Origin: Styela clava
Taxonomy: Eukaryota; Chordata; Ascidiacea; Stolidobranchia; Styelidae
Assembly: GCF_964204865.1 (NCBI RefSeq)
Contig: NC_135262.1
Location: 14,508,001 to 14,572,000, forward strand
Reading direction: 5' to 3'
Length of the DNA: 64,000 bases
In this document: one piece after another, positions 1-64,000 of the stretch
Layout: the number at the start of each line of letters is the position of its first letter
Numbering within the stretch: the first letter of the stretch is position 1
Translations under genes and position numbers: made by a program
The notes under the pieces: generated by a model
Database searches by the model: none
Seen by the model: the letters and a program-made list of their open reading frames with translations, nothing else
What the model was told of the DNA's origin: nothing

Positions 1-664
1 TTGACATAAATTCTGAAGGTATTACTCGAACGCTAAATGAATTACCGAGTAATCGTACAAATAAACATTGTGCTATTGAAACTGATGTATCGTCATCTGA
101 ACAAGTAAAACATTCATTTGTGTTAGCGGAAAAAAAACTGGGAAAGAGAAGCACTATTCTCGTTAACAGCGCTGGGATTGCTGATTTGAAAGCATTTTCG
201 GACGTTGATGATTTTATTTTTGATAACATCATCAACGTCAATCTGAGAGAAACTTTCCTGATGACTAAAGAATTTTTAAAGAAGACGTCAAAAAATGCTT
301 CACGTGGGAACGATATAATTGGTTATATAATCAACATATCTAGCATAGCCGGGAAGCAAGGTTGTGCTGGACTAGGTCCGTATTGTGCATCCAAATTTGG
401 TGTTATTGGTTTGACAAAAACTGTCACGGCCGAGTTTCCGAAACACAAGGTCCGCTGCAACGCTGTTTCGCCCGACATGACTGACACCGATACTCGATGG
501 CTGTCCAAAAGATATTCAATAAGCCACTTTGAAACAGATTCCTATGCAAAGATTCGGACACCCGGATGAAGTCGCAAGTGTTTGTTTGTTTGTTTTTGAC
601 ATCTGATGAAAGTACTTATGTTAACGGCGCTTGTTCAGAAGTTTCTGGTGGATACGAATGTTGA
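1..664 (+). pseudogene. SDR copy 1, decayed and cut by the window start
   Basis: This is the 3' part of a FabG/HSD17B8-like short-chain dehydrogenase; the window starts inside the codons after the first Rossmann strand, so the TGxxxGxG loop is outside. In frame from position 3, the NSAG motif, the ISS serine and the YCASK catalytic tyrosine/lysine are all present. Compared with the intact copy at 6325, two bases are missing near position 485 just after the MTDT motif, which shifts the frame and ends the reading frame at 569. A further in-frame stop (TAA near 525) and a 4-base insertion in the TTTG-rich stretch near 585 follow, so the C-terminal third cannot be read. The ancestral stop is at 662-664. 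It is a type-A unit: its downstream flank matches that of the 6325 copy. Most likely a pseudogene. Confidence 0.85.
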
Positions 665-2181
665 ATATCATTCTTATTCATCAATCCACTGGATATCAAA
701 ATTGGTTTCGAGTATAATATTGAGTATAGCACTCTGAGCGTTTTTGCATACTAGCACGAATAAGCACTCGTTTACCCTAAATCGATTTCGATTTATATTA
801 TCGAAAACTGGGAACAACAGGTCTTTTAATTCGTTGTTGCAGCGCCACGTCTTCAATTGAAAAACAAACAAAATTTTGTTGCTTTTTACAACGTCTTTCT
901 TATCGTCTTTCTAGCACAGACAGAAAGTTTGAAAATGTGAGGACGAATCTCTATAGGCTTTATACTATACAGAAAAATGTTAGCTTTTATGAATAAAATA
1001 CAAAAATGTTTCCTCGCGTTTCAATAAAGATTTTTACAATTAGAAGAATGCATCATATCAGTGCTTTTCACCAGTGGGTCTATTTAGCCATTTAGTAATG
1101 TGAAGTGCAACATGGTATCAAGAAATTTGAATTTATTTATTCGAATATATGCGAGGAGCAAATTATAGTTATATGGGTAGTTAGTATGGAATCGAAATTT
1201 ATTTTCTAACTCTGTGCTGTGGAGGAGAGGTTTGCTAATATTCCAGGCGTGCAGCATTTTAAAAGACTTCTATTTATTATTGCATTTTGATGTATTTGCG
1301 GGTAAAAAAATATACCGTGTCTGGCCCGTGACTTTTAGCTCCTGCAGTCACGTGTGAACTTTACACATTTTTAGCAGTGCTGTCCGATTCGCTAGTGTTG
1401 TTAAATATTTGTTTTGCAGCTGTAAATCGTACCGAGTTCTTTGACTTCCACACACGTATTTTAAATATATTTTGTGTTATACTGACTCTAAAGTCAGTCT
1501 CAAGTCGAAAACTTGAAGCAAACCGAAGTATAGTCATTAGTCAATGCATTATCAGTTATACTAAGTAATTCAATTAACGAGATGTGAGGCACGAGAGTAT
1601 ACTGTATATATTACAAATGTATGACATTTTGTGAATAGTATTGCAGATATTAGGGCTATTCAAACAAACGAATTGCATAGAAAGCAAGTAAATGTACTGT
1701 GTTCGTAATAATACATACGTTATAATTGAATAATACAATTCTTTCTGAACATAAAAACAAAAGAGCTAAAGTGATTCCAGGGAAATCAAACATTACAGAT
1801 AAGGCAGCGCAAGCAGACGTCATATAGATTTCAGTGGAATGATAAGGCAGCTTGTACATTCAACCAATTAAACGAAGGCGACAGGGCGATTTATTTTTGT
1901 TTGGAGTTCTTTGTCTGGCACATATTTACGATGTCGTTGCTTACATCATTTCCTTTAGTTTAACGTATGTTGTTATCTCATCAAATACGGTTGCGATTAT
2001 AAATTTTGAGAATAGACTTGAAAATGTATAAATAGTCACATAATTTGACGGACATTCATTTTACCAGTAGTTCATGTACTGCGCAACAATACGATTTGTC
2101 ATAAACAGCTCAATGAGCGAGGTGAATTCTTATATTTTTTAGATTTTTTTATAGCTCCAATTTACAGTCCTAGACACTGAA
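665..2181. other. Intergenic block between SDR units, duplicated at 7099-8598
   Basis: No gene is seen. The stretch aligns along its length with 7099-8598, which shows that the SDR genes were duplicated together with their spacers (an A gene, this spacer, then a B gene). An AATAAA hexamer at 992-997 could serve as the polyadenylation signal of the upstream copy. The last 160 bases hold the promoter of the next SDR gene. Confidence 0.7.
2027..2035 (+). promoter_or_regulatory. TATA box of SDR copy 2
   Basis: TATAAATAG lies 155 bases before the ATG of the 2182 gene. The same box is kept at the same distance before the copy at 8599. The equivalent position in the A-type units reads TATGAATAG (about 5813) or TATGAGTAG, so the A and B promoters have diverged. 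A 3'-splice-site-like CAG at about 2165-2167 just before the ATG could be a trans-splice or 5'UTR acceptor; this is inference only. Confidence 0.5.
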
Positions 2182-2955
2182 ATGTCTACTGGAAGACTAA
2201 TCGGAACAGCCGCCATTGTTACCGGCGGTGGTAGCGGAATTGGGAGAGCAATCTGTCAAAAATTTGCAAAGGAAGGAGCAAGTGTTGCAATCCTTGACAT
2301 AAACTCTCAAAGTATTACTCGAACACTAAATGAATTGCCGAGTAATCGTGCAAATAAACACTGTGCTATCAAGATTGATGTATCGTCATCTGAACAAGTA
2401 AAAAATTCACTTATGTTAGCGGAGGAAAAACTAGGAATGAGGAGCACTATTCTCGTGAACAGCGCTGGAATTGCCAAATTGAAAGCATTTTCGAAAGTTG
2501 ATGATGCCACTTTTGATAACATCCTTAACGTCAATCTGAGAGGCACTTTTCTGATGACTAAAGAATTTTTAAAGATGACGTCAAAGTATACTTCAAGTGG
2601 GAACGATATACTTGGCTCTGTAATCAACATATCTAGCATTGCCGGTAAGATGGGTTCCGCTGGCCAGGGTCCGTATTGTGCATCCAAATTTGGTGTTATT
2701 GGTTTAACAAAAACTGTCGCGGTCGAGTTTCCAAAACACAAGGTCCGCTGCAACGCTGTTTTGCCCGGCATGACTGACACACCGATACTCGATGGCGTTC
2801 CAAAATATGTTCAAGAAGCCCATTTGAAACAGATTCCTATGCAAAGATTCGGACATCCGGATGAAGTCGCAAATGTTTGTTTGTTTTTGGCATCTGATGA
2901 AAGTTCCTATGTTAACGGCGCTTGTTTAGAAGTTTCTGGTGGATACGGATGTTGA
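2182..2955 (+). CDS. Short-chain dehydrogenase/reductase, FabG/HSD17B8-like (copy 2, type B)
   Basis: An intact intronless 257-residue classical SDR, an NAD(P)(H)-dependent oxidoreductase of the FabG / 17-beta-hydroxysteroid dehydrogenase 8 / CBR4 type. Visible motifs are TGGGSGIG (residues 14-21, dinucleotide loop), D39 at the end of strand 2 (favours NAD over NADP), DV at 66-67, NSAG at 93-96, and the tetrad N118, S152, Y165, K169. PGMTDTP follows near residue 198, and the end GGYGC gives a normal family length. The start is fixed because all copies share the ATG and the residues before the glycine loop. AATAAA overlaps the stop codon (2955-2960). The substrate cannot be read from sequence; retinol, steroid, hydroxyacyl or prostaglandin alcohols are all possible. 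Confidence 0.9.
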   Translation: MSTGRLIGTAAIVTGGGSGIGRAICQKFAKEGASVAILDINSQSITRTLNELPSNRANKHCAIKIDVSSSEQVKNSLMLAEEKLGMRSTILVNSAGIAKLKAFSKVDDATFDNILNVNLRGTFLMTKEFLKMTSKYTSSGNDILGSVINISSIAGKMGSAGQGPYCASKFGVIGLTKTVAVEFPKHKVRCNAVLPGMTDTPILDGVPKYVQEAHLKQIPMQRFGHPDEVANVCLFLASDESSYVNGACLEVSGGYGC

Positions 2956-5900
2956 ATAAAGAAATTATAATTTTTGTTTGTCATATACATGTTTAGTATA
3001 CTGTATATGATTTTACAACGTTATATTTTACAAACTGTCAGAATAGCATAAATTATGGAATTCGAAGTTTTACCAATTGCTTATTCGTACTTCCCGAAAG
3101 TTAGTGCAGTCGCATTCTAGTTGATTTTAGTTAAAATTCAATGTGTAAAATAACCCAGATTAAAGATTTCCATGAAATTATATTTTATATATAATATATA
3201 ATAAAAACATATAAATATATATATAAAAAAATAGATATATAACTATATTTCCATGAAAATATATTGAACGCTAAGGTAAAACACCAACTGACACAAACTT
3301 ATTTGGTAAATCAAAGAATTACCAGATAATGTTAACGAAGAGAATATTCACAAAATGTGCCCTGGTTCTGTATGGCTCTGGTATGACCGTCTCTGCCGTA
3401 AGCTATTACAGATAATGCTCCTGAAGTCACGAACCCATTGTTCATCATAAAGGTCTTTTTATTTAACCTTAATTTTGAGCCCTGATCTGAGTTAAACCTC
3501 CGAGCGCGTGTTGCAATATTTATTATCTTAAGATGTCTCTTAAAAAGTTACTCTTGATGTCTATATGAGACTTATATATTTATTCAGGGCGGGGAAAAAC
3601 AAATCATATATGGTGATCCGAATTTTTGATTACTGGCAATAAATTAAAACTCATCAGAATACTGAGTGATAATGAGGTATTTAATTTGTACTTAAATTTC
3701 AGAAATACAACTAAAAATCGACAAGTAGCTAGCAAAACAACATTAAAAAGCCAACGTTCATCGCCATTACAGAAATCTGTTTCAGTGAAACTTGAGTGCT
3801 AAAATTTCAATTGTTATGTTACAACGGGCATCTTGTTGATTAGCCAATATTATGGAAGCAAGTGAAGAATACGATGCTCGGTAACATCCAATGTATGAGA
3901 GAAGCTGAACGAAAGTTGGATGAAAGAATTGAAAGGACTCGATGTGTTGAACAATTCTATAAAATCTTAACAATATTTGACCAAGGGTTTTGATTAAACA
4001 TATAGAAGAAAGAGTAATTATCATTATCTTACCCACCAAAACAAATGTAGAAAAAAACGTTTCAAAGGTATAAATCGGCCAAAAAATTTTAGAGGTGGGC
4101 CACAAACATAACAAAAATTTCAAGAGTTAAACTTTAATTGTAGTAACAATGAATGATAATGCTGTACTAAGCTACCAAATGGTAATTTTAATTATGGAAA
4201 TGGATGTGTCTAACTTTGCATAAAGAATTATTTGTTTTAGTTGTAGTTTTTATCTTGCATGAGAAAGTTATTGCGCCAAAGATTTTTTTTTGTGCAACGG
4301 AAGTGAGCCACGAGAGAAAAAAGAAAAACCAGTGGTATAAATAATGAAGATATCAGTCAGCTCCCACAAATTATATCATGTGTTGAAAATCCGTGGCAAA
4401 AGTAGCTAAACGAAATGGCTATTTCCTTTAAATTTTATCTTCAGCTTAAATATATCAGAAAAGCATGAATTTGACAAAGTATTCTAACAATTACTCTGCA
4501 AATATAAATCTTGGTTTCGCTACAACAAAGCAATCTTTGTTCACTATAGCAATTATAATTACCATCTGAATTCGTTGAAAACACAAAATAGAAGTGAGAA
4601 ATAAGAAAACAATGGAGTAGTACGAAAATATATTTTTGCACGAAAGCTTAAGTGAACTTTCACATTTAAACCACAAGCCATGCACTAGGTTGGTACGTAT
4701 GAATAAAGAGAAATGCAAGTTTGTGTTCCATCTCAAATACAATTGCCTAAAACGATATTTCCTGTCCAATTAATTGTAAATGATGGTGCGTTTGGCTTGG
4801 ATACAATGTTGAACCGTAAATAAGTACTAATACTTGAACACACTTATTTTGGAATACCTAATTGAAATACCACATTTAGTTATGACCCTTATGTATAAAT
4901 AAAAACTCAATTTGAACAATTTTTTGACAGTGCGCCTTATAATTCGGTGTGCCTTATGGGCCGTAAAATACGATAATTTCCATTAAGCTTTATGTTATAC
5001 CCATAAATGAGATCAGCAATATTTCTGTAGTACGTAAAATTAGTGTTGTTCAATAATGCGGCTCTGTATATACTGTCCAGTAACTTGCTCGACTCGGCGA
5101 ATTTCCAAAGACTTCATTCATTCAAACAAAATGATTCAACTCGAACACAAACCAAACGCCGGAGAGACTTGACTTAAAAAACAAAAAATATTTTTGAGCA
5201 AGTTTTTGTAATAAAAAAATCCAGTAAAATGGGATTAGCACGTTAATAAATGTTGTATTATAATTTGAAAACAGGCAACGTTATGACTAGGTTATATATT
5301 ATCAATAGTCACAGTCAAGTTAACTATTTTCAGCCAGTAAAATAAAAAGCCATAGAATACATAATTTCAAGAATCTTCAACACGCAATCACATACGTATT
5401 ACAAAATACAGATCAATACAGAGCTGAATCATATTCTTATTCTCTGTCGCAAGACATCTTTATTGATCATAGTGCGTTGCCCGTCTTGAGTTTCGCGTCA
5501 ACAGGATTCAACGAGAGTTTTATGCATGAACATAGTTCTGTTTCAGTACCTCCTTGCAGTTTTGTGGTCACTCGGAAGTTGGTACCATGGGTTTCTGAAC
5601 CAGTGCGCGTGACATTGCCCTACTAAAAAAAGTCTTCATATGAGACAAATTCCAGGGAATGAATAAGCAGCAAAGTTGGTCTGGCCAACAAAAACTAAAA
5701 TACAATCGATGTATTGGATGCCTAAGATACAATGACAAAACAGCTCTATAAACAGGGATTTTATTTCATCAGACCCGTTTTCAATTATAAAATTTGAGGC
5801 CAGACTTAAAAATGTATGAATAGTTGCATAATTAGACGTTGTTTTGAATATTCTAGTCCTGGTGGGGAATTACGACATTCAACGTGGACCGACATTCACT

Positions 5901-6324
5901 TTACCAATAGAACATGCGTTTATTAGGCTATATATGAAGATATTGCATACAGGCAGAGTGCTAGAAACGGAAACGTGTTTAATCGTTACCGATGCAATAT
6001 TATTTAAACGTATATATCGATGATTTGTCACTATTTTCGATATTTGGACAAATATGTTGGGGCTTAAATAAGGACAGTTTCAAGAGTAATCTATCTCGCA
6101 CATAAAGGTTGTTCAAAATTGAAACAATATATATATACATGGAAGAATTTACACGTATTCATCTTATCTTTATTGAAATTTATTTGAACGGGAAACTACA
6201 ATGTATGTTCATTGAATAAACAGCTGCGCTATTTACATTACAGTACTATTTGTCATAAACGGCTCAATGAGCAAAGTGAATTGTTATATTTTCTTAACTA
6301 CAATTTGTATTCCAATACTCTGAA
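2956..6324. other. Intergenic: type-B downstream flank then type-A upstream flank
   Basis: No gene is supported. Positions 2956-4340 match the flanks after the SDR copies at 8599 (9373-10706) and 17478 (18132-19195). Positions 4340-4940 have no counterpart elsewhere in the window. From about 4960 to 6324 the sequence matches 16090-17477, the flank before SDR copy 5. The stretch 4915-4980 (tandem GTGCGCCTTAT-like words) looks like a remnant of a DNA-transposon end. Short open frames here are not conserved between the copies. Confidence 0.6.
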
Positions 6325-7098
6325 ATGTCTATTGGAAGACTAATCGGAAAAGCCGCCATTGTTACCGGCGGCGGTAGCGGAATTGGGCGCGCAATCTGTC
6401 AAAAATTTGCAAAAGAAGGAGCAAGTGTTGCAATCCTTGATTTAAAGTCTGAAGGTATTACTCGAACGCTGAATGAATTGCCGAGTTTTCGTACAAATAA
6501 ACATTGTGCTATTGTGACTGATGTATCGTCATCCGAACAAGTAAAAAATTCATTTGTATTAGCGGAAGAAAAACTGGGAATCCGAAGCACTATTCTTGTT
6601 AACAGTGCTGGGATTGCTAAACTAAAAGCCTTTACGGGCGTTGATGATTTCACGTTTGATAACATAATCAACGTCAATCTGAGAGGAACTTTTCTAATGA
6701 CTAAAGAATGTCTAAAGGTGACGTCAAAGAATACTTCACGTGAGAACGATATACTTGGTTCTATAATCAACATATCTAGCATGGCCTGGAAGCAAGGTTC
6801 TGCTGGACTAGGTCCGTATTGTGCATCCAAATTTGGTGTTATTGGTTTGACAAAAACTGTCGCGGCCGAGTTTCCAAAACACAAGGTCCGCTGCAACGCT
6901 GTTTTGCCCGGCATGACTGACCCACCGATACTCGATGGCTGTCCAAAAGATATTCAAGAAGCCACTTTGAAACAGATTCCTATGCAAAGATTCGGGCACC
7001 CGGATGAAGTTGCGAGTGTTTGTTTATTTTTGGCATCCGATGAAAGTTCTTATGTTAATGGCGCTTGTTTAGAAGTTTCTGGTGGACACGGGTGTTGA
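6325..7098 (+). CDS. Short-chain dehydrogenase/reductase, FabG/HSD17B8-like (copy 3, type A)
   Basis: The second intact copy, 257 residues, intronless. It keeps TGGGSGIG (14-21), D39, NSAG (93-96), N118, S152, Y165 and K169, so it should be catalytically competent. It differs from the B type in several places: DLKSEG after strand 2, a tryptophan for the glycine three residues after the catalytic serine (MAWK for IAGK), and a proline for the threonine in the PGMTDxP segment, which in FabG-type enzymes contacts the cofactor. These changes suggest altered kinetics or substrate rather than a dead gene. The upstream flank carries TATGAATAG and about 300 bases absent from type-B promoters. AATAAA occurs roughly 310 bases after the stop. 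Confidence 0.88.
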   Translation: MSIGRLIGKAAIVTGGGSGIGRAICQKFAKEGASVAILDLKSEGITRTLNELPSFRTNKHCAIVTDVSSSEQVKNSFVLAEEKLGIRSTILVNSAGIAKLKAFTGVDDFTFDNIINVNLRGTFLMTKECLKVTSKNTSRENDILGSIINISSMAWKQGSAGLGPYCASKFGVIGLTKTVAAEFPKHKVRCNAVLPGMTDPPILDGCPKDIQEATLKQIPMQRFGHPDEVASVCLFLASDESSYVNGACLEVSGGHGC

Positions 7099-8598
7099 AT
7101 ATCTTTCTTATTTATCCATTGGATACCAGTATTAGTTTTGAGTATATTATTGAGTAGAGCACTCTGAGCGTTTTTGCATACCGTCATAAATATGCAACTG
7201 ATTATCCTTATCGATTTCGATTTATATCGTCGAAAACTAGAAACAAGAGTTCCCTTAAATTCATCGTTGCAGCGCCACGTCGTCAGTCGGGAAACAAACA
7301 AAATTTTGCTGATTTTCCAATACGTCTTTCCAGCATATATAAAAGTTTGAAAATGTGAGGACGAATCTCTATAGGCTTTATACTATACAGCAAAATATTG
7401 GCTTTTATAAATAAAATACAAAATATTTCCTCGAGTTTTAATAGCGATTTTTGCAATTAGAAGAATCCTTCATATCAGTGCTTTCCAACCAGTGCTGGGT
7501 CTATTTAGCCATTTAACGTGAAGTGCAACATAGTATCTAGGAATTCGAATTTATTTATTTAAATATATGAGAGGAGCAAATTATAGTTTTGAGTAGTTAG
7601 TATGGAATCGAAATTTATTTTCTAGTTCTGCGCTGTGGAGGATAGGTTTGCTAATATTCCAGACGTGCAACATTTTAAAAGACTCCTATATATTATTGTA
7701 TTTTGATGTATTTGCTGGTAAAAAATATGCCTCGTCTGGTCCGTGACTTTTAGCTCCTGCAGTCACTTGTGAACTTAACATTTTTTTAGCAGTGCTGTCC
7801 GATTCGCTAGTGTTGTTAAATATTTGTTTTGCGGCTGTAAATCGTACCGAGTTCTTTGACCTCGACACACGCATTTTGAATATATTTTGTGGTATACTGA
7901 CTATAAAGTCAGGCTCAAGTCGAAAATTTAAATCAAGCCTGAGTAGAGTCAGTCATTAGTCAATGCATCATCAGTTATAGTAAGTAATTCTATCAACGAG
8001 ATGTTTGAGGCACGAGAGTATACTGTATCACAAATGTATGACATTTTGTGAATAGTATTGCAGCTATTAGGAATATTCAAACAAACGAAAAGCATAGAAA
8101 CTAAGTAAATTTACTGTGTTTGTAACTAAAACATACGTTATAATTAAATATTAGAATTCTTTCTGAACATAAAAACAAAAGAGCTGAAGTGATTTCAGGG
8201 AAATAAAACATTACAGATAAGGCAGCGCAAACAGACATCATATAGATTTCAGTTCAATGATGAGGCAGCTTGCATATTCAACCAATTAAAAGAAGGCGAC
8301 AGGGCGATTTATTTTTGTTTAGAGGCTTTTGTCTGGCACATATCTACGATGTCGTTGCTTACACCATTTCCTTCAGTTTATCGTATCTTGTTATCTCATC
8401 AGATACGGTTGCAATTATAAATTTTGAGACTAGACTTGAAAATGTATAAATAGTCGCATAATTTGACGAACATTCATTTTACCAGTAGTTCATGTACTGC
8501 GCAACAATACGATTTGCCATAAACAGCTCAATGAGCGAGGTGAATTCTTATATTTTTTCGATTTTTTATAGCTCCAATTTGCAGTCCTAGACTCTGAA
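7099..8598. other. Intergenic block, duplicate of 665-2181
   Basis: Nothing coding is seen. It aligns with 665-2181 and ends in the type-B promoter of the next SDR copy. The 62-residue frame on the minus strand near 7686-7874 is broken in the sister block and is not a gene. Confidence 0.65.
8445..8453 (+). promoter_or_regulatory. TATA box of SDR copy 4
   Basis: TATAAATAG lies 154 bases before the ATG at 8599, in the same place as in copy 2. The promoter therefore looks preserved although the gene it drives is disrupted. Confidence 0.45.
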
Positions 8599-9372
8599 AT
8601 GTCTATTGGAGGAATAATCGGAACAGCCGCCATTGTTACCGGCGGTGGTAGCGAAATTGGGAGAGCAATCTGTCAAAAATTTGCAAAAGAAGGAGCAAAT
8701 GTTGCAATCCTTGACATAAACTCTGAAGGTATTACTCGAACACTAAATGAATTGCCGAGTAATCGTGCAAATAAACACTGTGCTATCAAAATTGATGTAT
8801 CGTCATCTGAACAAGTAAAAAATTCACTTATGTTAACGGAGGAAAAACTAGGAATGAGGAGCACTATTCTCGTGAACAGCGCTGGAATTGCTAAATTGAA
8901 AGCATTTTAGAAAGTTGATGATTCCACTTTTGATAACATCCTTAACGTCAATCTGAGAGGCACTTTTCTGATGACTAAAGAATTTTTTAAGATGACGTCA
9001 AAGAATACTTCAAGTGGGAACGATATACTTGGCTCTGTAATCAACATATCTAGCATGGCCGGTAAGATGGGTTTCGCTGGACAAGGTCCATATTGTGCAT
9101 CCAAATTTGGTGTTATTGGTTTAACAAAAACTGTCGCGGTCGAGTTTCCGAAACACAAGGTCCGCTGCAACGCTGTTTTGCCCGGCATGACTGACACACC
9201 GATACTCGATGGCGTTCCAAAATATTTTCAAGAAACCCTTTTGAAACAGATTCCTATGCAAAGATTCGGAAACCCGGATGAAGTCGCAAATGTTTGTTTG
9301 TTTTTGGCATCTGATGAAAGTTCTTATGTTAACGGCGCTTGTTTAGAAGTTTCTGGTGGATACGGATGTTGA
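8599..9372 (+). pseudogene. SDR copy 4 (type B) with one nonsense codon
   Basis: This is a full-length type-B SDR whose frame is interrupted only once, by TAG at 8908-8910, replacing the serine codon TCG found in copy 2. The remainder (to the stop at 9370-9372) stays in the same frame and keeps N118, S152, Y165 and K169. In addition, the cofactor loop reads TGGGSEIG: the second conserved glycine is glutamate, which should clash with the dinucleotide. The glutamate and the stop are independent lesions, so relaxed selection is more likely than a sequencing error. Without readthrough it would give only the first 103 residues. Confidence 0.85.
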
Positions 9373-11132
9373 ATATAAAAATTATAATTTTTGCTTGCCA
9401 TATTCATATTTAGTATAATGTATATGATTTTACAACGTTATATTTTACCAGGCAGATATTCACTAAACTGTCAGAATAGCATAAATTATGGAATTCGAAA
9501 GTATTACCAATTGCTTTTTTGTACTTCCCGAAAGTTAGTGCAGTCGCATTCTAGTTGCTTTTAGTTAAAATTCAATGTGTAAAATAACCCAGATTAAAGA
9601 TTTCCATGGAATTATATTTTATATATAAATATATGATAATAGTAATAATATATAAATATAAATAAAATAAAAATAGATATATAAATATATTTCCATGGAA
9701 ATATATTGGACGCTAAAGTAAAAACACCATCTGAAACAAACTTATTTGGTAAATCGAAGAAATTACCAGATAATGTTAACGAAGAGAATATTCACAAATA
9801 TTACCTTGGCTCTGTATGGCTCTGGTATGACCGTCTCTGCCGTGAGCTATTACAGATAATGCTCCTGAAGTCACAATTCCATTGTTCATCATAAAGGTCT
9901 TTTTATTTAACCTTAATTTTGAACCCTGATCTGAGTTGAACCTTCGAGCGCGTGTTGCAATGCAATATTTATTATCTTGAGATGTCTCTTAAAAAAAGTT
10001 ACTCGTGATATCTATGAGATTTATTCAGGGCGGGGAAAAGCAAATCATACATGGTGATCCGAATTTCTGATTACTGTTAATAAAATAAAACCTATCAGAA
10101 TACAGAATAACTGAGTGATAATGAGGTATCCAATTTATACCTAAATTTCAGAAATACAACTAAAAATCGACAAATAGCTAGCAACAGGACAAAAAAGCCA
10201 ACGTTCATCACGATTTCAGAAAATCTGTTTCAGTGAAATTTGATGTGCTACTAAAATTTCAATTGTTCCGTTACAACGGGTATCTTGTTGATTAGCCAAT
10301 GTTATGGAAGCAAGCAAAGAATCGATGTTCGGTAACATCCAATGTATGAGTTGGATGAAAGAAGTTGAAGGCACTCGATGTGTTGAACAATTCTATAAAA
10401 TCTTAACAATATTTGACCAAGGGTTTTGATTAAACATAGAAGAAAGAGTAATTATCATTATTTTTACCCACCAAAACAAATGTAGAAAAAAACGTTTCAA
10501 ATGTATAAATCGGTCAAAAAACATTTTCAGGTGAGCCACAAGCAATAACAAAAATTTCAAGAGTTAAATTTTTATTGTAGTAACAATGAATGATAATGCT
10601 GTACTAAGCTACTGAATAGTAATTTTAATTATGGAAATGGAAGTGTCTAACTTTGCATAAAGAATTATTTGTTTTAGTTGTGTTTTTTTTCTTGCATGAG
10701 AAAGTTTGGAGACAGCACATTTGGACTCATATATTTGCACCCGTGTATCCGCGGGTTCAATCTATATGCGGGTGCTATAATCCATGGGTTAGGGTTAGTA
10801 TGGGTTCAAATATCCGTAGGTGCAAATTTCCATAGGTGCAATGGTATGCAGGTGCAATCGTCGTGGGTTCAAATGTACGTGGGTTCAAATGTAATCGTTC
10901 TGTTTCAGTACCTGTGCATCTTTTCATCGTCTTGCTGAAGCAAAAAAGATCAGAAGAACACGACTTAATTAACCGGATAGTAACTGCTAATTTCAGAGAT
11001 TCACAAGATTTTTGCGGGGAATTGACCAAAAACCACCACACAGTTCTATTGTAAATAACTCTAATTTGCTAGATCGCAAAAATACGAATTAAAACTGGAT
11101 TTATTCGTGCAGCTTACCACGTATTTTCATAT
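9373..11132. other. Type-B downstream flank, then repeats
   Basis: Positions 9373-10706 match the flanks after SDR copies 2 and 5, and the match stops abruptly at about 10706. From there to 11132 the DNA is unrelated to the array: a degenerate short tandem repeat (10738-10890) and a dispersed repeat (about 10965-11132) also found at 27062-27160 and 28480-28540. A 62-residue frame at 9706-9894 recurs after copy 5 but is frameshifted after copy 2, so I do not call it a gene. Confidence 0.6.
10738..10890. repeat. Degenerate minisatellite, units of about 16-18 bases
   Basis: GGGTTCAAAT / GGTGCAAAT-like words recur about every 16-18 bases, with variable linkers such as TATCC or GTACGT. The copies are too diverged to give a clean unit. 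It sits just inside the breakpoint of the SDR block and may be part of the inserted DNA. Confidence 0.5.
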
Positions 11133-14100
11133 ATCGTCACACTAATAAAAAAATTGCCTAAGTCACTTTTTGTCGATTTTGAGATTTTGGTATCGCTGGA
11201 TTCGTTGGGGAAAGATCTATCTTTCTATGTTATTTAAACATTCATATCTGGTATAAATCAGCCGCTAGGGGGCAAAAACGAATCTGCCTATCTCAGGAAG
11301 TGGACTTGGGCAGATTTTGGTTTTGCCTAAACTGACTATAATTGAGATAGGCACATTTAAACACGCCTGTCCGCATCCAGTTTTTGTACGTTCTGGTGTC
11401 GTTACGGCACTCTTCGACTAGCAACGCTTTCTGGTTCAAGTAGGGTGTACTGCAATATATATTTATTTCAATATCTGGACGCTACCGGCAAGTAATTGTA
11501 GTGGTCGAATATTAACAGTATGGAGTCCAGGAAGCTGAGAAACTATGCTCTACTTGGAAATGCTTCTGCAAATGATAGTGTCACACGTGGTAAGTTATTG
11601 AACGTCAAAAAATGCGGATTTATACGGCGATAGTAGCGAGCGAACTTAATATGTATTCGTATTTAATTTTCACAGATGAGGTGAATGAAGTTGGAAGTTT
11701 TATAGAGCTTCAGCTCGATGGTTGCGAGGGGGATTCCGATGCATATTTATATAGTGAAAGTGGCTATTTACCGTTCCACGAAATACTGGATATTGATGTA
11801 AGTCTCGATAATCTGGACACGACGAGTATTTCGAACAATACCAATGAAGGCTCTACAAGATCAGATGGCACTATTGAAACCTATGACGAGCCCTCACCTA
11901 ACCGAGAAAAGAGACCAGTGCACGATAAATGGAAACAAAATAAAGGAAAAATCAGGCGCCTCCGTGGAAAATCATATAGAAACTGGAAAGGAAAGAATGT
12001 GCCCAATCGTCAACCAGGGCCACCATGTAGATCTGCATTCTGTAGCAAAGTCAAAACTCGCCAGTGTAACGTTGTAGATGAAGATCAAAGACTTGCTATG
12101 TTCATTAAATTTTGGTCTATGACGACTTGGAATGAACGCAAAATATTCATAAATACTCTGGTTGGGACACATGAGGTTAAACAACAAAGATCTTCCGGTG
12201 TATCTAGGAGAAAATCTTCATATGTTTACAAACTAAAGCTTTCGAATGGTTCTGAGCTGCCAGTCTGCAAAGAAATGTTTGCTTCCACGTTTGGGATGCC
12301 TTGCAGAACTTTGGTATCTTGGATTAAAGATAAAACCTCTTCTAACCAAACAGCTGTTGTTCAAGCAGGTCCGAAAAGTGGAAAGTGTGTAAAAGTAAGT
12401 GAAAGGGATAGAGAGTTTATAAAAGAGTGGCTCAGCACACTACCAACTGTAGACTCCCATTATTGCAGAAAATTGCCAAGTTACAGAAACATAAAATTTT
12501 TGTATCCAGGCACCACAATATCTGCCCTCCACAGACATTACCAAAATGTTGCAGAGGAAGAAAACAGGAGGGTCGTTAGTGAAGCTTATTTCAACGAGTT
12601 TTTTCACAGATATAAATACTCAGTTTTCATTCCCCGAAAGGATCAGTGTGATAAGTGTGTAGGTTACAAACATGGTAACATGAGTACAGTTGAGTATAAC
12701 TTGCATATCAAACTGAAGGATGATGCTAGAAAAGAAAAAATAACCGACAAAGATTCTGCAAGTGCAAATAAATCCGTTTGGACGATGGATCTACAGGCCG
12801 TGCTTTTATGTCCTAGAACGAGAGCTAGTACCTCATATTACAGAACTAAACTACAGGTACACGATTTCACTTTATATGATACGAAATCAAAAGCAGGTTA
12901 CTGCTACGTCTGGAATGAAACTGAAGGCAATCTTTCTAGTGAAGTATTTGCTTACTTGCAGTCTGAGCATTTTAAGCGAATCATTTGTAATAATCCCGAG
13001 CTGAAGCATATCATAGTTTGGAGCGATGGATGTGGTTACCAAAATAGGAATAGCACGGTAGCCAATGCATATTCTAGTCTGGCAAGAACTTACAACATAG
13101 ATATAGAGCAAAAATTTTTTTGGTGGCTGGACATACACAAATGGAATGTGACTCGATGCACAGCGTCATTGAACGAAAGATCGTAGGCGACATTTTTTCT
13201 GAAAGAGATTTGATCGTACTTATGGAATCCGCAAGAATCCATCCATCACCCTATCATGTTCGCCAAATGAGGCACACTGATTTCAAAAGAATGAATCAAT
13301 TGTTCCTTCAAAGCATTAGACCCGGAAAAAGAGTAGGAGATCCCAGAGTGCATGATTTGCGTGCCCTGAAGTACGAAAGTGATGGTAGTATTCGTTACAA
13401 GCTTTCGTTTGAGAAAGCAATTTGGAAAGCGCTACCACACCGTGTACAGAATGTTCAAAGTCAATGGGTGCCAATGTTCAGATCTCGTATTCCAGTTTGT
13501 GCAAGGAAATTTAATGATCTTCAAGAAATGAAATCAATTATGCCAATTGACTGTCATCCTTTTTATGACAACCTTCCTCACGAGTAGATTATACAAACTT
13601 AAATGAAGTATACTACTATAAATTCATGATTACAGTTGTTTGTTTATGTTGATGTTTTAGGTTCAAAAGAGTTATTTATGTTTTGATTCTATTATATTGT
13701 TTGTTGCTTGAGTTGTGAAATTTTACATTCCTTGTATCAATTGAATACAATTCATCTGGCCTGTGGGCTGACATCTATTCTTATGATCATCAAAGCCAAA
13801 TTATGATTAAGGAGGAATATCGAATTTTTGACTTGGCTTTCGTGTCATATTAATTTAATGGAAGTCACTCTCTCATTATTTGCCGAATGGACTTTTACAA
13901 AGTATATAGGTCAAGCGAATGTACAGAGAAAATATAGGGCGAAGATGTGAATAATATTGCCTAACTCAGGGTGCGGGAATAAAAAAATGCCTAAGTCAAT
14001 TTTAGCGCATATAAAATAGAATTTGGAAGTTATAGATATCCTAAAATGATTAAAAATTTGATAAGATAAATCTAGATAAAAATTTTTTTGAAATAGATTG

Positions 14101-14185
14101 AAAAATGGGAAAGTTATGAAGTTTTTTTTGATTTACTCAAAATGTTAAAATTTGACTTAGGCAATTTTTTTATTAGTCTGACGAT
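11133..14185 (+). mobile_element. DNA transposon with inverted terminal repeats and a transposase gene
   Basis: The ends are imperfect inverted repeats of about 35 bases: the left begins ATCGTCACACTAATAAA and continues into TTGCCTAAGTCA, and the right end is its complement (TGACTTAGGCAA ... GTCTGACGAT). The element is 3.05 kb and carries one two-exon gene reading left to right. It lies inside a dispersed repeat whose uninterrupted relative is near 28510-28550, so the insertion can be seen against an approximate empty site. AT-rich flanking bases leave the target duplication ambiguous (AT, TA or slightly longer). A shorter relative with the same ends is at 25017-25837. The family name is uncertain; a Sola-like DDE superfamily is possible. 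Confidence 0.85.
11520..13587 (+). pseudogene. Transposase, DDE-like, two exons, frame broken at a T run
   Basis: Exon 1 is 11520-11589 (ATG at 11520, ends CGTG before GTAAGT) and exon 2 starts at 11676 after TTTTCACAG; phases agree. The protein is about 660 residues: an acidic N terminus, a basic stretch, a CxxC pair in CDKCVGYKHG, then a catalytic-type core. Candidate acidic triad residues are D in TMDLQAV (12788-12790), D in WSDGCGYQNRN (13025-13027) and E in HSVIERK (13171-13173), consistent with an RNase-H-fold transposase. The first frame runs to 13186, but homology-like sequence (AGHTQMECDSMHSV) continues in another frame from about 13117 to 13587. The switch is at a run of seven T (13115-13121), so one T is probably lost, or it is a sequencing slip. 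Confidence 0.75.
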
Positions 14186-16089
14186 ATGCAGAATGCCGTG
14201 GCATTTTAGAGTAGAAGTGCTTTCATTTTAACGTATGTCGCCGCAATCGCGAGATACGTGGAACACAGTTATTATGGAAAGACATTCTAAAATGCTCGAA
14301 TCGGCCACAAATTAAAATATTTTGCGCAACAGAAAAATTTAAAAAGTTGAAAACATGCACATTACATGCATTCGTGTACCGAAAATTTTGAAATGCTACA
14401 CAGATTACATCGAATCCGGAGTATTGTGCAATTAGTCCTCGAAATTCAAACTGGCTTATTCTATCATGAAATGCCTTCCTTCAATACGTGCAAAAACTAA
14501 AAGCCACACCCGACCAAAAAGCAACAAACTCACACCCACGATTTTGTTACATTAACTCTTAACCATAGGCCTACCCAATAAGAAATAATTGCAGTTTCTG
14601 CAGCTGCTCAGACAGATGTTCAAGCAGGGTTGTAAACATTGCCTCGTTTTTATGGTTTTGCGTGATATTTGTCAGTTTTATCTTCTGTTTCCAAAAAATA
14701 GTTGTATAACTTAATTTTCATTACGCCTGATATGGTTCATGCGAGCTTTGGTTTAGTTCTGCAATTGCAGTAACGATGTGATTAACTACGCTAAAATTAC
14801 TGAATTAGATATCAGTGGTCCACCTGTGAGCGGCAGGGGGTTAGAAAATTTTTTAATAAAATTGATGGTTTATAAATTTTAAAAGTGAAAAAATTTTCAA
14901 TAGTAAAGCACGATATACTGATATATGAAGAATTTTTTAAGGTATATCACAAGTGTAAGTAGAAACATGTAGGTATATTACATACTGACAGACTGAGGCG
15001 GCACCTTGTATTGTATATATTGAATGGTAAAATGATGCTGTCCGTTTGATATTTATTTTACTTTCTACAGTTCTATAGGAACTTTACTTTCTATTTGTGT
15101 GCCTCACTGAATGAACTGATGGCTCTACATCATCATCAGTACGTTGCCAAGGGCTCAAAACCTGACAAATCATGGGGCTTTTGTACTTAGTAAAATTGTT
15201 GGCTTTTTTATGTCTTGATTTGGCTTTTTTTATCGCTGGGGTCTGGCAACCCTGGTCTCACCTACAGAATGGCAGTTCCACTCGACTGCGAGATTACCTT
15301 CGCTAGCGTATTATAGACGCAATTACGAAAATGGAACTACAGTTCCGTTTTGGCTGAACACATGAATAGCTGCGTTCCTGGGCCTTCAAGTACAGACAGA
15401 TGTACTAACAACAACAACAGTTCCGTTGACTTTACCAAAGTAAATTGAGATGCCAGAGAATGCGATTAATGCTAGCATTGCTCTATGTAATGAGCAATAA
15501 ATCATTACGTCCATCTGAACTCCGAAATACCACGACAAAAATCACCCCCAGTGAAACACGTTGGCATCGGTTTCTTTGCTGCCAAGCTTGACAGGAACGC
15601 ACATTGACTAAGTTCGGGTTTCTGTCGGAGCAAAAGCTAATTTTTATTATCACAAAAACAAAATTTATAAACCGTCTCGATGTTGACATTGACATTCGTC
15701 TAGCTATAAAAATGACTGCGCCTAATACGATAAACCTTGTCAGTCAGTCCTAAGCGCAAGATTCCCTTTGATTGTATACTGGAGAGCGTTTACTTTCTTG
15801 TCTGTGGTTTGCTTTTGCATTCCATAATAGGTCGTAAACACATATTACAATCCAACACGTTTTGTTTTTGGAATGGCGAAAACGGAGACCGCGAGTGCAA
15901 AAGGGCGCTGGAAGGGGGCCACGAGCCATAAAACACCTGGTTTAGACGTATATCTTGTGTAATTTTTTGGCATCAGTGCCAAATTAGGTCGTGTGTGACT
16001 GCCTTGGTTCATTTAAAACGAGTTTTCGCTTCGTTTATAAGGTTTTGCCACATTTTGCCGCCCTCCAGTAACGTGCCGCCCCTGGATTT
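14186..16089. other. Intergenic, no gene seen
   Basis: The first 60 bases continue the dispersed repeat interrupted by the transposon (its partner is near 28530-28570). The remainder shows no convincing coding sequence; the 64-70 residue frames here lack splice context or recognisable motifs. Homology to the SDR array resumes at about 16090. Confidence 0.5.
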
Positions 16090-17477
16090 ATGGTCCGTAA
16101 AATACGATAATTTCCATTAAGCTTTATGTTATACCCATAAATGAGATCAGCTTGCAATATTTCTGTAGTACGTAAAATTAGTGTTGTTCAATAGTGCGGC
16201 TCTGTATATACTGTCCAGTAACTTGCTCGACTCGGCGAATTTCCAAAGACTTAATTCATTTAAACAAAATGATTCAACTCGAACACAAACCAAACGCCGG
16301 AGAGACTTAACTTAAAACACAAAAACTATTTTTGAGCAAGTTTTTGTAATAAACAAATCCAGTAAAATGGGATTAACACGTCAATAAATGTTGTATTATA
16401 AATCGAAAACAGGCCACGTTATGACTAGGTTAAATATTATCAATAGTCACAGTCAAGTTAACTATTTTCAGCCAGTAAAATAAAATGCCATAGAATACAT
16501 AATTTCGAGAATCTTGAACACGCAATCACATACATATTACAAAATACAGATCAATCCAGAGCTGAATCATATTCTTATTCACTGTCGCAAGACATCTTTA
16601 TTGATCATAGTGCGTTGCCCGTCTTGAGTTTCGCGTCGACATGATTCAACGAGAGTTTTATGCATAAACATAGTTCTGTTTCAGTACCTCCTTGCAGTTT
16701 TGTGGTCACTCGGAAGTTGGTACCATGGGTTTCTGAACCAGTGCGCGTGACATTGCTCTAATAAAAAAAAGGTCTTCATATGAGACAACTTCCAGGGAAT
16801 GAATAAGCAGCAAAGTTGGTCTGGCCAACAAAAACTAAAATACAATCGATGTATTGGATGCCTAAGATACAATGGCAAAACAGCTCTATAAACAGGGATT
16901 TTATTTCATCAGACCCGTTTTCAATTATAAAATTTGAGGCCAGACTTAAAAATGTATGAGTAGTTGCATAATTAGACGTTGTTTTGAATATATTAGTCCT
17001 TGTGGGGAATTACGACATTCAACGTGGACCGACATTCATTTTACCAATAGAACATGCGTATATTAGGCTATATATGAAGATATTGCATACAGGCAGAGTG
17101 CTAGAAACGGCCACGTGTTTAACCGTTACCGGTGCAATATTATTAAAACGTATATATCGATGATTTGTCACTATTTTCGATATTTGGACAAATACGTTGG
17201 GGCTTAAATAAGGACAGTTTCAAGAGTAATCTATCTCGCACATAAAGGTTGTTCAAAAATTGAAACAATATATATATATATATATTATTACATGGAAGAA
17301 TTTACACGTATTCATCTTATCTTTATTAAAATTTATTTGAATGAGAAACTACTATGTATGTGCATTGTATAAACAGTTGCACTATTTACATTACAGTACT
17401 ATTTGTCATAAACGGCTCAATGAGCGAAGTGAATTGTTATATTTTTTTAACTCCAATTTGTATTCCAAGACTCTGAA
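16090..17477. other. Type-A upstream flank of SDR copy 5
   Basis: This aligns with 4960-6324, the flank before the A-type SDR at 6325, including the roughly 300-base segment that type-B promoters lack. An (AT)n run is at about 17267-17284. The TATA position reads TATGAGTAG. No gene is seen. Confidence 0.65.
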
Positions 17478-18131
17478 ATGTCTATTGGAAGACTAATCGG
17501 AACAGCCGCCATTGTTACCGGCGGTGGTAGCGGAATTGGGCGCGCAATCTGTCAAAAATTTGCAAAGGAAGGAGCAAGTGTTGCAATCCTTGACATAAAC
17601 TCTGAAGGTATTACTCGAACACTAAATGAATTGCCGAGTAATCGTGCAAATAAACACTGTGCTATCAAGATAAATGTATCGTCATCTGAACAAGTAAAAA
17701 ATTCACTTATGTTAGCGGAGGAAAAACTAGGAATGAGGAGCACTATTCTCGTGAACAGCGCTGGAATTGCCAAGTTGAAAGCATTTTCGAAAGTTGATGA
17801 TGCCACTTTTGATAACATCCTTAACGTCAATCTGAGAGGCACTTTTCTGATGACTAAAGAATTTTTAAAGATGACGTCAAAGAATACTTCAAGTGGGAAC
17901 GATATACTTGGCTCTGTAATCAACATATCTAGCATGGCCGGTAAGATGGGTTCCGCTGGACAAGGTCCGTATTGTGCATTCAAATTTGGTGTTATTGGTT
18001 TAACAAAAACTTTCGCGGTCGAATTTCCAAAACACAAGGTCCGCTGCAACGCTGTTTTGCCCGGCATGACTGACACACCGATACTCGATGGCGTTCCAAA
18101 ATCCATGGAAATATATTGGACGCTAAAGTAA
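17478..18131 (+). pseudogene. SDR copy 5: A/B recombinant lacking its C terminus
   Basis: The upstream flank and first ~60 coding bases (GGGCGCGCAATC) are type A; from about 17562 the coding sequence is type B. A crossover between 17541 and 17567 therefore joined an A promoter to a B gene. The frame holds the cofactor loop TGGGSGIG, NSAG, N118, S152, Y165 and K169, with D66 changed to N and the serine between Y and K changed to phenylalanine (YCAFK). After GVPK the sequence jumps straight into what is normally 3' flank (the CCATGGAAATATATTGG stretch at about 9691), removing about 48 residues and adding nine unrelated ones before a stop. Loss of the last strand and the helix around the substrate site makes it very probably inactive. 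Confidence 0.85.
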
Positions 18132-19195
18132 AAACACCAACTGACACAAACTTATTTGGTAAATCAAAGAAATTACCAGATAATGTTAACGAAGAGAATA
18201 TTCACAATTATTACCTTGGCTCTGTATGGCTCTGGTATGACCGTCTCTGCCGTAAGCTATTACAGATAATGCTCTTGAAGTCACAATTCCATTGTTCATC
18301 ATAAAGGTCTTTTTATTTAACCTTAATTTTGAGTTGAACCTCCGAGCGCGTGTTGCAATATTTATTATCTTAAGATGTCTTTTAAAAAGTTACTTGTGAT
18401 ATCTATGAGACTTATATTTATTCAGGGCGGGGAAAAATAAATCATATATGGTGATCCGAATTTTTGATTACTGGTAATAAATCAAAACTCATCAGAATAC
18501 TGAGTGATAATGAGGTATTCAATTTGTACTTCAATTTCAGAAATACAACTAAAAATCGACAAATAGCTGGCAAAACTACAAAAAAAGCCAACGTTCATCG
18601 CCATTTCAGAAAATATGTTTGAATGCTACTAAAATTTCAATTGCTACGTTACAACGGGTATCTTGTTGATTAGCCAATGTTACGGAACCAGGTAAAAAAT
18701 TCGATGCTCGGTAACATCCAATGTATGAGAGAAGATGAACGAGAGTTGGATGAAAGAAGTCGAGGTTGTGGGACAAGTCTATAAAATCTTAACAATTTTT
18801 TACCAAGAGTTTTGATTAAACATATATATATAGAAGAAAGAGTAATTATCATTATCTTACCCACCAAAACAAATGTAGAAAAAAACGTTTCAAAGGTATA
18901 AATCACTGGTGGCCAAAAAAAAAACATTTTCAGGTGGGCCACAAACAATAACAAAAATTTCAAGAGTTGAACTTTAATTGTAGTAACAATGAATGATAAT
19001 GCTGTACTAAGCTACTAAATGGTAATTTTATTTATGGAAATGGAGATGTCTAACTTTGCATAAAGAATTATTTGTTTTAGTTGTAGTTTTTTCCTTGCAT
19101 GAGAAAGTTATTGCGCCAAAGATTTTTTTTTGTGCAACGGAAGTGAGTCACGAGAGAAAAAAGAAAAACCAGTGGTATAAATAATGAAAATATCA
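18132..19195. other. Type-B downstream flank, end of the SDR array
   Basis: This matches 3256-4350 and 9705-10706. Similarity ends at about 19195, where a SINE starts. No gene is supported. Confidence 0.6.
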
Positions 19196-19340
19196 GATTC
19201 ATGGGGATCGAATTGACCCCACATCGGATTCGAACCCATGAGTGGTAATCAGAGGTGCGGCTACGATCCCATTCCTAACGCTTAGCATGATGTGCCGCCA
19301 TTGATACCTTTGAAGTAATCGATAGTGCCACACCGCCGAG
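19196..19340 (-). repeat. tRNA-derived SINE, 5' part, reverse orientation
   Basis: The complement contains a pol III B box (GGGTTCGAATCC; plus-strand GGATTCGAACCC at 19226-19237) and the GCTAAGCGTTAGGAAT block shared with the SINEs at 35690-36024 and 58534-58851. It is not a functional tRNA: no acceptor stem pairs. Confidence 0.7.
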
Positions 19341-19484
19341 CAAAACGCAAACAGCGATTTTCATTCAAATTTCGCTTTGATTTTGGGTTCCAGGTCGAAA
19401 CATTACTGCTTTTATAGTCTACTTCTTACTTTTTATATCGTAACGATACACCATTCGTGATCGTGTATTTCAGCTTTATATAAA

Positions 19485-19560
19485 ATGGATATTGTTCTTG
19501 GGGTATTTGTCATTCTCACTATTCAATTTTATGGAAAGACTGAAGAAAACACATCTTATG
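19485..19560 (+). CDS. Orphan leader exon (signal peptide), Themis-receptor-like
   Basis: ATG at 19485 opens a 76-base exon encoding 25 residues with a hydrophobic core (VLGVFVILTIQF) followed by polar KTEENTSY, ending one base into a codon at the donor GTGAGT. The leader exon proposed for the receptor at 35539-35614 is also exactly 76 bases, also encodes a signal-like peptide and also ends in phase 1 at GTGAGT. No matching downstream receptor exons lie between here and 35539. It is either the leftover first exon of a lost receptor copy, or an alternative first exon of the receptor whose exon 2 is at 38913; the phase is compatible. A fibrinogen-domain pseudogene lies 4.5 kb downstream on the opposite strand, as in the intact pair. 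Confidence 0.5.
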
Positions 19561-20329
19561 GTGAGTGAATAATTCAGAAATAATATAGATTCTTGTAGAT
19601 TTGTCACAAGGCGGAACAAGTTTACCAGGGGTGTATTTAGTACGATTTGACTCCAATCCATCGAAAATGACGCTGCCAACGCATGCGTTTCATCATTTCC
19701 GATTGGGCACAGTGATTTATGCATGTTCTTTTCCGAAGTAGGCCTATATCTGTAGCATTCTATAACCACAAGCGTGTAATCTTGGTACTACACTAAACAC
19801 AACCGTTCGCAGTTATACAAATCAATGTCATACAAACTGTGAAGTTCTAATTAATATATTATATTTAAAAACCACCCAACAGGCTTTGTACTTTTCATGT
19901 GGACTTAATATTTCGCACAAGATGAACAACGTTTCTCTTGAATTTCTTTCCACTTTTCAAATTTATGCATTCAAGATTTTGGTTTCATAATGATCTTTCA
20001 CATCCCGAGGCATCAATATAATCGATCCCCATGTGTTTCTGCACATCTAGACTTGAGCCTTGTCCCAAGTGAAACTCTCTTTAAACGGGAGTCGCACTCC
20101 TCTTTAATTCGACAAACGCTACGTCAGTTTTTTTGTTGAACTTTCTACAGAAATTCTTGAATGGCGCAAGTATTATTTTTCGGAAAGTCCAATGTGATAT
20201 GCAATACATTTGAGCAAATCTTGCTACTTTTCTGACATGTATTGATGTTACGAGTGGTTTTTGCCAGATATATTAATAGTTAAACACGTACGTCTGTGAA
20301 GAAAATCGGATGAAATAATCATAATCATT

Positions 20330-20400
20330 CAGGGAGAGAGGAAAGTGGATTCGGCGACTTCATCATACGGAAAACAACGATCCATCGGCCCACTATGAAA
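20330..20400 (-). repeat. SINE 3' fragment, reverse orientation
   Basis: The GGGAGAGAGGAAAG block and the following stretch match the 3' part of the SINE at 35690-36024 in the same orientation. The tRNA-like part is missing. Confidence 0.5.
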
Positions 20401-20598
20401 TGGAGTCGGGTGTGGTATTGGTTAACCAGTTATTCGTCTCAGATACTTGGGCTTATAGTCCGGCAGAATCGGGCCTTAACATTGTTTTGGGACATAAAGT
20501 TTTTTTTATTGTTTAGATATAATGTATATGACATATATAATGATACCCATGTGGGTGTGGAGTATATAATGTTGAGCAATTTTTTTTAAGTGGATTTA

Positions 20599-20687
20599 AA
20601 GTATTCGGTCCAAGATGACGCACATCCTGAACACTAACCTGGTAAACAGAAAATGTTCAGGTTGTGCCCATCTTGGTACGAATACTT
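20599..20687. repeat. Foldback (hairpin) element
   Basis: Two arms of about 34 bases (from AAGTATTCGG to CCTGAACA, and its near-perfect complement ending CGAATACTT) flank a loop of about 20 bases. A related but less tidy pair of words (CCTGAAC ... GTTGTGC) occurs around 23110-23180. It is probably a small MITE. Confidence 0.65.
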
Positions 20688-23370
20688 CAGGAGCGCCTTT
20701 TTGTTAAAAAAAATTATTTCATAACTACATGGTTTAGTTTTGCATACATAGTAACAATGAATCTCCTTGCAATGTCAGAAATTCAATTTTAGTAGAATAA
20801 ATGGTAGTTTATTTCACTAATACAAGCCAAGATCCATTGACAGCATCTAACCACTTTCTATTGCGTTGCCGCGCGCATTTCGTTTTTCTAGTTTAAGCTT
20901 AGGGACTTGGAAAATATTTTAGTAGTTGAATTGGATTGGAATATTTGACCTCGTCTTTCACTCCGAACAAGGCCATGTAAAATCATCCACCTGTATCTAA
21001 AGATGTGTAACGTGTTTTCTTTTGGAAGAACCGCAACCTTTCAGTGCTGCATTGACTTTGGCAAAATTAATATATCCTTGTGGAGATAGAAGGTATGCGT
21101 ATGCGAAACCGAGATGTGCACCTGTTATGCCAACATAGTTGAGTCAAACGTTTTGAATACTAGTACATCACACACATTTTCTTGCGTGCTTCGGTTGTAG
21201 TAGTAACGCGCACATTTTTGCGCACATGCATCAAATTCCACTTGATTATTGAGCTATAGGTTTTTGACGAGCTTTTGTGTATGATTTCATTCCATAGGAT
21301 TTGTATGCTGTTCTAAAGAATACTAGTTTCAGCTTTTTCATTCATTCAAACCGCGTGTTGGAAGTAAGTAAACACAGTAAGTAAGAAAGTAAGTAAACAC
21401 AATTGGTTTCCAACATCCTTAAATCGGTGATGCCAGTAAATCTTTAATACAAAAAGATCAGTAAAATCTGCAATAAAAACAGCAGTACCCACTCAAATGA
21501 CAGCTGGGGAATGGATACTCTTAGTATCTGCTCCATCGCGTGCCTCTTACAGTCTTACCAGTTTACATGAGTGAGTGCCAATTGGTATCTAGGCTCAGCC
21601 AGAGACAAAAAGTTTCGGACTGCAGTTGGCGTGACGAAATATTTTTGAATATATATCAACCATAAAGATTATTAGATTGCATAATACTGAAAGTTCCGCC
21701 TTATATGTCTTTTCCCATTGTACTATTCCTTTACTGATATTCGATGATATGACGCTCATCTGACATAGTTCCTAAAGTGTGCAAATATGGGTATAATCTT
21801 TTCCACGCTGTTCAGATGGGAATGCGCGAATATATTATATATAAGAATCCCATCTTGGCATTTCTGCCTCTCGCAATTGCTGCGTATACTTATCGGGGAA
21901 GTTTTTTTTTTATTTTTTTTTTATTTTTTATGAAAAGCACTTCGCAAAATAGCATTTCGTGCTGAACAATGGAAAATCTGTCACTAAAATGTTGTGAAAA
22001 AAAAACCTGTGGCGTGGTTATCAAATGAAAAAAAACATGGGAGTATTTTTTCTACTTCTCTACCACTATCAAACCTTGACATTTTGTGAAAACTTTTTTC
22101 CATGTAACCTTTTTTTTAAACATCCCCAACAACCACAATTAATTCTGTTATTAAACTTCCGAAACAAACACATAAAATCATCAACAGATGCATATCACCA
22201 AGTAGATATTGCTGAATTGATCTTTATTTTACCATTTTTCATGTAATTCTTCTTGGTAAACCTGTTATCTATCGTAAATACAGCACATTTGACAATGTTG
22301 TAGTGTGACTTTTTTGGCCTCACATTTTTGATATTTGTAGTTAGAACTCTTGGGGCTCTGTCAAACAAAGTTACATACAAAATATTGGTTGTAAATTGCA
22401 AAGCATGATCATGTTGTTGGAATAACTTGGCATTTTACCACCATTCATTGTTGAGAATATTAATGAAATCATAAAATTTAAAAATCCGTTTCCGTGAAAT
22501 TTTTGTTGTAGCTGAATTCCAGGGACAGCATGACAACAGGCAAGACAAGAGAAGCACGGTCGCCTTTTTTAGTTTATGACAGGGTTTCTTAAAAGGGGAC
22601 CCCGTCCTCCTTGGAGGCCGCTGATCGGTTATCTGGGAGCACGAACAAACAGATGGAAATGCGAATATATAATAACAACGTATTTTTATAGAAGAGAAGA
22701 AGCAAAAGTGTTGAGAGTCTTTGGTAGTTTGAAAAGCATTGACATGGAACATAAGAATGAACTACATTCTTTCCCAGGGATATACTATAAAATGTAACAA
22801 TTTTCTCATTCTTGTTCTCGTGATATCATTATCTTTCACTGCGTCGACGTGATCATCCCGCTGCATAACAATTCTCGCTAACAAATAATTGACTGTTCTC
22901 CACCGGGTGTATATCCACTTGAACCACCGGCGACTGCATTAGCAGGCTTGTATTGTTAATTGCAACAAAAAATAGTACTCTTTATTTTACGCGTATGTTT
23001 TGACAGTATTTCCATATACTGTATATGGGTCGCGACCCAAGCTGGGCTCAACAAATACCTAAAAGTTATTGATTTTATTTCTTAGTAAATTTGGTGCTTG
23101 CGTAGTTTGTGCACCAAGATTGCGCCCAACCTGAACATAGTATTGTAACAGGTCATGGTCCAGGTTGTGCGTCATTATGATGCTTAGGCTTGACGAAAAA
23201 CACTAATACAAATATCGAGCCGTAAAAAAAATTGCTCAAGGCTGCAAACTCCACACCCATGTAGAAATGATGGGCAATGACCCCAAGATGAATAATCACA
23301 AATAAAAAAAACTTTATGTCTGAAATCAAACTTGGGCCAAAAAGGTCCCCTTATCTGCCGGACTATTATA
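20688..23370. other. Intergenic, no gene seen
   Basis: AT-rich DNA with poly-T and poly-A runs and no coding sequence I can support. CAGGGTTTCTTAAAAGGGG at about 22578 resembles a hAT-type terminus without an identifiable partner. CCTGAACATAG-type words near 23130-23180 recall the foldback at 20599. Confidence 0.45.
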
Positions 23371-24006
23371 TAGGGTGACCATATTTCCAAACCCCAAATG
23401 GAAGACACACCATTCAGTAGAACCATGTTTTACCCGTGCCTGATATATATACATTATATATCTACTAAATGTCTATGCTTAAATATGGAAGTGACAATAG
23501 ACGATGTGACGACAATGCAATAATGCTCTTTTGTCTTGTCAACATGCAACTGTAAGCTAATCTTGCCTTCGTTCACTTCAGAAACGAAAGTACCGTATCC
23601 GCAAGTAATGCACACCACTTCGCTATTAGTTTTATCTTTTCTGAGGCATGGATACTTCTGCTTTAATTCTTGTGTAAATTGAGTTTTTAATGGGTCTACT
23701 GACGAAATTTTCTGCCAAAATCGAAACTTCACTAAATTGCGAAATACAAATGAAATAACGTAAAAAATAATTGACTATTGTAGAGAACCTTCGGCGAACC
23801 TCTTGAACAGCTCCTCCAAGTTTCTACTTACTTTGGAATTTTCTTAACACATCAAAAACTGTTGAGTATATCATAAGAGAATTTTGAATATTTAATCCCG
23901 CGAAAAAGGAGGACATTTTGACTTTTTAGAGCGTCCTCGGAGGACACAAAATTTTCAACGAAAAAGGAGGACAAATCCTCCAAAAGGAGGACGTATGGTC
24001 ACCCTA
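23371..24006 (-). mobile_element. Short hAT-like element with a zinc-finger fragment
   Basis: The ends are inverted: TAGGGTGACCATA on the left and TATGGTCACCCTA on the right, 636 bases apart. On the minus strand a 92-residue frame (23454-23732) contains VVCITCGYGTF ... EGKISLQLHVDKTKEH, the C-x2-C ... H-x5-H pattern of the N-terminal zinc finger in many hAT-type transposases. No catalytic part is present, so this is an internally deleted, non-autonomous copy. The same termini bound the middle layer of the nest at 33177-34954. No clean 8-base target duplication is visible. Confidence 0.65.
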
Positions 24007-24065
24007 GCTTATTAAATAAATAGTCTGCATCTTACAAATTTCTCATGTTTTTGTATGTATTTATG

Positions 24066-24741
24066 TTATTGTAGTTTCATTGATACATAACGAATAGCGG
24101 TATTATTTGAGTTCAAAGTTTCCCAATTTCTCAGAAATATCTTCTCTTTGACCAAGTCCCGAGCGTACTCCGTTTAAGTTTATGTGTCCGCAGTAAGCAA
24201 ACCACCATCCGCCTCTCTGCCTTTTCACACAATCGGCATCCCTCCATGCGTCGTTGTTATGACCATGAGTACTAAAGCGAGTGTGCATACTGAATGCTAA
24301 CAGGTTTCCTAATCCCGGTGTGCCCTTGTATCGCCCTAAATTTCTTATTTGAAAATCGTATTGCTCTGAACTCAATGCAAAAGAATCATATTCCAAAAAA
24401 CCTTTAACGCCATCCCAATCCTCTAAATCAATGCGCAGAAAACTGTCGTAGGTGTCATATTTTCCTATCCTTTTCTGTTTAGTTATTCTGATAATATTTT
24501 GAAGACCTATCTAGTGTTCCCCATCAGGAAATCCGAATCCGTTAACGTAATCTTCCCATCCGCGGTCGAAGTTGACTTTCCCATCAATTCTACATTGAAT
24601 ATAGTTATCCAACCAGACTTATTTAAAGCGATCCTACTGTTTCCATGTCACAAAAGACGCTTATCGATGTTTGCCCGTGAAAGAGATGAATCCTATTAAC
24701 TCCACTTTTGTGATATCCATTTTCGTAAATTTTGTTGCAGT
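24066..24741 (-). pseudogene. Fibrinogen-related (v-Themis-like) pseudogene
   Basis: On the minus strand an exon follows TTTTAACACAG at 24741 and reads DCNKIYENGYHKSGVNRI..., the usual beginning of a fibrinogen-related domain, with the same splice position and phase as the intact gene at 36666-38877. Later pieces (GKVNFDRGW, NLGRYKGTPGLGN, FSTHGHNNDAW, RGGWWFAYCGHINLNG) line up with it throughout. It is broken by frameshifts near 24630 and 24600, a nonsense codon where the intact copy has tryptophan (TAG at 24511-24513), and another frameshift near 24110 before the terminal RYVSMKLQ-like end. The cognate upstream exon was not found. It is a dead duplicate of the ligand gene. Confidence 0.85.
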
Positions 24742-24805
24742 CTGTGTTAAAAGTTAGAAAACAGTGAGTTTGCCCAAGTCAAGAAGCTCACGATAAAAGT
24801 GGGCG

Positions 24806-26828
24806 AAATTGGAATCGAAAATTTCCGCGCAGCATTCTTCGCGATTAAAAAAGCGGATAACGAGATTTTTGTTGCGTAAAACATACAATCTATGACCGAT
24901 GCGAGCATTAAAAGTGTCCTGTCGTAAAATTTTAATTGTGCTCATCGTTACTCACCTTCGATTCGAGATTACTATTAGGATTACTAAAATGAAAGAATTC
25001 TATTCTAAAATAACATATCGTCACGCTAATAACCGAATTGCGTAAGTCATTTTTGGCGGTTTTGAGTTTTTCATAAAACAGGTATTTATGTAATGCTGCG
25101 CACCTGTCTGTTAACTCAGATTTTATTTTAAGAATTCCGAAACCAATAGAGATTTTGTATAATATGCAAATTTGTTCAATTGTTTCGTCATAATGAATTA
25201 TCACTGTTAACGCAGGACTATTGTGACGCCACAAAGGCAAAATAACCTCGGCGAAGGATTTTCGAGTTTTTGCATCTCAGATTCTAGCTTAGCGCTTATA
25301 AATTTCAATTTATACTACAGTATAGGAAGGCGTCCACTTGTGATATTCACTGCCTGAGTCCAATTCACCTTGGTTGGCTTTTATACAAGGGTACATCGCT
25401 GTTTTATTCCTCATATTTAACTTTAGTCTTATTTCGGTGGATGTGCAGAGCGTGTTGTATTGATGAAATATATATTTTAAACTTAAAAAAATAATGTAAT
25501 TGAAACAGATTAGCTTATTTGGGGATTAGACTTCGTATATACTAAGAATTACATTCGTTTTTGGATTGTTTGGTTTTCAGGACTGGTACATATAGTCAAG
25601 TTGCAAAATTGCGTATGTCCCCTAGTCATAGACACATTTCTGCCTAAGTCACAGTGCGTCATTATGATGTCACATGACTGTGTCATACAAATTAACTTAA
25701 ATCCGGCTACGATCAAAAAATTCAACCATGGCAAATTATTGACTCTCAATGGCATAGCAATTTCATTAGGAAGTTTTTTACGTTTTTCTCAAAACTGCTA
25801 AAAATGACTTACGCAATTCGGTTATTAGCGTGACGATATAATACGTGATAAACTGCCAACTTTAAATAAATTAGAGTCGTATTTTTGCGATCTTGGGATT
25901 TGTCAAACTTGATTAGTTCTTTTGCACTCGAGATTATTTTTAAGCAAGATACCGCCTTTAAAAAATCAAAAGGTCTGGGCAAAATACGAACGATTGAAAT
26001 TTATTTTATTGCATGCGGCTCTGTCGGTAGTTTCAGAATGAAAAAAAGGTACATCGGGCGCACAATTGACTGTGTTTCGATTTCGCAGTTACTATGATGA
26101 ATAACCAAAGAAAACCTAACATAACACCAAATTTTGTGATTTACAATGCCTGTAAAAGCGTTTTTAATCTGACGTGAGTCTGCTGAAACCGAACTTATAG
26201 TGTGATCTTCCATTTTAAGTTTTAATATTGTAAAATGCCGTTTTTCAATCAAGAAATTTGAGTTGCGGATTTACCTCTTTAATAATTATTATTTTTAGCA
26301 TTTCGTCGCCGATGACTATAATATGGTTACATGTTTTTCACATTGAACTCATAATTCCACACGAGAACAAAAAAACAATTATCTCATTGTGGAACAATAC
26401 ATGTATATGATGCTGAAGGAAAGTTTTGATTTAGGGAGAATAAACACCGGCGTAAAGATGTTTAAAAGCACGCCATGCTGACGAAAACAATCGGCAATTG
26501 TGACAAAATGCAATCGCGCACGTTGTTAGCGACCTTCTAAGTCTTCCGAAAATGTCAAAAAGCAAAAGATTCGACCCCTAATTTATTAATATGTTTGTCA
26601 AATGTCAAATTTACAGCTTTAGTTTATATAATTTATCTTTGAAATTTAGATTTATTTATGACTTGTATTATCCTTATTAAAAAAGGTTTAGCATTTAAAT
26701 TTAGTAACGTACTTTTAACTTACTCAGGAATATTGATCGGAAAGTATCAATTTTAACATTTCTTTTGAGGCTCCGTGAATAAAGGTCAACCTTTTCAAGG
26801 GCTCCGCAACACCAAAAGTTTGAGAACC
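24806..26828. mobile_element. hAT-type non-autonomous element, copy 1, left end lost
   Basis: From about 24806 to 26828 this matches the inner element at 33282-34728, apart from one 821-base insertion (25017-25837). The right terminus (AGTTTGAGAACCCCTG) is intact at 26828, but the left terminus is missing and the homology ends next to the fibrinogen pseudogene. No transposase can be read; the 60-100 residue frames it holds are not conserved intact between copies. Confidence 0.7.
25017..25837. mobile_element. Non-autonomous DNA transposon (relative of 11133-14185)
   Basis: Inverted termini of about 40 bases begin ATCGTCACGCTAATAACC and include TTGCGTAAGTCATTTTT, closely matching the ends of the transposase-bearing element at 11133-14185. 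The 821-base interior has no transposase. The sister repeat at 33719-33745 lacks the insertion and shows the empty site (AAATAACATAAAACACGTG), which defines both boundaries. Confidence 0.85.
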
Positions 26829-29650
26829 CCTGGTTTAGGGTGTCTCAAAATCGTCGTTTCCACATTTCCACACTTTTTTCACTTATCCCACACTTATTCA
26901 ACTCTTGTCTCACTTGTTGCGCATTTGTCCCACTTCTCTCAAACTTGTTCTAAGCCTGTCCTACATACCACTTCTCCCACTGTTCTAAGTACGGTTAGAT
27001 CGGATACCTATAATTTGTATTATCCAGATAACGGATATATCCGGGTATTTATTATTTTAAATATCCGGTTAACCGGATAGTTACTGTTAATTTTAGAGAA
27101 CCGATTGCACAAGAATTTTGCGGTGAATTGACTAAAAACCATCACACAGTTCTATTGTAAATACGCACACATGTATTATTTATCTCGAATAAGAATGATT
27201 GTGCATTTTGATGTTGCATGTGCCAATAAATAAAAATTTAAGCTCTGTAATCGTATCGATTTACAGCGGAATAATAAAATGAAACAATTTTTAATAATAC
27301 TGTGTCCTAATTGTCTTTCCCCGCGACTGCTAAGTTATTTTCTCCTGTTCAAATCATATGTAAAGATTTATATTATTTCTTACTTTGTTGTTAAATTTTT
27401 TGGAAGTTTCTTTTTGATCCTAGAGCCCCTTTTTTTAAATTTTGACTCGTATTAATTTTAGTGTCGCAGACTCACGATGACCATTTCTGATCCTTCGCAA
27501 CTTCCTATCAATTCCAATGAAATTTATTATTGTCATGTATAGTATTTTGTGTTCTATATTAATTTGTGATTTATTGCACGACGAAATAAACTTTGTACAT
27601 ATATACCGTAGGAGCATATACATATAAATGAAATCATGAACACAAAAAATCAATCCAAAAAAAAAAAATAGAATACAGGGGGGACAAAGTGCGTAAAAGT
27701 GTATATAGAGAATATTAGTAATTTGAACGAAATTTTTAATAACAAAGAAAAATGATGATTTAAAAAAACCGAACTAGTCAGAAATTTCCTCTAATTTGAA
27801 AACTTCACTTATTAAACATGTCACTGCAAATATTCTCAGGTGTGTACTAATTGGGCCACAACTTTAAATCTATTCCAATCAATCATTTATTTTGGTAAAT
27901 GATTACCAATGCCATGATTTCCATTCGAATATCTTTTAAATTAAACTAACAGAGCCAAAACAATGCTGCACCAGTTTTTGAACAACAATATTATAGCCGA
28001 TCGTTTTTCTTCCGCGTCGCGTGATTATTTCAGGAATGACCATTGGCATTATGCCAGTTTTAGTTTGATAAGAAGTAACATCCCGTGAAAAGTTACCCTT
28101 GTTGCAAATTCAGTAAATACGATTATTACGAAATTTTGGCGATTCAACAGCGCCTAGTATAGCGTTTTATTTTTTCAATCACTGGCTCAGAAATCAAGAG
28201 TCGTGGTATTTTCGTTAGCATTTACTTTCCTATTTTCAGTCAAAAATTAGGGGGGTTTCACACTACTCTCTTAATTAATGATAGATAGATACGACGATAG
28301 ATAACATACTACGGCAATTTCAGTTCCGGGAGAAATAAAACAATTATCGGCATTATATACCGACGAGACCGCACTCGACTTTTCTCTCGAATATGTTGAT
28401 ATATACCTAAGCTAATTAATAACTGTATTTATTGTTCTAAATGAATTATACTCATTGGAATTGCAATAATAACTCAAATTTGAGAAATTCGAAAACTGGA
28501 GTTATTCGTGCAGCTTACCACGTATTTTCATATCTGAGGTAGAAGTGCTTTTATTTTAACGTAAGTCGAGCTCTTCTATAACGCAAATACGCAATAATCA
28601 CATTTGTTCTGCGTGTTTTGTGATGTAATAGTCAAGTTCACTCCAGCATTACAGGGATGGCTAAATATAAGCACAGTAGTGTGAATATAAGTTTTTATTA
28701 TATGCTCTGGGAGATGTCAATCGCCACTCAACAAAAATATATAAAAATCACTAATGTGCATAAGCATTATTTATACTGCCCTATTATCCGGTTAACCGTC
28801 ACAATTATATCCGTTTACCAGATAGCAAAATACCTCTCGGTTAACCGCTATCCGGATAATCCAACCCTAGTTCTATAAGTAATTCTAATTATAACTCATA
28901 TTGTAAAATTCTTGGTTGTTCACCTGCGCAAAAAAAAAACTATTTTGCCCAATTCATCGTACATTATATATCGATCGATTCCATCGATACTTTTGGGTAC
29001 GACGGTAAAATTGCGCACCAAAACTGAGAAAATGATCACTGTAGCTGCGTTCTCGTATTTATCATTGTGATGTCATAACTCGTATTTGACAAAATAGGTC
29101 TACGGGAGATGAATCAAAATAGTTTTTGTAGGCTATTGTCGCATTGTCATAGGCAGCAACTTTTCGAGCGTATTACAAAAAAGACGATATTAAACTGCAA
29201 ATAATTTCCTAAAATCTTAATTTAGTCGCGGATCCCCTGGAAATGCTTCGCGGACCACTGGGGGTCCGCGGACCCCCGGTTGAGAACCACTGTTATAGAT
29301 CATATTTTCGCACTCCTGGTAGTTTCTTGAGTCAAAATATTTAGAAAATGCATATGAATTGTTCTTTGACACTTTCGTTTACCTATTTATTTAAATTATT
29401 TTGAAACTCTAAATTTCCATATATATTAAAACGCAAGAATATCGAAAATCTAGCTTTCACATCAAAACAATTTTGCATTTACTTGCTGTTATGTATTTTA
29501 TCGGCAAAGGAATTTTAGCGTGAAAGTCATTATGGTCACGTTATGCTGCGAAAAAATTAGAAACAAAATTTTTCGGTACCAGAAAAATCGTTAGCAATAT
29601 GTGTGTTTATTCACATTTTTACAATTTCGATATTTTTTTGACTGTATATA
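26829..29650. other. Intergenic, repeat remnants, no gene seen
   Basis: Positions 27062-27160 and 28480-28550 match the flanks of the transposon at 11133-14185, so this is a second, differently interrupted copy of the host repeat. CCGGTTAACCGG-type words (26985-27085, 28790-28870) and CCAACCCTAG at 28869-28878 suggest its right terminus. A lone hAT-type right end (GGTTGAGAACCACTG) stops at 29293. No coding region is supported. Confidence 0.5.
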
Positions 29651-30453
29651 TGGGCTATTCCAAGTGACACTAAGGGACAATTCCAGAAATTTTGCAAGTT
29701 GTTAGATTCAATATATTTTCACATTTTCAGCTACATGTTTTGTTTCATTGTCCAATCAGTTGCTTTATTGAATATGTAAAAAATTGCACAAAAGTTACAC
29801 CCAACCTTACTTAGTAGATAAAAAAAATATAGTAAAATATAGCGTGACACTACAGGACAGCAAATCCACCATGCACTAACAGTACGTTGTGTTGTGCTGT
29901 AAAATTTTTGCGATGGTACAGTAGGAGCCCATAATATTTTCTGGTGCAGTAGCTGAACTACCCCTCTATGTGTTGCTCAAGTTACTTAATGTAACACTGT
30001 AAATCCATGCCAATAATGTGCATATTGTATGTGACACTACAGGACGTGACACTACATGACATTTTTCCACTTCGGAATAGCGGCATCTATCATCTCTTAA
30101 AATTCTGGTAATAAATCGTTAAATGGGTGAAGAAATGTTCTACAGCACTGCAAACATTTAAACTTTATTAACTTAAATCCAGTGCGTCAATTCCATATGA
30201 AATAACTGTATCACACAATCAAACCCTTTGTGCCAGGAATCATCACAAAATATGTCAATTATACCAAAATTTCTACATTTCAGGCCATTTTTCAAAAACC
30301 ATCAAAAACCTGGGTGAAATTTTAAATTGTTCGATGAAATGAATGCAGTCCAATAAAATTCCAATGTCTTTTGGTACCAAAAATAAAAAAAAATTACTTT
30401 CACTACACTTTTTAAAAAATTGATGGAATTCAACTTTTGCTTGGAATGGCCCA
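29651..30453. mobile_element. MITE-like element with TATA target duplication
   Basis: The ends are inverted (TGGGCTATTCCAAG and CTTGGAATGGCCCA), 803 bases apart, flanked on both sides by TATA. Inside, the word GTGACACTACAGGAC and variants recur at about 29664, 29843, 30033 and 30046. No protein frame of note. Confidence 0.7.
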
Positions 30454-30765
30454 TATATGTTTTTTTACTTCAGATTTTTGTTTGCATTTATCGACCGCCC
30501 CTCCCCCAATCTAAAAGACGCTATAAAAGCACTGACCAGAAGTAGTTTTCTGCATCATTTGTGTTCAGACCAATTTCATTTTTGTGTATACATTTATTGT
30601 TTTGCTCAGTAATTTGTATATATTGATTCAGGAGTGGATTGCAATACCATAACGGCGTTGTCAAAAATTCAGAGCAGAGAAAAACTGTGCTCTTTAAACG
30701 TTGAATTTGTTCGTCTGCGCTGCACTCGGACTTTCAAAACACGACTAAGTTTCAACTCTAGATAG

Positions 30766-31107
30766 CTATCGGCTGCTCATATAAATTCCAACAGTCAAAA
30801 TAATGAAATGGTCTGAATTTTTTATTCTCAAAATCTTAGCTACATAAATATCGTTCTGGAAACGTGTTTTATCGAGACCAGCGTAATCATATTCATAATT
30901 ATAAATCTCGATTTCCTCTTTATCTGAAAGTGTGACATTAGAAATACGCGCTAATTCAACGCAATTTTCTGCAAAAATTCTATTCTTCGGCATATCTGCA
31001 ATTGTTCTGCTAGATCGCTGAAAATACAAATAGAGAATCTGAATTAATCTAAGACACTTCTCTATTATTCTAGTCACGTATTCATGTCCATTATACTTGG
31101 ATTTCAT
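30766..31107 (-). CDS. Unrecognised 113-residue open frame
   Basis: I do not recognise this frame. It starts MKSKYNGHEYV, has an amphipathic start and a central acidic, tyrosine-rich part (EEIEIYNYEYDYAG), and ends without a signal peptide or membrane segment. It lies between two repeat blocks with no neighbour that explains it, and no flanking splice sites were established. In AT-rich DNA a frame this long can occur by chance. It could be a remnant exon. Confidence 0.15.
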   Translation of the reverse strand: MKSKYNGHEYVTRIIEKCLRLIQILYLYFQRSSRTIADMPKNRIFAENCVELARISNVTLSDKEEIEIYNYEYDYAGLDKTRFQNDIYVAKILRIKNSDHFIILTVGIYMSSR

Positions 31108-32330
31108 TTGGTTTAAATTTGAATCATATCACTTGTGCATACTTTATGTCACGCCTCCTAATCTGATGTTTACAACAAAATTATTGTAAGCCAAATTTTT
31201 CCCTGCTCCGCAAATTCTCATATAAAGCATCTTAATAAACCCGACTGCGCCTTATATGACATAGGAAACTCATTAACTACGTTATCTGCTCAATAAACCA
31301 ACATAATTGGCTAAACTGAACAGACAAATCTGAGCTAATTTAACAACCAAAATCTACTTCTGAGGGAAGATGTTGTACCTATGCAACACTAAATTTTAAC
31401 CACCCCCTCATTAAAAACACATAAACCTTTTGAGGCTGCAAACAGTTTGTACAGCTTCTGTATACACCATTCTTTTGTCCCAAGCACAGATATGACGAAT
31501 TTGGTGTATATTATTTGGCATGGGTGCTTGAGATGTGACCTTGGCTCACCAGCCTGACACGAGCATCGGAGACGGAAACTTGTTAAAGCCGCTTGCAGCG
31601 TCATCCGGTGGCGCCAATGAAAAGTAGCAGTTGCATTGAATCAACTATAAGTACCACAGTAGTACTTTGGGTAGAAAAAAGCATTCTGCGGCAGAAAATG
31701 TGGGTCACAGCTGGTTTGCAATAAGCTGTTGCATACGTGTTACGCATTGCCGGAGAAGGATATATTCATGAATTTATATGTCAAAGAGCCATCACTTTTA
31801 ATGAAAGAATATCCGCATATTCCCCATTTACATCGCTAGTTACGAATACCCATTTTATTTAAATGCCTCTTGTTCCAGGAGCTTTTGCAAATTAGCTATG
31901 GTTTCGGGGTATCGATTTCTGTGAGTTGGTACTCAAGGTATGAGCTATTGTTTTACTTCATATTGTAAACGAAATGGGCCCACGGGTCGTTTTGTTATTA
32001 TGTTAGGATTCTTCTTCTTCTCGTTGTTGTAATTGTGAAAAATTCACGCATAATATTGGAGCAATTGCTTTGGAATTTTCAGTGGTTAAAGATTGTTGTT
32101 GCCGCTAGAAGGCTTTTGCTTTTATTTGTTTTAAAATTACCTACTAATCCTATGAGATCTGATATTTCATCCAAAATTTTATTCATAGGAACACCGTTTT
32201 CATTCCGCCAGGCATGACAGCTTAAGTCAAGACTGTCCTCGGTTTTGATTTTGCGAACTCAAACCACGCGGAAGTCGAATTTTTTGATATGGGTACGGTA
32301 GGCAACTGGGGATCTAGTGTAGCTTAGTAC
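31108..32330. other. Intergenic, no gene seen
   Basis: No supported gene. About 32070-32130 resembles 54835-54900 (CAATTGCTTTG ... TCAAAGATTGT ... CTAGAAGG), so it is part of a dispersed repeat. Confidence 0.4.
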
Positions 32331-32592
32331 CACAAGTACTTCTAGTGAGCGTGGCGCAACAATTTTTGCACATGCCATTCCTGATCCCCTCTGTCAATGT
32401 CACTCAAAATTCATGCGACGTCACAATCACGTCAATACGAGAAAGAAAGCGCTGGCTTTTGTGAGTTAGATATTGTTGTCGCAGACGCCATTACGAGCGA
32501 TCGTCGTTATACTTTGGCAAGCTCTATTACCTGATTGTGGCGTAATTTTACGATGACGTAGACAAGTTGTTACGCCACTAGAAGTACTTGTG
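32331..32592. mobile_element. Small MITE
   Basis: CACAAGTACTTCTAGTG at 32331 is repeated inverted (CACTAGAAGTACTTGTG) at 32576-32592, and the adjoining GGCGCAACAA / TTGTTACGCC also pair, giving arms of about 27 bases. The 262-base element has no frame. Confidence 0.65.
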
Positions 32593-32847
32593 ATCCGGTT
32601 TCGTGTCCAAACTCAGCGATCTGAGAGAAAAAGCAATAATAATGTGGATAAAAAATATTTGGACTATTCCTATCGTATTGAGATTTTTGGATCGCTGACC
32701 TACCATCTCAAACTGTCCGGCAATCCATTCGAGTGACTAAATTGTATGTTAGTCTTTAGACCGACAAAGCATGGTTTCCCGGACCCTTAATTCCTCATAT
32801 ATACCTACCTTACTTGCTCCTTCACTGCGATAACTACGGGGACGCTG

Positions 32848-32912
32848 ACTTCGAATTGGGATGCGCTGGTTTTCCAACTGGGCCCCTGTCAAGTTAATGA
32901 TAAACGAAGAAT
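32848..32912. repeat. Short duplicate shared with 36378-36432
   Basis: GGGATGCGCTGGTTTTCC and the following roughly 45 bases, through AACGAAGAATAA, recur almost exactly at 36378-36432. No terminal structure was seen; it may be the end of a longer repeat or a small local duplication. Confidence 0.5.
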
Positions 32913-33176
32913 AATGTTGTTTTGGATTTTCAGTCATGGAGGTGTTTGGGATTCAGAAAGTTGTCCAAGAGGGCGATTCTAGAAAAAAAAACACGAAACA
33001 CTGGACTAGAGTAGTCTAGTGGTTTTCGACCCTTCCGATGGAGGCATGGAGCGGAACCCCGATAAAACATTCCAGAGGCTCGAGGAACCCATGTGCAATA
33101 GTTCGATTTTTTTTATACATAAAAACATTTGATTAATAAAATAAACTACTGTACTCATATATATAACTTTATAACT

Positions 33177-34954
33177 TAGGGTGACCATACGTCAATATGT
33201 CCAGTTTTACGATATTAAAAAAAAATAACCCAGCAATGTTGACGACGATTAAAGGAACTGCCAAATACTCATGGTCTAAGACATAGGTTCTCAAAGTGCT
33301 CCGTACGGAGCCCCAGGGCTCCGCGAGAGAAACCCAGGGGCTCCGCGAGCTATCCGATTACTTTTCAAAATAATGACTAGTTTTGTAACTGTTCAAAGAA
33401 ACAATAACAGCTTTGATAAAATTTGACAACAATATAGCCTCGAAATATGGCAAAGAGGCGGAATTGAAAAATGACATTATTTATGAGCTGGAGCGCAGCC
33501 AGGATTCTCAAGAGGTGGGGATTTGAATCGGAAATTTCCGCGCAACATTCTTTGCGATTATAAAAAGCGGATAAGGAGATTTCTGTTGCGTAAAATATTC
33601 AATGTATGGCCGATGCGAGCATTTAAAGTGTCTTGTCGTAATAATTCAATTGTACTCATAGTTACTCAAGTTTCATTCGAGATTACTATTAGGATTACTA
33701 AAATGAAAGAATACTATTCTAAAATAACATAAAACACGTGATAAACTGCCAACTTTAAATAAATTGGAGTCGTATTTTTGCGATCTTGGAATTTGTCAAC
33801 CTTGATTTGTTCTTTTTTGTTCTTATTATTAAGCAAGATATCGCCGTTTAAAAAATCACAAAATCTGGGCAAAATACGATTGAAATTTATTTTAATGCAA
33901 TGCGGCTCCGTCGGTAGTTTCAGAATAAAAAAAGGTAAATCGCGCACACAATTGACTGTGTTTCGATTTCGCAGTTACTATACGATGAATAACCAAAGAA
34001 AACCTAACATTACACCAAATTTTGTGATTTACAATGCCTATAAAAGCGTTTTTAATCTGACGTGAGTCTGCTAAAACCAAACTTATAGTGTGATCTTTTA
34101 TTTTAAGTTTTAATATTTTAGAATGCCGTTTTTCAATCAAGAAATTTGAGTTGCGGATTTACCTCTTTATTATTAATTATTATTTTTAGCATTTCGTCGC
34201 CGATGACTATATGGTAACATGTTTTTCACATTGAACTCATAATTCCCCACGAGAACAAAAAAGCAATTATCGTCGTCATTGTGGAACAATACATGTATAT
34301 GCCGAAGAAAATTTTTGATTTAGGGAGAATAAACATCGGCGTAAAGATGTTTAAAAACATGCCATGCTGACGAAAACTATCGGTGATTGTAACAAAATGC
34401 AATCGCGCACGTTATTAGCAGCCGTTTAAGTCTTCCGAAAATGTCAAAAGGGAAAAGATTCGACCCCTAGTTTATTAATATGTTTGTCAAGTGTCAAATT
34501 TACAGCTTTAGTAATAGTATATAAAATTTATCTTTGAAATTTTGATTTATTTATGACTTGCATTAACCCCATTAAAAAAAGGTTTAGCATTTAAATTAAG
34601 TTAAGTACTTTTAACTTACTCAGGAATATTTATCGGAAAGCTACAATTTTAACATTTTTTTTGGGGCTCCGCGAATAATAGTCAACCTTTTCAGGGGCTC
34701 CGCAACACCAAAAGTTTGAGAACCCCTGGTCTAAGAGAATATCAATCGATTGTCCTGCATATTTTTTTAATACAACAAAAATGCGTTATTTCATTGTCGT
34801 CATTTCGTCTATTGTCACTTTTATATTTAATTCTAGGGAATTTAGTAGATATATTATAATGTATATCTCATACACAGATGAAATGCGGTTCTATATTTAC
34901 GGTTCTACCAAACAATGTGTCATCCTTTAAGGGTTTGGAAATATGGTCACCCTA
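33177..34954. mobile_element. Middle layer: element with TAGGGTGACCATA ends
   Basis: The termini TAGGGTGACCATA and TATGGTCACCCTA match those of 23371-24006. TATAAC occurs immediately outside on both sides and may be the target duplication. The non-nested part is short, so this copy is non-autonomous. Confidence 0.6.
33282..34728. mobile_element. Inner layer: hAT-type non-autonomous element, copy 2
   Basis: The element is bounded by an exact 8-base duplication, GTCTAAGA (33274-33281 and 34729-34736), the length typical of hAT insertions. The ends CATAGGTTCTCAAAG and CTTTTGG...-type complement (AGTTTGAGAACCCCTG) are inverted and followed by GGGGCTCCGCG-type subterminal repeats. The interior matches 24806-26828 but lacks the 821-base insertion present there. 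No intact transposase. Confidence 0.8.
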
Positions 34955-35262
34955 ATATAACTGTAAATATATACGACTACGATATAACTTAATACGGGCA
35001 AAATGAAGTATCGCAAATTTGAAAATATTGACAAGCCTAATGGGTACTTGATTATATTTGAACAATTTACTGTATACATGTAATCATCTCATAATTTATC
35101 TCTCGGGTTTGAATGTGAACTTGGAACCCCTGTCGGAACCCGGTTGAAAACCACTGCTCTGGCGTTAATAAAGACTAATACCGTTCTAGTCTCTTGCAGC
35201 ATTTTAGGGGCGAATTGTTGACTACTACAACTAAATTGGATATTATCTGAGAACAAAATGAC

Positions 35263-35450
35263 CATTCGCTTATTCAATTTATACTTAACTTTTGGAAACA
35301 CAACTGACAATTGGCTAGCAAAACCACAAAAGCGAGCTAAAGTTTACCACTGTGCCTGAAAATCTGTGTAAAAAAGTGTCTGGGCGGGTGCTAAAATTTC
35401 GATTGTTACGTCACTGTTAATATATATATAGCTGAATAGCCAACGCTGCA
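35263..35450. repeat. Diverged copy of the SDR type-B downstream flank
   Basis: This stretch, just before the receptor leader exon, aligns loosely with about 3675-3850, 10126-10320 and 18515-18690 (shared blocks such as AAATTTCGATTGTTACG, GCTAGCAAAAC and TAGCCAA). The sequence is therefore dispersed, not unique to the SDR array. Confidence 0.45.
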
Positions 35451-35538
35451 GAAGCTGCAGAAGTACCGAAGGAAGTCGTTACTGCAGGAAACATTTATGG
35501 AAATTGCTAGGGTTGGTGAGGATATTCCAAAAAGTAGA

Positions 35539-38500
35539 ATGTTCGTTGATAAATTCCTGATGTTATCTATGAGTATTTTATTGTGTGGATGTGAAGAAAG
35601 AGATGTCAATCACAGTGAGTAACGATCATATTGGACGTTTGTTCATGGAAATTTAAAATGATGCGGTTAGAATAGGATTTGCATATTCAACCCCGGAGAG
35701 AGGAAAGTCGATAAGACGGTCGAAGCTTAATCATATGGCGAACCACGGCCTGTCGTATGGTTACCATTCCATGTCGGTTATGGGATTATGGGACCACCCT
35801 ACGGCGGCGAGGAGTCCAGCAACCCTCTTGTACATAACTATCTTCGCATGGGCTTCGAACCTGCGAACCCACGCAGGGTGATCAGACAGAGGTGCGGTGG
35901 CGAGCGTATTACTAACGCTTAGCATGGGATTTGAACCTGCGAAACCACGCAGGGTGATCAGACAGGGGTGCGGTGGCGAGCATATTACTAACGCTTAGCA
36001 TGATGTGCCACACAGCCGAGCCGGTACATGTTTCTGTGTTTTGTCAATCTTTTTTTTTCTTAATGGTTCCAAATTAACGCAACACTAATGTATACCAATA
36101 TACATGATCTCGTATTGCTGGAATACTTTCAACAAATTAAATATTGTTTATTTTCCTTATCTATATTAGCGTACTAATCGGAAAAACTTTAACCGTCAGG
36201 TCTGAGGCCTACTCGTATGTCTAGCGCGCAAGTAATGTGCGGTGTGAGATGTCAGTAACCTATCTTATACCTCAGGGCAATATTTTGTAAATGTGAGTTT
36301 AATGACAAGATTTTTTCAAATAAAAAACTAGATCATACGCCAATGATATCCTCAAAAGAGACAAATTGGGGGTTAGGGATGCGCTGGTTTTCCAACTGGG
36401 CCCCTGTCAAGCTAATGATAAACGAAGAATAAGCACAATAACCGTAAGCACAATTCCGAATGTTGAAAATCGCAATATCTCATCATCACAAACATTAATT
36501 TAAAAGCATTTTAAATGTTTCATCGGTAGGATTGAATTAAAATTGTGACAAGAAGAATATTTAATTAAGTGAGATATGTTTCAATCATATATATTATGGC
36601 GACTCCCCTCGCTTGTTTTTCAGCCACTTCGTATATTGTCTATTTTGCAATGACATCTTGATCACTTATTGTAGTTTTATGGAAACGTAACGGAATGCTG
36701 AGTTATTTGGATTCACCACTCTCCAATTTCGAAGAAAGATATTTTGCTTGCTCATCTTCTGGTCATGCTTTGGATAAACACCATTGAGATTTATATTATT
36801 GCACAAGCCAAACCACCAGCCCCCTCGCTGTATTTGTACGCAGGTGTCAGTTCGTTTAGGATCAGTGTTATGGTCGTGCGTACTGAACGGCGAGTATAAA
36901 CTGTATCGCATGTGATTTCCCAATCCAGTGGTTCCCAAATACCTACCTAAATTGCTAATTCTGAAATCAAACTCTTCTGTCAGTATATTAAAAGAATCGT
37001 GTTCCATAAAACTTCTTCTGCCCTCCCTGTCTTCAATATCTATTCGAAGTTTGAGGTTTGTAATACCTTGTTGCCCAATTGCCTTCTGTTGGACTATATT
37101 GTGTAGATTTCGAAGACCAACCCAATGTTCTTCATTTGGAAATCCGAAGCCTTGCAGATAGTCGCTCCATCCTCGGTCGAAATTGACTTCTCCATTTACT
37201 CTCTTCTGTATAGTCATCCATCCTGTCTTACCAGAAAATGCTCCAATTGTTTCCATGTCACAGTAAATGGGTATGGAGTAGAGGCCGTGAAATATGTGTA
37301 TCATGTAGACTCCGCTCTGGGTATTTCCTTTTGCGTAAACTTCTTCACAATCTGTAAAACAAAAGTGAGAATATATGCCACAAATTAGGCCTGGTTAATC
37401 GGTTAACCAATTTTAAACGGTTAACGGTTACGATTCATTTTGACCGTCAACTGACATCTCAGGTACAAATCACTTTTATACTGTATAATTTCTACAAAAA
37501 TGATTAGTTCATCGCAAATTCATCTCACGTGGCGTTCAATTCAAGAGAATATCACTAACTGTATAGGTTAGCACCAAAACTGTAGTAAATATTTGAAGTA
37601 TGATAATAAAGTCAAATTCTTTTTTAATACGTCGTGATTTGTATTAATGAAAGTAATTGGGTCGCGAGTTAAAAAAAAAGGAATTCGATTTTTCAAAAGT
37701 ACGCCGCAAATCCCTTGTAGTTGAGCGATCATGAAACTATCTCGATCTGTGAATACTTTTGAGCGATGCCAGGATAAGATCACGCGAAATTGCTTTGAAA
37801 GCATTGGGACGTAGCAAGCTTAAAAATTATACCTATTTACGTCAAAAGTCACGCTGCGGTTAATCGGTTAATATAGCCCGTTTAACGGTTAAAGTGTTTT
37901 CTCTGAAATTCCCAGCCCTAAATATTTCATATAATATCGGTCAGTACAAACGGTACCTCATTTATTTTACATCAGTTTTCTATTTCATCTCTAATGAAGC
38001 TTGTGATATCGGAATTTGCAGTATATAAGGTTAAGGATATTTTCCAAATTGACACGGAATACCAAATTTCGACCCCCTACTCCGGGGAGTTTGAAAATAC
38101 GCCTCCGATTCCAGTGAAATCATATACTGAACTACGGACCACAGACCTGACACTGTGTCGAGGTTTTCATGACTTCTTCTCCCATATCGCGAGTCGAGAG
38201 AGTTTTGAACACAGAAAATTGAGTTCACGTTTTCCCCAGGGCAGACACCATAACCAACGGCCAGTCATAACACTAAGTTTGAAATTTTTGATAATAAATC
38301 ACATCATCTATAGAAAATTATTTATTTCTTGGCATTCAAGCAAGTATTTGACCTTGCCCTGATTGTTTACTCTATTTAAAGCAAATGTTGAGATCTATTT
38401 GTTTTATAACGTTTTCGGAGTTTCCTTTCGAAGGTATAATATAAACTGGACGCGGATTCGAAATGCTTCAATAATATACCAACTATTCGATAATTACACT

Positions 38501-41500
38501 TTATAAAATATTTTGACATTGCCACATTTTTCTTTTCATTTATAGTGCCTATTGATTAAGTTAACTTACGACTGATATATTGAAAGCCATTAAACCCCTA
38601 TTTTTTAGAAATTATTTATACTGGTATCTATAAACTCACCATGAAATATGTTTAGTTTCAGTTGAGGGAGTGGCATTGATATGTTGCAGTTCCTCTGATT
38701 TGTTACATGTTGACTCCCTGTCTTTTTTAATTCAATATAACGCTGCAGGACCATTTTCAACTGGTCTTTTAGAATCTTAATAGGCGAATCCAATGAGTAG
38801 TTGCATTTTGTAAAACGTGGTTGTAGCCAGAATACTCCAATCAGCAATTGTACCGTTAATATGGAAAGACGAACCATTTTCTACGAAATAATTATGTACT
38901 CTTTTAATTCAGAAATCAACATTTCATCGGGGAAAGGACATATTCACTCTCCCAATTACCCTGGATGCTCTAGTGAAAAATCAATATCATGGATATTTAA
39001 CGCAACGATTGATCACCCCATTGTGGTAGAATTCATGGATTTTGATATATCTTCGTAAGCATAACATATTTACCTAAACCTTCTCTAGGTAACAGTATGA
39101 CAAATATATTTAAAAACACAGGAAATATCCCCCTTCCTTAACTGAGCTACCGGCTCAAATTGAATTAATACGGCTAGCGGGTGTTGCACATTTTTGCCAC
39201 AGTTTACTGAAGTGTCACTTTTCGTAAATTGTACTGGATCCTCCTACCAGGTAAAATATTTGCAAAAAAACGTGGAAAAGCGTGTACATTTTATAATTCA
39301 TTGTATGGTATAATGATGACAAAGGTTTGTCTTTTTGAAAAACCTACACCCACCACTGGTGAAACTGGTGATTTTCAGAAGTTTGTCGAAATTTACTGGA
39401 ATTTTTTTTAATATCGATTGCCTACAGCAATTGTCCAATGTTCAAGAGAAGAATGAGTATGACAGTGTTTGCCATTATAGTTATAGTCCGACAGTGATAT
39501 AGTGAATTCGACCGGCCTATAGGAGTAAAGCAAGTTAATTACTCAATACAGATGCACTAAAGCTCGTTTAACTGTAGAAGCTCGTGGAAAGCGAAAAACC
39601 GAGTTTTGCGAAAAAACAATGCCTTCAATTCTACATTCGACGACTGAGATTTCTTTGAACTATGATAGCAAAAAAAGTGATTGTGGACGTGGCATCGCAT
39701 TCACGTATATCTTTCCCAGTAAGTTATCCCTATTACTTTATTCTCTATTACCGAACATGTATATCATATCAAATTTATCTCTTGACTAACCCAAGGCTAT
39801 CTATCACAAAAAATACTATGCAGATTTATGGGTTGCATGAAATTGAAGCTCTTTTTCTTAGCCTTCATTGTGTATTTTGTTGAACATATCTATGCATTTA
39901 TCGAAATGATTTTCAGGAATTTTGGTAGAAATCAAAAGTGTTGGTGTGGTTGGTGAAGGTGTTCCAATCAGGATTGACATTCCAGATCTACCTGATGAAA
40001 TTTCAAATGAATGTCAGATTAGTTTTGGTACAGAATCAAAATATTTTCAAATGTTCCAATCTGGACATAGTTTCAATTGGACTTTCAATACTGCGGGCGA
40101 AATGCGAAGTACAATTGAATGCAGCCTGATTGTAACATCTGACGGAAGCGATGTGGGAATGATCAATAAAGACGTGTATATTGCGATTCAAGATAATTTA
40201 ACCTACATAGATTTCCGCCGAGTTTTTGACCAACTGAGTCAATCTCTTTCTTTTCAATTTGGGCAAAAGATAAACGTCACTTTAACACTGCCATTTACTT
40301 ATCCTTTCACATACCGCTTAATATTCGTTAGCATTCAACAGTCGACCAGCGACGGAAAAATTAACTACACTAACGATATGATGATTTTTCGAACGAACCT
40401 CACCTTATTTTTACTTGTCTCAAGTCGTGTTCAAATCACTCTAGGACCAGGTGCACATATAGCTATCCTTCTACTCGAGAACGATGTTACAACAGCAAAC
40501 CATACTTTTAATATATTACTTTGTGAAAAACTAAAAAACTTAAACATCGAACCAATCCGATACATTGACCTTGAACCAGCGCCATTTTCTATTACAATTC
40601 AAATAGCTGAAGGGAGTCCTGCATTCATTGGAGCTAATATAAGAAATAAACAAGATAACAGAAATGTAGCGACCACGAACGCATTTTGCAGCAATCCTCA
40701 AGAATGTAAGGAAGTTGTTTTAGAAATGTCGGTTCCGTTCGAAGGGGTGTTTGATATTTTCGTAAAAGCGAATAACAGTTTGGGGGAAGTGACGTCAAAG
40801 GTTGGACCTGTTGAAAGTTTTCCTCTGGTACACAGAGTATATGTGACGTCAACACTCCCGATTTTCACCACAAATGATGCTATGGTATTTGTGTTTTATG
40901 AACTTACTAGCAGTGGCACATTTGAAATACAAGTTTCAGTAAATGACAACGTAATCGCAAAAAAGGAAGTGTCGTACCATATTACTCTCAAAATGATCGA
41001 GAGCGAATTGCCGAAATTAAGAATTCCATTCGATCCCGCTAAATATAAAGTATACAACACATCATATCTTTTTACCAAGCCTGGACCATACAATATAACT
41101 GCCAAAGTAACAACTGAAAACCATAAACAAAGTTTGAGCGATGAAGTATCAGTTATTGTAATGAGCGCAGTCGCGACTGTGTGCTTGACGAAAGTAAAGA
41201 TTCAAGATGGTAGTGCTGGATCATTTATGAGATCAAGTTTGCAAGCGAAATCCCCGATTATATTGAGCACTGATGTTCACATCGAGTGTGAAATTCCTGG
41301 TAAAGATGAGATAAGATATAAGTGGAAGATATATAAAGTGAGTTTATTCGTGGTTATAGTATATTGACTTTTTTGGAAGCAATATATTAGCATCTGCTGA
41401 TCTAGTACGGCTTATGTCAGTATGTGAAATAAAATATTAGTTATTATTTAATTATTAATAAAATATTATGTTCATTGCAACTTGCCTATCCGAACGTATT

Positions 41501-44500
41501 TCTCTTTAGTTAGTTTCTTATACGTTTATATCTGTTGCAACAATTCAAATGCAGTTGGGAATTAATCAAGAAAGGTTTGACATTAACAGCAATACTGAAT
41601 GTTTTATGAAACTTTTTATGAATCGCTTCGATCTCAACCTTAAATTGTATTAAATAGGAAATCATAATGTATGCCTGCTCAGAAGTTTTGTCCACTTTTT
41701 TTAAACCTGAGTGCAATGTCTTGCAGCCTTTCCTGTATTTTTGTTATAGGTCGATACCATGACAACAAAACCAGAAAATGAAATCCACTACAAACAATTA
41801 GTGACAGAGACAAATGAAATTCATATCAAACCATGGATGATTGATCCTGGTCTTTATATTATTCAAGTTATTGTTACTCAAGTTGGCAACAGTGGAATTC
41901 TTATTCAACAAGTTGAAGATTTTACATCAATTAAAATACCAAGAATGGAATTAAATGCACAAATATGTGGGGGAACACTAAGAGAAATAGGTATGGAAAC
42001 ATTGATTTTTTTTGTAATGCTATTTGTCACTGAATGAATTCTACTAAGATTTGAATCATATTCCTAACAATGAAGTCAGCATGTTATGTGGAATTTTTTT
42101 TTACACGGACTAAACATATTTTGTGCTTCATTCCGTATTCTATTGATAATCAATCTTATTTCATATTTTCTAGGTCACAACACATCTCAAATATCATTTG
42201 ATGGATCTTGCTCATTGAATCCACATATTCAAGATCAACAATATGACTGGTTTTGTTCTTTGAATATTGAAGATTTACCTGTTGATAAACATATTGGAAT
42301 GTTTCAACATAAGGGATCATGTTTTGGTTGGAATCCATCATTTGTAGGAAATCAATCAAAAGTTGAAATTAATGTTGATGAAACTAAAATAAAAGATAAA
42401 TTTTACATCAGATTATTTGTTAGTTTATCTGGTTATGAAGATGTTTTTACTGATCAAGAAGTTTTCATTCTATCACATCCTGCTCCAAGTTTAAATATTT
42501 TGTGAGTATTGTTGATATATATGATTTATAGCTGTGAGTTTTTTTATTTCATTTTTCTACCTAAATATCTTATTACAGATGTTGGGTAAATTGTGGAAAA
42601 TCATTAAAACCTCAAGAACCTTTCATTCTACAAATTCAATGTGATTCATGTGTGAGCTACGAATGGAAAACAATATTTGGAAAGTTGAGTGATTGTGATT
42701 CAAGAGAGTTTTGTAAAATTGAATCTGCTGTATTGGAAAAAATCAATTCAACAAAAGATATTTACATCACTGCTACAGGTTTGTAGTTGAACCAAGGTTT
42801 CATATCACTCTGAGGAACTATCCTGTCTATATTTCTATCAACAATTTTTTTTCTACTAGCTATCTTTAATTCTCTGTTTAGTTGTTTTTATTGTTTATGA
42901 GATAAAGCAGACTAAATCTCTAATGTTCAAATACTGTATGCCAAACATTTTCAAAAATAATTAGGCTATGAATTAATACTTTGGTATAATATTATAATTT
43001 TTTTGCATATTACCAACATTTACTTTTACAGGTGTGGATGATATTGACCAAAATGCTTCCATCACTATCAAAACTTACATTATTCAACCTCCATCTGCAA
43101 TGCAATGTTCATATCAACCTGAATCTGGTTTTGGATTCATCACAAGATTCAATTTAACTTGCATAACTTATGAAAGACTCATATTCAAGTTTTCATTGAT
43201 TGATGAAGGTTGGTTTTCAAATAACATTTAAAAGATAGTTCCCATAACCTTTTTATCTAATGTCACCCTGCTATGTTGCTCATAAATATATATGTATAGT
43301 TTTTATGTACCGGTAATAGGAATTTCAATTGTTCGAAAGAATATGATGCCAATAATTTGTTTTATTCCACATTTCTATTTTATGATGTCATGAGTCTTTG
43401 ACAAATATGTGGTGGTTGCTGTTCAGTCCACACCCTTAGAAGATCAATCACACCTTATCTTCTATCACCCTTAGAAGATCAATCACAAACATTTTGTGAT
43501 AAAATATCAGTGATATGTTGTATTACATGTTCTTTTCTTAAAATGCAAATGCAATTTCAGATTTATTAGGTTAATGCATCACAACATCCACACACTTTGG
43601 ATCTTTTCTCGTTTTAGCAATCTCGAGAGAAAAAAAAAGTAGAGTCAAATTTTTATTCATTGTTTTTATGGATCAAAGTATTTTACAGATTCCAAATCTC
43701 TTCTACAATATGGTTATGAAACTGAAGTCACAGATTTAATTCTTCCACCTGGTTACATCCAAATACAGGCAGAAACATGTAATTCTGCTGGTTCGTGTTC
43801 ACACAATATATTTCCAATACAAGTACAAGAAAGTAAAGATCCAGCAATAACTGAGAATTGGCAACAAGAACTTGAGAATGCAATAAAATCCAAAAATTCA
43901 CAAAAAGTAGCTCAATATGCTTCATCGTTGTCGAAAAATCCTGATTTTTCTATGAACTTGGTAAGTTGGATTAAGAGCACATGGAAATAGTGCCTATGTA
44001 ATAGATTTCAGTCTCTGAATTATGTGAAATGTTTAGGCCAGTGGGGTCCAAACCCAGGCCCGCGGGCCACATGTGGCCCGATGCTTCATTATCTGTGGTC
44101 CGCGTCACATTCGGAGAGTAATCGATAAATCGCATTTCGTGTTGTTTCGTAATCAAATTTATCAGAAAAATCTTTTGACATATTGTTTCATCACTAATGT
44201 CACTGAATTGACTAGTGTTATGGCTGGCTGAGGCAAATAGCGAAGTTGAATGATGTGCTTGGCAGTCTAAATTATTATCTGGCTTTCTATCTTTTTTGTC
44301 GGAAATATATGCTAACAATAAAGGCATCATAGAAAACTAAAAATCAAATGTGGATTCTATTACCCTGAGATAACTATGCCTGATAACTATGTGTTTGCAC
44401 AATAGAAGTGTTTATTTTGTATTGCACTGTTTACCTATTATTGGCACTATTGTGGCCCACGAACAATGAAAAAATAAATTTGTGGCCCGCGGAGCCGACA

Positions 44501-47500
44501 ACCTTGGACCACCCTGGTTCAGGCATATTCAATTCTTTGCATATGTTCACTTTATCGATGAAGAGTTTTAGTAAGGATATGAGGATAAAAAATTTAACTC
44601 AATGTCCTTTTTGATGAATCATATTATTTATGTTTTAGAGAAACAAAATGTTGAACTTTGCATTGGATTCCATACTTATATCAACTGAATCAGTGAAGCA
44701 AACTTCCGATGTTCTGCAAGTTGCAACAGAGGATTATTTCAAGAGCTTGGATAAAACTATTCAGGTAAATCTAAACAAAGTCTTATTGATGAAATACTAC
44801 TAGTGTAGCCTTGTACTGTACTACAAATTTTCAAAGGCAGTATACATAATATTTGCACGGCTTATCATTTAACTTTAACAACTACTCGAAATATTTTAGT
44901 TTTATTTTTAATTTATTTTTTATTTGAATTTTGTAATGCTTTCAGTGTTGATATAGTTTTTCTATTTTCATATTTTTTTTAGGGAAACCTCATAAACAAA
45001 CTATCTGATGTATCTACCTGGATACATAATGATATTGATTCATCAATCGATTCTATTTCATCAGTCGTTAGAAAATCATTAATTGTTTCATCAAATATTA
45101 TGGAAGGAATGAGTGAAACTCAGGTGAGATCCAAGAGATCCAAAAAGTTATTCATTGGAATATCAAATTTTGTTGTGGTAATCATTTTTTCGCTTTAAAC
45201 GAGTTCCCGACTCCCTCATTATCCCATTTACCGGTAATATAAATTGTATTTAGTTTTCTTTATTGAGAGATAATCGAAACATGGCTCTATTTCTATATTC
45301 CAGGTTACTACAACATCCAACCATCGAACTCTCACAACAATAGTTGATGATTTAAGTCGTGAAATGCTTGAAGCAATTCTACCTGGAGATGAAATAATGA
45401 AAATTAAAACAAGATCTGTGGATACTAGTATTAAGCGATATAAGCATAGTGAAAGTGAGTTCTTCATTTTTTACTTTAATTTTTTTTTTTGGTATTTTCG
45501 CAGAAAATATATAGTTTAGCAATTTTCACATTACTGTAATGTATTATATATATATTTTTATATCAACTGTGCATTTCAAAATAATATGTCTATTTTAATA
45601 CAATAGATTTGACCTTGACTGATGATGAAGTACAAATCAAAGTCGAAGATTCGATGGGGACACAAGATGATGATACCGAATTCTTAAATTTACAGGTAAG
45701 AAGATAATGTTTAAAATTTAGATGGTTGTCTATAATGGCTTATGATAGATAATCAATTTAGTCTCATTCAATTCATTTGTTAGGTTTTCAGATTCAACTC
45801 TTCAAACACAAAATTTAACACAAAATCAAACAAAGCAGATGAAGTAGTTGGAATAACTTTGTCGAAATCTCACAAAATTCCAGGAAAAATAAAATCAGAA
45901 ACAAAAACATTTTCCTTGTCAAAACCAATAAAATATGGTTTGTTGAATCATCAACCTGAACCTGAATATTTTAATTTAAAATTAAACGAAACGAAACCAG
46001 GTTTATGGAGCGGATTTTTACCAATTGTTGTGGAAGGATCTCATGAAAATGTTGCTTTAAAAATAAGAATAATTACAAATGATATTTTGGAAATGGAAAA
46101 AGTGAAGTTGACCTTACAAGAAAGTAACATCCTGGAAATGGATCGGTTCAAACTTAATGAAATTGTCAATGGAACAGGTATAAATAAACAAATTTTTTTT
46201 TTCAAGTTTTGTCTACTTCAAATGTTAAAAGTTTCTTTGCCTGTGCAAGTACAAGAAATTTTTCTGAAGTAACACTTTTAAATGATTAGTGGCAATTGAC
46301 CCTTTTGAAAATCAGGTTAAGGCATTCAAGGCAAAAGTATTTGTAATTCTTCAAATTTTCTTTACATTGTGAAGATTAATACTATTATATATTTATTGTA
46401 TATTGTTGAGTATTTTTGCTTTACAGAATTTGCGTCTGAAGGTGGATTTACTTGGACGATACCTATCCTGAAAGGTCACTCAATTTTTAATTTAACAGTA
46501 GAGACTCAATCTATTCATGCAGTGACTTTGAAAATATTGACATATGCCACCAAGTGTTCATTCTGGGATGACATGATTAATGATTGGAATAGTGATGGTT
46601 GTAAGGTTTGTTATTAAAGACAATTTTGTACATTAGTTATAAATTTACATTAGTTATAAATTTACATTAGTTATAAATTTACCTATTCTCAGGCCACTCT
46701 GACTTCAACACTTGACAAATGGACATGGTGTGAATGTGATCCACAAACATTTTCAAGAACAAGAAAAATTTCTTCACCAAATTTATTTTCATCAAGATTG
46801 ATTGTTTATCCAAATAAAATTGATTTCACAAAAGTAAGTTGGACTGAATCATTCTTTTTTTTTAATTATTCTCTTGAACTAGATTCACTCATTCAATGAA
46901 TCGCTTGAAGCAGGAGTAGATCCAGGAATTTTTGTTTCTACAGGTTTTTCTCTTTTTAATTTACACAAATTTGCCTGTTAATGGTATGACATCAGATGTT
47001 TATTTAGACCAAGAATGATACAGTCTTCTATGCAAACATATTCTTAGACATAAATCCATACTTAGTATATTGAAATTAATCTGTTATTCAGGTATCTTGG
47101 AATTTATGGGAGGAATTTTATGACAATCCAATCATATTTCTAACAGTATTTGGAATGTATTTAGTATTTGGATCGGCTTTGTTCTGGGCAAGATGGAAGG
47201 ATAAAAATGATATCGAATTCGTGAGTATATCATTTTACTTCTGTATTTCTGTGCCTAATCATACTCAAAAAAGTAAAATTGTACCAATTGTAGACTCTGG
47301 TTTTGGGTTATTGTTACGTATTTTCAAAGGAATCAATCTATGTGATCATATACTTGTCCCATGTCTGTTATTTCTGGTTATGTTTAAACAGCATTCTTAC
47401 ATAGAAGTGAGCGACAATCTTCCAAATGAACACTACAGATATTTACTTACAATATTTACTGGTAATCGTCGTAGATCTGGACCTTCATCTACTGTTGTTG

Positions 47501-50500
47501 TTAAAATTAATGGATCAAATAATAAAAGTGTTGTTCATATATTACAGGTAGGTAAGTGATATTTTTATGATAAAAAAAAGAGGAAATCAGTATAAAACAT
47601 TGGTAATTACCGTAGATTAAATTAATAAAGTCTATATAGAGTTTTGTTTTTCAAATTCTGCTAAACATGCTACTTTGTTCATTATTGGGGAGTTGCATGT
47701 GTGTTCATGACATTTCGGAAATTTTTGTTTGGTTCCAGTTTCCCAAGTAAAGAGAGCAATAATCATCATATTTAAATATTTGTGGTTTTGTTATCAGTGA
47801 ATATTACTATGTTTGTTCACATTCACACGGTTTTTCATTGTAACCAATAAATTGTAATACTCATTATTCTTCTAGAAATGTGAAGAAGAAAGAATTTTAT
47901 TACAAGGAAGTGTTATCACATTTCTTATTACAACACCTGGGTGTCTTGGTGATGTTACTACTGTTAGATTATGGCATGGTAATGAAGGTACAAGTCCTGA
48001 ATGGTAGGATATTTTTAATATTGACGAGTGTCTGAAAAATTATTCATTCAATTGTATAGCACTTGTACTACGGGAAAATGAAATCATGTGTGATGGAATA
48101 GATATTTAGGCCAAGTAAAACAGACTAGACATGTTCTGAATTGTATTTCATTTACATTTTCCTTTCTTATCTGGGTTTAATCAAATTAGCTATCATAATT
48201 ACCAGATACCACATATTCACATAAATAAGTTTTTCAAAACATTCCGTTTAGGTATCACACTTTTAGAAAATTAATAAACTTCTAAATTTATCGGTAAATA
48301 TGATCTTTGTGATATAGAGTTGGTTCCAATTGACACCATCGCACTACAAGCAAGACACCACCGTATTAATAGTATGTAAAACTCGGACATATACTTATGC
48401 CTTTCAGGTACATTGATCGTCTTGTTGTTCGAGATTATGAAACAAATGAATGTTGGTTTTTTCTTATAAATACCTGGTTATCAGATTATCATATGGGAGA
48501 ATGTCAGATTGATATTGAAGTTCATGCAGCCACTATCAAACATCTTCATTCATTCAAAAGTTTGTTCACAATTAAAAGTGAAAATTATTTAAAAGACAGG
48601 TTAGTGGAATGTCTTGATGCTGCATTACTATATTGAGTCAATTCATCTGGTCTTCTGTTATTTTTCAGACATCTCTGGTATTCATTATTTGCGATGCGTC
48701 CATGGTCACAACATGACATGTCTCGTACTCAACGTGTTGCTTGTTGTTCAATTCTTGTATTTATGTTAATGTTGACTTCTCTTATGTTTTATGGACTTGA
48801 AGCCTCTCTTAGTATTGATCTGGGATATTATTCATTCAAATGGTCGAATATTGCTATTGGTAAGTGGGTGATTTATATTGGCAGATGTTGATGAATACTA
48901 ACTTAGCTTTTCAGCTCTCACATCTCATCTCATTTTTAGGCTTAGAAAGCAGCATTCTATGTTTTCCTGCAACCTACATTGTATCTGTGATATTCCGACA
49001 ATCGCGACAACATCACCATAGATATAACCATAGTGATACAGTTAACTATGACAACATCACACTCACATCTACATTATCAGACTTCAATTATCAATGTAGA
49101 ATTTCATCTCGAAGGTTCAGTCGTGGGACAATGACATCATCAAGACGTCTTTTGAGACATCGAGAACTTGATAATATGGATTTGAGCGTTCCAAGATTTC
49201 GACATTTGAAATCAAAACGACATACCGGTAACAGTATGACATCACCACATAGAATAAGCTATGAGAAAATATCATCTTCGGATACTAAAACGCAACAATC
49301 ATCTAAAGTGCTAGTTGTTGATGATGCAAGAGAAATTCAACTTACAAATAGTAAAAATTTAAAACAAAAAAGGAGAAAAACAAAACAGCAAATAAAATAT
49401 GATGGAAGGGAACTGCTTTTACCTTCTGCTGGTTTTCATGGGGATGCAGATTTGCAAGAACAAAAAAGGTTAGAAAACTGGGCAAATGCATAGAAAATTC
49501 TGAGTTTAATGCTGCATTCTTTTTCAGGAGGTCTCATCATCGATCAAAAGTTGTTACAGTCATGGATATTGATCCTGATTCTGTTGATTTTAAACCAATC
49601 CCTTGGTTTTGTATTTATTTTGCCTGGATATTGATTACTATTATTATCATTGGATCTTCTGTACTTAGTGTGATGTATGGAATGACTTATGGAAGTCATA
49701 TTTCTAAGCAATGGTAAGTATGTGATACAAACATGTATAAATTGTTCTCTTGTATTCTTAGTTGAAATCATAATATCAATTCTAATTACTTGTTTTACTC
49801 AGGTTGGTATCACTTCTAAGTGGAATAATTCAGAATGTGTTTGTATTGGAACCATTCAAAGCTATATTTCTTGCATATATTATTGTTGTTAATAATCCTA
49901 GACATGATATATCAGACTGGATCCCACCTCTGAGAACTGAAAGTATGAAGTTTGTTCATTTTTTGCAATTCTTCCTTTCAATATTTGTTGCAAATAGAAT
50001 GTCTGTTACCATTTTTAATTGCTGAAACTCTATTATTATTCTAGTTCTTCCACGAAGATACAAAAATCCTCATCATATTTTACAAAAATTAATCAAAGAA
50101 CGAGAAACTGAATCAGCTTACAAATATCCTGATGTTGATAAAGTTAAAAATCAAACTATTGATAAATTAGAAGATAGAGTTTTTAAAAGGCGAATAAAGG
50201 TTGGTGAAATTTTCTTCTTAAAACTTATTTTTGTAATGTATGTATAATTTTGTATAGAGGTAGGAATTGAGGACTGATTATTGAAATCAGAAGACAATTG
50301 GAGTTTTTGAAGTTTGCTCTATTTACATTGTCAAATTTTTTTTTATTGAAATTTCAGTATATTTTCAGGACATATCAGTTCATCTCATTTATCTTGCTAT
50401 TCTGTTGATAATTGCATACGGACTTCATGATAACAAAATCATATATTTCAAGACAGCTGTTAAAAATATGTTTGATGGAAATTCAGTCTTAAGTAAAATG

Positions 50501-53500
50501 AAAGTGAAAACTCGAACTGATGTTTATGATTGGTTCAAAGGACCTTTGATTGACAGTTTGTATGGAGGCCATTCTTCTCATTTTCCTGATAAACAATTAT
50601 TAGTTATAGGACCTCCTACTCTGAGACAGCAAAGGATTAAAGAAGGTGAGTACTCACAATATATGAGTATGCAATATGCACTTGCCACAAGTGTGTGAGC
50701 AAATTTTACTAATTACAACCAAGCTTTGCAAATGTTTGGATACGAGTATGCAATGTGCTCTTGTCACAAGTATGTGAGCATATCTTACTAATAATTACAA
50801 CCAAGTTTTGCAAAAGTTTGGATTGTATGTAATGCAAACCTGCAAGTAAATTCATGTAGTGCAAATAGTCTGTATGATGCACTGTTTGTTTGAGACTGCG
50901 TTCCACTTTTCTTGGGAAGTTTGTTGCTTTTGTATGAACTCAGATTAGAAAACTTTAGTACGCAACCTTGTTCATCAAATCCAATAACAAGTTGAGACAT
51001 TTTTTAAAATGGCCATGCTTTGATTCCAATTCATTGCGATTGGCCTCAAAATTGAAACTTTCTCTGATCCAATCCTGAAGTTGTTATTTCGTTATAGTTC
51101 TTTGTACACAGCCAATCTTCTTCCCCCTTTCAACTTCCAGAAAATGGCTTGCAACAACTATATATAAAATCTTTCACTTTTTGTTATATTCATCATTTCT
51201 CATTTACCATTAACACCCCCAGGTCCATCCTGTGTCTACACATCTGTTATTCCATATTTAAAAACATCATCAACATGTAAATCAAACGTTTATGAAGAAA
51301 TTGGAAAATACTCAACTGCTTGGTTCAAATATCGTCCATATGAGACGCTGACTCGTTATGGCAGACATCACAGGTGTGCGTATTACCTTAATGTCTATCT
51401 ACATAACATCAATATATGATTGTTCAGTTGTACAATCAATGCCATATGAACATTATATCAGTTATTTTTGAGAAAGAATGTATATTTGCAAATGCTATAA
51501 AAAGATGTATCAAAGTCATATTATGTTACAGTGTGTTTTGTTTCAATACCATAATATTGCAAACTAGTTGTCATATTTAAATTTGTATCTTCTTTCAGTC
51601 CTTGGACTTATGTTGCTGGTGATCCATACTCTCTACCATTCTTAGGAGAACATGATAACTATCATCTTGGTGGATATGTTGGAAAACTCACCAAGAATAA
51701 AAATAATGCAACAAAAATGATTCAATATTTACAAGATAATAATTGGATAGATGATAAAACAAGGTAAGATTATGGGCAATTTATATAAATTGCCAGCAGG
51801 TCTAATAATATTCCTTGGAAAATCGCAAAAATACATATTAGTGAACAGTTACTAACAAGCATAAGATGAGTAAATAGCTGACATAGACAATAAATATTGA
51901 GGAATTTGTCATTTCCAAAATCATGATTTCCAATTCCTGGAGTAGACGGTTTTAACTGTCAGCAAAATGTGGAAGTTCATTACTTACATTTACTTAAAAA
52001 ACTATGAATTTCGGTTTTTCAGAATTGTCATGTTGGAAACAGTTTTATACAACACTGCAGTTCGATTATTTTGTATTGTTTTACTTGGTGTAGAAATTCC
52101 AAACACAGGTCAAGTTCATGTAACTTTACAATTAATGGTAATGAGATCTCATCATGTTGTGTAAGTTTATCTATAATATTACTTGATTATAAATTACAAA
52201 ATAATGTCAATATTTTGTCTATTTAGTGCGGATCTATAATTTTAGAGTTAAATTTTAACATTGGTATTGTAACAAAACTCGCTAATCATATTGCGAAAAA
52301 GGAACAATAAATATTAGCAATCCTTTTGGCCAATGCTTTCACTTACATGATCTAATTTAATCTGTTTCAGAACATCATTTGACGTAATTGTATTCATCAG
52401 CCTATTTGCTTTACTAGCAATGGTTTTTTATTTTATTTACAATATTGTGAGTCTTGCTAGAGAAACAGGATTTGAATATTTTGCTGATGTTTGGAATGTT
52501 CTTGAAATATTAACATTGATTACATCTGTTGGAGCTGTTATTACTTTTCTATCCAAGTGAGTATTAAACTTCAATGATTCGCTGCTTGAAGATTTGATTT
52601 CTAGACATAACCAGCAGAGTTTTATCAAACAGGGCAACATACACAGACCTAGCACTTCATGCAACTAAGACAGGAGATGATAATTTATTTCTATTCTACA
52701 CTGCATCATGTCTTGATTATGCATTAACGTGTCTACTTGGATATTGTATATTCTTTACTATGATGAGAACTGTTGCAGTAAGTTACATCTCATATATGAC
52801 AATAAGTATCAATGGTAACCTCATACAAATCTGACATAACGTCTCTCGACTTCTTTTTTAGATAATGGAAGGCCACCCTCACTTCAGATTATCAAATGCA
52901 ACAATGCAAATTATAAGATTTGATTTAGCGGGACATTTATTTTGTTTGTTTATTGGATATATGGCATTTTGTCATTCAGGTAACTATCGCAAGATTTTTA
53001 TGATATTTTTGGTTAACTTTTCATCAAATATGCAAAATCACCAAATTTATCAAAAAATAGATTGCTAGAACATTCGTTATTCATTTTTTTAAATAGCAGA
53101 CAACACTCTGATATTTTCTTCAGGTCTTATTATGTTCCATGATATGTTGGATTTCAGCAGCATCCTTAGGGCAACACAATCAGTGAGTTTTGAATTTTAT
53201 TTCCAATTATAGTGACTGAACTAAGCAACTATATTTCCAATTGTGTGCAGTTTAAAAAAAAATTGGAGTTTTGTCCATGAATATGGCCGAATCGACAAAT
53301 TTTGTATAATAAATGGTAGTGACTAAAAGATTTTACATAATACTATGTGCATATTATTCGAGAATCCTGAGTGATCGATCCCAGATTAAGTCATTGCCCC
53401 TAATCTATTTTTGTGTTGAACAGAAAATTTTCTTTTCAGATAGTTGCCTATGCAGCTGGAGCATACATGAATAATTTACTTGCAGAACATCCAATGCATG

Positions 53501-55262
53501 GTGGAATATTTCTACTCATATTTTTGCTCATTTACGTCAAGTTATTTGTTAATTTTTATGCCTGTATTTTGGAGAATGCATATCGAGAATCAAAATTATT
53601 ATTACGAGATATTAAAAAGGGAGATTTTGTTCATTTGACAAGAAAACAAATCAGGCAAGTAATTTTATTATAAGTGAGGATTATAATTTATGTTATGGAA
53701 TTCTTTGCTATAAAGCCTATGGATTCTCTTGAATAATAGCAAAATAAAGGTCTAGTTTTATATCCCAAAGTACATTCTTTGGCGCTTGTGAACCAAGGTG
53801 GCGGACCCTGAACATAGTTTTCTTTATTTTAGTTCTATTACGAGTTCGGGGACTAGCCAAGTGACTCCTGTAGTATTTGTACCTGAAATTAGGACCTAAG
53901 CCTAACCTGGTACACATACTACGGGAGTAGGCCTACCCATTCTTTACACAAACTTATTTCGTTTTTAATAAATTGATATCTTGTCGTGAAATTTGTCTTA
54001 TTTTTCCCTTGACAATATATTGAGATTTTGAAACTATAGAATATGAACTATTATTGATTTTTTGTTGAGCTACAAGAAACTGACTTGTCTAAGATTTTAT
54101 AATGTGAATACCAGTGTCAGGTCTTTCTGAATACAGCAAAAAATAGAATTTTATCCATCATTCAGTATGTACCGGTAAATAAAATTGATTTTGTTACCCC
54201 AAACAAAATTTAAATGATTTCGATTTATTTTGGTCTTTCTTGGTCTCATCATCTGAATAGGTTAACTGTGTGTATGTTATCAAATGTATTCATTGAGTCA
54301 AAAAATTCATGTTGCTGCATATCTTTTGCTCAAAGATATTTTATCACAGGAATGGCATACTTGTAGTAATCGAAGATAAGTTTTAAATGAGGTGTTGCTT
54401 CTATATCTGAGCTGGTTTTTAACCTTATTCACCAATTGACTCAAAAGGAAGCAATAAATATAGCCGATACTAGCCTCAGCTTTGCAAAGTATAGTTAGTT
54501 ATTAGTGAAATTTAGTTCCACTTAGCAGGCTATACTGTACTTAGTTTTTGGCCATAAAATAGACAAGTTTTTATGCTGATTTTTAACAAAATTTCTATGC
54601 TACAATTTTTTTTTTAATAGCTTCCATTTTGTGGAATTGAATTTCTAGCTATTTTTCTGACAGTGTTAGCTAGAATTTTTTCTACTATTCAGACATCTCA
54701 TCGCAGGGCTAAGCTCATAATTGAACAGGGAGTGGACCTATAGTGTGTTTTGTTATTGTTGATTGTCATATCAGCTTTTTTTCTTTTCCTGTTTTGAAAA
54801 AATCACGTTTCTCATTTACTAGCCTACTGGACCAATTGCTTTGAAAATTTCAGTGGTCAAAGATTGTATCTTAGCTAGAAGGGTATTACTTTTATTTTAT
54901 TAGATTTCTGGGGCCTGCATGGGATTTGTTTTTTGTGTGCGATGATGTCATAAAAATTGTGCTCCCTGTGGCGGTCGCGCTTTCGCTTACTAATAAGTGC
55001 AAATCTGCAGCTCAGCTGCAATACCAGTAGACTACGATGACAGATTGAATACCCGTACCACTTCGTGTCCATATGTTTGAGTACCGTTCTCTTGTTTTCT
55101 AGATCTTTGTTTGCAATTGAAGCAAGAAAGAGACTTAAAGAAGAAGCAAAAGAAAAGTTAGAGAATGAAAAATTGAGAGAAAAAATTCTGAGGGAAATGA
55201 ATGAAATTGAAAAGGAGAGAAAGAGTAGAACAAAACTTGAAAAAAAAAACATAGATGCATAA
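35539..55262 (+). CDS. Polycystin-1-like receptor, s-Themis-like
   Basis: I assemble 36 phase-consistent exons, about 2555 residues: leader 35539-35614; CUB 38913-39054, 39428-39456, 39578-39718; Ig/PKD-like 39917-41337; REJ region 41750-43960 (5 exons); GAIN 44639-46605; GPS 46693-46833; TM1 47092-47220; PLAT 47392-48599; remaining membrane part 48669-53654; last 55103-55262. Marks include CSFWDDMINDW...GC (GPS), HLWYSLFAMRPWS...TRTQR-type polycystin linker, WIDDKTR in the extracellular TOP domain, eleven hydrophobic segments and a Lys/Glu-rich coiled coil at the C terminus. Family knowledge: polycystin-1/REJ receptors are surface receptors, and Ciona s-Themis proteins on sperm recognise egg-coat v-Themis. 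The fibrinogen-like gene inside intron 1 on the other strand matches that locus. The GPS lacks the usual HL-T cleavage triplet. The leader and the 29-base exon are the weakest joins. AATAAA at 55317. Confidence 0.8.
35690..36024 (-). repeat. tRNA-derived SINE with internal tandem duplication
   Basis: A near full-length SINE in reverse orientation. A 76-base block containing the B box and the GGTGCGGTGGCGAGC stretch is repeated head to tail (35846-35921 and 35922-35997) with a few differences. It lies in intron 1 of the receptor gene. Confidence 0.75.
36666..38877 (-). CDS. Secreted fibrinogen-related protein, v-Themis-like
   Basis: Two minus-strand exons: exon 1 38877-38640 (ATG at 38877, donor GTGAGT) and exon 2 37351-36666 (after TTTTACAG); the phase-1 join makes an aspartate, giving DCEEVYAKG, the standard start of a fibrinogen-related domain. 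The 307-residue product has a signal peptide (about residues 1-24), an amphipathic helix that could form a coiled coil (about 32-53), possible glycosylation at NYS 26 and NIS 65, and a C-terminal fibrinogen domain (80-307) with VNFDRGW, NLGRYLGTTGLGN and RGGWWFGLCNNINLNG. The usual calcium loop DxDND is changed to DHNTD. The gene lies wholly inside intron 1 of the receptor, and its ATG is 36 bases from receptor exon 2. In Ciona the ligand v-Themis sits on the vitelline coat in exactly this arrangement. Otherwise it would be called ficolin-like. Confidence 0.85.
37387..37920. repeat. Repeat with TAGGCCTGG/CCAGCCCTA ends in the ligand-gene intron
   Basis: Both ends carry CGGTTAA-type words in opposite orientation (GGTTAATCGGTTAACC left; TTTAACGGTTAAAG right) and imperfect inverted termini TAGGCCTGG / CCCAGCCCTA. 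It is probably a hAT-like MITE of about 534 bases, filling much of the 1288-base intron. Confidence 0.5.
43431..43487. repeat. Two copies of a 22-base direct repeat in a receptor intron
   Basis: CACCCTTAGAAGATCAATCA plus two more bases occurs at 43431 and again at 43466, separated by 13 bases. It lies between the exons ending 43208 and starting 43689. Confidence 0.7.
44039..44516. mobile_element. hAT-type MITE in a receptor intron
   Basis: Termini CAGTGGGGTCCAAACC and GGTTGTCGG-like complement (ACCTTGGACCACCCTG) are inverted, with TGTGGCCCGCGG-type subterminal words. It is flanked by near-identical 8-base duplications GTTTAGGC (44031-44038) and GTTCAGGC (44517-44524). The 478-base element is non-coding. 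Confidence 0.75.
46630..46680. repeat. Three tandem 17-base units next to a splice acceptor
   Basis: ACATTAGTTATAAATTT is repeated three times without a mismatch, ending 12 bases before the acceptor of the GPS exon (46693). Confidence 0.85.
50665..50824. repeat. 79-base tandem duplication in a receptor intron
   Basis: Two diverged units starting GAGTATGCAAT (50665 and 50744) follow the exon ending 50645. Shared blocks include TTACTAAT, ACAACCAAG and TTTGGAT. Confidence 0.75.
53655..53660 (+). promoter_or_regulatory. Non-canonical GC splice donor
   Basis: The exon ending KQI + AG is followed by GCAAGT rather than GT. The inverted paralogue has the same GCAAGT at 57192-57187, so the GC-AG intron predates the duplication and is probably used. 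Confidence 0.7.
53863..53929. repeat. Hairpin in the last receptor intron
   Basis: Arms of about 21 bases (GACTCCTGTAGTATTTGTACC and GGTACACATACTACGGGAGTA) pair with few mismatches. The sister gene's last intron is much shorter (455 versus 1448 bases) and lacks it. Confidence 0.6.
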
Positions 55263-55316
55263 TGGGAAGATGAGAAAAGAGAAATAATCACAAGGACGTA
55301 TAGCTTGGCCTACGGA

Positions 55317-55322
55317 AATAAA
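55317..55322 (+). terminator. Polyadenylation signal of the plus-strand receptor gene
   Basis: AATAAA, 55 bases after the stop codon at 55260-55262. Confidence 0.5.
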
Positions 55323-56500
55323 ATTGATCCGACAAGGCAGACAATTGGGTTAGATATACCTTGAATAGTATTTTTAAAATGTACTCCGTGATAACCCAAC
55401 TACCTACACTTAGTCAGCGTGGTACTCAAAAAATTCACTTGACGAATTTTATACTATAAAAACTTTTCATGTTATAAAAAGATTTATTGAAAAGAATATT
55501 CTGGCTCATCAATCATAAAATATGTTCCTTGCTTAACTGCCGAACAGGTAAGACTGGAAGGCTATAGCAGAGATTCTGGGAAAGAGTCGGCTATTTGTTA
55601 CAATTGCCTATCCAAAAAATGAAGATTCACTAACTGTAACAAACTAATAGCTAAATTAACATATTTAAAATTTTTTTACCAATTTCATGTGATACGCATT
55701 TCTAAAGCTACTCAAAACTCAAAAAAAAAAACATGGAATATAGAGTGATAACTTGACTTGTCGATCCATATAAGTGACCCACACTTATGTAGCAACATAC
55801 TATCAATTTCATACCACAGTGTGTCAAGAACGTGACATGAATTCGGCTCAGGTCACAGAAAAAGATGAGCTGAATTCATACTCAGGCCTGACATTACGAA
55901 AACGAGTCAATCAACTATGCTTGAAAATGACGTTTGAGCTGCTAATCAAATTTCAATTGTTTCCTTTAACATTTTGTTGTTAGCTATTGTTTCAGAAATA
56001 AACTAGGAAGTCCGTTCCCACGGGAAGGTTATTACACAAATCAGAATCTTCCTAACACTGAATACATGCTTGGTGGATTTGGATTACTTTTTGTTATAAT
56101 AAAATATCCTACAATAAAAGAATATTTCGGGGACAACAATTTGACACAGAACACAGATTGTGAATCATTGTGTTAGTGAAAGTGCTATTATCATATAATG
56201 TTGTGGATGGTGATGGTAAGCTTGGTTTCGAATCAAACTACTACTTGACTCTTTATGTGTAGCGACATTAGATTGAAATTAATTGAAAAAACACTATTAC
56301 ATAGAACAGTTTCAAACCCTTGAATGACATCATATCTAGCAATTTAAAAAGCCAACCTAAAAATGGAAGTTTTCATCACTGTGCTTGTAGCGACAACGAC
56401 AACCATATATATATATATTTATAAAGCACCAAAATGAATGACAGTAATTATTACACTGATACAACAACACTTTGTAATGGGCAATTCCGCTTTTTTCATT

Positions 56501-56506
56501 TTTATT
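56501..56506 (-). terminator. Polyadenylation signal of the minus-strand receptor gene
   Basis: AATAAA on the minus strand, about 81 bases after the stop codon at 56587-56589. Confidence 0.5.
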
Positions 56507-56586
56507 CTGCTCCAACATCTCTCGAATAATATGCTTTTCATTGCCAATTTTGAAGCTGATCTTCTCGTAAAACTACAAACCCAATT

Positions 56587-59500
56587 CTAAACATTTTTCA
56601 GTAATTTTGTTCCATTTTTTCTTTCTTTTTGAATTTCATTCATTTCTTTCAGTATTTTTTCTTTCAATTTTTCACTTTCCAGCTTTTCTTTTGCTTCCTC
56701 CTCAGCTCGTTTTCTTGCTTCAATCGCAAATAATGATCTAAAAAACATTCAGTGACAAATTGACTATTAATGCAAAATGGTATTTATTGATGAGTTTGTG
56801 ATTTTGGCAAGAATTAATTAATCTGCGATATAAAAGTTTCTCAAAGATAATAGTGATGGATGCCAAATCAAGCCAGTGATGTTTATGTTTTGACATTATG
56901 AACACAGGAAAGACAGATCTGTAATCTCTGAAAAATTGACCATCAGAATTCTCCATCCTCAAAATATTGATCATATAATTCAAGTTTTAAAAATTCATTT
57001 ATGTTCCAAATTCATGTAGCATTGAAAACAACATTCAATGGCTATTTTTCTATATCTGGACTGATCATAAGACGAATCTTTGATTTCCGATCTTTACACC
57101 CTTAAAATATCATCAAATATTCCTATGACTCAAATATCAAAAACAATGAAATTTGGCTCATTATAATCCTCACCAAAGAAAAGAATACTTGCCTGATTTG
57201 TTTTCTTGTCAAATGAACAAAATCTCCCTTTTTAATATCTCGTAATAATAATTTTGATTCCCGATACGCATTCTCCAAAATACAGGCATAAAAATTAACA
57301 AATAACTTAACATAAATGATCAAAAATATGAGGAGAAATATTCCACCATGCATTGGATGTTCTGCAAGTAAATTGTTCATGTATGCTCCTGCTGCATAGG
57401 CAACTATCTGAAAGTTTGGTATATTATCGAAAAATGTTTGTGCAATCTAATGTCCGTGACACAAACTTATAAAAGTGTAAAGTAAATACTATTTGAAATA
57501 CATATAGTTTTTTCATTTTCACAGAAGAATCAAAGCAAAGAGAACTTGGGTTGGGTTGGGTTCAACTTGGGAATAGTTTTATTACTGTAGTTTGTAACAT
57601 TAACATAAAAAGAAAACTTACAGATTGTGTTGCTCTCAATATGCTGCTGAAATCCAACATATCATGAAACATAATGAGACCTGAAATATATTAAACAGTG
57701 ATAAAAAATCGGGCGATAATTGTGAAGTTGGCGCATCTGAAAAAAAGCAACTGGTAAAGTATTCCCAACATGGACTGGTAACTAAGGAAAGTCTGGTTCG
57801 TCATATGATTAAGTCATCTGGTCGACTTTCCTCCCACCTGGGATAATGAAATAATCCTATTTCGAATGTCTGAAAGCAAGATACAAAATTCGCTTTTGGC
57901 CGGCTTCACCATGCTGTTGGATGAAATGATTGTTTCTCGAGTATCATCTTTAAATAGTACATCATATATACGTATAATCATACACATCATCTCAACAGGT
58001 GGTTACAAAAAACAACACCCACCTGAATGACAGAAAGCCATATATCCAATAAATAAACAAAATAAATGTCCTGCTAAATCGAATCTTATAATTTGCATTG
58101 TCGCATTTGCTAATCTGAAGTGATGGTGACCTTCCATTATCTAAAAAAAACGTTTAAAAGTCTATACGTCAGATTTGCACAGGTTAACCTTGATATTTAT
58201 TGTCATATATGAAATATAACTTACTGCAACAGTCCTCATCATAGTGAAGAATATACAATATCCAAGTAAACAAGTTAAAGTGTAATCAAGACATGATGCA
58301 GTGTAGAATAGAAATAAATTATCATTTCCTGTTTTAGTTGCATGAAGTGCTAGATCTGTGTATGTTGCTCTGTGAAATTGAACAGTTTACTAGTAAAATC
58401 ATAATACATTATACCCCATGTATGCAGGGATTCACATCTATATGCTCTCAACCACTTAGGAAAAGCTATGTTACATTACAATAACAAAACCATAAACTTA
58501 AAAATGATAAATTCAGGGAAGAGGTACTGAGTACCTGGCTCGGCAGTGAGGCGCATTGTGCTAAGCGTTAGGAATACGCTCGCCACCGCACCTCTGATTA
58601 CTCTGTGTGAATTCCCAGGTTTGAGTCCCATGCGTGGATAGTTATTTGCGAGGACTGCTTGACTCCTTGCTGACGTAGGGTGGTTCACATAACCGCTGGT
58701 CGGTTAGGGCTTCCTCCACCATCAAGTTCATGCATCTGAAAACAAATAACTAATCCCATACCTGACATGAACTGGTAACCGGATGAGAAGCCGTGGTCCG
58801 CCATAAGATTAAGCTGCCTTATTGGCTTTCCTCTCCCCTAGGTCAACATGTAAATCCTATTCTAACTTACTTTGATAAAAAAGTAATGACAGCTCCAACA
58901 GATGTGATCAATGTTAATATTTCAAGAACATTCCAAACATCACCAAAGTATTCAAATCCTGTTTCTCTAGCAAGACTCACAATATTGTAAATGAAATAAA
59001 AAACCATTGCTAGTAAAGCAAACAAACTGATGAACACAATAACGTCATATGATGTCCTGAAACAAACAAAAGCATTAGTTATGAAGATCGTTAAACTTCA
59101 TTTTTAATACAAGCAAGGCGATTATTGTGATCAATTGCAATGATACTGTCAAAACTATTGTTTCTATTATTGACCAAAAACATTCTTGTGAAGTCTAACA
59201 AAATATAATTATAGATTAACTTACACAATATGATGAGTTCTCATCACCATTAATTGTAAAGTAACATGCACTTGACCTGTGTTTGGAATTTCTACACCAA
59301 GTAAAACAATACAAAATAATCGAACTGCAGTGTTGTATAAAACTGTTTCCAGCATGACGATTCTAAAAGAAAATTTTTGAAAGTTTTTACATGCCTACCA
59401 ATGAGGAGAAGTTTCTGCATTTTCTGAATGTATATCAATCAACTACACTGGTCCGATGCCCTGTTCATGATTCTACTCATTATAAGAATGTGTGAGACCA

Positions 59501-62500
59501 AATTGATGATTATCGTAACCAGTTGACAACCTCGTAGGTGACTATTCTGTGCAAATTTATTATTGATTTTTTTGCTACCATCCCAACTTTACACAATTGC
59601 TTGCTGTAAACAAGTTCCTTCAGCAAGTAAATACACCAATCTGGGATGACTATTGACTAATGAGCTTTTTCCCTACACAGAATGGTATCCTAGCAAGAGA
59701 TCATGGTTCGCTGCATGATTCAATTCATACCCTTGACTGGCCGAGAGAGCTATTTCAGAAAATGCTGATCAGCAGTGACGTAGAGTGAGCATGAGCACCT
59801 TATTCATTTGACTTGAACCCCCCAGATGTTTATCTGTAATGGTATTCGATGTACAATGTGTATCAGAACAATCCTCAAACAATTGGTCGACTCAAGACTG
59901 CGGCAAAAATAAGACAAATCCTCATACAGGAGTGTGTGTGAGTGATTGACAATTTTGCACAATGGATGTAAGTCTGGCTTCAATGCCGAAGAGGGCTTTG
60001 TAGCATATTTTAGAGAGAACATAACTTCTAACTAAACTAAACTTCCTAGAGTTCTTAAGACATTCATGGGTTCTGTTTTATGGGGTCACCCTGTACTACT
60101 GAAAGCATTAATTCAAAGCTATGCCTAAGTTTTTCCAACATTCTCAAATGCTTATACAATGTTATGTGAATATTACAGTCTTCGGATTTAAAAAAATATA
60201 CCAACAACAACTAATTTTCTCTTAAATTAATTCCTACAAATCTCATAAAATCTTACCTAGATTTATCATCAATCCAATTATTATCTTGTAAATATTGAAT
60301 AATCTTTGTTGCATTATTTTTATTCTTAGTAAGTTTTGCAACATATCCACCTAGATGATAGTTATCATGTTCTCCTAAGAATGGTAGAGAGTATGGATCG
60401 CCAACAACATAAGTCCACGGACTGAAAGAAATTACAATAATAATATATGATAATCATAATAATATAAAACAACTGGCCTGGAATCATAACACCATTGAAA
60501 TAGAAAACGCCAGTCAATAACTTATATGTCTCTTCATAGCATTTGCAATGAAACATAATCAGGTATATTTGATTCATGATAAAAGTAATAGAATTAATTT
60601 TGATACCTTTGTTCTCTCTTGTAATGCATCACTATCTCATATGGATGATATTTAAACCAACCAGTTGAATATTTTTTATTTTCTTCATAAACAACTGATT
60701 TACATGTTGATGTTGTTTTTAAATATGGAATAACAGATGTGTAGACACAGGGTAGACCTGTAAATGAGTTGGCAAGGTTTGTGAAGGTTTCATTTTTAAA
60801 AGTAAAAAGAGTATGGAGATGAGAACATAAGGATTGAAACGCATTACACAACATTTTGATACTGCAGCCGATTAGCCATGTGCAGTATTTGCATATGTGT
60901 ACCACTTGGATCACATACAATCCATTTAGTTGGCACAACTAGTTTCTAGATTGTGAAACCTGGTAGCACACTTGTTATATAAGTGATTCATTCTTGTAAC
61001 AAATTTGTTGTAATCATTGTAGAAACCAAGTTTTTTGATGTCACATGTTAAAAATCTCTAATTAGTTAAAACACTATGCCTTCCACCAAGCAACACGCAC
61101 AACAAAATATACTGCAGGGCTCAACACTATATATCAAATGAAAGTGTGAAACACATATTAAAAAATTCCAAGTTTTCCGTTTCAATGAACCTAAACTATA
61201 ATGCTTGAACACAGAGTACCTACCCTCTGTGATCCTTTGCTGTCTCAAAGTTGGGGGTCCAATAACCAATAATTGTTTATCTGGGAAATGGGAGGTGTGA
61301 CCTCCATACAAACTGTCAATCAAAGGTCCTTTAAACCAATCATAAACATCAGTTCGAGTTTTCACTTTCATTTTACTCAAGACTGAATTTCCATCAAACA
61401 TATTTTTAACAGCTGTCTTGAAATATATGATCTTATTATCATGAAGTCCGTATGCAATTATCAACAGAATAGCAAGATATATGAGATGAACTGATATGTC
61501 CTGGAAATACATATTAATATAAAATACAGTGGATATATATATGAGAATGAGGAAATAGTTTAGTTTACAAATAAACAACTGAGAAGCGATTAATTTAATT
61601 TCAGTGATTAATTTTCAGATCTTATTGTCTATGGCCCTTGTCTGAGTGACTGCTGACGCAAACAGGCAAAAACCATTGACCATAAGTATGCTTGTGAATA
61701 CTATTTTGTAGCAAGGAAAATTACTGACCTTTATTCTTCTTTTAAAAACTCTATCTTCCAATTTATCAATAGTTTGATTTTTAACTTTATCAACATCAGG
61801 ATATTTGTAAGCTGATTCGGTTTCTCGTTCCTTGATTAATTTTTGTAGTATATGACGCGGATTTTTGTGTCTTCGAGGAAGAACTGAAAATATTCATTGC
61901 GCAAAAATATTACAAACAATCTATTTGCTATGAATATTGAAAAGAAGAATTGCAAAAAATTACAGAAACTCCATACCTTCAGTTCCCAGAGGAGGTACCC
62001 AGTCTGATATATCATGTCTTGGATTATTAACAACAATAATATAAGCAAGAAATATTGCTTTGAATGGTTCCAATACAAACACATTCTGAATTATTCCACT
62101 CAAAAGTGATACCAACCTGAATGAAGCGAAAACAAGAAATTAGCATTGCATTCATGACTTGAACTAAGAATTTACAGAGCTTCAGCTTTCAACTCATAAA
62201 CAATTCATACTTGTTTGTATCACATATTTATTACCATTGTTTAGAAATATGACTTCCATATGTCATTCCATACATCAAACTGAGCACAGAAGATCCAATG
62301 ATAATAATAGTAATTAATATCCAGGCAAAATAAATACAAAACCAAGGTAATGGTTTAAAATCAACAGAATCAGGATCAACATCCATGACAGTAACAACTT
62401 TTGATCGATGATGAGCTTTTCTGAAAAATGAATAAGGGATAAAACTCAGAGTTTTTTTTTTAAATTGCACTTACTGAAACGAGATGTTACCTCTTTTGTT

Positions 62501-64000
62501 CTTGCAAATCTGCATCTCCGTGAAAACCAGCAGAAGGTAAAAGCAGTTCCCTTCCATCATATTTTATTTGTTGTTTTCTTTTTCTCTTGTTTTGATCTAA
62601 ATGCTTACTTTTTCGGAGTTGAATTTTTCTGTCTTTATCAATAATTTGTATTTTGGATGATTGTTGTATTTTACTGTCTGAACATGTTATTTTCTCATAG
62701 TTGCTTCTATGTGATGATGTCATACTGTGATGTCTTTTAGATTTTAAATGTCGAAATCTTGGAACACTTAAATCCATGTTATTCAGCTCTCGATGTCTCA
62801 AAAGATGTCTTGAAGATGTCAATGTTCTATGACTAAACCTTCGGGATGAAATCCTTTGTTGAAGATCAAAATCTGATATTGATGATGTAATAGTGTCATA
62901 GTTACTTGTGTTGCAATGGTGATATCTATGATGTTGTCGAGATTGTCGAAATATCACAGACACAATGTAGGTCGCAGGAAAACATAAAATACTACTTTCC
63001 AATCCTGAAAACAAAAGGAATATTAGTAAATCAAATAATAATTTAATAAAGTATTTTTTGTAAAACTTGTCAAATTGGACAAAACCTCCAGTGTTAGATA
63101 TAGGCTTATTTTATAGCAGTTCACATGATTAATATTTATTAGATTGTGTCTGACATCTATGACACACAGATGTGAAGCTATGTTAGAAATCATCAATGTC
63201 AGTCTGTATAAATCATCAACTCACCAATAGCAATATTTGACCATTTGAATGAATAATATCCCAGATCAATACTAAGAGAGGCTTCAAGTCCATAAAACAT
63301 GAGAGAAGTCAACATTAACATGAATATAAGGATTGAACAACAAGCAACGCGTTGAGTACGAGACATGTCATGTTGTGACCATGGACGCATCGCAAATAAT
63401 GAATACCAGAGATGTCTAAAAAATAACAGAATGCCAGATAAATTGACACAATTTAGTGCTGTAATATCAACACATGAACTCACCTGTCTTTCAAATAATT
63501 TTCACTTTTAATTGTGAACAAACTTTTAAATGAATGAAGATGTTTGATAGTGGCTGCATGAACTTCAATATCAATTTGACATTCTCCCATATGATAATCT
63601 GATAGCCAGGTATTCACAAGAAAAAACCAACATTCATTTGTTTCATAATCTCGAACAACAAGACGATCAATGTACCTGAAAAGCATTCCTCAGAAATTTC
63701 TTACCTGTTCACACATTGCTGTCTCGTATGTCGGCTAATAGGGTATTGGCAACTGGACACCAATTTCATACTACAAAGCTGATATTTAACAGTGAATTTG
63801 GAAGTTTATTAGTGTTCAGTTCAAAAAGAACTGATTTATGTGGTAATTATGCTAGCTAATGTGGACCAAGCTTGGGATGTCAGATGTAAATGAAATTTAG
63901 GAGAGCATTGTCTGTGGAACTTGGCCTAAATAATATTTACATTCTTACAGTGTTGGTGATTTCATGTTTCTCTAGTACAAGTGCTGTATAATTTAATGAA
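56587..64000 (-). CDS. Second polycystin-1-like receptor (s-Themis-like paralogue), 3' half
   Basis: Sixteen minus-strand exons correspond one to one with the last sixteen of the + gene: 63675-63484, 63415-63225, 63004-62491, 62420-62235, 62116-61977, 61883-61729, 61500-61224, 60757-60607, 60421-60257, 59362-59225, 59056-58871, 58369-58225, 58140-58023, 57680-57622, 57407-57193, 56737-56587. Fourteen have identical lengths; the cytoplasmic-loop exon is 15 bases shorter (514 versus 529) and the last is 9 shorter. All phases hold, giving an open 994-codon frame to the stop at 56587, covering the end of PLAT, ten membrane segments, the polycystin channel region and a coiled coil. The gene is tail to tail with its sister. 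Intronic sequence near 63940-64000 still matches 48050-48090, so the next exon lies just outside. No lesion seen; the 5' half is unknown. Confidence 0.88.
57758..57860 (+). repeat. SINE 3' fragment in a receptor intron
   Basis: CATGGACTGGTAACTAAGG and the following sequence match the 3' part of the SINE at 58534-58851. The tRNA-like 5' part is absent. Confidence 0.6.
58534..58851 (+). repeat. tRNA-derived SINE in a receptor intron
   Basis: The 5' part looks like a tRNA: A-box-like TGGCTCGGCAGTGAGG near 58537 and B box GGTTTGAGTCCC at 58618-58629. The 3' part ends GGCTTTCCTCTCCCCTAGG. It is antisense to the minus-strand receptor gene and sits just before the exon 58871-59056. It is not a functional tRNA because no acceptor stem is seen. 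Confidence 0.75.

What the first reader, a model, noticed from the sequence alone, without database searches (positions are those of the whole stretch)
35539..55262. A Themis-like self-sterility locus: fibrinogen-like ligand nested antisense in intron 1 of a polycystin-1-like receptor
Seen: a complete two-exon fibrinogen-related gene on the minus strand (36666-38877) lies between the proposed leader exon (35539-35614) and the CUB exons (38913 on) of a receptor with REJ, GPS, PLAT and polycystin channel regions. Known: in Ciona, s-Themis (sperm polycystin-1-like receptor) and v-Themis (fibrinogen-like egg-coat protein) are paired this way and determine self-sterility. Inference: this window holds that system or a paralogue of it; the species and allele are not determined.
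Basis: partly seen in the sequence, partly recalled or inferred. Interest (0 to 1): 0.92.

Follow-up and report, generated by a model that had tools for sequence, protein, structure and literature searches.

The report
Sea-squirt self-sterility gene pairs, doubled
This stretch of a sea-squirt genome holds a sperm receptor gene with its likely egg-coat partner lodged inside it, built like the gene pairs by which Ciona sperm recognise and reject eggs of the same animal; three more such pairs lie elsewhere in the genome, so the system is probably not confined to Ciona.

Summary
Confirmed and enlarged. A two-exon fibrinogen-like gene (36666-38877, -) lies antisense between a signal-peptide leader exon (35539-35614) and the CUB exons (38913 on) of a CUB-REJ-PLAT-11-TM polycystin receptor ending at 55262. 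The genome is a tunicate's: cellulose synthase and GH6 matches lie 2 kb apart on one strand.

The pair is not alone. An inverted, tail-to-tail second pair begins 1.3 kb further on and runs out of the window. Two more pairs, also tail to tail, lie on another chromosome; their receptors stop after five TM segments, without a channel. That is the published split between Ciona s-Themis-B (11 TM, channel) and s-Themis-A (5 TM, none). All four intact members found of this fibrinogen subfamily sit antisense to a member of one five-member receptor subfamily.

Between the two C17 pairs, fourfold-degenerate sites differ at 28/47 in the ligand and 21/41 in the receptor head, but 130/685 in the rest: ligand and head form one old block, the signalling half is younger or homogenised, much as reported for Themis-B/B2.

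Expression, polymorphism, direct comparison with Ciona sequences and function are untested. Best reading: an s/v-Themis self-sterility system outside Ciona (0.8). Species not identified.

The parts
35539..35614 (+). Receptor 1 leader exon (predicted): MFVDKFLMLSMSILLCGCEERDVNH, phase-1 donor ACA|GTGAGTA
   Evidence: only strict signal-peptide + phase-1-donor place in the 8.9 kb scanned upstream of the CUB acceptor; control scans empty; no RNA
36666..37351 (-). Ligand exon 2: fibrinogen-related domain, whole domain in one exon
   Evidence: PF00147 145.9 bits; splice model
38640..38877 (-). Ligand exon 1: signal peptide and short helical (coiled-coil-like) stretch
   Evidence: comparable exon 1 in the other three ligands (donor of ligand 3 uncertain); coiled coil judged by eye
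38878..38912 (.). 35-bp gap between ligand start codon and receptor CUB acceptor; no room for a receptor promoter plus leader
   Evidence: sequence printed; 43 bp in pair 2
38913..39054 (+). Receptor 1 CUB exon 1 (phase-1 acceptor in all four receptors)
39531..39718 (+). Receptor 1 CUB exon 2
39917..41337 (+). Receptor 1 long exon 3; the divergent receptor head ends inside it at about 40440
38913..40440 (+). Divergent receptor head (counterpart of the Ciona s-Themis HVR)
   Evidence: identity and synonymous-divergence step
41750..46833 (+). REJ region and GPS-like region, many small exons (model, some exon limits uncertain)
   Evidence: PF02010 1.3e-33; GPS below cut-off; exons
47092..48599 (+). 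First TM segment and PLAT/LH2 exons (one PLAT exon at about 47884-48015 joined to about 48408)
48669..50203 (+). TM segments 2-5 (the part the C18 receptors also have)
50313..53658 (+). Polycystin domain and PKD channel, TM 6-11 (not found in the C18 receptors)
55082..55262 (+). Receptor 1 last exon, charged tail, stop TAA at 55260-55262
56587..64000 (-). 3' part of receptor 2, inverted paralogue; its head and ligand 2 lie outside the window at C17:14581095 and C17:14581139-14582410
24069..24778 (-). Broken ligand relic of the same fibrinogen subfamily (frame breaks); no receptor relic found beside it

Best explanation
The locus is an s-Themis/v-Themis gene pair of a tunicate outside Ciona, of the B type (with channel). 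The antisense two-exon gene makes a secreted fibrinogen-like egg-coat ligand; the surrounding gene makes a sperm polycystin-1-like receptor whose CUB-plus-adjoining head reads the ligand. A match of the two from one haplotype opens or gates the receptor's cation channel, Ca2+ enters and the self sperm lets go. Because the ligand lies between the receptor's leader exon and its head, ligand and head are inherited as one block. Shown here: gene anatomy at sequence level, four pairs in the genome, the A/B split of the receptors, the shared deep divergence of ligand and head against a less divergent signalling half. Inferred: splicing, testis/ovary expression, polymorphism, binding, Ca2+ response, self-sterility.
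For: Anatomy. Leader scan: 3 of 4 loci have a candidate within 1.1 kb beyond the ligand's stop, none in sense phases 0 and 2 or on the other strand; background 0.49 per 10 kb. Pair 2's CUB exon has a stop about seven codons upstream and no in-frame ATG between, so it needs a leader exon. Subfamily pairing: four intact ligands at E 1e-172 to 6e-65 plus one relic at 7e-51, next fibrinogen match 4e-11 (150 of 347 candidates scored); five receptors at 33-98% identity by exon match, other polycystins at 25-31%. C18 receptors: REJ and PLAT but no polycystin or channel domain (pair 3 scanned), frame stops soon after TM5 in pairs 3 and 4 and no channel similarity in the gaps behind, five TM against eleven. 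Fourfold sites C17: ligand 28/47, head 21/41, rest 130/685 (p=4.8e-9, 8e-6); C18: 33/57, 49/92, 169/446 (p=0.006, 0.007); ligand and head do not differ (p=0.52, 0.61). Tunicate: GH6 and CesA matches with PMC6523144 (passages). Published Themis features.
Against: No RNA, no population data, no Ciona sequence to compare. Pair 2 has no strict leader candidate within 1.5 kb of its ligand; its only strict one is 5.1 kb away, and a lenient scan there gives two other places, one of them inside the ligand gene. GPS is below the Pfam cut-off. Receptor models are script-built and include some intron-derived stretches; 11 TM segments were picked by me from 17 and 18 hydropathy peaks in the C17 models. 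The cut points of the fourfold test were set after seeing the profile, and the step is much weaker on C18. Pairwise dN/dS is below 1 in every window with a finite estimate, so no positive selection is shown. CUB is not among the s-Themis domains in the papers seen.
Confidence: 0.8

Rival explanations
1. Same gene family, but used for general sperm-egg-coat binding or species recognition; not polymorphic and not a self-sterility determinant.
For: A non-polymorphic v-Themis-like fibrinogen protein exists on the Ciona egg coat (PMC8849226, passage); the role of Themis genes outside Ciona is unknown (PMC7018956, discussion); dN/dS below 1.
Against: Four pairs in which ligand and receptor head share one deep divergence look like separate recognition specificities.
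Confidence: 0.13
2. Head-to-head neighbours: the receptor starts downstream of the ligand from its own promoter and the leader at 35539 is spurious.
For: No RNA for the join; pair 2 lacks a nearby leader.
Against: Only 35 bp (pair 1) and 43 bp (pair 2) separate the ligand ATG from the phase-1 CUB acceptor; pair 2 has no in-frame ATG there; even the lenient scan finds nothing between ligand ATG and CUB acceptor in pairs 3 and 4, where 1.7 and 0.5 kb are free.
Confidence: 0.04
3. Chance neighbourhood of an ordinary ficolin-like gene and a PKD1-like gene.
For: Fibrinogen domains are abundant here (161 matches).
Against: 4 of 4 intact members found of this fibrinogen subfamily are paired, at four places.
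Confidence: 0.01

Closest known systems
s/v-Themis-B and -B2, Ciona intestinalis type A (C. robusta)
   Same: Two-exon antisense fibrinogen-like gene between leader and body of a REJ-PLAT-11-TM channel receptor; two copies at one locus; receptor tail more conserved between copies than ligand and head
   Different: Copies are inverted and tail to tail, 1.3 kb apart at their 3' ends, where the Ciona pairs lie about 70 kb apart; tail identity 62-97% by exon, in Ciona almost identical; Pfam sees a CUB domain in the head; species and allele unknown
s/v-Themis-A, Ciona
   Same: The C18 receptors have five TM segments and no channel, with an antisense fibrinogen-like gene, on a different chromosome from the B type
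   Different: Two A-type pairs, again tail to tail, and a fifth more divergent receptor with exons of a multi-exon fibrinogen gene upstream; Ciona has one A pair
Mammalian PKDREJ / PKD1-like genes
   Same: REJ, GPS, PLAT, channel order (recalled)
   Different: No nested ligand gene (general knowledge, not tested); this genome's other polycystins match only at 25-31%
HrVC70/HrUrabin, Halocynthia roretzi
   Same: Candidate self-sterility pair in an ascidian
   Different: EGF-repeat coat protein and CRISP-like sperm protein, unrelated families (PMC7018956, introduction; PMC8849226, passages)

Membership tests
s/v-Themis | Fibrinogen-like gene inside the receptor's first intron, opposite strand | tested here: met
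   Sequence-level model: leader near the ligand in 3 of 4 pairs, with controls; pair 2 unclear; splice not proven by RNA
s/v-Themis | Ligand has (at least) a first and a second exon (stated for v-Themis-B) | tested here: met
   PMC7018956 methods passage
s/v-Themis | Receptor with divergent N-terminal head, REJ, LH2/PLAT | tested here: met
   REJ and PLAT over cut-off, head step
s/v-Themis | GPS motif in the receptor | tested here: inconclusive
   15.6 bits against a cut-off of 22.5 in receptor 1; not listed for receptor 3
s/v-Themis | B type 11 TM with PKD channel, A type 5 TM without, at different loci | tested here: met
s/v-Themis | Copies share the receptor's conserved region but differ in ligand and head | tested here: met
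   clear on C17, weaker on C18
s/v-Themis | Sequence orthology to Ciona s/v-Themis | not testable with these tools
   no Ciona Themis sequence in the collections at hand
s/v-Themis | Testis expression of receptor, ovary/egg-coat expression of ligand | not testable with these tools
   no RNA or proteome data
s/v-Themis | Multi-allelic polymorphism of ligand and head | not testable with these tools
   one assembly; no alternative copy of these loci seen
s/v-Themis | Determines self-sterility | not testable with these tools
   needs crosses or gene knock-out
Ordinary ficolin + PKD1L | No consistent pairing | tested here: not met
   4 of 4 intact ligands found are paired

The most novel reading that the evidence does not exclude
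Both Themis classes, channel-bearing B and channel-less A, predate the split of Ciona from this tunicate, and here each is doubled as an inverted tail-to-tail repeat. The shared 3' arms keep the signalling halves alike by gene conversion while each ligand plus receptor head is sheltered as its own recognition block, so that one haplotype carries four (perhaps five) self-specificities.
Probability: 0.5. Interest if true: 0.87.

Novelty: new member of a known kind. Interest (0 to 1): 0.74.

Why it matters
[quoted passage not shown] An A-plus-B set in a 377-Mb tunicate genome, with the block structure expected of a recognition locus, makes the question testable in a second lineage and gives precise targets (ligand, receptor head) for resequencing, crosses and knock-outs.

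Tried and rejected
Species: COX1 is not found in the assembly; four tries for 18S rRNA gave no answer. Published sizes seen do not fit 376.6 Mb: Corella eumyota 129.3, Clavelina 210.1, Ascidia mentula 197.0, Aplidium 605 (openings of abstracts), Trididemnum 906.92 (opening of abstract), Styela plicata 419.2 (passage), Botryllus about 500 (passage). I did not look up the size of Styela clava. Left open.

Receptor relics beside the ligand relic at 24069-24778, as for the truncated pair in Ciona: none found. Conserved leader sequence by DNA match between pairs 1 and 2: only chance-level short matches, so the argument rests on phase, position and signal-peptide character. No Rfam family at its gathering score in the window. 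Structure prediction not run: only window sequences and certain loci may be used and a single sequence would model poorly. Pfam was run on receptors 1 and 3 of five and on ligand 1 of four. The first gene-model script gave no usable model (I believe because of a wrong BLAST option), pair 2 failed (acceptor off by one) and worked; one search failed on a file name and was repeated.

Full report
What is there. The window is C17:14508001-14572000 of an unnamed 376.6-Mb assembly. A fibrinogen-related gene on the minus strand has exon 1 at 38877-38640 and exon 2 at 37351-36666 and makes a 307-aa protein with a signal-peptide-like start and one fibrinogen domain. On the plus strand a large receptor runs from a leader exon at 35539-35614 through CUB exons (38913-39054, 39531-39718), a long exon (39917-41337) and many small exons to a stop at 55262.

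The organism. A cellulose synthase match (C9:16177457-16177855, E=2.2e-4) and a GH6 match (C9:16179895-16180164, E=1.5e-6) lie on one strand 2 kb apart; that they are one gene was not tested. The CesA-GH6 fusion is reported from tunicates only among animals (PMC6523144, passages). So this is a tunicate. The species was not identified; the assembly sizes seen in genome papers do not fit.

More pairs. tblastn of window exons against the flanks and a C18 region shows a second pair, inverted and tail to tail, whose receptor 3' half lies in the window (56587-64000, minus strand) and whose ligand is at C17:14581139-14582410. On C18 there are two further pairs, again tail to tail: ligand about 10502456-10503871 with receptor on the plus strand from 10505612, and ligand about 10537053-10538136 with receptor on the minus strand from 10536556. 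A fifth, more divergent receptor (C18 about 10477361 on, plus strand) has exons of a multi-exon fibrinogen gene on the opposite strand about 4 kb upstream. In the whole genome, the ligand finds the three other paired genes (E 1e-101, 4e-70, 6e-65) and the window's relic (7e-51) before a gap to 4e-11 (150 of 347 candidates scored). In the Pfam search only these four of the listed matches cover the domain from position 5 or lower to 217 or higher (161 matches, not all listed, 150 of 718 candidates scored). The receptor's TM/linker region finds five genes, the window's own included, at 33-98% identity by exon match, and then other polycystins at 25-31% (27 matches). Thus 4 of 4 intact ligands found are paired with 4 of 5 receptors.

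The nesting. In all four pairs the CUB exon begins after a phase-1 acceptor. In pairs 1 and 2 only 35 and 43 bp separate the ligand's start codon from that acceptor, and in pair 2 the reading frame has a stop about seven codons upstream and no ATG between. A leader from elsewhere is needed. A scan for ATG, hydrophobic core and a good phase-1 donor over about 9 kb upstream finds one place per locus, each time beyond the ligand: pair 1 at 35539-35614, pair 3 at C18:10501756-10501825 (with a second donor 9 bp before), pair 4 at C18:10538845-10538914, and in pair 2 one with a weaker donor 5.1 kb away. In the interval from 1.5 kb beyond the ligand's stop to the acceptor, 3 of 4 loci have a phase-1 candidate; sense phases 0 and 2 give none (0 of 8 scans) and the antisense strand gives none (0 of 12). 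The background is 0.49 donors per 10 kb (its sequence includes the loci themselves). With lenient thresholds pair 2 shows two other places, one inside the ligand, and pair 4 one more beyond the ligand. Splicing remains unproven.

A and B types. The receptor of pair 3 has REJ and PLAT but no polycystin or channel domain (pair 4 not scanned). In pairs 3 and 4 the frame stops soon after the fifth TM segment, and relaxed tblastn of the channel against the 8.8 kb between them and 7.4 kb behind receptor 5 gives nothing better than E=0.38, while the control (pair 2) gives 4e-59. Hydropathy shows five shared TM segments in pairs 3 and 4 (6 and 7 peaks over threshold) and six more in pairs 1 and 2 (17 and 18 peaks); the other peaks fall in the ectodomain, in one model only, or in stretches I take for intron. 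Ciona s-Themis-A has 5 TM and no channel; s-Themis-B and -B2 have 11 and a channel; A and B are on different chromosomes (PMC8849226, passages; PMC7018956, introduction).

One block. Between pairs 1 and 2, colinear DNA similarity in the receptor begins abruptly at about 40440, inside the long exon; upstream of it only the fibrinogen exon aligns in order, at 66%. Synonymous divergence is near saturation in the ligand and the receptor head and lower behind it. At fourfold-degenerate sites the C17 copies differ at 28/47 (ligand), 21/41 (head) and 130/685 (rest); the C18 copies at 33/57, 49/92 and 169/446. Ligand and head do not differ from each other (p=0.52, 0.61); both differ from the rest (p=4.8e-9 and 8e-6; 0.006 and 0.007). 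The cut points were chosen; the models contain some intron-derived codons, which should raise the rest and so weaken the contrast. This is not positive selection (dN/dS below 1) but a difference in age: ligand and head stayed apart while the tail was homogenised or duplicated later. A like division is described for Themis-B and -B2, whose DNA sequences are almost identical except for the N-terminal HVR (PMC7018956, results part 1).

How it most likely works. By analogy with Ciona: ligand on the egg coat, receptor on sperm, self match, Ca2+ influx, sperm release (PMC7018956, sections read; PMC8849226, passages). Here only the genes and their evolutionary pattern are shown. The 35-43 bp gap means that in pairs 1 and 2 the ligand's 5' end very probably overlaps the receptor's second exon, so that a crossover between ligand and head would tend to break one of them (inference).

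Novelty. Homologues in H. roretzi and C. savignyi are mentioned in print without detail in what I saw (PMC8849226, passage; PMC7018956 for Halocynthia). Searches for Themis with ascidian, Halocynthia, Styela and genome terms (listings) showed no description of this arrangement; most subscription papers are not in that library, and the original Ciona report of 2008 was not seen. I file it as a new member of a known kind, with a doubled, inverted layout that I have not seen described.

Noticed in passing
window 24069-24778 (-): Broken copy of the ligand's fibrinogen domain (frame breaks), same subfamily, about 12 kb upstream of pair 1; recalls the extra truncated copies near Ciona Themis-B.
   Followed up: partly
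window 3-566, 2155-2952, 6298-7095, 8572-9369, 17451-18128 (+): Repeated copies of a frame that looks like a short-chain dehydrogenase (TGGGSGIG motif, recalled; no database call).
   Followed up: no
window 35842-36002: 76-bp tandem repeat, 2.1 copies, between leader exon and ligand; sequence at 35666-36027 also occurs in an intron of receptor 2.
   Followed up: no
window 50666-50834: 79-bp tandem repeat within receptor 1, mostly in an intron of the model.
   Followed up: no
C18:10466435-10473154: Exons of two multi-exon fibrinogen-related genes facing each other, between the fifth receptor (+) and REJ and PKD-channel matches on the minus strand (C18:10420781-10442473); possibly an older pairing.
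   Followed up: partly
window 11594-13584 (+): Long open frames of 530 and 169 aa, unidentified, possibly from a transposon.
   Followed up: no
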